From assembly GCA_037783545.1 (NCBI GenBank), contig JBBELK010000624.1, forward strand, positions 248,001 to 312,000: 64,000 nucleotides of DNA. The letters are read 5' to 3'. Position 1 is the stretch's first letter. Each line of letters starts with the position of its first letter. The notes under the pieces are model-generated. The model ran no database searches. It was not told the origin of the DNA and saw nothing but the letters and a program-made list of their open reading frames with translations. Positions 1 to 64,000 of the stretch are shown in pieces. Source of the DNA: Henricia sp. BOLD:AAB3569. Taxonomy: Eukaryota > Echinodermata > Asteroidea > Spinulosida > Echinasteridae. The translations under genes and the position numbers were made by a program.

Positions 1-311
1 TGCTTTTAGTACTTTAACCATGTTGCTAGGGATGACTTGGAAGTATAGGTTAAATTGAACTTTAGAAATGAACAATTCTAAACTGCATTTTGTGAGGTTT
101 TTAGTTTCTAACTTACAGCACACATTCAGTGACACAGGCGTTCTGATTGACTTGTTTTTATTATTTCAAATAAAATGTTATATTATTTTATTCCAAATTT
201 GTATTTTGTCCAATTGTACCGTTTTTACTGGGTTAATTATACATTGGTGGTATGGGAGAGTTTCCCCGGTTTTTGGTTGTGCGAGTAAAGGAACGTTTTT
301 CAGTTCCTTTA
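1..311. other. Left flank, no gene seen
   Basis: AT-rich sequence with no splice-bounded reading frame and no repeat that I can match elsewhere in the window. It ends at the left terminus of the element that starts at 312. Confidence 0.4.
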
Positions 312-1860
312 TGGCCCGGTCACACATAGACGACGCACGGCCCGTGCACTAAAAATTCAGCAAAAAATGGAAAATAGGATCAGTGCGTCGTTGTGCGCCC
401 AACTTTTGTCAGGATTTGGAAGAGGCTAGCTAGCTGACACCGAATGCATAGCGTGTTGCTGACGCGCTGCGCGTGTACTGGGCGCATACAAAGCGCATGT
501 ACGTATACAGAGCGCACATGTCAAAAACCCCAACGAATGCATCACGTCTTGCTAGCGTGTGGGACGAATGGCCAGTGCATGCACCGCGCGCTCAACGCAC
601 AGCCCGCGAACGGCAGCGGTCACGTGACTGTGCCTATAAAAAGCGTCGGCTCGTAGATCGTATTTCATCTTCTGAGGTGGTTCTTCTAGACACGATCAGT
701 AGGAACCTCTGTTATCACCCATGAGGGTTGAAGGAGAAGTGATGAGGAGGTGGTGCGGGACCCGCTTATTTACCCTATGACTACACGCTACGTACACGCT
801 ACGTACACGCCAGGTATACGCTATACACGAATCCGGTTGCTAAGGACTCCTTCCCTGCAAGTCCGCCATTACTGGGGGCCATCCACTGCCATGCACTGGG
901 CGCTTTGTCTTGTTGTTAAATCGAACAGCGCACAACGCGTACGCGTACACAGGCTTCACAAGCAAATAAACGCGCAAACTTGTTCGAAGTGACAACATAA
1001 TGTAACAGCATATCATCAACACAAAACCCACAGTTCATGGCACTGGATGGCCCCCAGCTATGGCGACGTACACGGACCATGACTTTCCAGCTCGGATTGG
1101 TGTATAGGAACACGCAAGAAGAACGTTGGGTGCGTTAAGGGGCGTTCACACTATCGCGGAAAAATCACACTGTTCCATTGTTTGTACACAAACTGGTTTG
1201 CCGCTTGTGCGCGGCCTATCGCGACGCGCAAAACGTTTTCAGCTGGGTCAAAGTTCAAATTTGTTGAACTTTGACCGCGGTGCGCTGACCTTTCCAACGC
1301 GCAGCCAGTGAGGTATCAGATAAGCCCCAAGTTACCAGAGTGGAATTTTCTATTTTGGAATAATCGGCGATTAGGAACTCATGCAATGCGGTGAGCGCAG
1401 CGCGAAAGTGTGAATTTTCCGCGATAGTGTGAACGCTCCTTTAGAGTCCCGTTCAGCACGCACATATTTGCCGCATGTTCGCTGGGCATGCGTTTGAAGC
1501 ACGCTAGGTGTGCGCCAGGTGTGCACTAGGCGTTCGCTAGACCTCAGCCGCCGAACTTACAACGAATACACAGCGTGCGCTCCGCGTATGTCTGGCGTTG
1601 GTCTAGCGCGCTCTGCGCGTGTCTGGCGTCCTTGTGACGTGTACATTCATGCGTCGAGCTCCGCGCACATTTTTGTGCATGCACAAAAAAATCCCGACGA
1701 ACACAGCGAATGCATAACGTTGGTCCAACGCGCTCGACGAACGAGTAACGCATAATGACGCACACCTAGCGAACGACAACGCACTGGCCAAAATTGCAAA
1801 TTTTCAATGCGCGGGCCGTGCGTCCCCCATGCGTCGTCTATAGTATGTGTGACCGGGCCA
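312..1860. mobile_element. DNA transposon, 1.5 kb, TIR starts TGGCCCGGTCACACATA
   Basis: The left end (312 onward) reads TGGCCCGGTCACACATA followed by GACGACGCACGG. The right end (up to 1860) is its reverse complement with a few small insertions. The flanks are TTTA on the left and TTAA on the right, so a TTAA target is likely but diverged. The interior is GC-rich and full of ACGCGC-type words. No transposase frame is recognisable, so this is probably non-autonomous. A second, unrelated element (1139-1439) is inserted inside it. Confidence 0.75.
1139..1439. mobile_element. TTAA-target MITE, TIR GGGGCGTTCACACTATCGCG
   Basis: About 300 bp with roughly 30-bp inverted ends (GGGGCGTTCACACTATCGCG at the left, its complement at 1410-1439). 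TTAA lies at 1135-1138 and TTTA follows the right end. The interior includes an inverted word pair around TCAAAGTTCAA. It is nested inside the 312-1860 element. A second copy in opposite internal orientation lies at 1865-2166. Too short to encode a transposase. Confidence 0.85.
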
Positions 1861-1864
1861 TTAA

Positions 1865-2166
1865 GGGGCGTTCACACTATCGCGGAAAAATCACACTTTC
1901 GCGCTGCGCTCACCGCATTGCATGAGCCCCCAATCGCCGATTATTCCAAAATAGAAAATTCCACTCTGGTAACGTTGGGCTTCTCTGATACCTCATTGGC
2001 TGCGCGTTGGTAAGGTCAGCGCACCGCGGTCAAAGTTCAACAGATTTGAACTTTGACCCAGCTCAAAACGTTGTGCGCGTCGCGATATGCCGCGCACAAG
2101 CGGCAAACCAGTTTGTGTACAAACCAATGGAACAGTGTGATTTTTCCGCGATAGTGTGAACGCCCC
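1865..2166. mobile_element. Second copy of the GGGGCGTTCACAC MITE
   Basis: Same family as 1139-1439 with the interior inverted. TTAA at 1861-1864 flanks the left end and TTCA the right end. The left TTAA is also the right flank of the 312-1860 element, so the two elements abut with a single shared target site. Confidence 0.85.
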
Positions 2167-2170
2167 TTCA

Positions 2171-2574
2171 GGCGTGTGCCGGCATGTCTTCTTTTTGTCG
2201 CCGTTTGGTGTTAGAAAGGATTTTTGCGTGTTTAACATATTGGCCACTCTCATTTTTGGGTGGTTTAAGGTTATCTACCGCTCAAGGATTTTTCCCAATG
2301 TTTTAGCAATTGTCGGAACAAACTCTTATTTGTTTACCCAAAGCAGTATATTTTTCAGTACCTGAAGGATTTGCTTTGGATAGGTTGGTAGTTGTTCACA
2401 GGTTGTTGCTAGTTAGGTTTTTACAGTTTGCGTTCGCATCCATTAGTAGTTGGTTTGCTTTTTTTCTAAGTTTGGTGATCTCATAGTTTCTTTAAGTTTT
2501 GTTTAGCCTTGACATTTTTAGGCGTTTTGGTATGAATATAACGATATGTTTTTTATGTTTTTTATGTTTTTTTA
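2171..2574. other. Unassigned T-rich stretch
   Basis: T-rich on the + strand with long pyrimidine tracts. No coding evidence and no second copy noticed in the window. Confidence 0.3.
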
Positions 2575-2710
2575 TTTGTTCACCACATCCAACAGCGGAG
2601 GGACCGCCAATTACAGGAATGGGAGCAAGTGTGGTTAAGTGCCTTGGGCACAGGTGCCACAACCCGTCGCGGCCCGGAATCGAACCTACATTCTAGTACT
2701 ACTAGCACAA
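2575..2710 (-). repeat. tRNA-derived SINE, 5'-truncated copy
   Basis: Reverse complement of the SINE that is complete at 44881-45070. It keeps the B-box-like GGTTCGATTCC and the CTGTAATTGGCGGTCC tail domain. It lacks the 5' end with the A box and has a small deletion in the central GAGCAAGGCAC stretch. Confidence 0.85.
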
Positions 2711-2984
2711 CACCCCACAAATACATACATAATTTGTAATAGAAACGTAAGGGCCATTCTCCGCTAAAGTGTTCAAGTTGGGAGTGACAATATTGGCGAA
2801 ATATTGACAGCAACGAAAAAACAAAATATGGCCAAAATCGTAAAGTGTATAATAGCTCCATAATATCAAACAAATTATTGGCATGGGTGATCTTTAACTC
2901 GTCTACCTAGTGTAAAAGTGGCACTAATGGGGCTTCATATTATCGCCGAACAAAAGGGTTTGTGAGTGCTGAACAACACTTTTA

Positions 2985-3328
2985 TCCAGTGTATATATGT
3001 CGATGGGCAAGGCGGCCAGCGAACTTTTCTTGTTGGCGTGCACTTGTTGCTATTCAGCCGGCACGAGCTGTCACGTCAACAACCGAACCACACAGCACTG
3101 GTACGGTAACTGTTTAGAACATGTAGGCCTACATGTAATATCCATAGCAAATTGACCAACCAGAGAGAGGTATGCAAATATTGGCCTTTACCGTTTTACG
3201 TACGTACGGTACGTGTGAAGTCAGTCGTGAGGCCTCGGAGCTGATCTTCGAAAAGCTACGGCTCGTGAACACCGTTGCTAGCTTCAATTTCATTCACTGA
3301 CTGACGTTTGTGGACGTGAGGTGTTACA
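2985..3328 (+). promoter_or_regulatory. Putative promoter and 5' UTR of exon 1A
   Basis: A TATATAT run lies at 2992-2998, about 330 bases before the exon 1A start codon. From 3075 onward the sequence is shared with the region before exon 1B, which supports a common 5' UTR that includes the stretch ending GTGTTACAATGG. The TATATAT run lies outside the duplicated unit. No transcript evidence is available from sequence alone. Confidence 0.35.
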
Positions 3329-3447
3329 ATGGGGTCCATGCGGACATTGTGGGTACTTTGGTTAACTTTGCTATTGATGACTTATCCAGTGCTAGCAAAG
3401 GATAGGAAAAAGCGACAAAACCCGAACGCCGCAGAAGACAGTGCACA
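3329..3447 (+). CDS. Exon 1A: signal-peptide first exon of a secreted protein
   Basis: The ATG at 3329 has a favourable context (ACAATGG) and opens 39 codons plus two bases, ending at the donor GTAAGT (3448). The residues are a short N-terminus with one arginine, a hydrophobic core of about 14 residues (LWVLWLTLLLMTYPVL) and a likely signal peptidase site after Ala23. RKKR follows at residues 26-29, a furin-type basic site, so a six-residue propeptide may be removed. The split codon CA|G joins in frame to the exon at 25593. A nearly identical exon lies at 18743 (Pro32 here, Leu there). The two could be alternative first exons, or one may be silent. The protein family is not recognised. Confidence 0.8.
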
Positions 3448-3494
3448 GTAAGTAACGAATGTCAAGTTACTTCAGAAGTATCTCTACTTCTTAA

Positions 3495-4477
3495 ACGGCT
3501 AGAATTCCCCCATCCACATTTTTTTAGTTTTCCTGTTTATCATGGAGGTTTATGTTTCTACAACGCGATTACAACGTGTTTTCCGCCAAAAACCGACAGT
3601 ATTTGTTTAAAACGCAATTCAGTTCCGACCCTCTTCACCCGAAATTCTGAAACGCTCGAGGTCACTTGGTTTGTTTATAAACAGGGGCGATACGTCATCC
3701 TGAGAAACACACAAAACGGCCTGTGCAGTATTGAATGGAAAATATACGAAGTGTATGTTCATCATGCCTGTTTTGCCCAAAATACAAACGTGAAAACTCC
3801 TGATGTAAAACGACAATAATCTACTATTACCTTTTTTGTGAAAAAAAACGTAAAATTGTGGCTCACAATGAAGACGAGTCTTTTGAAGGAAACACTGGTG
3901 CATTTGCGACCGGTGTTTGTCACGGAACGAACAGCGGTCCGTGTACAGCAGTGGGAATGGTGCCTGCGGGCCGCGCCGTAGTTCCCACGTGTTTGAAATT
4001 GGCACACGGTATATGCACATCGACCGGTACAAGTTAGAATGAACGACTCATTTTTCTCTCTCTTCGTAATAAAAAAGGATCTTAGCTTCTGCTCTTTTTT
4101 TTCATGTCTGGTAAAACATACAACCACGCAACTACTGGGCATATCTCTGGCTTTTTGGACCAAAACAATTCTTCAAAAAACACCATCTAACAGAGACGGT
4201 TTTCCAATTTTTTTGCGTGTAAACGTATGGAGCTAACAATCGTGTTGACTTTTCTTTCTCAGGATTGCGTCACGGGGTCACGCGCATATCATGAATACCT
4301 AATGAGCGTTTCAGAAATCGCGAAAATCTCATTTTCGAAAAGCACACTTTTGCTTGCAATTTATCAACTTAAAACCGACAAATAAAAAATAATAAAAATC
4401 CACGTTGGCAAGAGGGATGTTTGGACTATCGAAAAAAGCCTAAATGCTGGATTTTCGTCAAGGGGGATTCTTCCTCT
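3495..4477. mobile_element. TTAA-target insertion in the intron after exon 1A
   Basis: Unit 3 of the array has an uninterrupted site (TTAA at 18902-18905) where this copy has TTAA at 3491-3494, 983 bases, then TTAA at 4478-4481. The ends are weakly inverted (both carry GAATCCCCC-like words 12 bases in). Two overlapping minus-strand frames of about 135 codons (3619-4032 and 3762-4163) lie inside. They have no recognisable motif and no splice support, so I do not call them genes. Confidence 0.8.
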
Positions 4478-4857
4478 TTAAACTTTTTTCTGGCCATTCT
4501 CCTTCAACGGGATCTTGGACTTGGCCTTGGTACACTACGTTTCCCCATGGAGGAGAAAAGACTTTTCCTTCCTCCATGGTTTCCCCTATCAGTATCAGTA
4601 TCACTACAGTATGATGAGTATCAACACTCTACGTCACACGGGCCAATTTCATAAAGCTGTTTAGCACAAAAATATGCTTAATAAATTACAACATTTAGTT
4701 GCTTTTTGCAAAAAATGTGTTAAGTAAAAATTGTAGACCTATTCTGTCGGTCGCCGCAACGTCACTTCCGGTAGGGCTGGAGTGAAAACCACAGTGTGCC
4801 CATGGTGACAAGCGAAGGAACAAAGCCGTTGTCTACGCAACACATACACGTATCTAA

Positions 4858-5442
4858 GGCCAATGAAATTAGATTACTAGTTTCTCGTCAGCGCCCGCAT
4901 GTGATTTTGACCCCGCACCAAACAATTTCATTATGCCAAAATTTAATTATTTTGCAAAAAAAAGGGAAAAATCAGATGCAAACAACTCCCAGGTGAAAAG
5001 TTTCCATTTGAGTTGTGCAGCTGCGATCTGTGTTTTGTAGCTTTTGTGTTTATATTCAAATATATTGCTCTTTCACAAACCAGACATCTCCCATAATTTT
5101 GTCATCTCAACTTGTTCCTTCAAACACAAGCTACCCGGTTTAACTCAATAAAATTGATACTGGCACCAAACTATTTCTAAATGGCAGTTCACGTACGTAT
5201 GTGTAAAGGTTGTATTTTTCCTTGATTAAATTAAGGCACAGGCTCGTCAGCAATGCACGCCCGCCAAATTCGTGTCACGAGATACGCAGCTCCATGTCTT
5301 TGCTATGGGGCTGCATATTTCGTGGCACGAATTTGGCGCGCGTGCATTGCTGACAAGCCTGTGCCTTTGAATAATGAAAAAAATCCCTCACCAAAATTTG
5401 ATAAATGGTTGACGAGTAACTAGTAATCTAATTTCATTGGCC
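4858..5442. mobile_element. DNA element with 30-bp TIR GGCCAATGAAATTAGATT
   Basis: The arms at about 4858-4890 and 5411-5442 are near-perfect inverted repeats beginning GGCCAATGAAATTAGATTAC. CTAAG occurs on both sides and may be the target duplication. A separate snap-back element (5235-5366) is nested inside. Confidence 0.7.
5235..5366. mobile_element. Snap-back MITE, GGCACAGGCTCGTCAGC family, copy 2
   Basis: About 130 bp whose two halves are reverse complements around a short loop (near 5300), starting GGCACAGGCTCGTCAGC. TTAA precedes it at 5231-5234. Related copies lie at 49061-49197 and 29925-30038. Confidence 0.85.
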
Positions 5443-8439
5443 TAAGCCACACAATATTCATCCGCAAAGTTACAATGAACACACCGCGTGCGCAAAATTA
5501 CAGCTTCCTATTGGTCGCTCGCCCACAGAGGGTGCTCTACCGGTACTTTGGCGCAGAGTAGTTTCTTCTCAAGGCGTTCTTACATACCGAAGCTATAGCC
5601 CACTGGTGATCATGAGCGCATTGCAAACATGATTTCTGTAATAATTTCATTTATACTGGACGAAACATGCTCATTTTGGTATTTTGTATTTCTAGTTCTG
5701 TTGAATAAAATGACTTTTAATTTATTAAACTGGAGTAATTTTAGTTTTTTTTTGTCACATACCTACTTTTTAAGCATTTATTAAGCAGTGTTCTCCACTG
5801 CTAAATATTTTGTCCGGGTGCGCTGAGCAGCGCCCTCACGTGGTGAACACTGATTTCCCGCATGAGGGCGCTGTTTAAAAGAAATGCATGCAACTGCCAT
5901 GGCCGTTATCGACTGCGGATTGGGTCGCCGATGCCATGGATATGCGTGGTAAGTGAACGATAATGACACCAATGGCTAGCGAATCATGTTTGGTGACTTT
6001 ACACCTAATTTGGAAATGACTTGGCTGTACTTTTGAAGTGTTTTTAGAGGGGGAAATGGATTATTTTTGTCCGGGCGGCCGAGTTTTTTGAACAGGCGTT
6101 AACGGTACCTCTGATGATTTTGTCCAGGACAAAACCGGTAGTGGAGAACGCTGTTAAGAAGGCTAAAAGTGACTCTTTGGCGCTAACTTTTGGATGGGAA
6201 GACGTCACTTTAAGTCGTTTGTCAAAAAATTTAATCGGTGACAATTGCAACTGTGTTGAAGTCTGTAATCTAGTTAGTTTTCATGTGTCAGAAATCTCAT
6301 GTATGGCTACAGTCAAAATAAAACTTTGAAAAAGATACTGGTATGGAGGTCATTCTCCTCGGTTTTTCCCAATGAGTCTTCTAAATAATTTTGGGTAAGA
6401 GATGAGAAGTTGATCAGAAATTTGTTTTTTTAAATGACTCTTCAAGCATTGTTAAGTGTAGATTAGATGGAAAAACCAAAGTTTGGGAGTGAGAAAATGT
6501 TAAAATGTTGTGAGGAAACACTTTTTTTGGTATAATTTTTGTATACATTGAACAAAGATTTTAAGGAAATTACCTCCTGGAATCAACACATTTATTGTAA
6601 TTTTAAGATATACTTCCCACTTGCACTTTTGTTCCAAAAATTGCCTTCAGTTAGTGCACAAGATAACCATTCACGCTCAGAAATGCAACATTTGCGACGG
6701 AAGTGTCAGTGAGAAGTATATCTTAGAATTGAATAAGCTATCGATTCAAATATATAAATTCACCCAAATCCGTGTTCAATGTATCGGCGCAGTGTAGTTT
6801 CTTGTCAAGGCGTTCTTATACTGAAGCTATTAGGAAATGCACCAAACCTCGAGTGGGATATTATTTAAATTACAAGATGTGATCACGTCCAGACAACAAA
6901 ATAGCTCCGGTTCCTGTCAGACCTACATGTAGCTTGTTGGCTCGCTAGTTATCATCGCAGAACTTTTAGGCAACGCGGCGGTGCTATAGGGCATGGGCAC
7001 AAGCTTTCATCAGCCTTTTAGAAGTATGGCGGAACAAAAGGAGAGAGCGCAATTTTATTTGGGTATGAATTTTTTTTACAATTGTATTTCTTTCCAAAAA
7101 CATGATTTACATGTTACAATTATGATACAGAGACAGAATTGTGAATAAAATAAATAAGTGCAAAGTGAAAAATGCAGTTATATTGCATATTATTCGATTT
7201 TATACCCACTTCAAAGTGCGCCCTCATATTGTGTCCGCCATACTTCAAAAAGGCTACTGTAATTGATGTGTAGCCAATATACGCTGATTTTTCAGACTTT
7301 TTAAAATTATAATTTGGACGAAACATGCACATTGTTTTTTGTGTTCTGTTAAAAAAAATGACTTTTAAGACACTGGGGTGATTTTAAATTTTGTTGTCTT
7401 TTTGGCTACCGGTACTTACAGATGGGGCGCTATCCACAATACGATCAATATTTTTAGGTGCCAATAAACAGTCGTCGTTGTTAGTGACATTGCCGGCCGA
7501 TCTCGACTCGCGATTGGGCGATGTCACTAAAAACAATAATGACCATGATATTTTATTTGCACACGTACATGACAATAGATGAGACATGTAGTGCAACAAA
7601 AACCCACATTTACTTCCTAAAGTTCATAGTGTCCCTAAGTACGGTACTTACTGAGATTTTAAACAAAAATTCAAAAAATCTGGCATTTTTGCTCCAGTAT
7701 TTACACTAGGCCTATACAAGTATCACTTTTTTTCAAATAATGAATTGATTTTGGTGTTCCAATTTTGTAGTTCAGAGAGCCTCACAGAAAGCTGGTTTTT
7801 TTTTACAATCATAATTGGGTCTACAGGCATAATTGTTTTGTTAACTTGTACAGTATGTATGTAATTTTATAGGCCTATACACATGTACTTGTATGTGTAC
7901 CTGTTGTGCTATTATCCTAGGAAAATGAATACTCAGTACCCAGGCCACTGGCTACTGTAACCATTCTTAGGCCAAACAAAATAAATGGTGTGTTTACGGT
8001 AACCTGACCTACCTGGAATTTTTGAGGCCAAATTGCCAACCTTAAACTTTTTATTGCCAATTTTCAAGTTGATAATTTTAAATGAGCACTATTTGCAATA
8101 ATTTCAGACGAACATAACATTGTCTACACTTGTACATGAACACGGTTAATAGTGTTAATAGTGAGTTTCAAACATTGCAAAACAACACGCAAATGCATGA
8201 ACTGAAATGTAAAACAAAAATTACAAAATAAAATTATTTTCCTACCTACCTACCTACCTGGATGTTTTTAGGCCGTTACCGTAAACGCACCATTTATTTT
8301 GGTGGTATACAGGCCTAATGCTTAGTTAGGGCCTACAATGTACATTACTTGCACAAAGTTTGCCAAGGCCATTGATCCAGCAGTGTGGTGTCCTTGGCTT
8401 TAAGCAGATTCACAGAAATATTCAGCTTACATTTACACA
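5443..8439. other. Intron sequence of array unit 1
   Basis: Mostly shared with unit 3 (22110-24124) and unit 2 (15699-16203). Reading frames here are short, broken and not conserved as coding between the copies. No exon is supported. Confidence 0.5.
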
Positions 8440-8443
8440 TTAA

Positions 8444-11053
8444 AGGGCCTGTGACATGCTAAACAACTTTGTGCCTAAGCTTTGCTTCATAATGACGGAT
8501 TACTTGTTCAGCAAGACCATGGAGGAAGGAAAGACAGGAGTTAGAACGAGGCACAGATCAAACATTCCATGTGTGTTACCGCGCTCATAAAACCAGCAGA
8601 TCAAAACCGCAAAATTCGCACCTCCCGGTCCGAGCTCCAACTCCTATAACAAGCTTATGACGTCACCGATCAAGCCTGGCATGGCTGCGCATGCGTGGTA
8701 ACGCATCTCTCGATCGGAGCGATCTGGTTCGAACCAGTTTTTTCTCACAGTACCATGCTCAAATTGGCTGAAATGTCGGATACGGCAAGCAGAAGATTTC
8801 AATCGACGATCGGGCAAAGTTTCGACGAACTTTATCCGACTTTAATACGAAATACGGCCCTGCAAAGGTGGTTGTTTTTAGAGCTGCTGTTTTCAAGGGT
8901 TTCTGCTGCAGATATATACAAGAAAATAACGCCAATTTCTAGGGTTTTTAGTGTATAAATCAACACAGACTGTGGCGTTTTTGTTGAGAAAAACACCTTA
9001 ATTTATATTTTGTTTAATGTCAAAGTTTTTTTTTAGTTTGCTATCTTATCTAGCATGCATGCTGATGAATAGTCTAGCCTGTAATTGTAGAAAATTCCCA
9101 AATACCGGCAATAAAATTTGTTAGCACTTTTTTTCTTCCCGTTAAGGATTTAGAAAAAGTCGCCTTTTTTAATATTAAAATCCTAATATTTTCATCAAAC
9201 CTTTACATCAATTTTACAGGTTATAAGATAAACCAATAAAGATAAACCATTGGTCAGATATGGATTTCGATCCAAAATTTAAATACAATGTAAACAAATT
9301 TTTTGCAAGTGATCAAATGAAATTTCCTAAACTTAAACATGTTCCTTTCGTTATACAGTACATTATGTAATATTTTATAATTGCTTTATAATGACAATTT
9401 AAAATTTACAAAATGTCCCAACTTCATTACAAAATGCAAACCACAGACACGATAGGCCTAATAAGTTATAACTTCCATTGTGCTAATAAAGACAGCCCCG
9501 GAAACAGTTCACAAGTAAAATTTCAACTCCAATATACTCCGATTTCTTGCTCTTCATCGTTTTCACTCCCAAGGAGGACTTTCAATGAGGTTCAACTGTA
9601 CTTCAATAAATACATGGAGCCATCCATGGGTAGGTCGACTTGTGTGTTGCCCCTTTTTTGCCTTCACTTGACCAGATACAATGTTGAGGGACGTCATCAT
9701 TTTTTTATTTTGCTCAGTGAAGTACTGTTCCGGCGAGTCGATCCTGGTTGAGAAAAAGAGAGGAAAAAAAATTGAGGCTCTCTTAAAAAAAAAACACTTC
9801 GGCCAGTCTCAGTGTGTTTTGTACACAAGGCAATGTACTCAATTCTTTCCAAAAAATGAAAAAGTACAAATAATTTACAACATTGATTGTAAAACTGCAT
9901 AAAATGCCAGGAAAAACGATCCACCACATTGTACTTTTGTTGTCGAGACACAACCCGGAAGTAAAACATCGCAATCACGCACGCGGAGAAAACATCCCTT
10001 TTCTCTGCTGCTCCCAATTGCTCCATGAAATGCCACGCACGAATCGAAAGAAGAATACCCGTCACATAAACCCCTCATTTTTTAACACTCGGAACAGCCC
10101 GGAACAGCCCCAAAAATACAAAAATATTATATCATATTTTCCCCAACCTTTCAGAGTAATCCACACTTAGGTTGGACGATCTTTGGTGAAATATTTCAGA
10201 AGTTTAGCGAAGTTTTATATCAATCGATCGGGAATTTTGTCGCGATTCTCGTGCTGTATATGTTGCAGGCACACATTGCACATAGTTGGACTGCGCATGC
10301 GAAAGAAGAAATCGTTTGTTCGTTCGTTATGGCCCAACTATCACGCACGAACGTTTCATTACTCCAGTATGCACAGTCATGCGGTAACACTGATCGGCAA
10401 CAAAGGGCTGTAATCCGGGTCGTAAAATCGATGGGCAGCAACGCGGCCGCATGGTTTTCTGCAGTCCAGCCAGAGGTGATAATTGGCTGTAATCGGATTA
10501 TCTGATAGTGGAGGGACCGTTCTAACTCCTGTCTTTCCTTCCTCCATGGCAAGACATACTATTGTTCGTTTGGATGTAAAATCAATAAAAGGTGGCCTTT
10601 TTCAACTTTGAAGATTTCATTGCAATAAATCACAGACAGGGCGCTGTTTTGAATGCATCACAAAAGAAAGACAGAAGGGAAAAGTTAAAAAAAAAACATA
10701 AGACTTCAAGTTGGACTTGTGGCAAATTGCTGCAGTTTCTACCCCCAGTTTTGTCATGGCTTACAGCAGGCAACATGTAAAACAAACTCAAACAGCCATG
10801 GATTACAAAAGTTTCAGGAAAATTTAGAAAAAAGTGGAATCTTTTGTGCACAGTTGAATGTAATTTTCCTGTGTTTGCCTCTTGTGACATCGTGACCTTG
10901 GTCATGAATATGCATATTTGCATTAGCATAAAAACTAAAAACCTTTGTTTTAACTCCCAAAGCAAGCCCCAAATAGGATTTTTATGACTTTAACTGAGTA
11001 GAGGGGTTTTAAAGCATAGATTTCATTGATAACAATCCTAAATAAGGGGCCCT
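8444..11053. mobile_element. 2.6-kb TTAA-target transposon, ends AGGGCC
   Basis: TTAA at 8440-8443 and at 11054-11057 bracket 2610 bases whose termini read AGGGCCTGTGACATG and, inverted, AGGGGCCCC-like. A second inverted pair sits inside (AAGACAGGAGTTAGAAC at 8531-8547 and its complement at 10522-10538). Its paralogous position in unit 2 holds a different element at the same TTAA (16208-16989). Several open frames of 60-120 codons occur on both strands, none with a recognisable transposase motif. It is either a decayed autonomous element or non-autonomous. Confidence 0.75.
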
Positions 11054-11984
11054 TTAAGTACTTGAACTGGTTGTACACATATTGCTAAAACCAGTGAAGT
11101 AGCCTACATGTGCATGAGGGATCTTGCTGGTTGCATACTGTGATCTGTGTATTTTAAAACTTGATGTTTATAAATAGCCCATTATTCTCCATCCCAAGAT
11201 CTCAGGGAATTTCCACTCTGCTAAGCGACGTAACAATACCCTGAGGAAATCCACGCAAATCTGTGGATTAAGCCGGCTGTTGTGTTCAGCCAACACACGC
11301 CCGAGTCATTTTGATGTAATTTAATCAATTCGGTCATGTTATGCCGAAAAGAAACGATTTCTATACTTTCCAGAAATTGTATTGAGTTCTGTTCCTTATG
11401 ACTGTCCCATTCCTACCAACATTTCCGGCGACAATCTTAATTTACTCCACAGTTTTAAAAAGTAATAACAGGGATGCATGCTGACCAAAGTGCATAAAAC
11501 GGATTCCCCTGTATGCTTTAAATAGCAGCCAATCCCCGATGCGGACAACGACCAGCATTACCGAGTACATGTATCACATGCATGCACGGTGTTTACAATC
11601 TGTGCGAGTTACATTTGAATGCCTGCAATGCACTGCCAAGCGTCCTGATTGGTCCAGAGAGGTGACAAGATTTCTGTCGCTTGTTCCCCAGCGAAATGGG
11701 GCCGGTTTCAACAGGGCCTCGGTACGCACGATCGGGGAGTGCGTTAAGAGGATGATTATTTTCATGCAAAATCCAAAGCAAAACGTTATTAAAATCTAGG
11801 CATACATTTAAGGCACAAACTTGATTGGAAAGTTTTGTAATTTACATAAGACTGCAAAAGTTTAGGCCAAGGAAAAAAAACCAAGATACATGATGTAAGT
11901 CTCCCACTTTAACACCCCAAATGTTGAGGCCTACTGTAGTGCAAAAAGAAGAAGTTGCTTTTTTGCTGTTTGTAACAGTCTAAT

Positions 11985-12506
11985 ATACAAATATTGACTG
12001 CGTCGAGTGGTATAGTAAAACTAGCCTCCCGAGGTGACCCACGGAGCATTCTATTTTCCCGAGGCGAAGCCGAGGGAAAATAGAATGCTCCGTGGGTCAC
12101 CAAGGGAGGCTAGTTTTACTATACCACGAGATAAAGCAGTCAATATTTGTTTTATGACACCTCTCCCACAGATTCTGCTTAATTTTGGCTTAAATAAAAA
12201 TGAAATCAGTTTTATCAATTGTTTTTGCATTCACTTTCTTACAGTGTCCAGCGCGTTCGTACAACTGGTAGCTGTGCGTGAAGTTGTTTTTGTTCGATCG
12301 CGCGCGTTACGCGTAATGCAGGCGTGTAGCGCCCACACACACACACGACCGATATCCGCGCGCGGGAGTTGCTAGGGGTATAGTACTTTTCGGAATGCAT
12401 GGTATAGTCTTTTGGAGCACTTGTACAAAGATAGCAAAATAGCCAACGTCACGTGACACGCTCTCGACCAACCACGATACAGAATCTGTGGGCGAGGTGT
12501 TATAAT
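11985..12506. mobile_element. Composite foldback insertion
   Basis: Absent from the paralogous site in unit 2 (near 17930). It has two inverted modules. The first is a long palindrome with arms at about 11986-12060 and 12074-12150 around the loop GAGGCGAAGCCGA. The second is an inverted pair at 12153-12176 and 12480-12503 (TGACACCTC...CAGATTCTG). TAAT-like flanks suggest a 3-4 base target duplication. Confidence 0.75.
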
Positions 12507-12589
12507 GTATACTATCCCACTGTTGAGAGTGAATGAGCCAATATATAGTTTCTTTCCAAGACAAAGCTAACAAATGAATCAACCGTTAA

Positions 12590-13097
12590 AGGCAGTATAC
12601 ATGATTGGTATCTCGAAAATCAGAAATGTTCACAGAATTTACACCTAACTGGCACATGATGACCGTAGAAAACTTCCCCTGAAATGGTTTTGTCTGAAGT
12701 GCTATAGTCTTTGAGAAATGAGTAAAACAATTAGTTTTCGTCTCATGAGACGAAAATTCAATTCGCCCCAAAACCATTTCGCCCAAGTGCCATTTCGCCC
12801 CAAACCACTTCGCCTGAGTGCCATTTCGCTCCAAATTACTTAGTCCAAACACTACATCACCCAAATGCCACTTCGCCCCAAAACCACTTCGTGCACAGGC
12901 TGTGGTTCAGGGCCAAATTATTCAGGGCGAAGTGGTTTTGGGGTGAAATGACTGTAAACCCTTTTTTGACTGTTTTCTCAAAAGTTAGACGAAGTACGGA
13001 GCTGGTTTTTGCTCAGGTTGGTTTTAATCATGCATATCTTCAATCACACAGGGGGATAAAACTATTTTTAACAGTTTATCAATCATGTATACTATCT
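12590..13097. mobile_element. TTAA-target MITE, AGGCAGTATACATGATTGG family, copy 1
   Basis: 508 bp between TTAA (12586-12589) and CTAA (13098-13101). The paralogous empty site in unit 2 has a single TTAA at 18488-18491, which confirms the target duplication. The interior carries a tandem run of the word CCATTTCGCCC about every 20-40 bases, then its inverse. The TTAA target fits the piggyBac or Kolobok superfamilies; no transposase is present. Confidence 0.9.
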
Positions 13098-13209
13098 CTA
13101 AGAGGTCACATGATTGTAAAATGATCAAGTGATGGGGAACTGCCCTGATCTGTGCCAGCTGGAAGCATGGTACCAAGCTAACACAGCCCCTGTAATAAAG
13201 TTATAAAAC

Positions 13210-13825
13210 AAGGCCAGTGGAGGTCATCGTTTTGCAATGTATAAGGTGTTGTTCACACATGATATCAAATCTGCTTGAAGAGGGTAATAAAAAGCTATGT
13301 GAATTAGCTAGAGTACAATTTGCTTCAAAATATTTATTGCAAAAAAAACGTAGGCCTAAACCTTTTTCACTGAAGCCTGCAGTGCTTTTTATTGTGGAGT
13401 ACTTTGACATTTTTTGGGAAAAAGTGAGTTGTTGAACAATCCGAAAATTAAAATGGTTGAAAGTTTTTAGGCTATACTACATGTACATGTAAGTATACTT
13501 TAATGAAACTCCCTTGGTGCAACTTTAAAAGCAGTTCATACACTGTGTAGGGGAAATGTTGCACAAAAAATTAAAATAGTTTAAACTTTTAAGCAAATTT
13601 AACATAATGTATAAACGATGCTACTCAAATGTATTGTATTTTGATTATTCTTGCAGATGAATGAAGTACTACTTTGGAATGTTAAAGGTACATTGTGCCC
13701 AATTACAGTGAAATCTCAGTCATGGACACCAGTTTTTGCAATCCACCTTCAGTTTTGTGTTAGTTGCATAAAATTTGAGAATAAGCGCACTTGGTCTGCT
13801 TTTGTGATGGAAAGGACAATATTTA
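13210..13825. other. Unassigned sequence after array unit 1
   Basis: AT-rich, without a second copy in the window and without exon-like frames flanked by splice sites. Confidence 0.3.
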
Positions 13826-14211
13826 CCCTTTTCCTACTATTAAAAACTGCTTAACCTGAAAATTTGCCGCCCTTAGTTAACCCTGAGTTCTTTTCCCCTA
13901 TGTTTCATTAACCTGGAGTTTCGCTAAGCCCGGAGTGAACTTGCCCTGGTCAGTAACGCGATGCGGTTTCCCACTGCACGCGGACACTCTTTACAATTAC
14001 AGAGGCCGATTACCTGTGGAACACTTAACCCTGCTTGGTTTCCCACTACAATGGTCACCCCGGGGTTCGGCCGTTAACCCAAATTTGTTGTCTTAACCCT
14101 GGGCTGAAAAGAGTAGTGGGAATTCAATGCTCGTGCCGCCCCGGGGTATCTCGGGGTTAAGGCTTGCCGTTAACCCCGAGATAACCCGGAGGTTTGGTAG
14201 TGGGAAAGGGG
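13826..14211. mobile_element. TTTTCCCACT/AACCCGGG-type MITE, copy 1
   Basis: The termini are CCCTTTTCCTACTAT and the complement of CCCTTTCCCACTACC. The interior is made of AACCCCGAGATAACCCGG-like words. A copy in opposite orientation lies at 56728-57184. Non-coding. Confidence 0.7.
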
Positions 14212-15241
14212 TATTTGATATCTGAAATAATTTTTAAAATTCACTGCCAGTTGGAGGGACTGAATTTTCTCATTGTGTACTTGTGCTGTGGAACCATTTG
14301 TCCCTGAGACCATGCTGGCTGAGACCAACCACCATTTACCTACTACCAGTACCAGGTTGTTTATTCTTCCCAGAGTGTCATGATTGGGTCCTTCTGTAAC
14401 ATCTTGTACTGTAATTACTGCCATTTCAATAAGCTGCTCTGAATGACCTTACACAGTTTGCAATGTGAAAGTTATGGAACTAGCCTTTATGACCTTTCCA
14501 GCAGTTTGAATGACCCAATACAGTTTAGTACAGTACTGCCAAAACTTGTCATATTTTTTAATATAAAAGAGTTCTTGGGACTTTGCAGATTTAAGGTGAA
14601 GTCGTGAACCTTACTACCCAGTATCAGAAACTACAAATGGTGGAGAACTGTAGTATTTGATTTTTATCCTTGTTATACACAGATCAGTGTACTAACGGTG
14701 CTTATCGAGGTTCAACTGTGAATTTAAAAACACTGGAGAAATAATAAAAATGTAGGTATGACTTGAGGCTATGCATGGTAGAAGGTAAACGATTTGCGGT
14801 TGCACCGTGCAAAATATCTCTTTTTAAAACGTGTGGTTACTTCCCAAGAGCATCAGGAAAGCCATCAAAATCCACAAACAACAAGTACCCCAAGACAATG
14901 ACTTCAACATCAGCAACATTTGACACTCCCTTTACCAACCAGACCGATGGGTCCTCTCTATACCCAAGGTCCTCTCCCTACAGCAGCTACTGCAACAATA
15001 GCATGCATTGATAAACACAGCAACCAGTGCATTTCTAAATTAGAGGCCAGTGGTGCCTGCATGGCCCCACCAAGATTAGTTCTCATAAAAATAACAAGTT
15101 ACAGACTTCTCGATAAATATATATTATGTACATATGTAATCTGAATTTAATTATCCTTACTGTTTGCATTAAAATTTGTCTGAAATCCCTCTTTGAGTTC
15201 ATTCTAGTGTGTCAATACTTAACGAGTTTTGTTTCCATATA
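14212..15241. other. Unassigned stretch
   Basis: No exon, repeat partner or motif recognised. A frame of 82 codons at 14763-15011 lacks splice or domain support. Confidence 0.3.
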
Positions 15242-15500
15242 AGGGAGAGTGGGGTTAGTTGGAACAGTGGGTATGTTGAAACATTGATATTTTCTTTCAC
15301 GGCTGTAGTTATTTTTATGAAATCCTGCCACTCATATGTTGCTATTAGCAACAGCTATCCACTATATTTTCCATAGCACATGTGTTACAACCCTATTAAA
15401 GTGAGAAAGGAATGTTTGTTTTTTACCTTCCGAGTAATTTTTTCACCATTCAGAAATGTTGCATTATGCTAATGATGTTCATATTTTAAGGTATAGTACA
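15242..15500 (+). mobile_element. Fragment of the GGGTTAGTTGGAAC element, 5' part
   Basis: Matches the reverse complement of 34500-34757. The matching 3' part of the same family begins at 24125 in the same orientation, so units 2 and 3 of the array sit between two halves of this element family. Confidence 0.75.
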
Positions 15501-16207
15501 GTGAGTTGTCGAAGTGCGCCAAGTTATAGGAGACATTATACACCAACCTTTTTGGGATTGACAATGTCCCGTTTTCTTCCAATGAATAGTATTTTGGGAA
15601 GGTATTTTATATGATTTTTAATAGGTTAGAGCAAAATCCATGGAGAAAACGGGTACCTGTACGTGTGAAGTCAGCCGTGAGGAAGTGTGTATTAATTCGA
15701 CGAAACATGCACATTTTGGTATTTTACATGTATGATTTTGTTTTTAGTGTTCTGTTAAATAAAATGACTTTTAAGACACTGGGATGATTTTAAATTTTGT
15801 TGTCTTTTTGGCTACCGGTACTTACAGATGGGGCGCTATCCACAATCAAAGACTGCGATACGATTAATATTTTTAGGCGCCATTAAACAGTCGTCGTTGT
15901 TAGTGACATTGCCGGCCGATCTCGACTCGCGATCGGGCGATGTTAACTTGTACGTACGTACATGTATGTAATTTTGTACATGTACATGTACTTGTAAGTG
16001 TTGAGCTATCCTAGGAAAATGAATATTACTCAGTACCCAGGCCACTGGCTACTATAACCATTCTTATGGTGGTATACAAGCCTAATGCTTAGTTATAGGG
16101 CCTACAATGTACATTACTTGCACAAAGTTTGCCAAGGCCATTTATCCAGCAGTGTGGTGTCCTTGGCTTTAAGCAGATTACCATAAAATATTCAGCTTAC
16201 ACATTAA

Positions 16208-16989
16208 AGGTACACACGGGCCTACTGTTTACATGATTTAGAGATGTAGCAGCATTGACAATACTTTTTTGAAAATATCCCGTAATTTACTAAAGAAGTG
16301 CAAAATTAACAATTAAAAACAGTTAAAAGACGGGTTATACGCTTTACCAGCCGTTTCAACCACGCGCGAGCCTCACGACTTTGTCACAAACGATTCGCTC
16401 TTCTCCTACTCAGGATATCTCCAATTTTCTGCTCACGATTTCACTGGACAGCCCGGACGACCGAATAGGAATTGCCGTTTTCTTTTGCCGGGAGTTGGCA
16501 TCATGTTTTGTCTTCACAAACGTACACCGGAGCAACACACCCGGCCGTGTGTGGAGTCGGGCTATTTGCCGTGCTGCCCGGGGCAAATATCCTACACTCC
16601 ACGGTAGCCTGCCGTAGCACGCGCTCGCTCCCGTTCTCCGGACTCTGGAAACAAACATTTATGTTCGAATTTTCGTACATATGTTCAACTTTGTTTCATA
16701 CAATATCTTATAAATATTGGGGGTAAATCAGAGTTAAAATTGGTGCAGTTCTGCAGTAGAAAACATTCATGCGGCTGGACACAAAACTAACTCGCAAGAC
16801 CATGTGGCTTTTCGGAACCAGAATCTGGTTCCGAAAAGTCACGTGACCTTGATTTTTTGAAAAATGCTCAAACGGCCAAATTTGACGGCGTCTTTTCAGG
16901 ATATATCTAATTTACTCTGAAAAGCGCTTCAGAATAATGTATGGGTCTATTTAAAGCCCAAAATATCCCAACAAAGCCGGTGTGTTCCT
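16208..16989 (+). mobile_element. TTAA-target element, AGGTACACACCGGCC family, copy 1
   Basis: TTAA at 16204-16207 and 16990-16993. The ends are AGGTACACACGGGCC and the complement AGGAACACACCGGC. The centre holds a hairpin in which a CTTTTCGGAACC arm faces its complement (about 16796-16848). Further copies: 26616-27434, 57804-59283 and, inverted, 31724-32467. A reading frame of about 40 codons recurs in three copies, but I attribute this to sequence identity rather than to coding. Confidence 0.9.
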
Positions 16990-17860
16990 TTAAGTACTTG
17001 AACTGGTTGTACACATAGGTGTAGTGCTAAAACCAGTGAAGTAGCCTACATGTGCATGAGGGATCTTGCTACATGTAGTTGCATACTGTGATCTGTGTAT
17101 TTTAAAATTCTGCACCTTGACGTTTGTAAATAGCCCACTATTCTCCATCCCGAGATCAGGTAATTTCCACTCTGCTAAGCGACATTACAATACCCTGAGG
17201 AAATCCACGCAAATCTGTGGAGTAAGCCAGCTGTTGTGTTCAGCCAACACACGCCCGAGTCATTTTGATGTAATTTAATCAATTCGGTCATGTTATGCCG
17301 AAAAGAAACGATTTCTATACTTTCCAGAAATTGTATTGAGTTCTGTTCCTTATGACTGTCCCATTCCTACCAACATTTCCGGCGACGATCTTAATTAATA
17401 ACAGGGATGCATGCTGACCAAAGTGAATGGAACAGATTCTCCTGTATGCTTTAAATAGCAGCCAATCGCCGATGCGGACAACGGCCAGCATTACCGAGTA
17501 CATGTATCACATGCATGCACGGTGTTTACAATCTGTGCGAGTTACATTTGAATGCCTGCAATGCACTGTCAAGTGTCCTGATTGGTCCAGAGAGGCGACA
17601 AGATTTCTGTTGCTTGTTCCCCAGCGAAATGGGGCCGGTTTCAACAGGGCCTCGGTACGCATGATCGGGGAGTGCGTTTGAGGGGCACTGTTTTAAGAGG
17701 ATGATTATTTTCATGCAAAACGTTATTAAAATCTAGGCATACATGTATTTAAGGCACAAACTTGATTGGAAAGTTTTGTAATTTACATAAGACTGCAAAA
17801 GTTTAGGCCAAGGAAACAAACCAAGATACATGATGTAAGTCTCCCACTTTAACACCCCAA

Positions 17861-18438
17861 ATGTTGAGGCCTACTGTAGTGCAAAAAGAAAAAGTTGCTT
17901 TTTTGCTGTTTGTAACAGTCTAATGTATACAGATCCCACTGTTGAGAGTGAATGAGCCAATATAAGGCCTTTTCCCACTAGAGCTTTTAACCCGGGTTAA
18001 ACTCAACCCGGGGCGAGCCCCGCGACCGCCCCGGGTTGAAACGCAAATTTTCAACCCCGCGATCAACCCCTCATCATTTCACACTTGTTTCGCTCAACCC
18101 GCTTTTATCTCGCCCCGGGGCGAGTTCAACCCCGAGATGAACAGTGAAGATTCACACTTGTGCAAGTGTGAACAGGCCTACTACCGTTTTCAACCCGGGG
18201 CGAGCGTTTCAACCCGGGGCGAAAGATTTCAACCCTGGTCCCGAGCAGGGTTGAGTTCAACCCGGGTTGAAAGCAATCTCGGGGTTGGCGCGGGGTTGAA
18301 ATTTCTCAAGTGTTAATCGTCGCTTATTTCAACCCCGCGTCAACCCCGAGATGTTGAGGCCTACTGTAGTGAAAAAAGAAGTTGCTTTTTTGCTGCTTGT
18401 AACAGTCTAATGTATACAGATCCCACTGTTGAGAGTGA
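17861..18438 (+). mobile_element. AACCCGGG-type element between 90-bp direct repeats
   Basis: The element (17964-18350) starts AAGGCCTTTTCCCACTAG and is built of CAACCCCGGGGCGAG words. It lacks the matching right terminus and stops at CCCCGAG. The flanking stretch 17861-17951 is repeated at 18351-18438, while unit 1 has it once. A 90-base direct repeat is far longer than a normal target duplication. Confidence 0.75.
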
Positions 18439-18589
18439 AAAGCCCTATAGTTTCTTTCCAAGACAAAGCTAACAAATGAATGAACTGTTAAAAGGTCACA
18501 TGAGCCATTGTAAAATGATCAAGTTATGGGGAACCGCCCTGATCTGTGCCAGCTGGAAGCTGGTACCAAGCTAACACAGCCCCTGTAAT

Positions 18590-18742
18590 AAAGTTATAAA
18601 ACGTCAACAACCGGAACCACACAGCACCAGGTACACGTACGTACGTGTGAAGTCGGTCTTCGAAAAGCAACGGCTCATGAACACCGTTGCTAGCTTCAGT
18701 TTCATTCACTGACTGACGTTTGTGGACGTTAGAGGTGTTACA
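18590..18742 (+). promoter_or_regulatory. Putative promoter and 5' UTR of exon 1B
   Basis: The unit 2/unit 3 junction creates TTATAAAAC at 18594-18602, a TATA-like word about 145 bases before the exon 1B ATG. From 18603 the sequence follows the exon 1A leader with a short deletion. Function is inferred only from position. Confidence 0.3.
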
Positions 18743-18861
18743 ATGGGGTCCATGCGGACATTGTGGGTACTTTGGTTAACTTTGCTATTGATGACTTATC
18801 CAGTGCTAGCAAAGGATAGGAAAAAGCGACAAAACCTGAACGCTGCAGAAGACAGTGCACA
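18743..18861 (+). CDS. Exon 1B: duplicate signal-peptide first exon
   Basis: Same length, same start context and same donor (GTAAGT at 18862) as exon 1A. The 39 encoded residues are identical except Leu32 in place of Pro32. Signal core, Ala23 cleavage site and RKKR basic site are retained. It is the copy nearer to exon 2 (25593) and splices to it in frame (CA|G). The near absence of coding change, against visible indels in the flanks, suggests recent duplication or retained function in both copies. Which copy is used cannot be told from the sequence. Confidence 0.8.
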
Positions 18862-19071
18862 GTAAGTAACGAATGTTAAGTTACTTCAGAAGTATCCCTA
18901 CTTAAACTTTTTCTGGACATTCTCCTTTAACAGGGCCTTGGACTTGGCCTTAGTACACTACATGTACGTTTCCCCTATCAGTATCACTACAGTATGATGA
19001 GTATCAACACTCCGTCACACGGGCCAATTTCATAAAGCTGTTTAGCAGAAAAATTTGCTTAAAAACATTTA

Positions 19072-21297
19072 CCGTAATTTTCGGAATATAAGCCGCGGCT
19101 TATACGTTGATTTTGCCAAAAAAAAGGTTCCCGGCGGCTTATAAACCGGGCGGCTTATACGCCGAGCTCTAAAGATAAAAATCATGATATGCTCATATAC
19201 ATTATGTAATGTGGTAAAATAGTTCTATCAATCTTTTACGGGAATGTTTTATTGTCAAAAAACGATGTTGAAGGCCGTCGCACGCGCACGAAAAGGTGTG
19301 CAATTTTTCCAGGTGCAGAGGGTGTACTAATCTTCGTTGGTGACCCATACATCGATGTGACACAGCACAAGCGCGGGCAACCAGTTCGCCATCGGACCGC
19401 CATCAGTCGTGAGTACTCGTCCAACGCCAAACAAATCGTTTGGTGCGTCTGTTCCTTCCGTGTTTTCTTCATTTCTTTACTTTTAGTTGGCGTTGTTTTA
19501 AAATCCAAAGAGTTCTGTGTTTGTCATTGTCTGTGTGTTTTAGATGGATCATTACAAGTAATTTTAATTAACGATGTTTTTCCAACGATGTACAGTCACT
19601 TTGCCCATGGACGAAGCCTCCATGCTTTGCCCAACTTGAGCCCCTTCGCCCAAAAGCCATTCCGCCAAGCGGCATACGTGTACGTACGTCTGCAGGCGCA
19701 GGCGGGCAAACGGTCCCTATTTTAATAAGCCTTTTCGGTATCTCGCGCGCGGTGGCGAGGTCAAAGGTAAATTTGGAACACGACGCCGCCATAGTCATTC
19801 ACCGCCATTGATACAATGGGGGTGAATGAACTATATAGCGGCGTCGTGCACAAAAATATGGGGCGGACGCAAATGCGAGAAATCATCGGGAATACCGGTA
19901 CCAAGCAAAAGACGATAGATCTATGTAGCATTCCGCTGAATTGCCGCTGAATTACAAATATTAATATCAATCACCCAATCCCCATGAAGCCCCTTTTATG
20001 TCAGTTGCAATGTTCTTTTTCAAGTAATTTTGAATGATGTATAAAGTGAATCAACATAGAATGATCTATTGAGATAACCGAATTCGGGAAAAAAGAAGGC
20101 ATATCGTTTGCACAGCCTTGGTATACTCCGCTCAAGACGCCCATTGATGACCATCGGCTTCAGTTTTTTGCCGCTGGCCGTGCAGGCAAGGACCACCGTG
20201 AAGCTGGTTTTCTTATTTATAAACTCTTTTTGCAAAACAAATGGAGAGGCCCCATGAACCGTCCAATTATTGATGTTGCAGCTTCGGTCTAAACCACCGT
20301 CCATCTGGTCCAGTACAATGTCTAATTCTTTGTCACTGTCATGTCCTTTGCGTTTTTAGTTTAATCGTGATGGACCCAAACGCATGACAAATGCAATGTA
20401 GTGGCAGTACAATACGGAAGCAATCAAACATAAAAGTTTGGCATATTTTATTTTGGCCGGTGAGATCAAAATCGCCAAGTCACCCATGTGCATTGAAAAT
20501 AGCCAATCGCAATGCGCGTAATAGAGAGACTAGGCCGGCTATTATCGTACATGCATAGCATATGCGTCGGGCCCGGGCGAAAGCAGTGTACAATTTGTAC
20601 ACGTGGGCTGCGTTCCACTATGCAAACGTTTAACAATGTGCGCGTATTTGGAACGAAGCCCTGCTTTCACTTACCGTGTTTGTGCATGGCCTGTCGGCCT
20701 GGTGCACTGCCGTGTTGCCGCCGCTGGAGAATCCAGCGAATATCTTGATGGCTTGCGGCCTTCGATCGTCATCGATGGCTTCTAATATACTGGGTAAAAC
20801 TTAATATACTCTCCTTTATTTTTTGGAGATTTCTTATTATGCACATTCAAAGGCATTTTAAAAATATGCCAAGTTACATGTACTTTATCTATTTACAAAA
20901 ACTAAAACAAGATTAGCCTACTTTGAGTGCATTGCACCTTGCTATACTTATTATAAACATGTAACGCCTTGAATTCCGATAAAGCTTCTTGATTTCAATA
21001 AGGTTTTCTCTTGAGTGTGCTGTCATCAAAACAACCTGGACCACAAAGCTCTCTCTGATTTGAGGCGACATGCCGTGCCGACAGAGAGTGTGACTACTGC
21101 AGTGTGCGGTCGCGCGCACGTGGCCCGCGGTAAGGCACTTACGGCGGCAGTTCTTTATATATTGTGATCGATCTGTGGCCGACAAAATGGTGCGGCTAAT
21201 AAGCCGGGCGGCTTATACGCCGACGGTGAATCTTGTTTCTGGAATTTTCGGGCGTCGCGGCTTATACCCCGGGCGGCTTATATTCCGAAAATTACGG
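19072..21297 (-). mobile_element. Pogo-like Tc1/mariner element, TIR CCGTAATTTTCGGAATATAA
   Basis: 2226 bp with inverted ends CCGTAATTTTCGGAATATAA flanked by TA (19070-19071 and 21298-21299). The paralogous empty site in unit 1 has a single TA (4696-4697), confirming a TA target duplication. The sub-terminal words GGCGGCTTATAC and GCCGCGGCTTATAC are further inverted repeats. A transposase fragment is on the minus strand (20020-20304). A short inverted module (19785-19848) sits inside. Confidence 0.9.
20020..20340 (-). pseudogene. DDE transposase fragment (pogo/Tigger type)
   Basis: The minus-strand frame contains, in order, LDQMDGG, NWTVHGAS, TSFTVVLACTASGKKLKPMV and further residues. That layout is typical of the DDE_1 core of pogo-like transposases: an MDET-like stretch, a TV..G turn, then the TVVLA..ADGKKLPPMVI strand. 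Here the usual MDET reads QMDG and the frame ends soon after, so the enzyme is broken. An N-terminal helix-turn-helix region was not located. A minus-strand exon-like frame with a GTAAGT donor lies near 20655-20770 and could be its remnant, but this is weak. Confidence 0.65.
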
Positions 21298-21999
21298 TAG
21301 TTGCTTTTTGCAAAAAAATGTGTTAAGTAAAAATTGTAGAGCTATTCTGTCAGTCGCCGCAACGTCACTTCTGGTAGGGCTGGAGTGAAAACCACAGTGT
21401 GCCAATGGTGGCAAGCGAAGGAACAAAGCCGTTGTCTACGCAACACGTACCGGTACACGTATCTAAGCATGAACGAATTTGTTTTCACTCCAGCATGTCC
21501 AGTCACACGGTGATATGCCCGTATACAAAGGCATTTGACACCGGGTCCCAAATGTGCCAGGATGTGCGACATACAGAATATAAACTTTAATCACTAACTT
21601 GATACTAGCCTACGATTTTATAAAGCAAAATTTGTTGCTGTTCAGCTTTATGAAATTGGCCCCTTGACGTCTTCATTGCATTGTGACAAAATCAAATGCA
21701 ATTAAAACGTCCGATCTTACTTTCAAATAGCTGAAAGTTACTTTTTATAGAAATCACGTGGCACCACAACCAACTTTTGAGACGTAATCGGTGTTTCCCG
21801 ATTGAGCTTTATCAGGCATGCTATTCAAGTACTACTAAAACAAAAGGACCAGTGGGGAAGTTTAACATGTATTACATTGCCTTACTTGTTGGGAAATTGA
21901 ATTTGAAGTCTTTTTAAGTCGTCATCCCCATTTGCTCAATCAAGTTTATTTGATATTGACCTCGTTTCCTAAAATTTGTTTTTCTTCAACTTGGTACAC

Positions 22000-24017
22000 T
22001 TTTACGGGGAAGCCGACAGAAGCTCACGAGATTAGAACTGTTTGAAACTTTTGCAGAGAGAAACGACGGTTGCAACTGCAGGAAGAAATGACCGAATGTC
22101 CTAATTCCACACAATATTCATCCGCAAAGTTACAATGTACACACCGCGTGCGCAAAATTACAGCTTCCTATTGGTCGCTCGCCCACAAAGGGTGGTCTAC
22201 TGGTACTTTGGCGCAGAGTAGTTTCTTCTCAAGGCGTTCTTACATACCGAAGCTATAGCCCACTGGTGATCATGAGCGCATTGCAAACATGATTTTGGCA
22301 ATAATTTCATTTATACTGGACGAAACATGCTCATTTTGGTATTTTGTATTTCTAGTTCTATTGAATAAAATGACTTTTATTAAACTGGAGTGATGTTTGT
22401 TTGTTGTCACATACCTACTTTTTAAGCATTTATTAAGCAGTGTTCTCCACTGCTAAATAGTTTGTCCGGGCGCGCTGAGCAGCGCCCTTACGCGGTGAAC
22501 ACTGATTTCCCGCGTGAGGGCGCTGTTTAAAACATGCATGCAACTGCCATGGCCGTTATCGACCGCGGATTAGGTCGCCGATGCCATAGATATGGTAAGT
22601 GAACGATAATGACACCAGTGGCTAGCGAATCATGTTTGGTGACTTTACACCTAATTTTGAAATGACTTGGCTGTACTTTTAAAGTGTTTTTAGAGGGGGA
22701 AATGGATTATTTTTGACCGGGCGAAAAATTTGTGTACGGGCGCTAACGGTACCTCTGATGATTTTGTCCCGGCGGCGCGCCCGGACAAAACCGGTAGTGG
22801 AGAACGCTGTTAAGAAGGCTAAAAGTGACTCTTTGGCGTTAACTTTTGGATGGGAAGAGGTTTGTCAAAAAATGATGGGTGACAATTGCATCTGTTTTGA
22901 AGTCTGTAATCTCGTTAGTTTACATGTGTCAGAAATCTCACGTATGGCTACAGTCAAAATCAAACTTTGAAAAACATACTGGTATGGAGGTCATTCTCCT
23001 CTCAAGAGTTTTGTGGAATGATCGGTTTTTCCCAATGAGTCTTCTAAATAATTTTGGGTAAGAGATGAGAAGTTGATCAGAAATTTGTTTTTTTAAATGA
23101 CTCATCAAGCATTGTTAAGTGTAGATTAGATGGAAAAACCAAAGTTTGGGAGTGAGAAAATTTTAAAATTTTGTGAGGAAACACTTTTTTTGGTATTTTA
23201 AGGAAATTACCTCCTGGAATCAACACATAATGTTATTTTAAGATATACTTCCCACTTGCACTTTTGTTGCAAATGTTGCTTTTCTGTAGAAAAATCACAT
23301 TTTCTTCTTAAAAAATTGCCTTCAGTTAGTGCACAAGATAACCATTCACGAGCGCGCGCAGCGCCCTCTGTTGTCGCGCTTACGCACAGACCGCTGGCCA
23401 TGTCAATTCTTTCCGTTGGCATTGCCATTCATCACATGCCCACAAAAGTTATCATGGTGTACATTCAGTTGCTCTACTTTGGCACAGTGTAGTTTCTTGT
23501 CAAGGCGTTCTTATACCAAAGCTATTGGGAAATGCACCAAACCTCGAGTTGGATATTATTTCAATTACTAGATGTGATCACGTCCAGACAACAAAATAGC
23601 TCCGGTTCCTGTCAGACCTACATGTAGCTTGTTGGCTCGCTGGTTATTATCGCAGAACTTTTAGGCAACGCGGCGGTGCTAGGGCATGGCCACAAGCTTT
23701 CATCAGCCTTTTAGAAGTATGGCGGAACAAAAGGAGAGAGCGCAATTTTATTTGGGTATACATTTTTTTAACAATTGTATTTCTTTCCAAAAACATGATT
23801 TACATGTTACAATTATGATACAGAGACAGAATTGTGAATAAAATAAATAAGTGCAAAGTGAAAAATGCAGTTATAATGCATATTATTCAATTTTATACCC
23901 ACTTCAAAGTGCGCCCTCATATTGTGTCCGCCATACTTCAAAAAGGCTACTGTAAATGATGTGTAGCCAATTCACGCCGAATTTTCAAACGTTTTAAAAA
24001 ATAATAATTTCATTTGT
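22000..24017. other. Intron sequence of array unit 3
   Basis: Paralogous to 5443-7316 with small indels. No coding conservation between the two copies. Confidence 0.5.
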
Positions 24018-24124
24018 ACTGGACGAAACATGCACATTTTGGTATTTTATGATTTTGTTTTTAGTGTTCTGTTAAATAAAATGACTTTTAAGACACTGGG
24101 GTGATTTTAAATTTTGTTGTCTTT

Positions 24125-24400
24125 AGAGTGATTACAGAAGTTATAGTACAGTTTTTAAATGACCACATACTGGTACCGTGTTTCAACTGACCCCATACCA
24201 TGTTTCAACTTGCGCCATAGGTGGGGTAAGTTGGAACAGCTGACATGGTCATGTTCAAGGGTGGATTATACGAGAAACCATCAACGAGTCCCTACATTTT
24301 ATAGGCTCCATTTCTAGCCCAAATATGTACATGTATGCTTAAAGTGATATACATGTACATGTAGTTGTTTTTTCTTTAATAAATTCTCCCCTAATCCTTT
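24125..24400 (+). mobile_element. Fragment of the GGGTAAGTTGAAAC element, 3' part
   Basis: Matches the reverse complement of 33180-33360, including TTTCAACTTGCGCCATAGG-like words and GGTTTCTCGTATAATCC in inverse. It complements the 15242-15500 fragment. Confidence 0.75.
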
Positions 24401-24613
24401 GTCAGAAACTGTGTTTATGCATTAAAATTATTTTTTTTGTGAACAGAATTTTAGCCAAACTTTAAACTGGAATTCAATTCAACATGGCAGAAGCATGACG
24501 TTTGAAACCGCGCCGTGCGACTGTTGCATTAAATTGAGTTACCGGTAGCATGGCAGACTCTGTCGAGCTAAATTCTTCTGCCGTGCCGAATTAGATTTGC
24601 CAAGCCAAATGGT

Positions 24614-24695
24614 TGCAAATGTCGTGCTTGTGCCGTGTCGAATTAAAAAAAAAATTGAGTTGAATTTAATTCGACACGGCACAAGCACGACATTT
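24614..24695. repeat. 31-bp-arm inverted repeat
   Basis: AAATGTCGTGCTTGTGCCG at 24614 is repeated as its complement at about 24665-24695 around an A/T loop. A diverged relative of the same word lies at 24490-24600. Probably a small foldback element. Confidence 0.7.
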
Positions 24696-24920
24696 GAAAC
24701 GGGCCTGTGCTACATAAAAAAAAACTTTCTTGTCTGGGCAGAGGAAAACAACTTTCAGAGGCCAGCCAAACCTCAGGAAATATTCAGGAAGTAATTAACT
24801 GAATTACTGTCCACATGAAATTTTGATTTGTCGAGACTATATGCGTTTCATATGTACTAGATGTATGTACATCTGAAATTATGACAGATGGAAATTCTAC
24901 ATATGTACATTTAGACACAT

Positions 24921-24952
24921 TGTGTGTGTGTGTGGGGGGGGGGGGGGGGGGG
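24921..24952 (+). repeat. (TG)n then G19 microsatellite
   Basis: A TG run followed by a run of about 19 G. It opens artificial frames in both directions. The length may be unreliable because of sequencing slippage. Confidence 0.9.
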
Positions 24953-25473
24953 TGCTGGGCTGGGTGACCTCTTACCCGTTCCACCACGAAATAATTCCTT
25001 TCCAATTTGACAATCGGGGCATACGGTACAGCACTCTCAGCAGACATCCAGATACCAAATATATTAAAATTAAAAAACAAATTTGTGTGTGTGTGTACGA
25101 AGCATGGAGGAAGGAAACAGATGGTATACGAGCATTACATACACTATATGAACTTTTGGACACAAGAGGTCCGCACAAACCAGGTAGCACGGTAACTGTA
25201 TGGACTTGCACAGGTGCGCAGACGAGTTGTCTAAGCATTAACAAAAGGACAAGGAGTGGGGTTAAAAAAAGGGTAAGGTGTGTAATGATGCCCTTAGGCT
25301 AATTGTAAAGTTAGGGCAAAAACTTGCGTTTTGATCGAGAAAAAAAAAGATTTTCAGCCAAATTTTCTACAGTACACGAGAACAAAGAGAAGTCCGCATA
25401 GTGTATGGGGGGTGGGGGATTGGGGATGGGGGAAGACTGTGTGTCTTCCCTGAGATTTGCTTTAGGAAACGAG

Positions 25474-25553
25474 CCCTTAACCCGGGTAATCTTGGGTTAA
25501 ATTTTTACCCGGGTTATCTTTGGGTACAATGTAAGTGTTGTGGGAAAAGGCCT
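25474..25553. mobile_element. Short AACCCGGG-type element remnant
   Basis: About 80 bp with CTTAACCCGGGTAATC, its inverse ACCCGGGTTATC, and a right end GTGGGAAAAGGCC shared with the 36771-37991 and 17964-18350 elements. It lies 40 bases upstream of exon 2. Confidence 0.6.
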
Positions 25554-25592
25554 AGTACAGGTACACAAGTCCATTTTTTTCTTCTTCTGCAG

Positions 25593-25722
25593 GCCAATGA
25601 TGGTGACCAATCAGGGTCATCTGACTTTCCAGACGGCAGCCAATCACAACATCACGTTTCAAACTACAGGCACAGGCCGTGTTATGATTGGAGCAGTTGA
25701 CGTTGAAGAAGTTGTGAACAGG
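25593..25722 (+). CDS. Exon 2: beta-rich segment of the secreted protein
   Basis: The acceptor is CTTCTTCTGCAG (to 25592) after a pyrimidine tract and the donor is GTAAGA at 25723. The first G completes the glutamine codon split at the exon 1 donor; 43 codons follow and end in phase 0. The residues (41-83 of the protein) include HLTFQTAANHNITFQTTG and GRVMIGAVDVEEVVNR. Alternating hydrophobic residues suggest two or three beta strands. NIT at 59-61 is an N-glycosylation sequon, in keeping with secretion. The acidic end leads into the exon 3 coiled coil. I do not recognise the family. A similar order (signal, short strand region, coiled coil) occurs before C1q, fibrinogen or lectin heads, but no such head is visible here. 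Confidence 0.85.
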
Positions 25723-25975
25723 GTAAGATAAAATGCCATTCATTTTGTTTCCTCTTCATGTAAAAATAACAGTAATATTGCCTACACACATTATGTACCG
25801 GTACATTGTAGCCTAGCTACTAAAGGTTGGCTGATGTTGATAGCACTGTTGATCACACATTATAGGCCTTTCTAAAAAAATCCTTGGATTATGGATCTGC
25901 TGCCGAAACCATTTTCCTTCTCGAGTTCTTGTGCGATCTTCAATGTATTGGTGTTCATTGTTCGAGTTTATTTAT

Positions 25976-26143
25976 ATACCACATCCAACAGCGGAGGGAC
26001 CGCCAATTACAGGAATGGGAGCAAGTGTGGTTGAGTGCCTTGCTCAAGGGCACAGGTGCCACAACCCGTCATGGCCAGGAATCCAACCTATATTCTAGTA
26101 CTAGCACAGGAACTTAAGTTTGACGCACTAGACCGCTCGATAG
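25976..26143 (-). repeat. tRNA-derived SINE with longer anticodon arm
   Basis: Same family as 44881-45070 without the A-rich tail. Read on the minus strand it keeps GAGCGGTCTAGTGCGTC and an additional anticodon-loop-like CTTAAGT that the other full copy lacks. A UAA anticodon would point to a tRNA-Leu ancestor. The extreme 5' end has diverged. Confidence 0.85.
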
Positions 26144-26611
26144 GCCTATGATCAAGGATCAATGTGAGGCAAAGCTGTTGTTTAATACAATCAAGCTGTT
26201 TTTATGCGATAATTTCCCGAAAAAAGCTTTCACAATTGTTTTGGGTGAGATTTAGGAAAGCCACATTTGTTTTGTCGGATATAAAGCAAAGGGCACCCTC
26301 TTTCATAATTCGTTTTTCCCGCTACATGCCTGAATTGAGAGCCCAAAAAAAAGTGTAATCCACCTGATTAAAAAAAATGTGCAAAGAAAAGAAAAATAAC
26401 CGGGGATAATCTTGAGAAACTACATGTCAAGATACCCAAAGCACCCCCAAAATCGGAGAAAAACAAGTAATGTACCAGTTAGTGATGGTGTCAAGAGTTT
26501 GTGTATTTTTAAAGCAAAGTACACAAAGAACTGTTGTCAGAATCCACTGGTACTCTACTGTATACTCCCTGTATTTGAAGTGCATTTTATGGTTGCCTGA
26601 TAAGCAAAGGC
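26144..26611. other. Intron 2, unassigned
   Basis: No exon or repeat partner seen. Confidence 0.3.
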
Positions 26612-26615
26612 TTAA

Positions 26616-27434
26616 AGGTACACACCTGCCTACTGTTTACATGATTTAGTGATGTAGGAGCATTGACAATACTTTTTTGATGGTCGTTGCAAAAAAAATT
26701 TCATCAAAATATCCCGTAATTTACTAAAGAAGTGCAAAAATAACAAAACGGTCAAAAGACGGGTTATACGCTTTACCAGCCGTTTCAACTACGCGAGAGC
26801 CTCACGACTTTGTCACAAACGATTCGCTCTTTTCCTGCTCAGGATATCTCAAATTTTCTGCTCACGATTTCACTGGACAGCCCGGACGACCGAATAGGAA
26901 TTTCCGTTTTTTTGTTGAGGAGTTGGCATCATGTTTTTTTCTTCACGAACGTACGTGCACCGAAGCAACACGCCTACGTACATGTACGTGTGTGTGCACT
27001 TTGCCGTGCATGCTGCGCGGGGCAAATTTCTACACTCAACGGTATAGCCTGCCGTAGCACGCGCTCGCTCCCGTTCTCCGGACTCTCGAAACAAACAATT
27101 ATGTTCGAATTTTCATACTTATGTTTAACTTTGTTTCATACCTGTATAAATAGTCTCTCTTTTGTCAATTACTTATAAATATTGGGGGGAAATCAGCAGT
27201 AACAAACTTGTATACGGCTGGAAATACAACTAACTCACAAGACCACGTGACTTTTCGGAACCGTAATTTGGTTCCGAAAAGTCACGTGACCTTGGATTTT
27301 TCAAAAGTGCTCAAAAACGGCCAAATTTGACGGCGTCTTTTCAGGATATATCTAATTTACTCTCGAATGCGCTTCAGAATAATGTATGGGTCTATTTCGA
27401 GCCCAAAATAGCCCAACAAAGAAGGTGTGTTCCT
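26616..27434 (+). mobile_element. AGGTACACACCGGCC family, copy 2
   Basis: TTAA at 26612-26615 and 27435-27438. Same internal order as 16208-16989, including the central hairpin (about 27240-27290) in which GTGACTTTTCGGAACC faces its complement. Confidence 0.9.
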
Positions 27435-27575
27435 TTAATTGTTTCACGTACTTGACATTTGCTGTACCACACTGGGGGACTTACAAAATCTGACATGTAG
27501 TTCATTGTACCCATTTTAACAATGTTGACATTGCCAGCTTTCACCAGCTACGTGTAAGTACAACTACACTCGGGA

Positions 27576-28222
27576 GGCCTTTTCACACTACAGCCTCTCA
27601 ACCTGGGTTGAACTTGACCAAGGGTGAACCCCGAGTCCGCCTTTGGTTGAATCGCAATTTTTGAACCCCGCATAATTTGCTCAAACCGGTTTACCTTGCC
27701 CTGGGGCGAGTTCAATCCAGAGTTACACCGTGTTTACACTCGAATCGGCAAAGGTGGATACAGATCCAGCATTTTTATTGCGACCACAAAACTGAACATT
27801 TGCCGCGTTTACACTACACCCCAAATCGCTTCAACTCGCCTTCAGAAACCGCAAAAGTCACCACTAAATGTAACTGCAGCGCATGCGTGAGCTGTTAGGT
27901 GTTGCTGCACTAGTGCCAGATTGGTCAATTAAATCTACTACACTGCGGGCACCGCCCCAAGGACACTCAAATTGCCGAATCTGTATCCGGGTAGCGTTTA
28001 CACTAAAAGCGACCTGGACGATTGCAGGGTTTAACCCCGCAATTGCGGGGTTCAACCCTATCCCAAAGGTGACTTGAAAAAGGCGAATCAGACCCGGGTC
28101 TGATCCACCTTTTTCAATTAACTTTTTGCGTTTACACTTAGTTCCTACCTGGCTTCAACTCCCCTTTTTGGAAATTGCGGAGTTCGATTCGGCAAAGTCA
28201 AATCGAGTGTAAACGGGCTGTT
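27576..28222. mobile_element. Nested TTTACACT/TTCACACT elements
   Basis: The outer start GGCCTTTTCACACTACAG (27576) is followed by TCAACC...GGGTTGAA words. An inner element runs from CCGTGTTTACACTCGAATC (27727) to its complement at 28200-28221. Two more inward-facing GCGTTTACACTA words (27802, 27994) suggest a third level. The outer right end is not clear. Non-coding. Confidence 0.65.
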
Positions 28223-28561
28223 ATATACAGTCACTTATTGCAAACCATCATGACCATGTAGGCCTACATGCCTACATGCATACATTTTTACCACTCTGGA
28301 AGAAAATAAAATGAATGAGAGTCATAAAGTTCCCTTTGGCAATAAAATTTGGCTTTTATGCCTTGTTGATAGACTGTTGCAATTGCTGTTATCTACTTCA
28401 AACACTCAAACTCTTACAGCCTGGAGATAAATCTATTGATATTTGATAAGGGGAGATTTGGATTATATTTACAACCTTGTCAAGTTTCAAGTGTACCTGT
28501 TACTGATAACTGATTAATCACATTGTTTAGTTAATACCTGGTTCACACTGTTGCGATTTAA

Positions 28562-29110
28562 GACCGTTTCACACTTCGAAAAATCTCTGGGTTGTATGTA
28601 TGGGTCCGACACGTGTTAGCTTTTCACACTACAACATTTCAACACGGCACTGACCTGTGTAAAGGTAGAGCGTTAAAACTAACCCACCTCGGGAGGTGGG
28701 TTGAGAACTCTCGACCCGTGTAGAGAAGTTTGGCACGTGTTGAAAACCACAATCTGAACGCCTTTGTGCTAAGTTGGACCCGTGTAGAGTTGCGTGCACG
28801 GTAGCATTACAGTAAAATGTTGTTTTGCAACAACATTGGACCTGCTTGCAAACCTGGCTTTCACTTTTTCGCGCGTTATTTGTTTGCAGTTCGTGTACAT
28901 ATTTTATTTTGTGCGAAGCGTATGCAACTTTGTTCCCAAAGTGTCGGATAAGTCGAGCTCGAAATCGGACAAAAGGCCGAATAGGAGGTGCTGGCTATTT
29001 GGGCTGATAATTCTATCCAAAACCAGCTGGATGGAACAAGAAAAAACAAGGTTTTCTTATTTGACCCGTGTTGACGGCCGGCTGTGTGTGTAGTGTGAAG
29101 CGATCTGTAT
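28562..29110. mobile_element. GACCGTTTCACACTTCG element
   Basis: The start GACCGTTTCACACTTCG follows TTAA (28558-28561). The right end GTGTGAAGCGATC (to about 29105) is its imperfect complement. The interior repeats GACCCGTGT/ACACGGG words. A frame at 28794-29093 has no support as a gene. Confidence 0.6.
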
Positions 29111-29924
29111 AAATACAATTCGGTCCTGAAAATTAAGAAAAAAAGAATTGCATAAAAAGTTCCATTTCATTTTTGGCAGACTCTAGTAACAAAATGTTCA
29201 AAAGTCCGAGTCAATTAAAGTCAAGTGAAGTCCGTTGAGGTACAGTCTCAATATTCAGGGTGGGTACATGTACGTGGGAAATATATTTTTATTTTGCTCT
29301 AAATTTATTTAAGCCAATAATATTAGGGTGGGATAATGGTCAGTATTTTTTTTTACCACTTGCACATTACAACATTGCAAATACAAGAGTGAGCCACTTT
29401 TTCACGCTTTGAAGGGGGGTTGTTCTAAAACCCCCTCGACCCCCACGATCCCCACGACCCACGACCCACGACTTGCCTTTAAAACACATCGAGGCTCAAA
29501 TTCGGCCGGGTGCGGCCTAAGTTCGATTGCGGCCCGAGTTCGAATGTCGACCGTACACGAGAAAAACGTTTACAGCGCGCGAACCACAGCACAGCTACAA
29601 AGTAAGTATGTAGTACAGTGCTCGCACACGAAGTAGTACAGTTGATTGCCCGGTTCCGCAAACGGAAATTGTCCGAGGTGCCCGGCGGCACAAAAACTTA
29701 CTTTTATGGAAAAGTAGTCAGCCAGAAATATCCCGAATTTATTCAGCTATCTAAGAGATTAGTTGTAATTTCCAAATCACATGACACTCGTCAGGAGTAT
29801 AAGAGCACACTAACGGGCCATTATTTTGTTGGGATGTAAAGCCGTTGGCCCAGTGTTAGGTAATGCACCTACATGTACATGTATCAAATGTTCTTCTCCC
29901 CCACCCTCCCCCCTGCGCTGCGAA

Positions 29925-30038
29925 TTGCTGACGAGCCTGCGCGTCAAATTCGTGCCACGAAATACGCAGCAGCCTTTTCTATAGAGCTGCGTATTTTGTG
30001 ACACGAGTTTGGCGCGCGTGCATTGCCGACGAGCCTTT
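29925..30038. mobile_element. Snap-back MITE, GGCACAGGCTCGTCAGC family, copy 3
   Basis: Halves complementary around AGCCTTTTCTATAG. The left terminus is degraded, the right terminus ends GAGCC before TTTAA. Nested in the 29411-31340 element. Confidence 0.8.
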
Positions 30039-30370
30039 AAGTGTCTTTAAGGAATCCTTGAGACCTTGGTCAGTTGGTATAAGTATTTTGATAAAAATAG
30101 AGCTGAATTTGATGCAGTTATTGCAGAACGTCAGGAATAAACTATCACACAGCCATACAGCTGGAAATAAAAATAACTCCAAGGACACGATGCTTCCTGA
30201 AGTGAATGACGTTGGGAACAAGATAAGCTAATAACAGTTCCCGGATGTCCCAGTAGTCTTAATTTGAAGACGCTGATAGCGGTGCAATAGTTCAGCCATC
30301 AGGCTGCTGTGTGCGATAACTGTACCGCTTTCGGTGATACAGACATTAAAAACGTATTGAAAGCGATGCG

Positions 30371-30830
30371 TAGCCTTTGTTAAGGTCTCACAGCTGGGTG
30401 AGTCGCGCGCCAGAACGAGAGCGCCACTATGCGACGAGGACGGGACGAGCAGCACCAGCTGTGAGGCCTTTGCCGTCCCGAAATAGATTATAATTATTTA
30501 TTAATGTATTACAGCCCCTGTTACATTATTCATCCCTGCGTTGTTGTGCTGCGAATGTATGTTTGTGTTGGCGTGCGCGCATTGTATGTGCGTGCGCGTG
30601 TTTACAAACCGGTGCGCGCGAACCTGATTGGCTCGCATTGTTAGTTATTCAACGCAATACGCACACTGTATAATACGATCATTAGCATTTTGCTACCTCT
30701 CAGGTAGCAAAATTTCGGGACAACAAAGGCCTCACAGCTGGCGCTGCTCGTCTCGTTCTCGTCGCACGCATGGTGGCACTCTCGTTCTGGTGCGCGACTC
30801 ACCCAGCTGTGAGGCCTTAACAAAGGCTAC
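30371..30830. mobile_element. Foldback element with 115-bp arms
   Basis: Arms 30371-30485 and 30715-30830 begin TAGCCTTTGTTAAGG and include CTCACAGCTGGGTGAGTC. A GTGAGGCCTT word repeats at both the outer and inner ends of each arm, so each arm is itself a smaller inverted repeat. Nested in the 29411-31340 element. Confidence 0.8.
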
Positions 30831-31723
30831 ATGTACATGTAGGCGATGCGCGACGCAGCTCATTCGAACTGGGCCGGGCTGGCCCGCATTCGGAATCGGG
30901 CTGTGAACACAGGCCTGACGTCCGCGGGCACGTGAAAAAACTGTGCATGCTTTGTTTGGTAGGGCTACTGTACATGTACCTTTGTTTTCAACTCGTAATC
31001 TCAGAGAGTCGTGGGAGTCTTCCAACCGACTGTTGTAAATGTCTATGTCTTAGATAGCCGTTTGCAGAACCGGGCAATCAACTGTACGTACCGTACGTCG
31101 TATGCGAGCACTGTACTTTTATACTGTGCTGTGGTTCGCGCGCTGTAAACGTTTTTTCTCGTGTACGGTCGACATTCGAACTCGGGCCACAATCGAACTT
31201 GGGCCGCACCCGGCCGAATTCAAGCCGTAAACAAATCCAGATTGGGTTCATGATGCGCGCGATAAGCGTGCGCGGCCTCGATGTGTGGGGTGGAAAGTCG
31301 AGGGGGTGGGGTGGGGGTCGAGGGGGTTTTAGAACAACCCATAAAGGGGTAAAAAAATAAAGGCGATGTACACAGAATTTAGGTTTTAGGTAGGAACAAT
31401 AAGTTTTTATTTTTTTATTGATTTTTGAGTAAAAAGATACATGTAGGTTCTGCATGATTTTCTAGGTTGGGGTGGGTAATAGAAAACACAGCTTTTTTTT
31501 CTTGGCCTAATTTAACGCTGGAGTCTCAAGTCAAGTCATTTGAGGTTGGAGTCTCAAGTTACACGTAAGTCAAGTCAGTGAAAATCGAGACTTAAGTTGT
31601 GCCAGATGTGGATTTAGGCTTACTTCAAGGACATGCTAATTTGAGCCAAGCATTCCTGCAGTCTGGAATCCAACATGTAATTGACTGTTAAGCAGGGCTA
31701 ACAGTAACAGTTACCTGGGTTAA

Positions 31724-32467
31724 AGGAACACACCTGCTTTGTTGGGCTATTTTGGGCTCGAAATAAACCCGTACATTATTCTGAACCGCTCTCCAGAGTA
31801 AATTAGATATCAAAATTTGGCCGTTTTTTTTTCATTTTCCCCAAATTCAAGGTCACATGACTTTTTGGAACCAGATTTTCAGCCGTAGAAACCAGCGCGA
31901 AGTGCGAGTTGCTTTTGTCATTCACGGTTGGTTTCTCTTCTTGTTGAAAAATAATGTCCTACGAACACTATGTACATACTGTACCGTATTTTCCAATTTG
32001 TACACAAATCTGCCAGCAGATTTCATAAGAAGGATTTCTGGGTGTTGATTTTCGTGTCTTTGCTTCGCGTTCGCGGCGATAAATAATATCAGAAGAAAAA
32101 AACAGCATAGGACCACTGAGGGCGCTAAAAATACCAAAACGTTGCGTTCGAGTTGTTTCCTCGAGTCAGCTCTGACCTCGGGGATCATGCAAGGTGTGAT
32201 AAGTCGGGGAAAACAAGGAATCGAGGTTAATCAAGTGTCGACCCATATCGAACGCCACCTTTATTTACAAACACATGATACATAATACATGTACATCGCG
32301 ACAGCTGGTAAAGCGTATAGCCCAACATTTGTCTCTTTTGTTAATTTGAAACATTTCTAGTTAATTACTTGACATTTTGAAAATATGTTTTCACAACTAC
32401 CATCGAAAAATTATTGCCAAAGGTGCTAGATTGCTACGTTATGGAAACAGTAAGCCGGTGTGTCCCT
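31724..32467 (-). mobile_element. AGGTACACACCGGCC family, inverted copy
   Basis: TTAA at 31720-31723 and 32468-32471. Read from the left it starts with the other terminus (AGGAACACACCTGCTTTG). The interior is partly replaced relative to the other copies. Confidence 0.85.
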
Positions 32468-32649
32468 TTAAGGTGGCATTTTAGCCCTGATGACCTGTGC
32501 TCTGTACGTAATCTCAAGGAAATAAAACTTTTCAAAAGTGGACAAATATCAATGAGTCTGGGAAATCTGGATGAAGTGAAAAACCGTAGACCTTCTGCTT
32601 AATTAATGTGCAGACAACCATACCAATTAAGCTACATGTAGGGGACAAA

Positions 32650-33115
32650 CACCCTGTTTACACTTGATCCCGAGCTCGGGGTCGAACACCGAGCTCGGGA
32701 TCAGCCCCGGATCACAACTGAGTGTAAACGCTCTCAGAACCAAATTGGCCCTGTATCAGACCCCGAGATTTTGGTCTCGCGTTGGCGGAGGGTTGGATCC
32801 CGAGCTTGGGATCAGTTTGCGGTTAGATAAGCATTTAATCTTTACCGCAACCTGCCACATCCGCTCCACAGCCGTAGCGGGGGAAAAGCCCGCGAAATTC
32901 AAGTGGCCTTGTACACTGTACATGCACAACCCATGCACACATTGATCAGTACATGCACACATAGAGCATGACCTTTGACTGCAACTTCTGGCACCGCGCT
33001 CGAGATCAACTACAGAATGTAAACGCGGCACTCAGGATCATTGCGGTTAACACTGACGCATTCTTATCAGGGGGCCAATCTTGATCCCGAGCTCGGGACC
33101 AGTGTAAACACGGTG
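32650..33115. mobile_element. GTTTACACTTGATCCCGAGCTCGGG element
   Basis: The 30-base termini CACCCTGTTTACACTTGATC and the complement at 33086-33115 match with few mismatches. GATCCCGAGCTCGGGATC is itself a palindrome and recurs internally. Confidence 0.8.
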
Positions 33116-33179
33116 AAAATCGTCTGTAAAACGCTAACGGAATTTATTAAAGAAAAAACAACTGTATTTGGGGGCCTAT

Positions 33180-34757
33180 AAAATGTTAGGACTCGTTGAT
33201 GGTTTCTCGTATAATCCACCTTGAACATGACCATGTCAGTTGTTCCAACTTACCCCACCTATGGGGCAAGTTGAAACATGGTATGGGGTAAGTTGAAACA
33301 CGGTATGTTGTCATTTAAAAAACTGTACTATAACTTCTGTAATCACCCTAATTAGCAAGTCAGACACTTACCGTAAGCTGTAAAATGGGGCACTATACCC
33401 TTTGGGGTACAGGGGAGTCATTAACAACTGCACAAAACAAGAGCACCAAAACAATCTACATGTGTATGCATCAAGCGGTTAAAAATTTTTTTAACCGCTT
33501 TTTCTTTTTGCTCACTTATAATGCAATAAAACTTGTACATTGCCACCCTCGGGACCGTAAAAAAACTGGCCACTATAAACAGGTGGCCTCTTTATAGAGG
33601 TTATACTTAAGCATTATACAAATGACATTTGGGACCAAAGATGGATGGCCACTATAAACAGGTGGCCTGTTTATCAAGATGGTCTTAATAACAGGTTTCA
33701 CTGTTTCAACTGTTTTTAACTTTCTAACTTTAAAATGTTAAAATTAACAATAAAACATTATAATTTATTTAGATTATAAACTTTACATTTTGAAGTTTTG
33801 ATCTTCTTGAACTTTATCTTTTAAACATTAACAGTTAAACATCCATTTCTCAGCCATACACTTCACATATATGCAAAACATGCATGGCCTATACATTTAA
33901 ACTAGATATAAGCCAAATACATTGTGTAAATGTGTATAGGGTTAGGATTAGAAGTAATATCTTACAATTTTTCGCCTTTACATTTTTCCCTTTTGATAAC
34001 CAAAACAAAATGTATAAGCCGAGCTGTACACAATGTACAAGCTTCATAGATTATAAACAAGTGAACCGCAAAATGTTATCCCCCTTGCACAAAATGTGAG
34101 AAAATAAACAAACTTCTATCCAAAAGGCACTACCTTCACCTGGGGCCAATTTCATAAAGCATGTTAGCAGAAATTTTTGCTTAATCAAAAATTTGTTTGC
34201 TTTATAAAAATGGGTCAATAATCAAAATTGCATGTCAACTTGTGTTTTTTACAAGAATATCTGCTATTCTTGCTAAAAACACAAGTTGAAGTACAGTTTT
34301 GTTTATTAACCCATTTTTATAAAGCACACAAATTTTTGATTAAGCAAACATTTCTGCTAACACGCTTTATGAAATTGGCCCCAGGTTAGTTGAAACATGT
34401 TCCAACTAACCCCGCTGGCCTGTTTAACATTTGCAAGCTTACTACAAAAAACCGGGACTACAATTTGACATTCCGTTGACCTAATTTTTTAGCTTTGTAC
34501 TACATGTATACCTTAGAATATTTCAAAACTAGTCGAGTGAATCTATGAACATATAGCATAATGAACATTTCTGAATGGTGAAAAAAATAAACATCCCTTT
34601 CTCATTTTAATAGCGTCGTAGCACATGTGCTGTTACTAATAGCAACATACATGTATGAGTGGCAGGATTTCATAAAAATAACTACAGCCGGGGAAGAAAA
34701 TAGATATGTATTAATGTTTCAACATACCCACTGTTCCAACTAACCCCACTCTCCCCT
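33180..34757 (-). mobile_element. GGGTTAGTTGGAAC element, most complete copy
   Basis: Defined by matches to 15242-15500 (its 5' part in reverse complement) and 24125-24400 (its 3' part). GGGGTTAGTTGGAACA-like words occur at both ends and in the middle (34386-34420). A foldback (34137-34388) is nested inside. No coding frame of note. Confidence 0.7.
34137..34388. mobile_element. Foldback MITE ending GGGGCCAATTTCATAAAGC
   Basis: Two arms of about 120 bases, near-perfect complements, around a short loop near 34262. Relatives: 35079-36538 (split), 4640-4700, and 19021-21665 (split by the pogo-like element). Confidence 0.9.
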
Positions 34758-35143
34758 ACATGTAGTAGTATACATGAAGCCAACTGGTGGTCTCGAAACA
34801 TATGGTATTGCAGTTGTTCCTCACTGACTGGGATTGGCTATCACATGAGGTTAACAAACCTGCAGAGGGATAGACCATTCAATAAGATAACAACCCCTCC
34901 CAGAGATCACTCACATGTGTAGTAAGTACGACCCAAACTCCTGTCCGACTGCTAAAAATGTACATGGTGCATCAATTACGCACGCAATGCATCCCCCTTG
35001 TGTACACAATCTTACTCGTAACTTGTTCGCAGTAAAGACAATGTAATACAGCTTAGCAACAATACAAAATGTACAGGGGCTATTTCATAAAGCTGTTTAG
35101 AACAAATGGGTTAATAGTCAAAATATTATATGCCAACTTTTAA

Positions 35144-36425
35144 AGGTGTTATGCCGTGGAGAGAGGAATTATAATTATTTTTGCATGTTTCTATTCTTTG
35201 ATATATTAATTATCGATTTGTTATCTCGTTTTACATTTTATATTAATAAAAAAAGTGAAAATTTAGGCCTAATTCCAACCTATGATTTTCCTCTTTTCTG
35301 GAAACTGTCGAAATCCCGCCGCTGCGGGCAGCAAACAGATTTGGCCAAATTCGTGATGTCATTTTACGGAGACGTTTTTAGCCAAGAAAGGCTCGCGCAC
35401 GATATCACTCCGCGCCAATACAATAGTCTGGTGCCGCACACATTGTGTAAGAAGAAACCTGTGTTTGGTCTTGATCCCACCGCTATGGTCAGTATGCTCG
35501 CCCGCGTGCGTGCGTGATCAAGTGCTTTGTGAAGTACACGCCGAACGAACGGCCCGCCAGCCGGTATGGTTTCAGCGAGTGCGCGCTGAACATTCTCGTA
35601 AACTTGTTACATTGCATTATTTACACAGTCACATCACAAGACGCCCCCAAAACACTGCTGGATAAATGTTCTAGTGTTGGGATTAAATTTAACATACACA
35701 AGTATCAAATGAAGAGGAAAGAACAGGTCTAAGTTTTTACATCAAACGGATATTTTAGGGTTTGGTTTTAGTCTCAACAACGTACGTTCATGGTAAGTTT
35801 TACGATGAATATAAAAATTTAGGCAATCGGCTCAAACAGACATGGTACATTTACCATGAAAACTTCAGAAAAAGGGTTCAGAAAAAGTTGAGAAAGAAAG
35901 AGAAAGCCGAGGCAGTACCGTTCCAGTTTCCTGTTGTCGACTTCGGTCGTCGATTCGAACACTGGACTCGCGTTGTTTTCGGATTTATTTCTTGGTTAAT
36001 TCTGGCTCAAACTGATACGGTTCAACCGTAGGAAATTCACTGGATGATTCTTCATCGCTGTCGTCATGAAATGAATGCGATGAGCAAGAAAAAACATCGC
36101 TATCTCCATCGGAAAAAACGTCAACACTAGAGTCAATTGTCAACATGTTGTTCCAAAACGCCACGTTGTGGAATAACAAGAAACAGCCGTCGGCCGGACA
36201 CGTCCGTAAAATGACGTCACGAATCCGTTAATTTTCCAATGTCAAACTTTTAGTTGTTCAGATTTTGCTTCGAGTTTGGGCTGAAAAGTGGGCTAAAAAC
36301 TGCTATTGTAAAAAAACATTCGCAGTGTCTAATTTTTTTCTGAACAGTTTTCCTGGCATAATTAGATGTATTTAATGGTTTAATGTGTAATTTTGGTAAA
36401 TTCCTCTCTCCACGGCATAACATCT
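35144..36425. mobile_element. 1.28-kb TTAA-target transposon, TIR AGGTGTTATGCCGTGGAGAG
   Basis: TTAA at 35140-35143 and 36426-36429. The termini AGGTGTTATGCCGTGGAGAG and AGATGTTATGCCGTGGAGAG (inverted) match over about 30 bases. It contains an acidic minus-strand frame (35985-36179) and a plus-strand frame (35146-35517), suggesting a decayed coding element. Confidence 0.9.
35985..36179 (-). pseudogene. Acidic frame with PYQFEPE motif inside a TTAA element
   Basis: 64 codons from ATG at 36179. An N-terminal hydrophobic-aromatic stretch is followed by a Ser/Asp-rich acidic region (DSDVFSC, DDSDEESSSE) and the motif EPYQFEPEL just before the stop. Acidic starts followed by a PYxFEPE motif are familiar from transposon-linked proteins with a P2X7-ballast-like cysteine domain. 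I cannot see that domain here, so the identity is a guess. Probably a truncated first part of an element-encoded protein. Confidence 0.35.
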
Positions 36426-36770
36426 TTAAGTGTTCTTGGCAATAACATTTTGACTGCTAACATATTTTTATAAAGCAAACAAATTTTGAATTTTAAAACA
36501 AATTTTTTCTGCTAAACAGCCTTATGAAATTAAACCCAGTTCATTTACTGGAATCCTTGTAGGTACATGTACATACAGTACGTACTGGCAACGTGCAGCA
36601 GATCAGAGCGTCCATTTCTTATTTTTACATCAACCAGCATTCTCTTTCGCACTTTTCAATTTCACCCCTAAAATAAGATTATGTACATGTAGCACAAGCA
36701 GCAGAGAAGACCAAGAAGGCAGGAAGAAGTATCTAGAGTGATGGTGAAGTGAGAAAGTTATTGGCCATTA

Positions 36771-37991
36771 AAGGCCTTTTTTCCACGGCACTTTAACCCC
36801 GAGATAACCCGGGTAACAGAAAAATTTAACCCCGAGATTACCCGGGTTAAGGGTTCGTTTCCCACGGCAAATCTCGGAGTTACGAATTACCCGGGTTATC
36901 TGGCCAAAAATGCCACTTAACCCGGGTAATTTCTAGCCCTGCTCGGGAGGTGGGTTAACCCACCAATCTCGGGGTTAACGGCGACCTTGAGACGATTCTC
37001 CGGGTTAACGTTTGTCGTGGGAAACGACGACAATAGCTTACCCGGGTAGGCTATTTAGCGAGTTAAATTCTTGCCGCAATAATGATTGAGTCAAAGGTTG
37101 CAAGTACAATTCTTCTAAAGGTAGTGTACAACAAAATACGCGTGGGGCCAGTGACGAAGCACACATCGATAAATATTATCGATCGCGCGCGTTATTCATG
37201 AACTCCCGACTCGACCTGGGCTGCGTTCCAAATACGCGAACGGTTTGTTAACGTTGGCGCCAACGTTTGCTCAATGTGGAATGGATCGTTTGCCAAAATA
37301 CATTTTCAAGATGGCGGAGCTCACAGTCAAGCAGTCGTATCGACGTTGTAATGTGGCTCTCTGCTGCTTACCATTTTTTTAGGAAATGTGACACGTTGCT
37401 ATTGATTGTGTACCGCCAGCGATAAGGGAGAAAACCACGAAAGGTCCAAATTATTTGTAATTTTCCAAACTACAAACCATCGTCTGTCATCTTTCATGTC
37501 GCGCACGCCATTTTAAAATCACTCGCGAACATCGCGAACAATACAAAAGTTCGTTGGCAGCGTATGCGGACGTTGGCGGTGCACAATTCGCTCCACTCGA
37601 AAATTTCTCGGACGTTGCCAACGTTTGCAAAAGTTTGCGTGGAACGCAGCCATGTTGAACCAAGAAAACACGATGGAAAATGCTTCATCAGCTGCATGCA
37701 GCAAAGGCCTCTTGTGTGTGCGCACGCGCAGCCTGATCGATCGATTTTCCACACGCAATGGTTTCTGGGTATTTGTGCTGATTGGTGTATACCCGGGTAC
37801 GTGCGCATGCAGAAATGCCGTGGGAAAAGGGTCGCTGTTGTACCCGTGTAAGAGACGACCCGGGTAAGTGCTTCTCCGGGTAACGCTTGTCGTGTGAAAA
37901 GAAACTACGGGTTAAATGTAACCCGGGTTATTTACCGCTACCCGGGTAGAAAAGTTACCAGGGTCGGAGGTGGGTAGTGGGAAAAGGCCTT
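36771..37991. mobile_element. AAGGCCTTTTCCCAC/ACCCGGGTAA element
   Basis: The ends are AAGGCCTTTTTTCCACGG and the complement of GTAGTGGGAAAAGGCCTT. The interior is built from TAACCCGGGTTA-type words in both directions. A different element (37217-37652) is inserted. Same broad type as 13826-14211, 17964-18350, 25474-25553 and 56728-57184. Confidence 0.8.
37217..37652. mobile_element. GGGCTGCGTTCCA element
   Basis: Left end TGGGCTGCGTTCCAAATACG, right end the complement of TGGCTGCGTTCCACGC. Inner words AACGTTGGC face each other. A related single end lies at 20605-20640 inside the pogo-like element. Confidence 0.7.
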
Positions 37992-38030
37992 ATGGGGTGC
38001 GTGCCAAATTTTGCTCACTGGTACTACATG

Positions 38031-39240
38031 TGGGTGATTCCATAAATTAGGGTACCAACTTGTGACATGCAATTCGTCGAAAAATGTTTGGTTTCTCGCG
38101 TAAGGGGGAGACCATTTATGTGTTTATTTTTGAAATTCCAATCTAAAAACTCAATTGATTAGTCTGTCTGTATTTTCTTACACTTTTATGGCACAAAAAC
38201 AAATGTGTTACATGTAAGGAGTTTTTGGGGACACCAAAGTTGTTTTGCCTAAATTTTAAAATTCTGAAACCAGTTTACAAAATGTTTTTGTGAAAAGAAT
38301 GACCATATTTTTATTGTTTGCCGAAATTTCCATGTCCAAACATTTAATTGATTTGAAACTATAAGTACAGGCTTACCGGTACATTGTGCATGGAAATTGA
38401 AAAGTTGTGGCAGTTGGTGTGGCCAGAACACTTTAAAGTTACGTACACATGTTTCACGCGTAAGAGGGGACACCAAATCTTACGTGTGAAACACATTTTT
38501 TGTCAAACCTTAAATTAATTGTATTACGAAAATATCAAATTGTTCGTCAAATGTGGGTTTTATTGTCAAAAGCAATGCGTTATCAATCATTTCAGTTTAC
38601 AAATAACCAAGCTAACCCACCGGAAACAAGGAAAATCTTAGTTTTAAAATGATGTGTTTAAAATGTCACAAAAGTTTGCCTAAAAAGTGATAATTTTTAG
38701 TCAGAATTAGGACAACGCATATTCATGATACCAATTTTGAAGGTTTTGTTTAGTACAAATTGATGTTGGTGACACAAGCAAAACTCAAAAAATAACATGC
38801 TGACTGTAATTTGACAATTTAACATGAATGACAATCTACTCTCTAAATGTAAAAGAGTGAAAAACTCACTCTTCAAAAGAGTGACTCCCTTATAAAACCA
38901 CTCGGAAACAGTGAACATCACTCCAAAAAGAGTGAAATTCTGTAAAAAGAGTGGCAATCACTCCAAAAAGAGTGGGAAAACCACTTTACAAAGGAGCCAT
39001 ATAAAGGACAGCTCGAAAAAGAGCTGTCCTCCATATGGCTCCTCCTTCGAGTGTTTTTTCCACTCCTTTTGGAGTGATTGCCACTCTTTTTACAGAATTT
39101 CACTCTTTTTAGAGTGATTTTCACTGTTTCCGAGTGGTTTTATAAGGGAGTCACTCTTTTGAAGAGTGAGTTTTTCACTCTTTTACATTTAGAGAGTACC
39201 CTTTCATGCCATTGGAGCCCGAATTTATGGAATCACCCAT
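38031..39240. mobile_element. Element with GGGTGATTCCATAAATT ends
   Basis: GGGTGATTCCATAAATT at 38031-38047 is repeated in inverse at 39224-39240. It contains GGGGGAGACCATTTATG and GAGGGGACACC words and a very long foldback near the right end. Confidence 0.65.
38837..39199. repeat. Near-perfect 363-bp palindrome
   Basis: Two arms of about 180 bases, almost exact complements, centred on GAGCTCGAAAAAGAGCTGTC-like sequence near 39018. ACTCTTTTT/AAAAAGAGT recurs within each arm. The two arms generate near-identical reading frames on both strands (38911-39117 and 38918-39124), which are not genes. Confidence 0.95.
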
Positions 39241-39296
39241 GTACATGCATGTATTTCGGGCAGGGTACACAACGCTTGGTTATCACTCGCTCCTGG

Positions 39297-39480
39297 TTAG
39301 TGCTGCACAAGTGTGAATCCTCCCCATCTAACCCGAGGTTGAACTCGGCCCGGGGTTAGATAAACACAGTTTGAGCAAAACAAGTGTGAAATAATGCAGA
39401 CTTGAACATTTCCTTTTAAACTCTGGGGCGGGCTCAGGGTTTGCCCCTGGTTGAGTTAAACCCAGGTTGAGTCTGTGACA
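39297..39480. mobile_element. AACCCGAGGTTGAACTC remnant
   Basis: Inward-facing CAAGTGTGAA and AACCCGGGGTTAG / AACCCAGGTTGAG words of the type found at 17964-18350. The terminal repeats are not clear. Confidence 0.5.
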
Positions 39481-42008
39481 GTATTGCAATCCTGTAATCT
39501 ATCTAAAGACTTCACAGTGAAAGAAATTCCAAAGTGGAACAAAATAACAGTTTTAACCAAAGGGTTCACCTAAACTTGTTGATGAAAATTGTTTGTTCAA
39601 TTTGTATTCCTGACCAGTGGGTGTTTTAACCCACCAATCTTGGGGATAACAGCAGCTAAAAGAGAACTCCCATGTTTCATTCGTGCGGTGGTTGCACAGA
39701 TTTTGGATCAATGCGGTATTTTTGGTGGAGGCCTTGGAAACGAGTGGACTAATGTCATCCCGTTGTGGGGATAGGCCTATCGTTTCTCATGACACTGCAT
39801 CCTTGTGTTCGTGACATCGATGAAAATTTATCACTCGCAACCATTGCATTTTGTGCTTGTGTAACCGAGCCGACAAGAAAGGTCACTTCTTTTATTTATA
39901 AAAATACACCAAATTTATTTCCAAAATAGATATAGTACATTCTTTGCCAATTTAAATAATTTTAACAAGGCAAGATAAACTGGATACTGCAAAAGTGTTC
40001 TATATATGCAGTACCAATACTGTGCATGTACATTGTCAAACTGTACTATTAAATCATATAAAGTCAAGAGGAAAACATACCAAAACGTCCACCTCCAGGA
40101 TGTCCCTGGAGAAAACGAGATTATCTCAAAATGGACAGGTACAAAATAATACCTCTTAATTCGGCCCAAGTGTCACCACAACTCCAAATTTCCTACAAAT
40201 CTGGCTACATATCGTATTTAAAAATTAATATTCTCATGCAGTCCAAATTCGGACCACGAAAAGGAATAAATTTACCGAATCTTGTAATTCACAAGAACAT
40301 ACGGCTGCAAATACACTTGCGTTTAAAAAGATATTCCAAATAGGATCATTTGACCCCTAACCAATGTCAAATACTCGATCTGGGCTTGCTAATTCCCAAA
40401 TGATACGAGTAAGAGACAAGGATCAAGAGAATAAAATTACCACATCTATAGTTTTAACCAATACCAGGCATTAACAACATCTCTCATGCTATTAATAAAA
40501 GCCCATGGTCTAAAATTGTAAGAAAACATTTCAGACAAAATTGGATAGAACCAAGAGAAAATTGACAATTGTATAATTACCAAAATTTGTATACTGCATT
40601 GTTCTAAAATCGTATCAAAAAATGTGTCATTTCTTTTTAAAAAATAGGTCCGTCTCATTGACACAATCTGTATAATTATTAAACACCAAGATCAGTTTAC
40701 TTTAAATAAACTACGCACCATGAATGCACACCAGAACAGGAGTCCTTAAATACCCTTCCAGTCCAGTTACTTCGAGCACGCCAGAGCCGCAGTCAACAGC
40801 CAAAATCTGCAATAACGAAAACAATTCTTAATGGTAAAAATTGTCACATTAAACATATTACAGTAAACATGGACAATTTACAAAACAGACATCTAATAAC
40901 TCCGTCATATAAAGTACGGAATGAACGTTAATTGTACCAACATTAAATATTAAAAGGAAATATTTGATATAAATATTAAGGTAAATTAGTTGAGTTCCCC
41001 TGTCCTGACCAAGAAAATTCAAACCACCGCATGCACTTATCTGATTATGTCAGTGCCGTAGTGCTACAAAGTTCTACTGCACAGGTGTAATGCCCCGGGG
41101 TTGTACCAACTTCTCAGTCCGTCATCCATCCTGGCCAGGAAAAGTGCAAGCTTCATTGGACACAGCTCCTCCGAACTTGGTAGCAGCACTACAACGACGA
41201 CCTCGTAACAATATGACCGTCTTTTAACAACTTTATTCTATATATTTACTTTTTTTTTTTAAAGGATGCAATTATTTTATCAATATATAAACCAAATGTA
41301 TTTTTGAACACCCACCCTGCCGACTACGCCAATTGTAACCGAGTCAGTGTACAATAAAAATTCAAGACAACAGAGGGCATTCAAACCAACAGGTATACAT
41401 TTGATTTATTTAAAAGATTTATTTACATTGACACTTCAAGCTTAATTTTATTATCAAATTGTTTAGCTCAATGTGCCGAGGCAGCTACTTTCACAAATGC
41501 AGAAAGTTAAAAAGGATTGTAAAACGGCACTATCAAACGGTACCGTAACTTATAAGTGTTAAACGACAGTCAACTAGCAGACACTTGGCAGCACTACGGC
41601 TCAAGCACAGCCCGAAAGGCAGTGTCACGGGCAGTCAGGACAGAAAGAACTCACTAGACCAGCAAGTAGCACTCCCTTATATCTGGTGTACAGTCATGGT
41701 GGATAATAAATAACAAAACAAATTGTATTAGGAGGACATACCAAAATACAAAAGAATTCCACAAGATGGTCACCTCCCTCCAGCAATCAGGGTAGTGGCA
41801 CAAATAACAATGAATGATCGGAATGTGCATTTTTAAAAGATAAAACCAAATGGCTACACTGGGGCTGAACTGTGACCGACCATGCATTAATGTAGGTCCG
41901 GTCACACTTGCACATGTTGCAGGAAACTACCTCGAGTGACAAAATTTTATGTGCAAGCTTGCTAAGTTTGCTGCAGTCTATTTTTTTGTTTCGTTTTCAC
42001 TACCACAG
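39481..42008. other. Intron 2, last 2.5 kb, unassigned
   Basis: Two stretches resemble each other (TTGTAACCGAG at about 39858 and 41335; GGACATACCAAAA-like words at 40075 and 41735), which may mark an old duplicated element or terminal repeats. No coding frame, no clear boundaries. Confidence 0.3.
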
Positions 42009-42164
42009 GTGGATAAAAACGAGCAAGACATTGAGACTCTGAAGTCTTCTGGCATTCCTTCTAATGTGCAGCAACAAATCGACACTGTGGTATCAGACAT
42101 AACAGGCCTGAAGACTCGCGTCTTTACACTGGAAAGCCATGGAACTAGCGACTTGGAAACAAGG
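42009..42164 (+). CDS. Exon 3: coiled-coil start of the secreted protein
   Basis: The acceptor TACCACAG ends at 42008 and the donor GTATGT starts at 42165. Exactly 52 codons, phase 0 at both ends, so the frame continues from exon 2. Residues 84-135 contain NEQDIETLKSSGIPSNVQQQ and then a regular heptad pattern with hydrophobic a/d positions I107, V110, I114, L117, V121, L124. That predicts an oligomerising coiled coil, as in the stalks of secreted trimeric lectins or C1q-like proteins. It ends in TSDLETR, where a following exon should begin in phase 0. I found no such exon before 64000, so the gene is incomplete in this window or its next exon is too short to recognise. Confidence 0.85.
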
Positions 42165-42352
42165 GTATGTACCAATTTCATTGTACCAGGACCTCCTGCA
42201 TACATGTATTACAATGAACATCCCTGTGCTCCACCACCAAGCTTGCTGATGCCAATGGGCTGCGGTTGAGATACATGTGCGTCAGCCCAATATGATCTTC
42301 AAATGTCAAAAACCTGATTGGGTATCTTGTACAAACACCTACATGACTTGAG

Positions 42353-43027
42353 TGGTGTTCCCATTGGACTATTTTTGGTTAAACCCCCGTGGTTGTGCGG
42401 GAGAGTAACAAAATTTAGTCCAATGGGGACGCACGGAGAATTAGCGTCCCTGTAAAGTTACCGCGACCACGATGTAAAACGTACAGGGCGAGAGAGGCCG
42501 CGGAAAGTTTCCGCTCAACCGCGGGAGTTTTACAGGGCCCTCGAAATGTCCAATGGGAACAGCGCCGCCCTGTAGAACTACCGCTGCCGCTGTGTAAAAT
42601 GCCAAATGGATGATGTCACTTCCTGCATCGTGCAATCCCACCACACATAATCTGGTTATTATGTACGGGCCCTTTATGTACGTACGCACGTGTTTTTTCA
42701 TGCTCTTTTCTTCGCAAATATAATGGCAAGTTTAATCGAAGTTGTTCGAAATTTGATTGGGTTTCGTGCAGCATGCACACAATTAATAATTTCGCGCCAA
42801 TATGTGCATCGCATGGCATGTCAAACATCCTGTTGGGTCAAAGGTTATGTAAACCACGCGCTCAATTGACCACATATGGCCAGCTGAGTAGCTAAATTTT
42901 CCGCTCGCGTCGTGTTAAATATATGGTAAGTGGGAACGCACGGGAGATTTACAGGAAGAAATGTTTACAGGGAGTCGCGGAAAGTTCCTGCGATGGCGCG
43001 GAAAAAGAAGTCTAATGGGAACACGCC
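42353..43027. mobile_element. GGTGTTCCCATTGGACT element in the intron after exon 3
   Basis: Left end GGTGTTCCCATTGGACTATT, right end the complement of GGCGTGTTCCCATTAGACTT. TCCAATGGG words recur inside (about 42420, 42550), with CGCGG/CCGCG-rich sub-terminal sequence. Non-coding. Confidence 0.8.
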
Positions 43028-43637
43028 TTTGGTGGCAACTTTTGCACAGTCTGAAATAACCCTGCCAAGGATTGTGAATCATTCAGCAAAAGTGTAACCT
43101 TTCTAAAATTATCCAAAGTGTCTCATTTGCCTGACAAAAACATGCTTTGGAATTTCTGGGACCAGGTACTGTACGAAATGAATATTTTCAACCCTGGTGA
43201 CATTTGTTCAAATAAAAATATTTATTTTCTACTGGGAAACCACTTTCAATCAATAAAAACACTTGGAAATCTTAAAAAGCATGTCACACTTTTGGACCCC
43301 TAATTTTGGGAATTACCCTGGTACATGTACATGTACATGTATTAACAAAAAGTACAGAATTTTGACAATTTGCCAATTTTGCCCACAATTTAATAAAAAA
43401 AATATATATATTTTCGGCAGCCCAAAGAAAAACATTTGTACAGGGAAAACTGTGAATTTCTCTTTGTCAATGTCATGGTGCCTTAGGGTGAATTTGTGCT
43501 AAACCAAGCGTGAAATGACTTAATTTACCACAGGGTTGAACAATTCCAAATCTGGGACAGTAGTGGGTATTTCCACACGGCTATTTCACAATCAGGTGTA
43601 CCATTTTAACCTGTCAGTTGTTAAGGGGGGTACAATT

Positions 43638-44430
43638 AAGCCGTGTTTACACAGACCGATTTTTTTTAAGTCGGCCGTTTTATTTGGTCGGCCGAATTTG
43701 TTTGCCGATTTTGAGAAAAACATGCAGTGTTTACACTGCCCGATTATCGCCCATACCGGTATGCCTACATACGGCGCTCTGTGAGGACCACCCCACTTGT
43801 TACCGAGACCGAGTTGACTTATAAAAATTTAAACGTGGAATAAGTCGACTTGGCGAGATATTATTGCCAAGTTGACTTTCCGAAATCAATAACAGTCGTT
43901 GACTGAAATGTATAAATCGATTTACTGGCGAGATATTTTGATTGCCAAGTGAGTCGCCTTTCCAAATCTACTAAGTCGACTTGGTAAGATAAGTATTTAA
44001 GTCAATTCATGTTGGCAACAAATTATTCTACCAAGTCGACGTAATTATTGAATTCAGGAGGTTGACTTTGCGATGTAAATTATCTCGCCAAGTCGACGTA
44101 AGTCAACTTGGCAAGATAAATTATCTCGGTACCTGTACAAGTACGATGGCACTCACAGAGCGCCGTAATTATCGGGCAACTCGACTAGGTTAAATTGTCA
44201 TTTGCACGTGCTTTGCGTAAGTTTATCGGCTGACTTAATCGGTATTACATTTTAGCCGTGGTTACACAGCTCGATTTGCTGTTTACACAGCCCGACACCG
44301 ATTTTATCGGCCGATCAGAGTCTGACATGTCAGACTCTGATCGGCCTCTGGTTTTGTTGGTCGATCTGCCAAAATGAAGTGTTTTACACAGACCGATCAC
44401 GCCAATTCACGGTCTGTGTAACCACGGCTT
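43638..44430. mobile_element. AAGCCGTGTTTACACAGACCG element
   Basis: The ends TAAGCCGTGTTTACACAGAC and the complement at 44408-44430 match with one or two changes. A further copy of the terminus (TTAGCCGTGGTTACACAGC) at 44252 indicates nesting. The interior has repeated AAGTCGACTTGG and CCAAGTCGAC words from 43850 to 44115, an irregular tandem array. Confidence 0.8.
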
Positions 44431-44880
44431 TACTGTTTATTTCTTGTTCAAAGCAATACCAGTTGCTGAGCAAAATTTGAATTTTATTTTTACGAATAGC
44501 CACTTTTATTTCTATAAATTTTCCAAGGCAGATTATGCAAGTAAAAAGACAAAACACCCTATAATTTTCTGTCTGAATAGGTTACCTGACTTGTTGTTCA
44601 ACTTTTGTTGAAATTTCAAGTCGGATTTTCTGGACAATTTAAATTTGTATTGCACTAACAGAATAAGAATAATTTGTCAATTAAAATAATTCTAGAACCT
44701 ATCACAGGTACACAATTAGGAAGTTATACCCATCTCTAAATAGTCTATATATTCCAAGTGGCAGCTTGAAATTGACCAATAATATTCCGGAAAATTCTGT
44801 AGTGTCCGTACCCCTACTTGCCACTTTTAAGTCATTGAACTTATACATGTGGGGGCATTTTTCATACAATAATGTGGGGT

Positions 44881-45070
44881 GTTATGGCTGAGCGGTCTAG
44901 TGCGTCGTGCTAGTACTAGAATGTAGGTTCGATTCCGGGCCGCGACGGGTTGTGGCACCTGTGCCCTTGAGCAAGGCACTCAACCACACTTGCTCCCATT
45001 CCTGTAATTGGCGGTCCCTCCGCTGTTGGATGTGGTATATAAATTTAAAAAAAAAAAGAAAAAAAAAAAA
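44881..45070 (+). repeat. Complete tRNA-derived SINE with V-domain-like centre
   Basis: A-box-like TGGCTGAGCGG (44885-44895), B-box GGTTCGATTCC (44927-44937), then a central block with CCCTTGAGCAAGGCACTCAA (44966-44985) and CTTGCTCCC, a tail domain CTGTAATTGGCGGTCC and an A-rich end (45045-45070). The tRNA part looks like tRNA-Leu/Ser. The central words resemble the conserved V domain known from fish V-SINEs. A 3' A-tail implies LINE-driven retroposition. Truncated copies at 2575-2710 and 25976-26143. Confidence 0.9.
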
Positions 45071-45184
45071 GTGGTATTCATTTGTTCAATATTGTAAAAT
45101 ACAGCACAATATTCTATAAAATGTCGTGTCCGTACCCCTCTGTAGTGTCCGTACCCTCATGTTATTAATCACATCATTGTGTAC

Positions 45185-45560
45185 AATGCAGCGTCGTAGT
45201 CGAGTCTACACTTCCAGAGTCCAAGTCCAAGTCCAGCGTCTCCGAGTCTGAGTCCAGACAGCCCAAGTCCGACAGGTCGAGTCCGAGTCCTTGATTTGGC
45301 GAGTCCGAGTTGAGTCGAGTTGTCTGTATGGGCGCTATGATACCGAATCAAGTTCAACTGGATTTTATTAAATTTTGGGATTTTTAATGAGGTCTCGGCT
45401 GGTCTCTAAGAAAGATCCCGAGACTTTAACAGCCGAGACCGAGACCAAGGCCAAGACCTTTCCTTCAAGACTGAGACCAGCCCTCTCGAGACCGAGACAT
45501 TGTAACTACGAGACCGAGACCAAGACCGATACCTTAAAAAAAGGTCTTGAGACCATGTCT
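45185..45560 (+). repeat. GAGTCC and GAGACC minisatellite pair
   Basis: 45195-45320 is a degenerate run of GAGTCC/AAGTCC hexamers; 45400-45560 is a run of GAGACC hexamers. The frames that read through them (for example 45375-45710) are low-complexity artefacts. Confidence 0.8.
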
Positions 45561-45986
45561 CGAGACCTCCAACGCTTGCGTGTATACCGGTACTATGAAC
45601 TGGATTATGATATTCCTCGTGCCTGTGCACAGTGTGTGGGAACTTGTTTACTGGGGAGAAGAGAACAGAACAATCGCTTACTGCCGTTTTGGCCAGTTTC
45701 GTTTGGGTAATTAACTTGTGTTCAAAATGCAGTTGGGCTCGTGACAGTCGTGGGTGGGTATGGCTACTCATACATGTACTTGGACTCCGGCGGGTTCCGC
45801 ATGGTAGCCTTCTGGTACATGTACAGTAGGCCTACATGTATTGTCTTTTTATGCTTTCACTAAATATTATTTACAGACTTGTAACAGTCTTCGGGCTACA
45901 CATTCTATCAATTAAAGAATTGCATGTACTTGGGCATTGGTCACTAGTTTCATAGCACATAGTTTTTTGCGTTCAACGAGCCCCTT

Positions 45987-46013
45987 CCCCCCCCCCCCCC
46001 CCCCCCCACCCCC
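45987..46013 (+). repeat. Poly-C tract
   Basis: About 20 C, one A, then further C. Length may be unreliable. Confidence 0.9.
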
Positions 46014-46177
46014 CAATTTTAATGCTATCATATTTACTTTTGTGTGGTGTTAGTGTGACTGGACCTAGTCACAGTTCAGTCCCAGTGCAGTCATTTGGTT
46101 TTGTCATTTAACATTGCACATACCCTGTACCGATCATTCAATGGTACATGCTGTATTTGTGCCACTACCCCGATCAT

Positions 46178-46375
46178 ATGAAGCACGATATGTGGCAAAT
46201 GAACCCCCTTCCCCCAAGCCCCTCCTACAATTGTTCCCCTATTGTGTCTCAAACATTTTTCAGTTTTTAGGGGGGTTGGTGCGTTAACAAAAGGGAAGAG
46301 TGTGTTGAGGTACATGTATAGGGGCGTTAGGGGGGAGGGGGGAGTCCCTCTGCCACATATCGTGCTGGGTATAAC
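46178..46375. mobile_element. MITE with AGCACGATATGTGGCA ends
   Basis: AGCACGATATGTGGCAAA near 46179 faces its complement TGCCACATATCGTGCTGGG (46351-46369). The interior carries GTTGGTGCGTTAACAAAAGG. A second copy is split by the 50884-52412 insertion (left piece about 50840-50883, right piece 52413-52463). Confidence 0.75.
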
Positions 46376-47027
46376 CCTAATTGCTGGAGGGTGGTGACCA
46401 TGCTGTGGAATTATTTTGTATTTCTGGTATGTCTTCCTGGTACAGTATACATTGTTATTTATTATTCACCATGACTGTACACCAGTACATTAGCCTACGG
46501 GTACTTTGTGGTTGCCGCCTTGTCCATGTACAATGTATCATTTTTTGCTTCAACTATTAAACTTCTTGGAAAGTCAACCGCTTACAGTCACTTTGCTACG
46601 ATTGGCCGAAAAAGAGCATGCGATGCTCTCCAGTTCTCATTCAACCTAATTTTTGTGATGCAAACAACCACGGGTTCCTTCAATTTTGCAACGCCTGACG
46701 TGCATTTTGCAAATTTTGTAATTCACTAGTGAACTGTATATATTAAACAAGCATGTTTTCTGCCATCATTGAAATCAATCCTTGCTATCTGGAGTAAACC
46801 CGTTTTACAAATAGTGTCATTTTACAGTGGATGAGACAATGTTTTTATGAATGGGTTATTTCCTTGTTGCAAATTACGAATACGTTGAATATTTTTAGTG
46901 CCAATATAATGCAAGTTTAATAATACACTTTCAAAATGTGTAGTGTTGTTTTGTGTTTAGCACGGAGCTCTGGAACTGCCATCTGACTTGTTGAGATCCA
47001 GAGATAATTTATCGCAGGGTGAAAACA
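46376..47027. other. Unassigned stretch
   Basis: Contains a 73-codon frame (46508-46729) without splice or domain support. Nothing else recognised. Confidence 0.3.
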
Positions 47028-47080
47028 TACGCCTTTCTTAATATTTATTCATAAACGGACCAAAGCGAGGCTATAGTTCC
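47028..47080. repeat. 53-bp inverted repeat, left arm
   Basis: Matches the reverse complement of 50600-50652 with two or three differences (includes GCCTTTCTTAATATTTATTC). It ends 40 bases upstream of the small gene's start codon. Weaker similarity extends outward on both sides. The pair either bounds a 3.6-kb element or reflects an inverted duplication of a promoter-like segment. Confidence 0.8.
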
Positions 47081-47119
47081 TCCGAAAAGTAAACAAACCA
47101 TTCAACGCACGCACGATGC

Positions 47120-48423
47120 ATGGCAGCTATCGACGTCAACGCAAGGGACCTTGGCTTAGCCTCAAGTTTCGTCGATTTATGGTCGACTCCAGGATTATAT
47201 CAAAAGACAGACAGTTTGCAAAGAATGCAGGTACTTCTCAGCGGCGTAGGTGCAATATTTGAAAGGTAGGAATGCTGTAAAATGATGGTGTTTACATCCG
47301 CATAACCTGATGAAATATCGTAACGTACGAACTGCATGTTTGCATATGCCTACACTACACCATGTACACAGTACATGCAGATTCACTCGTCATGCTCGTG
47401 TCGTGCCTTCGTGGTAAAACTGTACTGAAATGCCTGCACTACATTTTCCTTTATTACGGCATATTAAAATCAACCACCAAAACGTGAAAATCTGTTAAGA
47501 AATCGTAATATTAGCATGGAAATGTTAACAAATTTCAGGAAAGAATTGGGAAGTTGGTCATGGCTAATTAATACCTTGTGTGCATACTGTGCAAAACATG
47601 AAACATTTTTATGATCAACTTCCCAAATCTTGTCAAGGTGACGACCGTCCCAAGTTTGTCCTCCGTATGTTTTTTGGGGGGTAGGGGAGGGGAGTTCGCA
47701 AAATAGCCATGTGGGGAAACGCACGTAGCTGCTAGCAGAAAAACATGGGCAAATACTAGGGTAAATTCGGTCAGGAAACTTGATTTTAGCAATGAAAACA
47801 CTTTAATTATGTCATGCTCCATTGCATTATAACAATTTCTTTCTCTTTCGTTTTTCTACTCCTCAGATCAGACACACAAATTAGCAGAGTTGCAATAAAG
47901 TACGGCATGGAAGATGGAATCTCTGTCGGCAAAGTATTTCTGCGAGGTAAATTTTGTTGTAATTTAGGGTCTTTTTTTCAACCAAAAATTCCAATGTCAC
48001 ATTTAAGGTAGCAGTCAATCCACCCATGCTTGCACACACAAACCCCGGGCACAAACCCATGTTGAGCATTTACTAGTACATGTATTTACTTTTGCAGTCT
48101 CTATACTAGGGGAACAGTGACAATTATTAATACAAGAATAGATCCACCTTTATAAGAAGCTTTTCATGCTGATATTACAAAAATCCTGTTAAAACAGGGC
48201 ACTTTTGCAGTGCCTATACACAAGTGTTGAGTTCAGCTGTGTGCATACAACTCGTACCTGCTGGATACAGTGTACTAGCTAGAGACCAGGTGGACAAGGC
48301 TAGCTGTGTCCTTAATGTGCCATGGGGAAAAGGAATTTAGTAATTACAATTAAATGCCGTTTTAGGCAAATTCCTAACAAAAGCGATTCCTTTTCTTTTT
48401 TTTCTTCAGAAAATGAGGAATAA
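47120..48423 (+). CDS. Candidate small three-exon gene, 79 residues
   Basis: Exons 47120-47265, 47867-47946 and 48410-48423. Donors are GTAGGA and GTAAAT; acceptors follow strong pyrimidine tracts (TTTTTCTACTCCTCAG and TTCTTTTTTTCTTCAG). Phases match (2 then 1), and the stop follows ENEE. The start ATG lies in GCATGG context. The protein has no signal peptide or membrane segment. It begins MAAIDVNARDLGLASSFVDL, continues with an amphipathic stretch near LYQKTDSLQRMQVLLSGVG, then RSDTQISRVAIKYGMEDGIS and KVFLRENEE. An SDT...VAIKYG pattern is faintly LysM-like but too short to call. Function unknown. The gene lies 40 bases inside a 53-bp inverted-repeat pair (47028-47080 and 50600-50652), so it might be carried by a mobile element. 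It could also be a nested gene in the long intron after exon 3. Confidence 0.55.
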
Positions 48424-49060
48424 GATTGACCTCCATCTACACGGGATTCTCATCAGTCTGTATACTTCCTGACTACTCCCGACAGAAGAGTGTGCAATCC
48501 TTTGTCTCCACGCTTTGGTCTTCTTTAAGTAAAATGTCCTGTTGCTACTTAGTGTCTGGGGCTTCCATATTTGATAAATGATGATAAAATTACAGCTACA
48601 CAAGACTTTTTTCCTAAATGCCCTGCAGCTAGCTGTATGGACTTTGTGACTTATATTAATTGCGAAGGACAACCACACACAAAACTGTTAAAGCCTTGCT
48701 TGACACATTCTATTTTGAGCATGTGATCAGCTACATGTAAGTACATGTACACTCCATGGTGTATTCACATAACATGGAGGCCTACTTGGCAGATGTACAT
48801 GCAACTACAACAGTTATTTGATAATCATGAATGAACCTCCACTGTACATGTACAGTATTTAACATTTTTGTTGAAATTTTTAGCAAACTGTCCAAGGAGT
48901 GAATACATGTAGACACACTTTGTGTGCTCTTATGAAAGCTCCACTGTAAAAGTGCCCAATTTCACGGTGCTGCTTGGCTTACTGATGTCATGAGATTAGC
49001 TAGTGGATTTTGAAAGTTAATTTTTCTGAGCTATGAAGGTACATGTATATTCCTGCCTAA
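48424..49060. other. 3' flank of the small gene
   Basis: AT-rich. I did not find a clear AATAAA close to the stop codon. No other feature recognised. Confidence 0.3.
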
Positions 49061-49197
49061 AGGCACAGGCTCGTCAGCAATGCACGCGCGCCAAATTCGT
49101 GCCACGAAATACGCAGCTCCATACATAGCAAAGGCATGGAGCTGCGTATTTTGTGGCACGAATTTGACGCGCGCGCATTGCTGACGAGCCTGTACCT
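49061..49197. mobile_element. Snap-back MITE, GGCACAGGCTCGTCAGC family, best copy
   Basis: Near-perfect 137-bp foldback: AGGCACAGGCTCGTCAGCAA to about 49120, loop CATAGCAAAGGC-like, then the complement to 49197. Flanks are CTAA (49057-49060) and TTAA (49198-49201). Confidence 0.9.
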
Positions 49198-49201
49198 TTA
49201 A

Positions 49202-50599
49202 GCTTAAACAGCACCCAAGGGGTCAAAGACTTGCGACGCGTCGCAAGTATACCAAATCCATTGCATCTCGCAACAGGTTCAGCGAGTTGCGACGGATGTG
49301 GCTATATCTGCGACGCGTCACAAATCTTTGTGATATCGACTCCTGTGTACATGTGAACAAAATTTGACAGTTTGACTTTGAGTCCACTTGGAAGCATGCA
49401 TGCCTCCGACTACACAAAATAAATGCTACATTACAATTGAACTCTGACCTCCAAGTTTGTTTATTCTTTACAATTTACATGTATAGACTCTAGTCATCAC
49501 TCATCAGTGCTTGGGACAATTATTTTTCTGTTAAAAAATTAGATTTGTGGAAAGACTGACATTAGCAACTAAGACAGCAAGCTGTATACATACTAATAAT
49601 AACGTCAATTAATCTGCTTATCACGAGAAAATGTTCAGGCCCTATCTTTCAATTATTGCTTTCCTTCATTAGGTTTAAAGACACGATTGATTGGTAAACT
49701 TTTAAAATGGTACGCACAGCATTACAGAACTAAAGGTGCCTTTTAAAATTTCACTCATCCATAATTCAAAAACCTTTAAAATACATGCTGCTTTGATGCA
49801 TGATTTTTTTAATGGTAGGCCTAGGCCTAAATAATTCATTTGCAAATTGTCAAAAAAAAAACTAGTTGGCAATTTCTCGCACAAAGGTACCCAAAAGAAT
49901 TGAGAAGTTGATCATGGCCTCAGACCTTGTGTGCAAAACAAGTACAGGCTGAACAAAATCTTAAATGTTTTCCACTTGAAAATTAATCCATCAAATCTGC
50001 ACAGGCATTCCAATGCTAGATGGGTCATTTTAAAGAAAATAAATTCTGATCAACTTCTCAACTCTTACCAATGGTACCATTTTATATGAAAAGGGAGAGA
50101 ATTTACAAGTCAGACTTCTTCTACTGCCTCATATTACGAATATGAAATCGGCTGAAAAATGGCAAAGATTTGTTACTAATATGAATCGTAATTTCTTCCT
50201 GCCAAATTTTTGTTTTTCAATCAGATATGCACTTACTGACGGCTAACATTAGTTAATTAGTCATTTTTCAACTTTATCGTGATGTCCGACTTGTAAATTC
50301 TTACCCGTAATAAATCAACAGACATGACAGAGGGATCGGAGGAAAAAGAGTCATCGTCGCTGCATGGCCCAATTTCCGGACACGGTTCAAAATAATTTTT
50401 AAAAAATGTCCTTCGAAGATCTGTCCTTCGTCTCTCCTGATTTTGATGTGCCCCTGCTTCTGTCGGTCATTATCACTCAGAAATCTACAAAAGCAAACCT
50501 CAAAAGGTCCAAACGACGAACGTTTTACGCTGTCAACTTGGAGCACATCGGTACGTTCGTAGGCTTATCGCACGCATACAATCCGGCACTGAAATGAGT
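49202..50599. other. Mixed repeats, no gene called
   Basis: CGACGCGTCGCA-type palindromic words at 49230-49325. A block at 49895-50080 (GAGAAGTTGATCATGGC and, inverted, TGATCAACTTCTCAACTC) recurs at 47530-47650 and 51300-51475. Frames at 50301-50546 (minus) and 50406-50597 (plus) overlap and lack support. Confidence 0.4.
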
Positions 50600-50652
50600 G
50601 GAACTATAGCCTCGCTTTGGTCCGTCATGAATAAATATTAAGAAAGGCGTAT
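50600..50652. repeat. 53-bp inverted repeat, right arm
   Basis: Partner of 47028-47080. Confidence 0.8.
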
Positions 50653-50883
50653 AGGACTATTCATCAGTGCAAAATGTCGTCATCCTGTGATAATTATCTG
50701 AGAGAGACATCCAGAACAAATTAAAGGAGTTTTTCCAGAAAATTGATTTCCTAACAATCATATAAAATACCTCCCCAAAATGCTATCCGTGGGAAGAAAA
50801 CGGGAAATTTACAATGTCCAATTTGGGGGGTGGGGGTGGGGTTGGTGCGTTAACAAAACGGAAGAGTGTGTTGAGGTATACAT

Positions 50884-52412
50884 CAGGCCTCAACCTTAAG
50901 CTTCAGAGGGGCAAGGCCACTTGGCCATAAAAAGAAGGGGGCACCAAGGCCATTTTCAAAATGTTTATTTGTTGATGACTTAATGTCACTTCCCTTAAAT
51001 TTGAAGATGGTGTTCAAGATGTTTTTTTGTTTTGTTTACTTTACAAGCTTTCTGGTGCATCTGAGAGCTATCCTGGGGTCTTGAAGGGCTTGTTACATGT
51101 GTTATAGTATAGATTCTCAAGGATTGTTTTTGTGCAGATTTTAAAAAATATGGAAAAGAAGGATTCTGCTTTAGTACTTGCACTTAACTCTTAAGCCCTA
51201 TGGAGACCGACTTGGTAAAAGTTTTTCCTAAGTAGACTAACTTTTTGGTCTACTTTTTCCCACAGTAAAATAACGATTTTCCACATATATTCTTTTTTTG
51301 GAAGCTGAGCTTCGGAAAGAATTGGGAAGCTGATCATGGCTTAATACCTGTGTGCAAAACATTTCCCATTTGAAATGTTGGTTTTTTCCCCCATCAAAAC
51401 TGCACATTCCAATGCTAGATGAGTAATTTTCAAGAAAAAAATCTGATCAACCTCCCAACTCTTACCAAAACGTCATTCACAGACCATGCCGCGCCCATTC
51501 ATGTGGCCTAGGCCAGGCTTTGTAGGCCGATCTTCCCAGACCCCGCGCTCGCTGCATGCGGCGGTGTCATGCTCCGTATGGCCACGGCCGGTCCTTGCCG
51601 GTAACTGGCGTTTGACAATACCGTTCCACTTTCGAAATACATGTATTCTCATTTCTCAAATACATACACTCAATCCATGAGAGTGGAAGATACTTTCCAT
51701 AAAAATAACGATCAAGCAAAACACGGTCGTTGCGATGCACGAAAAGTTTTATTTACGATCGACTGATCAACTGCATGCAATAGTGCATGCATATATATCG
51801 CATGCACACAAAACATGCCATATGTTTTCCAAGAAAGTGTACCGACTGTGTTGTAAAATGCATGCTGATTGGTCGAAAAAAATAATATGACACGTTGGTA
51901 CTAAATTCTAGCCAATAGCGTTTTAAGTTAGCAAAAAGCGATCGGCACGGGTTGGCCTTTTATCAAGCCACTCGCTTGGATTTACTGTGTTCACGTGCAT
52001 TGCTTTTCGCAGGCTTTTTGTGCCGCTGTACAGAGAATGTATTGGAACAACTTATGCAAGGCTAGAGCTCTACATGTACAGTACCATCATGCAAGCACAT
52101 GCCGCGATGTGTAGCGATAGCGAAGCGGCCGTGCCGCGACTACTACTAGGATCCTACTGGGACCGGGCCGGCTGTGGACCGTATAGAGAGCTGCTTTATG
52201 ACCGGCCGTGTCATTGAGAAGTTTTTGCGGGAGACATTTCTGCTGCAAATTTGAGTCGTGTTCATATCAGAGCTGAAGTGTTGCGATCTGAGGGGCACGT
52301 CGGCCAATATAATGTGGCCGTAAGGTATATGTTTTTAAAAAGGGCATCACGGCAATTCACTGGGGCATCACGGCAATGGCCGCTGGTGGCCGCTGTAAGG
52401 GATCGAAGCCTG
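50884..52412. mobile_element. hAT-like insertion, 1.5 kb
   Basis: It interrupts a copy of the 46178-46375 MITE. Its ends are CAGGCCTCAACCTTA and, inverted, CAGGCTTCGATCCCTTA; CAGG-type starts are typical of hAT elements. A clean 8-base target duplication is not visible (ATACAT on the left, ATTCAT on the right). The interior has no recognisable transposase and includes a block shared with 49895-50080. Confidence 0.6.
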
Positions 52413-52974
52413 ATTCATGTAGGGGCATTAGGGGGAGTCCCTTTGCCACATATCGTGCTGGGTATATTTTTTTATATAGCTTGATTTATTGTGAATGAAT
52501 AACAAAATCCTTCTCAGAAACCTTAAACTTGCTGGGCGTTTCCTCAATGTAGGTATGAGTACACACATCCACGTACCAGTACATATGTCATTGGGGAAAT
52601 TTGAGAAATTATGTGAGTAATGTGACAAGGAAGTTTCCTCTTCGTCTAAAATGCCAATTTTACAATGCCACAGGCATATACTCGCACAACTGTGTTTGTA
52701 CACACTTATAGGGTACCTCTTTTGTTCCATCTCTCCCTTCTCTTTGTCCCTCTTTTGTCTCCTTTGTCTTCACCAACTCCATAGACTTAATGCACGTTTT
52801 ACTCTGTCAGGTATAAGTGGGCTATTTCACAATAAGTGGTCATTTGAGTAAATTACAGTATAACCCATCCTGGATAACTTTATCAGTGCAAATACATGTT
52901 ATGAGTGATTTTATATGATGAGTAATATGAAGGACAAGCTACAGAACTATTTATACATAATTCTACGAGTTATT

Positions 52975-53083
52975 AGGTGATCGGGCCAACAGCCCGATCA
53001 CCTATTACTCTCGTACGATTTCTTTGTCTTTTTTTAGGTGATCGGGCCAACAGCCCGATCACCTATTACTCTCGTACGATTTG
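52975..53083 (+). repeat. Duplicated hairpin unit AGGTGATCGGGCCAACAGCC
   Basis: Two direct copies (52975-53024 and 53035-53083) of a unit whose first half folds on itself (AGGTGATCGGGC with GCCCGATCACCT) followed by TATTACTCTCGTACGATT. Half of the hairpin recurs at 54746-54759. Hairpins beside tandem cores are seen in non-autonomous Helitron/Helentron and pearl-type elements; that link is inference. Confidence 0.7.
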
Positions 53084-53218
53084 TTTTTTTTTTGTTTTTT
53101 TTTTTCTTTTTCTTTTTCCACTCAAACGTTTCCAGAGCTTTTCTTCAAAACGGTTCAAGCTATCAACTTAAAACTTGGTAGGAACATCAACCCCAATGTG
53201 AAGATGTGCATACAAGTG

Positions 53219-54500
53219 TGACGTCATTGTGACGTCATTAGGTATCAAATTACAAACCAAAAATGACCAAAATATGCATGTTTTAAAATGCTTCCGTCTG
53301 GAAAACCACGTGACCCATGATCTTCGTATTTGACAGGCTTATATATCAGATCATGGCCTACAATTTTCTTCGTGTGGGCATTTTCATCTGACCCTTCCTT
53401 CTGGGGTCAATCTGAGGTCAAAGTTCAACGAAAACGAAAATCTCAATTTTTGCACTTATTGAGCAACAATGCCCATCAAACCAAGCTGAATCTTTAAGAA
53501 ACTAAGTACAGGCATATGTCCTATAGCAGACTTTCACCAGCGTGTTTAATATTATGATGGCATCAAGCGTGACGTCATCGTGACGTCATCAAGTATCAAA
53601 TTACACAACCCAAAAAAACCAAAATATGCATATTTTAAAATGCTTCCGTCTCGAAAACCACGTGACCCAGGCAGGATCTTCGTATTTGGCAGGTTTATAG
53701 ATGACATTCTGTTCTACAATTTTCTTTGTGTGGGCATTGTCATCTGACCCTTCCTTCTGGGGTCAATTGGAGGTCAAAGTTCAACGAAAACGGAAATCTC
53801 AGTTTTTACACTTACCAGTAACAATGCCCATCAAACCAAGCTGAATCGTTAGTAAATTAGATACAGACATAGGCCCTACGGCAGACTTTCACCAGCATGT
53901 ATAGTATCATGATGGCATCAAGTGTGACGTAATCATGACGTCATCAGGTGTCAAATTACAAAAATTCAAAGGTTATTATTTTCAAAATTCATATCTCAAG
54001 AACCGAAATAGATACTTGAACAATTCTTTCACAACATGATAAGTCTAAATGAACTGAACAAATCATACGATGTCATGACCCCTGTGTGACGCCTACTTCC
54101 GGTTGTTGTTCGAAAATGTGCAATTTTTTAGCATTTTGAATGCAAATAGATTCAAAGTGGTAGTGAATTTGACCATTTTTCTCTGGAACGAAATGTTTCC
54201 ACACATGTGGACCTTTTGACTATACCATTGGTGACGTCATTACATGGACGGTGGTTACGTAATGTGGTGTCAAATTACGCAAATTTGGAGCTGAGATGTT
54301 TTAAAATGCTGTATCTTGAAAACTACAACAGATATTGGTATGATTCCTTCGCCACATTTAAGAACTTGATGTTCAACATATTGTTCAACAATTTGTGCAC
54401 AAAATTGTGACGTCATGATGTCGTCACAGGTGTCACATTACAAGATTTCAAAGGTTATTATTTCAACAATTCATATCTCAAAACGGTGCAAGCTATCAAC
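53219..54500 (+). repeat. Tandem array, about 353-bp units starting with paired CRE sites
   Basis: Units start at 53219, 53570 and 53925; partial units start at about 54232 and 54408. The first two full units open with two TGACGTCA palindromes 11 bases apart (53219 and 53230; 53570 and 53581). The third has one intact site (53936) and one altered. Shared downstream words include GTATCAAATTACA and AAAACCACGTGACCCA. Later units are shortened and diverged. Confidence 0.9.
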
Positions 54501-54556
54501 CCCCCAGCTATGGCGGATATGCAGGGAGGAGATATTAGTTACCGGATTAGTGTATA

Positions 54557-54679
54557 CAGCAGCCGATTTCACGAAACTTTACGCAATTGCGCAAGTCCAC
54601 TTACGCCATAAGTTATTCCGCAAGTAATGGCGTAAGTGGACTTGCGCAATTGCGTAAAGTTTCGTGAAATCGGCTGCTG
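54557..54679. repeat. Perfect 53-bp-arm palindrome
   Basis: Arms 54557-54609 and 54627-54679 are exact complements (CAGCAGCCGATTTCACGAAA...), loop 17 bases. Inside the 52814-55607 element, so probably a recent snap-back insertion. Confidence 0.95.
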
Positions 54680-55607
54680 AACTTCCATTTTTGCCATTCC
54701 ACAGGTGATAACAACGTCTGAAATTCATCACAAAATGTTCATTTAGCCCGATCACCTGGCGTTTGTAACAACAAACGTCATACCTCTAGTTCGTTTTGAA
54801 TTTCTCCATTTACATGCACTTTTAACACCATTTTGGAGTCTCATTTCAAGTTTTACATTAGTTTTAAGTGGAATCATTTGTTGATGATGCATTATTGTGG
54901 TGAATTTGGTGATCAATCATGGATATATATAGTGTTCAACAATATTGTGAAACTTGGGTTGGTGTAATTCGGTCGAAAAATGTTAATTTTATGAACATTT
55001 TAAAATAAAGTGTATTTCCCGTTAAATAAAATATGTAATGTCCCCTCCAGGACAAGGTATTGATGACAATGGAATAGTTTGGAAATATGTACTCACAAGT
55101 ATGTTTGTATCATCTACAGGACACATTTGATGGAGTAAATATGACAATTTGATCGTGGGAGAGATTTGAGTAAATATTATTAAGATCATATTCAGGGTTG
55201 TGGAAAATCCGTTAAAAATTTGTCCTCTCCGGGACAGCAGTTAATTGTAATTAACATGTCAACCATGATTGGAATATTTTATGTTATGTTTGTAAAATTA
55301 ACAGTACCATTCCTTCTAAAAGGACATTGCATGGCATTACCATTTCAACATTTAGTCTGGCCATTATATTGTGATATTCTGTGTTTAACAAAATGTCCTC
55401 TCCAGACAACCAATTACGAATCATTATTTGATTGGAAAAAATAAACATGTTAATCATAATGCCACGCTCTGATATTTTAGGAATTATTAGTATACAAGTT
55501 TTCAGATCAACAGAGTTTTTGTGAGTTGGACAAGTTTGAAATGTTACCCCCAATGAGACTGAAAGTGTACACTGAAAGTGTACACTTATTGTGAAATAGC
55601 CCACTTA

Positions 55608-56727
55608 CAGAAAGACCCACTTATGGGGTTCCTGTGTTCCTTTTGTATACAACCCTAGGTACCCCCTGTGTATTTATAAACATATTCAAATTGGTTTCTG
55701 TGAATCTAACACCACTGTATGTACATAACCTTGCAAACATTTTTTTCCATAGAAAAAACCTACATACATGTATTAAAAGAACGAGGAAATGACTGCAAAA
55801 AGTAGTCAACTGAGATCTGGACCCGGATCTACATGTACAGCAGATTTATGGGGTTCATGAATTTGGAAAATCCAACATAAGATAATGTTCCTGTAGCGTA
55901 GGTTGCATTTTTGTGTCAAACAGGGTCATATAATTCAAGAATACCTTTACAGTTGCCCGCTGTAGGTTAGTCGAACCCGCCATTCGGCATGGGCAAGCTC
56001 GGTGGTCCAGTGGTCACGACGTCTGCTTTAGGCCTTGTCACTATTGTTTTTGGCGAACCCCCAAGAATTACTACGATTTTGCCACAACAAAATGTTCTAC
56101 AAATAATTGCAAATAAATGTCGCTTGAATTGGTCAATTTTGTTAAGGGATGAACAAAACAGAATAACTGTGAATGCTGGAGAATAACAGCGAACAATGAA
56201 CAAAGTAGATTTAGGCCTAACTCAACGCAGAAAGATACACAACATTGTGCAAAGATACATGTACAGTGTACACGCATACACAACGATATGCAAAGAACTA
56301 GAAAGATACACAATGATGTGTTTCAAAGCCAAAGTAACACAAAATTTATGGCGACATACAATCCCAGTATTTAAGGGGGACATTGTGTCCAGCTTTTGTG
56401 GATTGACCCACGTATGTTTGAAATGTTGTCCTTATTTCAGCTTGACGCTATAGAGCCCTGGTTCTCAAACTTTTTCTGGCCATTTCCCCACGAGTTCCTA
56501 TCAGCACTCGTGAACGATCTCACCAAGGATCGTTTCATTGCAGTGCATTCCGTTTTACCTGGATTTTTTTCTACTCTATGACCATCTAATTCCCCTCTGC
56601 AAATGCTGTCTTTCCCTCAGGAGGGAATACCTCCTCAGGAGGGAATCTTCACCACTCAACAACTCCCCCCCCGACCCCCACCCCCCACCCGATGACGTCA
56701 CTTTGTACATTTTAAAAATGTCAGAAG
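55608..56727. other. Unassigned stretch
   Basis: A tRNA-like A-box word (GTGGTCCAGTGGTCACGACG, about 56001-56020) is present without a matching B box downstream; perhaps a SINE remnant. No gene. Confidence 0.3.
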
Positions 56728-57184
56728 CTTTCAGATACTACCACAACCAACTCTCCAGGTTATCTTGGGCAAGCCTCAACCCTGAGATACCCAGGGCGGA
56801 GCGAGTGTCCCCACTACTTTTTTCTGCCCTAGGTTTAGACAAAAAAATAGGCTGTTACCCCAGGGTTCATTAACCCTGCCAGCGACCAGGGTTAAGGATG
56901 GCAACCTCAGGGTCAACGGGCGAACCCCTGGGTAAGCATTGTAGTGGGAAACCAAGCAGTGTTAAGTGTTCCACAGGCAATCTCGGTCCAAGCCTCTGTA
57001 AAGAGTTTCCACGTGCAGTGGGAAACTGCATCGCGTTAACCCGGGGCAAGCTCGCCCGGGCTTAACAAAACTCCGGGTTAATGAAACAAATGGGAACAGA
57101 ATTCGGGAGTAACGAACCCCGGGGTAAGAAAAGCTTAACCCGAGGCGGCAAATCCCCGGGTTAAGCAGTTTGTAGTGGGAAAAG
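56728..57184. mobile_element. AACCCGGG-type MITE, inverted copy of 13826-14211
   Basis: Reads as the reverse complement of 13826-14211: it begins at CTTTCAGATACTACC and ends GTAGTGGGAAAAGATT. The internal ACCCTGAGATACCCAGG and GTGGGAAACTGCATCGCG words match the inverse of the first copy. Confidence 0.75.
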
Positions 57185-57799
57185 ATTAATCAGATTAATC
57201 AGGTAAAGTATGCGTACATCCAACTTAATAAAGGTCAAATGGAAGGCAGTATACCGTTTACATTTAGGTAACCGCTATCGAATATTGAATTAAACTGCAA
57301 CCTCGCGATAGATTGGTCACACACGCACGTGTACATCCAGCATCTGACACTCTAAATGTCTTGTGTGGTTTATCGTAAGCTGATTCACACATGAGTGGCA
57401 TGTCAAAAACTGCTTGCCAGACCTTGATGTTGATGCTTGACACTGGACACTCAACATGCAAAAAGGTGAAAAGTCTGTGCAAGAGAATTATGGATAATCC
57501 TTATGTTGCCCTTAGCGAAAAATAAGAACATAGGAGATGAGGTAAAACCTGAACAAAAACAAGGGCTTTTTCATGGCAAGTGAAACCACCTCCCGCCCCC
57601 AAATAAAATATAACCGAAAGCAATTCCTTTCCTGACATTAGTGAACTAAATCCAATGACCCCTATATGTGTACACCTGTACATGCACATATCTACCCAGT
57701 AGGCTCTGGAATCCAGCCAAAGGTGAGCTGATCCAGGGGCAAAGTGTACATGTACATGTATAAAGGAGACCCACAGCTGTTTTCTTGGAAGATGGAAGT
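57185..57799. other. Unassigned stretch
   Basis: No repeat partner or exon recognised. Confidence 0.3.
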
Positions 57800-57803
57800 T
57801 TAA

Positions 57804-59283
57804 AGGTACACACCGGCCTACTGTTTACATGATTTAGTGATGTAGCAGCATTGACAATACTTTTTTGATGGTCGTTGTGAAAAAATATCCTGTAATTTAC
57901 TAAAGAAGTGCAAAATTAACAACTAGAAGTATGTCTGTTGATAACAGAGCATATGGCTTTCCGCTTTTCTTTTTTTGTATGTTTGTATGCATGGAAAACT
58001 TCTGAAGGTATGGGCGTGTTCACTGACCCTCAGTGAACATATGCACCAATTTTGGGCCAATTTGCAAAAACTTTGCCACAGACATCTCTTCAAAATGCAT
58101 TTTGGCCATTTTTCAACTTGCCGCTAGAGGGCGCTCTTTCGTGTCACGACTTAACTTTTGGTATTTTTGGAATTCCCAAGAGGTCTTGAGACTAACACTT
58201 TTGACCCGATCTCTGTATCTGCTACCAGTTTTAAATGACAGGGCAGCCTCGTTTTCGACCAATAGGAAGCAAGATTCAAGGTCAATGTCTGTGTATGAAA
58301 TTTAGACCTTGGATAGTCATGACCATTGCCGAAGGAATAAAGTTTGTATCTCAAACGGTTGAATTTGTACAGAAGTTTCAATATTGAAGGCCATATATTT
58401 CAAACGCTTGTAATCTGACACCTGATGACGTCATCAAAATGTAAACACATTTGTGCAGTACTTCATTATGAGGTGATTGTTGTGACCAAGTTTGATGATG
58501 ATCCGAGCTTTGCAAGTGACCGTTTTGCCAGGCCGAAAGACCATGCGCTTTGTCTATGGGGTTTTGACGGAGTGCGGAAAGCCAAAAACGGTCAAAAGAC
58601 GGGTTATGCGCTTTACCAGCTGTTGCAACTACGCGCGAGCCTCACGACTTTGTCACAAACGATTCACCCTTCTCCTGCTCAGGATATCTCAAATTTTCTG
58701 CTCACGATTTCACTGGACAGCCCAGACGACCGAATAGGAATTTCCGTTTTCTTTTGAGGAGTTGGCATCATGTTTTTTCTTCACGAACGTACACCGGAGC
58801 AACACACCCGGCCGTGTGTGCACTCAGGCTATTTGCCGTGCTGCGCGGGGCAAATATCCTACACTCCACGGTAGCCTAGTAGCACGCGCTCGCTCCCGTT
58901 CTCCGGACTCTGGAAACAAACAATTATGTTCAAATTTTCATACTTATGTTTAAGTTTGTTTCATACCTGTATAAATAGTCTCTCTTTTTTCAATTACTTA
59001 TTAATATTGGGGGAAAATCAGAGTTGAATTTGGTGCAGTTCTGCACGGTAAGAAACTTTTATACGGCTGGAAATTCAACTAACTCACAAGACCACGTGAC
59101 TTTTCGGAACCAGAATCTGGTTCCCAAAAGTCACGTGACCTTGAATTTTTGCAAAATGCTCAAAAACAGCAAAATTTGACGGCGTCTTTTCAGGATATAT
59201 CTAATTTACTCTGGAAAGCGCTTCAGAATAATGTATGGGTCTATTTAGAGCCCAAAATAGCCCAACAAAGCCGGTGTGTCCCT
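57804..59283 (+). mobile_element. AGGTACACACCGGCC family, copy 3, with internal insertion
   Basis: TTAA at 57800-57803 and 59284-59287. Compared with the other copies it holds about 660 extra bases (57924-58585) that include GATGACGTCATCAAAATG, similar to the CRE units at 53-54 kb. The rest follows the family order. Confidence 0.85.
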
Positions 59284-59559
59284 TTAACTGCATACATATA
59301 TGTACTGTACTACATGTGCATAAAATACAGTGTATTTTTGGCCAATACCATACAGGTGTAATGTATGCCAATACTATACATGTAGGCCTGTTTACACTCA
59401 ACTTGGCTTTGCCAAATGGAACCCCACATTTTCCAGAAAGGGGAGTTAAAACTGGGTACATGTATGTGTGAAGTGTACATGTAGGCCAAAACATAAAAGG
59501 TGGATTGAAACAGATCAGACCGAGGTCTATTGATCCATCTTTTTTCAATTCACCTTTCA

Positions 59560-59800
59560 TGCTGGTTTCAAACTATGGTATTACCCAGGTTATCTTGGGG
59601 TTAACACAATTTAATCCTGGGATAATCCGGGTAATTTTTAGTGTTCACACTACACTTCTTGGGGTTAGAAAATCTGCCTCAAAACCTCACCTGATAACCC
59701 AAGTATTTTCTAACCCTGCTTGTGAGGTGGTTTAATACCCATAAATCTCGTTGAATAACGGCAGCCTTGAGACTATTCTCCAGGTATACCTTCAGTAGTG
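59560..59800. mobile_element. AACCCGGG-type remnant
   Basis: TTACCCAGGTTATCTTGGGG and its inverse words between TTTCAAACT (59565) and CAGTAGTGTG (59793). Diverged. Boundaries uncertain. Confidence 0.5.
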
Positions 59801-59973
59801 TGTATGCCTTTGGTTTTTGGCTGCAATGACGTAATTTATTATAAAGTGACATAATACGCACGTAAAACACAAACAAGAACGCATAATGGCTTGAGCACTG
59901 GTGTTATCCTTAAAGGCAGTACACATGATTGGTATCACGATGAATCAGAAATTTTCACAGATTTACACATAAC

Positions 59974-60961
59974 TTATCTAATCTTATCTAATCTTATCTA
60001 ATCGTTTAAAGTGCACAACATAAATATCCTTGCACACTTTACAAAAAAAATCATTATAAATACAATAACACCACGAAACTCACTAACAAAAAAAAAAGAA
60101 TCCCTAAAAAGATAAGTTTTGAGCAAAGACTTAAATGACTCATAAGTGGAGGCATCTCGAATATTCACAGGAAGCCCATTCCATAATCTTGGAGCCACAA
60201 CTGAAAATGCACGATTTGCATAGTATTTCGTTCTAGTTGACTTAATAACTGATGGAGGTTCAAGACAAATTGCACTGCTTTGCCTTGTTACTCTCTTTGG
60301 CACACGAAGGTTTAACAATTCAGTAAGATAAATTGGTGCGTTCATATTTTGTATTACTTTATAAGAAATGGCAAGAATTTTGAAACGAATCCTCTGCTCG
60401 ACCGGCAGCCAGTGAAGGTCCCTAAGAATGGGGTAATGCTGTCGTGAATGCCAGTCCTGGCAACCAGTCGAGCAGATGAATTCTGAATGAGTTGCAACTT
60501 TTTAATTTCAGTTGACTGAAGGCCAAACAAAAGACTATTACAATATTCTAAGCGGGAGCTAATAAAAGCGTGAACTAACTTTTCTGTAGCAGCCTTACCC
60601 AAAATATTGCGGACTTTCCTAATTTTCCAAAGGGCATGTGATGCCGATCGACAAACATTACCGGTAGTTACATGAGCGTTCATACTGACAGTGGAGTCAA
60701 ATGTTACTTCAAGATCACGTGCTGTAGAGGAGGGATGAACAAGACTGTCACCCACCCGCACAACTACCTCATCAGGAACACCAGCGGACACAGTCGTCTT
60801 AAATTTTGATGAGAACCTGAGAACCTCTGTCTTGCTTTCACTAAGAGCAAGCCAGTTTGAACTCATCCATTAACGAATCCTGTTGATGCACGCCTCAACT
60901 ATGCCAATAACTGACGTATCCGTCGGTGTTTCGCAGGCAATATAAAGCTTACACGATATAA
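59974..60961 (-). mobile_element. 5'-truncated CR1/L2-like non-LTR retrotransposon
   Basis: About 990 bp on the minus strand, ending in a short 3' tandem repeat (TTAGATAAGA units, 59974-60004), as CR1/L2-type elements do in place of poly-A. It holds the end of a reverse transcriptase frame. The 5' edge falls within the host MITE at about 60961. Truncation at the 5' end is usual for this class. Confidence 0.85.
59998..60930 (-). pseudogene. Reverse transcriptase C-terminus, frameshifted
   Basis: The minus-strand residues include WMSSNWLALSESKTEVLRFS, then RLEYCNSLLFGL, KKLQLIQNSSARLV, and in a shifted frame LTELLNLRVPKR and FSVVAPRLWNGLPVNIR. This is the thumb and tail region after the YADD catalytic box of CR1/L2/Rex-type reverse transcriptases; YADD itself is missing. 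An in-frame stop lies just before WMSSNW (near 60870) and a one-base frameshift lies near 60430. It cannot be functional. Confidence 0.85.
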
Positions 60962-61107
60962 ACATGACGACGGCAGAAAACTTCCCCTGGAATGGTTTTG
61001 TCTGAAGTGCTATAGTCTTTGAGAAATGAGCAAAACAATTATTTTTCATCTCGCGAGACGTAAATTCAATTCGCCCCAAAACCATTTTGCCCAAGTGCCA
61101 TTTCACA

Positions 61108-61998
61108 CATAACGAGATGGGGGCATCCCACTTCATTCAATCTTCGTTAGCAGTTGTCTAATGTGAGCGGTACCGCTCTTTTGTTAAATCTTCGTTAAGT
61201 AAACATATATACACGCTCCACTAACTAACGATGATAAACTAATATTCGTCGAATGAAGTGATTTCTCTAGTGAGAACGGGGTCATGGTTTAACTCTTGCT
61301 CTTGGCAACTCTTAGGTCGTTCAGACGAGGGGCTATCTCTGGAGCTAGCTCCGGAGCTAGCTAGCTCCACCTCAAACTCCCGTCGTTAGAACGCAATTAG
61401 CTCCACCTCTGGGGCTAGCTCTCGGGCTATCCCTCCCTAAACTTAGCCCCACAAATTTGTGGGGCTAGCCCCACTTTCAGCACAGCGGGGTTTCTTTTAT
61501 GTCTTAGCTCCACCATTATTTACTGACTGAACACAACTGACCTCGCTCTGTGGCGTCTGGCCAATGTTAATATGCTATCATATTTGACCACATTTTAGCT
61601 CCGGAGCTAACTGTAGCTCCGGAGTTATCATCACCGTTTGAACGGGAGGGCATTTTAGACTAGCTCACTTTAACTCCAGCGAACCCCCGCTGAGTCTGTT
61701 AATTGGATTAGGGCTAAAAAAAGTAGCCCTTCGTCTGAACATACCCTCTTTTGCTCTGGCAGTTATTACTCACAAAAGTTTCAGCACTTTTTTGTTTACA
61801 AGCAATTGGCAACTCTTTTGCTCTGGCAGTTTCACTATTACTCACAGAAGTTTCGGCATTTTTTTGTTTACAAGCAACTTGTTGCAACATGTCGGGCACA
61901 CGCACAATACAGACCCCTGGGGCATATTCTTATTGTTACCCTGGCATTGAGCATTACACAAACCTATTTACAATTGAGTCAATGGACTGTGAAAAATC
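61108..61998. mobile_element. ACGAGATGGGGGCATC element, copy 1
   Basis: Second copy at 63272-63702. The start is CACATAACGAGATGGGGGC and the end about GTGAAAAATCACC. It contains TTCGTTA/TAACGAAG words and a direct duplication of about 60 bases (TTGCTCTGGCAGT...TTTACAAGCAA) around 61750-61875. Confidence 0.75.
61314..61745. mobile_element. GTTCAGACGAGGGGCTA element nested in 61108-61998
   Basis: GTTCAGACGAGGGGCTA (61319 on) faces GTTCAGACGAAGGGCTA in inverse near 61740. CTCTT flanks both sides (61309-61313, 61746-61750), and the other copy of the host element has the uninterrupted site near 63480. The interior is built from GGAGCTAGCTCC palindromes. Confidence 0.85.
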
Positions 61999-62334
61999 AC
62001 CAAAACCACTTCGCCCAAGTGCCATTTCGCCCCCAAACCACTTCGCCCAAGTGCCATTTCACCCCAAATCACTTTGTCCAAACACTACCTCTCCCAAACG
62101 CCACTTCGCCCCAAAACCACTTCGTGCACAGGCCGTGGTTCATGGCGAAGTGGTTCATGGCGAAGTGGTTTTGGGGCGAAATGACTGCAAACCGTTTTTT
62201 GACTGTTTTCTCAAAGGTTAGACAAAGTACGCAGCTGGTATTTGCTCAGGTCGGTTTTAATCATGCATATCTTCAATCACACAGGGGGATAAAACTATTT
62301 GTAACAGTTTACCAATCATGTATACTATCTTTAA

Positions 62335-63271
62335 GACGAGGAGGTCTTAGAACCCAGGTTTGAATTTTGCCACAAAAGTCACATTTTTTTGTCTGTTCTA
62401 TAATTTCCTCAAAGTAACGACCTAGCGCTCAAAACATATTTCTTGTGCATTTTTGTGCATCTAAACCTTCCTATAGTACAGACACCTCATCTTCATGTGT
62501 ACTTAAATGGAAGATGCCAGTCTTTAGTGATCGGTAACGTGTCTTGGTAAATGGTATGGTTTCTTTGTTGACTTTGAAAATTCAGAAGTAGTAAGATCAA
62601 CTGTTTGAGGCACCATTTTGAGATGTTGTGGGCGCAACGTGTCGTGGGAGGCCAGATGTTGTGCGATGTATATTCTCCGGGTTGCCACTCGCATAGTGTG
62701 AATGTGGATCACAAATTACTTGGGTATGCACTAAAGTAGGTACATGTACATGTATATAAGCTGAATTGTGGGGTTCATTTTGTAGTGTGAACCCGATTCT
62801 CCAGACGAGTGATAATGTCTGTGGCCCGGGCCATTATCACTCGTCCAGGCCCCCAGCCCGGTTTTAAGACTGGCCAAACCCACTTTTATTCCCTAATTTG
62901 TAAATACATGTACATGTACCTTGGACAGTTTACGCATTCCTACTGGCAGAAAGCATGTCATGTGGTTGGTCTTAAACGAACGATAAAGTGATGTCTTGCC
63001 TTCCGCCATTTTGTGTGCCATTTGATGAGCATGACCCATGTGGCGTTAATACATGTATAATACCACATTGGAAAGAGTTTCTTTTTAGAAATAGATTCGA
63101 CGATGATTTGACAAAGAGATTTCCCTGATGTGAACGCACGCCTCTTCATTTGACGAAGATAAGAATCGCTTTGTTCGATGAAACCAAATAGCTTCATGCG
63201 ACGAAGAGATCGATTCATTCGACAAAAACAAATTTGTAATGTGAACCCTCCCTTAGTTCGACGAAGCAATT
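62335..63271. other. Unassigned, with TTCGACGAAG-like words
   Basis: A small palindrome at 62805-62845 (CGAGTGATAATG with its complement). Irregular repeats of TTCGACGAAG or TTTGACGAAG between 63085 and 63270 precede the second ACGAGATGGGGG copy and may belong to it. No gene. Confidence 0.4.
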
Positions 63272-63702
63272 TCACACATGTAACGAGATGGGGGCATCTC
63301 ACTCTATTCAATCTTCGTTAGCAGTTGTCTAATGTGAATGGTACTGCTCTTTGTTCAATCTTCGTTAAGTAAACATATACACGCTTCACTAACTATCGAT
63401 GATAAACTAATATTCGTCGAATGAAGCGATTTCTCTAGTGAGAACGGGGTCATGGATACTCTTGCTCTAATTGGCAACTCTTTTGCTCTGGCAGTTTCAC
63501 TATTACTCACAGAAGTTTCGGCATTATTTTGTTTACAAGCAACTTGTTCCAACATGTCAGGCACATGCCTTAATCCTATACATGTAGTAAATCCAAGCTC
63601 CACACAATACTGACCCTTGGGGCATATTCTTATTGTTACCCTGGAATTGAGCATTACACAAACCTGTTTACAATTGAGTCAATAGACTGTGAAAAATCAC
63701 CA
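63272..63702. mobile_element. ACGAGATGGGGGCATC element, copy 2
   Basis: Uninterrupted relative of 61108-61998, with about 40 extra bases near 63570. Confidence 0.75.
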
Positions 63703-64000
63703 GATTTTGAGATTTAAAAGATGATTCATACGATTATTCCTTAAAATGGTCTTGTTTGGATGTAATACGTCAGACATCATGCTTCATTTTTTATTTGTAT
63801 ACAGGCACCTGTACCATACATGGCATGTTGGTGACACCATGTTGGTGACACCATATTCAAGGTGTACAGAATGCCTTAAGGTGGAAGTTTTCAACAACTT
63901 TGGCACAATGCCAGTTTCTGGTTGATTTGTTATGCCTTGAAATCTTATTTTCAGCATTTTTGCATCCTATGTACATGTACAATCTAACTCGTTGGAGGTC
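63703..64000. other. Right flank, no gene seen
   Basis: No splice-bounded frame. TGTTGGTGACACCAT is repeated in tandem at about 63826-63855. Confidence 0.3.

Follow-up and report, generated by a model that had tools for sequence, protein, structure and literature searches.

How do two unrelated transposons come to occupy one and the same TTAA in two copies of a duplicated unit? The question is raised by two tandem paralogous units, Y1 and Y2, in the 64,000-nt window (the whole stretch of DNA that was analyzed, and within which all positions are given; Table 1). The site holds an element termed E1 in Y1 and another, E2, in Y2. When the elements are omitted, the flanks of Y1 and Y2 form an unbroken alignment, TTACACATTAAGTACTTGAACTGG, and the two units are identical over the 7 bases directly 5' and the 24 bases directly 3' of the TTAA. 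Over 8289-8446/16057-16210 and 11051-11992/16987-17934 the identity is 89% with gaps counted, and chance cannot be the source of such matching flanks. An extra 6 bp beside the TTAA in Y1 was not counted as an excision scar, because indels are common in these flanks.

Table 1 Features of the two paralogous units and of related elements in the window.
Feature	Position	Strand	Basis
Y1 left flank	8289-8439	+	paralogous to 16057-16203, 4.7% substitutions
E1 left TTAA	8440-8443		seen directly
E1 left part, through first GCAAGAC	8444-8517	+	E1 family match; 19 other copies aligned
Nested 2,031-bp transposon	8518-10548		inverted repeats, target duplication
E1 right part, second GCAAGAC included	10549-11053	+	GGCCCT end
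E1 right TTAA	11054-11057		seen directly
Y1 right flank	11058-11985	+	paralogous to 16994-17928, 3.0% substitutions
E3 in Y1, left TTAA 12586-12589, right CTAA 13098-13101	12586-13101	+	empty paralogous site
Y2 left flank	16057-16203	+	alignment with Y1
E2 left TTAA	16204-16207		seen directly
E2, 782 bp, ends AGGTACACAC / GTGTGTTCCT	16208-16989	+	family members in window and genome
E2 right TTAA	16990-16993		seen directly
Y2 right flank	16994-17928	+	alignment with Y1
E2 family member, other TTAA	26612-27438	+	window comparison
Divergent E2-like member, TTAA-flanked, similarity chiefly at both ends	31720-32471	-	window comparison
E2 family member, other TTAA, own insert of about 655 bp	57800-59287	+	window comparison

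The initial annotation described the occupant of Y1 as a 2.6-kb AGGGCC element. It is indeed a TTAA element ending in AGGGCC (left) and GGCCCT (right), but the 2.6 kb are composite: E1 itself comprises about 570 bp, and another transposon lies inside it. The nested transposon has 32-bp inverted repeats (8517-8548/10518-10549) and is bordered by a 7-bp duplication, GCAAGAC, at 8511-8517 and 10549-10555, which takes in one base of each repeat. On the second haplotype (contig C162) E1 is present without the nested transposon and with one GCAAGAC. Two ORFs of the nested transposon gave no Pfam match, nor did an E1 frame of 32 residues that bridges the insert (E ≤1), after which a THAP-like reading of that frame was dropped. 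With 2,679 left ends in the 740.7-Mb assembly E1 is a dispersed family; its terminal inverted repeat is only 6 bp, and TTAA stands at both ends of 19 of the 20 copies inspected. Among the best-scoring copies (the best 40 of 1,319 candidates were scored) the distance to the E1 consensus is 0.9-1.9% for 19 other copies, 1.7% for Y1 and 1.6% for Y1', the Y1 unit of the other haplotype.

The 0.78-kb element reported between the same flanks in the second unit is E2, which in Y2 carries a 25-bp internal deletion. E2 is likewise dispersed, with 7,450 E2-type ends in the assembly (18-letter pattern, at most one mismatch). TTAA was found at both ends in 14 of 15 fetched copies, the alignment of the 15th ending short.

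Could E1 and E2 be deletion or rearrangement derivatives of a single ancestor, the finding that would have undone the original claim? Both start with TTAAAGG, as such an origin might suggest, but past the ends there is no similarity: the interiors reach a Smith-Waterman score of 25.0, shuffled sequences average 23.5 and 59 of 200 shuffles attain the observed value, and each element has its own dispersed family. A single origin, to which we give practically no credence, is ruled out by the shuffle test, and the interiors are unrelated. It is clear that two unrelated TTAA elements sit at one nucleotide position within homologous flanks, as first claimed for these paralogous copies.

The assembly seems to contain both haplotypes, and the same TTAA was found in three units of the alternate one: Y1' with E1, Y2' with E2, and a third unit, Ym, also with E2. 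E1 is thus confined to Y1 on both haplotypes. The nested insert, Ym and the sharing of TTAAs by E1/E2-type elements elsewhere (see below) were absent from the initial annotation. No unit with the site empty was recovered even when 3 mismatches were allowed (0 matches), and the genome search with the right flank scored the best 40 of 2,024 candidates. The apparent presence of both haplotypes could raise the suspicion that the units, or one occupant, were made by mis-assembly, and contigs C8 and C258 each show one E2-E1 junction in two copies, inverted relative to each other. Against this, E1 at Y1 and E2 at Y2 each occur on two contigs whose private changes differ, and we regard an artefact as highly improbable.

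The junction of the 25-bp deletion in E2 occurs at exactly three places in the genome (up to 3 mismatches), namely Ym, Y2' and Y2, showing that E2 in Ym and Y2 is a single insertion. Being absent elsewhere, the deletion is most simply explained as having formed at the site, ahead of the split between Ym and Y2. A tree built from 21 copies of E2 unites the three (support 0.945, stem 0.0062, tips 0.015-0.019) with four further substitutions, each present in at most one of the only 18 other copies compared. Since the E2 genome search scored the best 40 of 4,541 candidates and missed the E2 of Ym, the compared copies are a best-scoring sample. Closer relatives of E2, once found, superseded an initial dating that had used window copies alone (private branch 4.6%). 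Judged by the distances, E1 probably arrived after E2.

The history that we propose is a serial occupation of one TTAA. Its occupants come from two unrelated dispersed families, TTAA-flanked, with 5'-AGG termini and without a recognised gene. E2, the one insertion carrying the 25-bp deletion in Ym and Y2, would already have been in place when the ancestors of the three units diverged, to which the data lean, so that the Y1 lineage would have lost it exactly, leaving one TTAA. E1, which holds the TTAA in Y1 only, would then have arrived, as the distances suggest, either by entering the emptied TTAA or by inserting into one of the TTAA copies flanking E2, after which E2 left; the first half of this second route is seen elsewhere in the genome, where an E1 end and an E2-type end meet across a single TTAA. 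On one haplotype only, another transposon lies inside E1. The directly visible parts of this chain we hold to be nearly certain, and the chain as a whole, including the loss of E2 from Y1, we would give slightly less than an even chance.

Two independent hits would also account for the site. Here E2 inserted into the ancestor of Ym and Y2, or into one unduplicated allele, and E1 into a Y1 lineage that never had E2; the number of events is one fewer, as serial occupation additionally requires the exact loss. Alleles differ nearly as much (2.1% for both Y1-Y1' and Y2-Y2') as units do (2.5-4.1%), which makes descent of the units from different alleles plausible. Excision is dispensable if unequal exchange of E2-bearing and empty alleles built the array. 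The shared flank of Y1 contains 17 TTAA, and TTAA insertions number two in Y1 (E1 and a third TTAA-type element, E3) and one in Y2; at two in 17 (12%), a coincidence at one site would not be very surprising. E3, which is also present in Y1', has as its paralogous place a single TTAA in Y2 (18488-18491) and in Ym, demonstrating that a TTAA can be occupied in Y1 yet empty in Ym and Y2.

What speaks against independent hits is the divergence of the flanks. With one cluster masked, the distances are 2.5% for Y1-Ym, 3.4% for Y1-Y2 and 3.2% for Ym-Y2, without any sign of Y1 lying outside Ym and Y2, and the balance therefore leans slightly toward E2 having been lost from Y1 rather than never having been present. 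Had the Y1 lineage branched off ahead of the E2 insertion, with the whole E2 stem accruing in place, fixed Y1-only substitutions should outnumber Y2-only ones by about 15.5. The fixed Y1-only and Y2-only substitutions are about equal (6 and 9, 7 and 8, or 8 and 8 in three alignments of two ambiguous stretches, with sites counted partly by hand), and a clock test against the expected excess gives P values of 0.007, 0.02 and 0.03, respectively. If the E2 stem is taken as shorter (0.1%), independent insertion is no longer rejected by this test (P 0.16-0.38). We consider independent hits a real possibility, only marginally less likely than serial occupation.

The order in which the units split was also sought in a dispersed repeat, a portion of which makes up approximately 11190-11491 of the Y1 right flank. 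Sites polarised by this repeat show 2 derived changes in Y1, 4 in Y2 and 3 in Ym, with no derived state shared by any pair, and hence give no splitting order. Y1-like indels in Ym were rejected as proof of sisterhood, because the four polarisable Y1-like states of Ym are ancestral. A maximum likelihood tree with 8 dispersed-repeat outgroups places Y2 outside Y1 and Ym (93% ultrafast bootstrap), and was given little weight since the outgroups span the repeat only and the directly polarised sites lend it no support. Y1' alone matches the repeat at two sites (11420 and 11449), and both Y1' and Y2' carry clustered private changes; gene conversion may therefore have biased the distances.

Gene conversion could even have changed the occupant without a fresh insertion: after an element departed, the gap would have been repaired with a sister unit or an ectopic element as template. 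The alleles of the units are mosaic-like, and in Ym the distant left flank is Y2-like while the near flanks are of mixed affinity; these mixed near-flank markers also led us to reject Ym as a simple crossover product of a Y2 left and a Y1 right side. Moreover, TTAAAGG is found at an end of E1, E2 and E3 alike. However, the E2 of Ym differs from those of Y2 and Y2' by 3.5% and 2.9%, about as much as the flanks do, and is thus no recent copy of the Y2 element, and E1 in Y1 has its family ends with a TTAA on each side, as expected from transposition. Such a template swap we find improbable.

Returning to serial occupation, a genome-wide survey for repeated use of TTAAs, as had been suggested from the outset, revealed E1- and E2-type ends adjoining across a single TTAA in 14 exact places and in 24 with at most one mismatch, where 3.7 were expected from a genome-wide TTAA total extrapolated from the 462 in the window. 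With up to two mismatches 56 junctions were found, against 1 for a reversed-pattern control; the junction pattern uses a 10-letter E2 part, a different filter from that of the 18-letter E2-end count. Flanks fetched for 8 of the 14 exact junctions included three pairs from the same locus, which reduces the 8 to 5 distinct loci and the 14 to no more than 11. Most of these loci are known from the junction ends, and one, C376, was read at both ends of each element; a second copy in this tandem locus (C376:929506) diverges before the TTAA and is silent on the allelic state. An E2-E3 junction was seen in one case (L008). The adjoining ends show that an occupied TTAA is re-used at other loci. TTAA elements might even prefer the TTAAs that flank other such elements, with fixed "sockets" turning over between unrelated families, an idea that we think unlikely. 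In that reading the newcomer would enter the duplicated TTAA of the occupant and the older element later leave exactly, and the window would represent the end state and the E1-TTAA-E2 loci the intermediates.

An insertion at one exact position is often treated as a once-only, homoplasy-free marker. The present data place unrelated families at one TTAA in a tandem array, with 14 exact shared TTAAs besides. If turnover by exact loss and re-entry is true, presence or absence of a TTAA element would be an unreliable marker, and this assembly, apparently with both haplotypes, could be used to measure how often exact loss and re-use occur.

Judged by their ends and target alone, E1 and E2 appear Kolobok-like. 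As described for Kolobok elements, which have 5'-RR ... YY-3' ends (PMC9587614), E1, E2 and E3 start with AG and finish with CT, and the TTAA duplication is seen in the E1 and E2 copies counted above, with an empty TTAA for E3. TTAA duplication and 5'-RR ends (here AG) are shared with T2-MITEs too (PMC6004289); the differences are that our elements are known from ends and target and that the E1 inverted repeat is so short. Of the AGGRR terminal motif given there, E1 (AGGGC) and the left end of E2 (AGGTA) deviate and the right end of E2 (AGGAA or AGGGA) alone fits, and a T2-MITE assignment was rejected. The coral CMITEs (PMC2872659) resemble the present case in that they are MITEs flanked by TTAA, have both filled and empty alleles, and include a TTAA between two repeats that was the target of a later element. 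Their piggyBac-type ends, 5'-CC[C/T]T, differ from the AGG that starts the ends of E1, E2 and E3, and the re-used TTAA here sits between two different families.

Re-use of one site similar to that by E1 and E2 is already described, and the closest precedent is the TA in intron 4 of the Triticeae beta-amylase gene (Mason-Gamer 2007, PMC1925063), where distinct Stowaway MITEs, most with nearer copies elsewhere, were gained and lost at one target, including one that entered a TA from which a predecessor had been excised. The same paper cites a site in maize r that two PIF elements entered six times in all. The beta-amylase case, as reported there, concerns a TA target, putative excision footprints and a comparison across species, whereas ours concerns a TTAA, two unrelated families, and tandem paralogues with their haplotypes, with no footprint seen.

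The window (contig JBBELK010000624.1, 248001-312000, of the 740.7-Mb assembly) carries at 3245-24124 a degraded tandem duplication of X and Y units, in which one TTAA has a different occupant in each Y unit: the element E1 in Y1 and the element E2 in Y2 (see table). Between Y1 and Y2 the flanks differ by 3.0% substitutions on the right and 4.7% on the left. From 2103287 on, contig C162 is collinear with the window, and from the alignment we read it as the other allele of the locus; it has three Y units (Y1', Ym and Y2') where the window has two. A genome search with the right flank returned 2,024 candidates, and among the best 40 five span the unit-specific first bases, these being the five Y units, while the pattern of an unoccupied site had no genomic match at up to 3 mismatches. 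Immediately to the left of the TTAA, Y1 and Y1' carry six additional bases, absent from Ym, Y2 and Y2', which could be a repair scar. Y1 also has a stretch of about 510 bp that is missing from Y2 and contains foldback arms (59 bp, 93% complementary); its Y2 counterpart is a different stretch of 473 bp.

Coordinates of features in the window and on contig C162 (second haplotype)
Feature	Position	Description
X1	3245-7401	
Y1	7332-13209	
Y2	15738-18602	
X2	18657-24124	
TTAA pair in Y1	8440-8443, 11054-11057	ACACA-TTAA-E1-TTAA-GTACTTGAAC
TTAA pair in Y2	16204-16207, 16990-16993	ACACA-TTAA-E2-TTAA-GTACTTGAAC
Transposon nested in E1	8518-10548	2,031 bp; 32-bp inverted repeats; 7-bp duplication GCAAGAC
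E3	12586-13101	present in Y1, Y1'; single empty TTAA in Y2, Ym
Stretch with six additional bases	8427-8439	
Foldback arms	12007-12127	
33-bp element in X1	4546-4578	within 4539-4585; CATGGAGGA...TCCTCCATG; 7-bp duplication GTTTCCC
Dispersed right-flank repeat	about 11190-11491	about 300 bp
Palindromic elements	5217-5383, 29939-30055, 49049-49199	
Y1'	C162	occupant E1
Ym	C162	occupant E2 at 2115412-2116182
Y2'	C162	occupant E2 at 2122217-2122986
C162 versus window	1-825	99.9% identity
C162 versus window	1103-6678	97.8% identity
C162 versus window	6676-8517	99.1% identity
C162 versus window	10549-13989	96.5% identity

The initial annotation took the Y1 occupant for a single 2.6-kb element; it is indeed a TTAA element, but an E1 of about 570 bp with another transposon inside, and on the alternate haplotype E1 is insert-free with only one GCAAGAC. 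A 33-bp element in X1, which X2 does not have, looks from its sequence like a minimal copy with the ends of the nested transposon, and CA/TG ends together with 7-bp duplications suggest that both may be P-like. A genome-wide count of the left end of E1, allowing up to 1 mismatch, gave 2,679 occurrences against 0 for the control, and 19 of 20 inspected copies, Y1' included as one and two having common flanks, show TTAA at both ends. Divergence from the E1 consensus is 0.9-1.9% in the 19 copies besides Y1', 1.7% in Y1 and 1.6% in Y1', and these values may overstate the youth of the family because the best-scoring copies were compared.

For E2-type ends the corresponding count is 7,450 against 1 for the control, and TTAA stands at both ends in 14 of the 15 copies fetched from other parts of the genome; three other relatives in the window are TTAA-flanked, one being divergent and one having its own insert. 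The 18 non-array copies diverge by 1.9-6.8% from the E2 consensus and the three array copies by 5.2-5.5%. The proposal that E1 and E2 are unrelated held, their interior comparison score being matched or exceeded by 59 of 200 shuffles. Ym, Y2 and Y2' carry one and the same E2 insertion, since their copies share a 25-bp internal deletion, with a junction at those three genomic places only (up to 3 mismatches), and cluster in a tree of 21 E2 copies (support 0.945; common stem 0.0062; tips about 0.015-0.019).

The shared Y1 flank contains 17 TTAA. With E1 and E3 as the TTAA insertions of Y1 and a single one in Y2, one coincidence has a probability of 2 in 17; E3 serves as the control for filled versus empty. 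Across the genome there are 14 exact places at which E1 and E2-type ends face each other over one TTAA; tolerating 1 mismatch raises the number to 24, and tolerating 2 raises it to 56 (1 for the reversed-pattern control). About 3.7 are expected under random TTAA choice when the genomic TTAA number is extrapolated from the 462 in the window. The flanks of 8 of the 14 exact junctions form three same-flank pairs, so that at most 11 loci are distinct. At the locus on contig C376 both ends of each element were read (E2 ends of 122 and 69 bp at 92-93%; outer E2 target TTCA), and at the E2 locus L008 one TTAA is common to an E2 and an E3. A TTAA that already has an occupant can thus receive a second family, and entry into a TTAA already flanking an occupant would be a concrete first step of replacement. 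At four of the eight first-fetched E2 loci (L004, L006, L007 and, abutting, L008) an E3-type element lies no more than about 0.8 kb from the E2 copy, and TTAA elements may be clustered. Contigs C8 and C258 each have the E2-TTAA-E1 junction twice, in opposite orientation and about 27 kb and 18 kb apart, possibly as inverted duplications or assembly palindromes.

Provided that the E2 stem accumulated in place, occupation of the site by E2 predates the separation of Ym and Y2. E1 probably arrived later, by a small margin, because its private branch in Y1/Y1' (0.016) is shorter than E2 stem-to-tip (about 0.023). Had E2 arrived after Y1 split off, Y1 would be expected as the most distant unit, which it is not by flank distances with one cluster masked (Y1-Ym 2.5%, Y1-Y2 3.4%, Ym-Y2 3.2%; remaining between-unit pairs 3.7-4.1%). 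Fixed substitutions of Ym+Y2 versus Y1 and of Ym+Y1 versus Y2 number 6 and 9; realigning a 6-bp indel at 11080 and a far-left flank stretch turns these counts into 7 and 8 or into 8 and 8. Under independent arrival, the full E2 stem would lead one to expect an excess of about 15.5 Ym+Y2-versus-Y1 sites (P 0.007, 0.02 and 0.03), and a stem of 0.1% gives P values of 0.16-0.38. What speaks for caution is that none of nine unit-level changes, polarised with 25 dispersed copies of the right-flank repeat, is common to two units, and two further sites, where Y1' alone matches the repeat state, appear to be a sign of conversion. The Y units separated almost together, and E2 was perhaps already at the site when they split, hence once in Y1. 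No loss would be needed if the units descend from different alleles of a single polymorphic site, which would account for the pattern as well.

The fetched repeat copies (L021-L045) are 91-95% identical to Y1, and scanning the window at gathering thresholds gave no Rfam match for this repeat. The palindromic elements are related to each other; the arms of the first are 84% complementary, and at 30040 and 49201 their terminal sequence, taken outward-in, is TTAAAGG.

In ends and target the TTAA elements fit Kolobok better than piggyBac, and they may plausibly belong to Kolobok; we do not file E1 and E2 as T2-MITEs, because E1 and the left end of E2 depart from the AGGRR motif. For Stowaway MITEs, passages of PMC1925063 infer repeated insertion and loss at one TA and cite further same-site cases. 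Repeated use of one site is already known, and the present locus adds an instance among TTAA elements rather than a new kind of phenomenon; the array and the second haplotype make it unusually informative.
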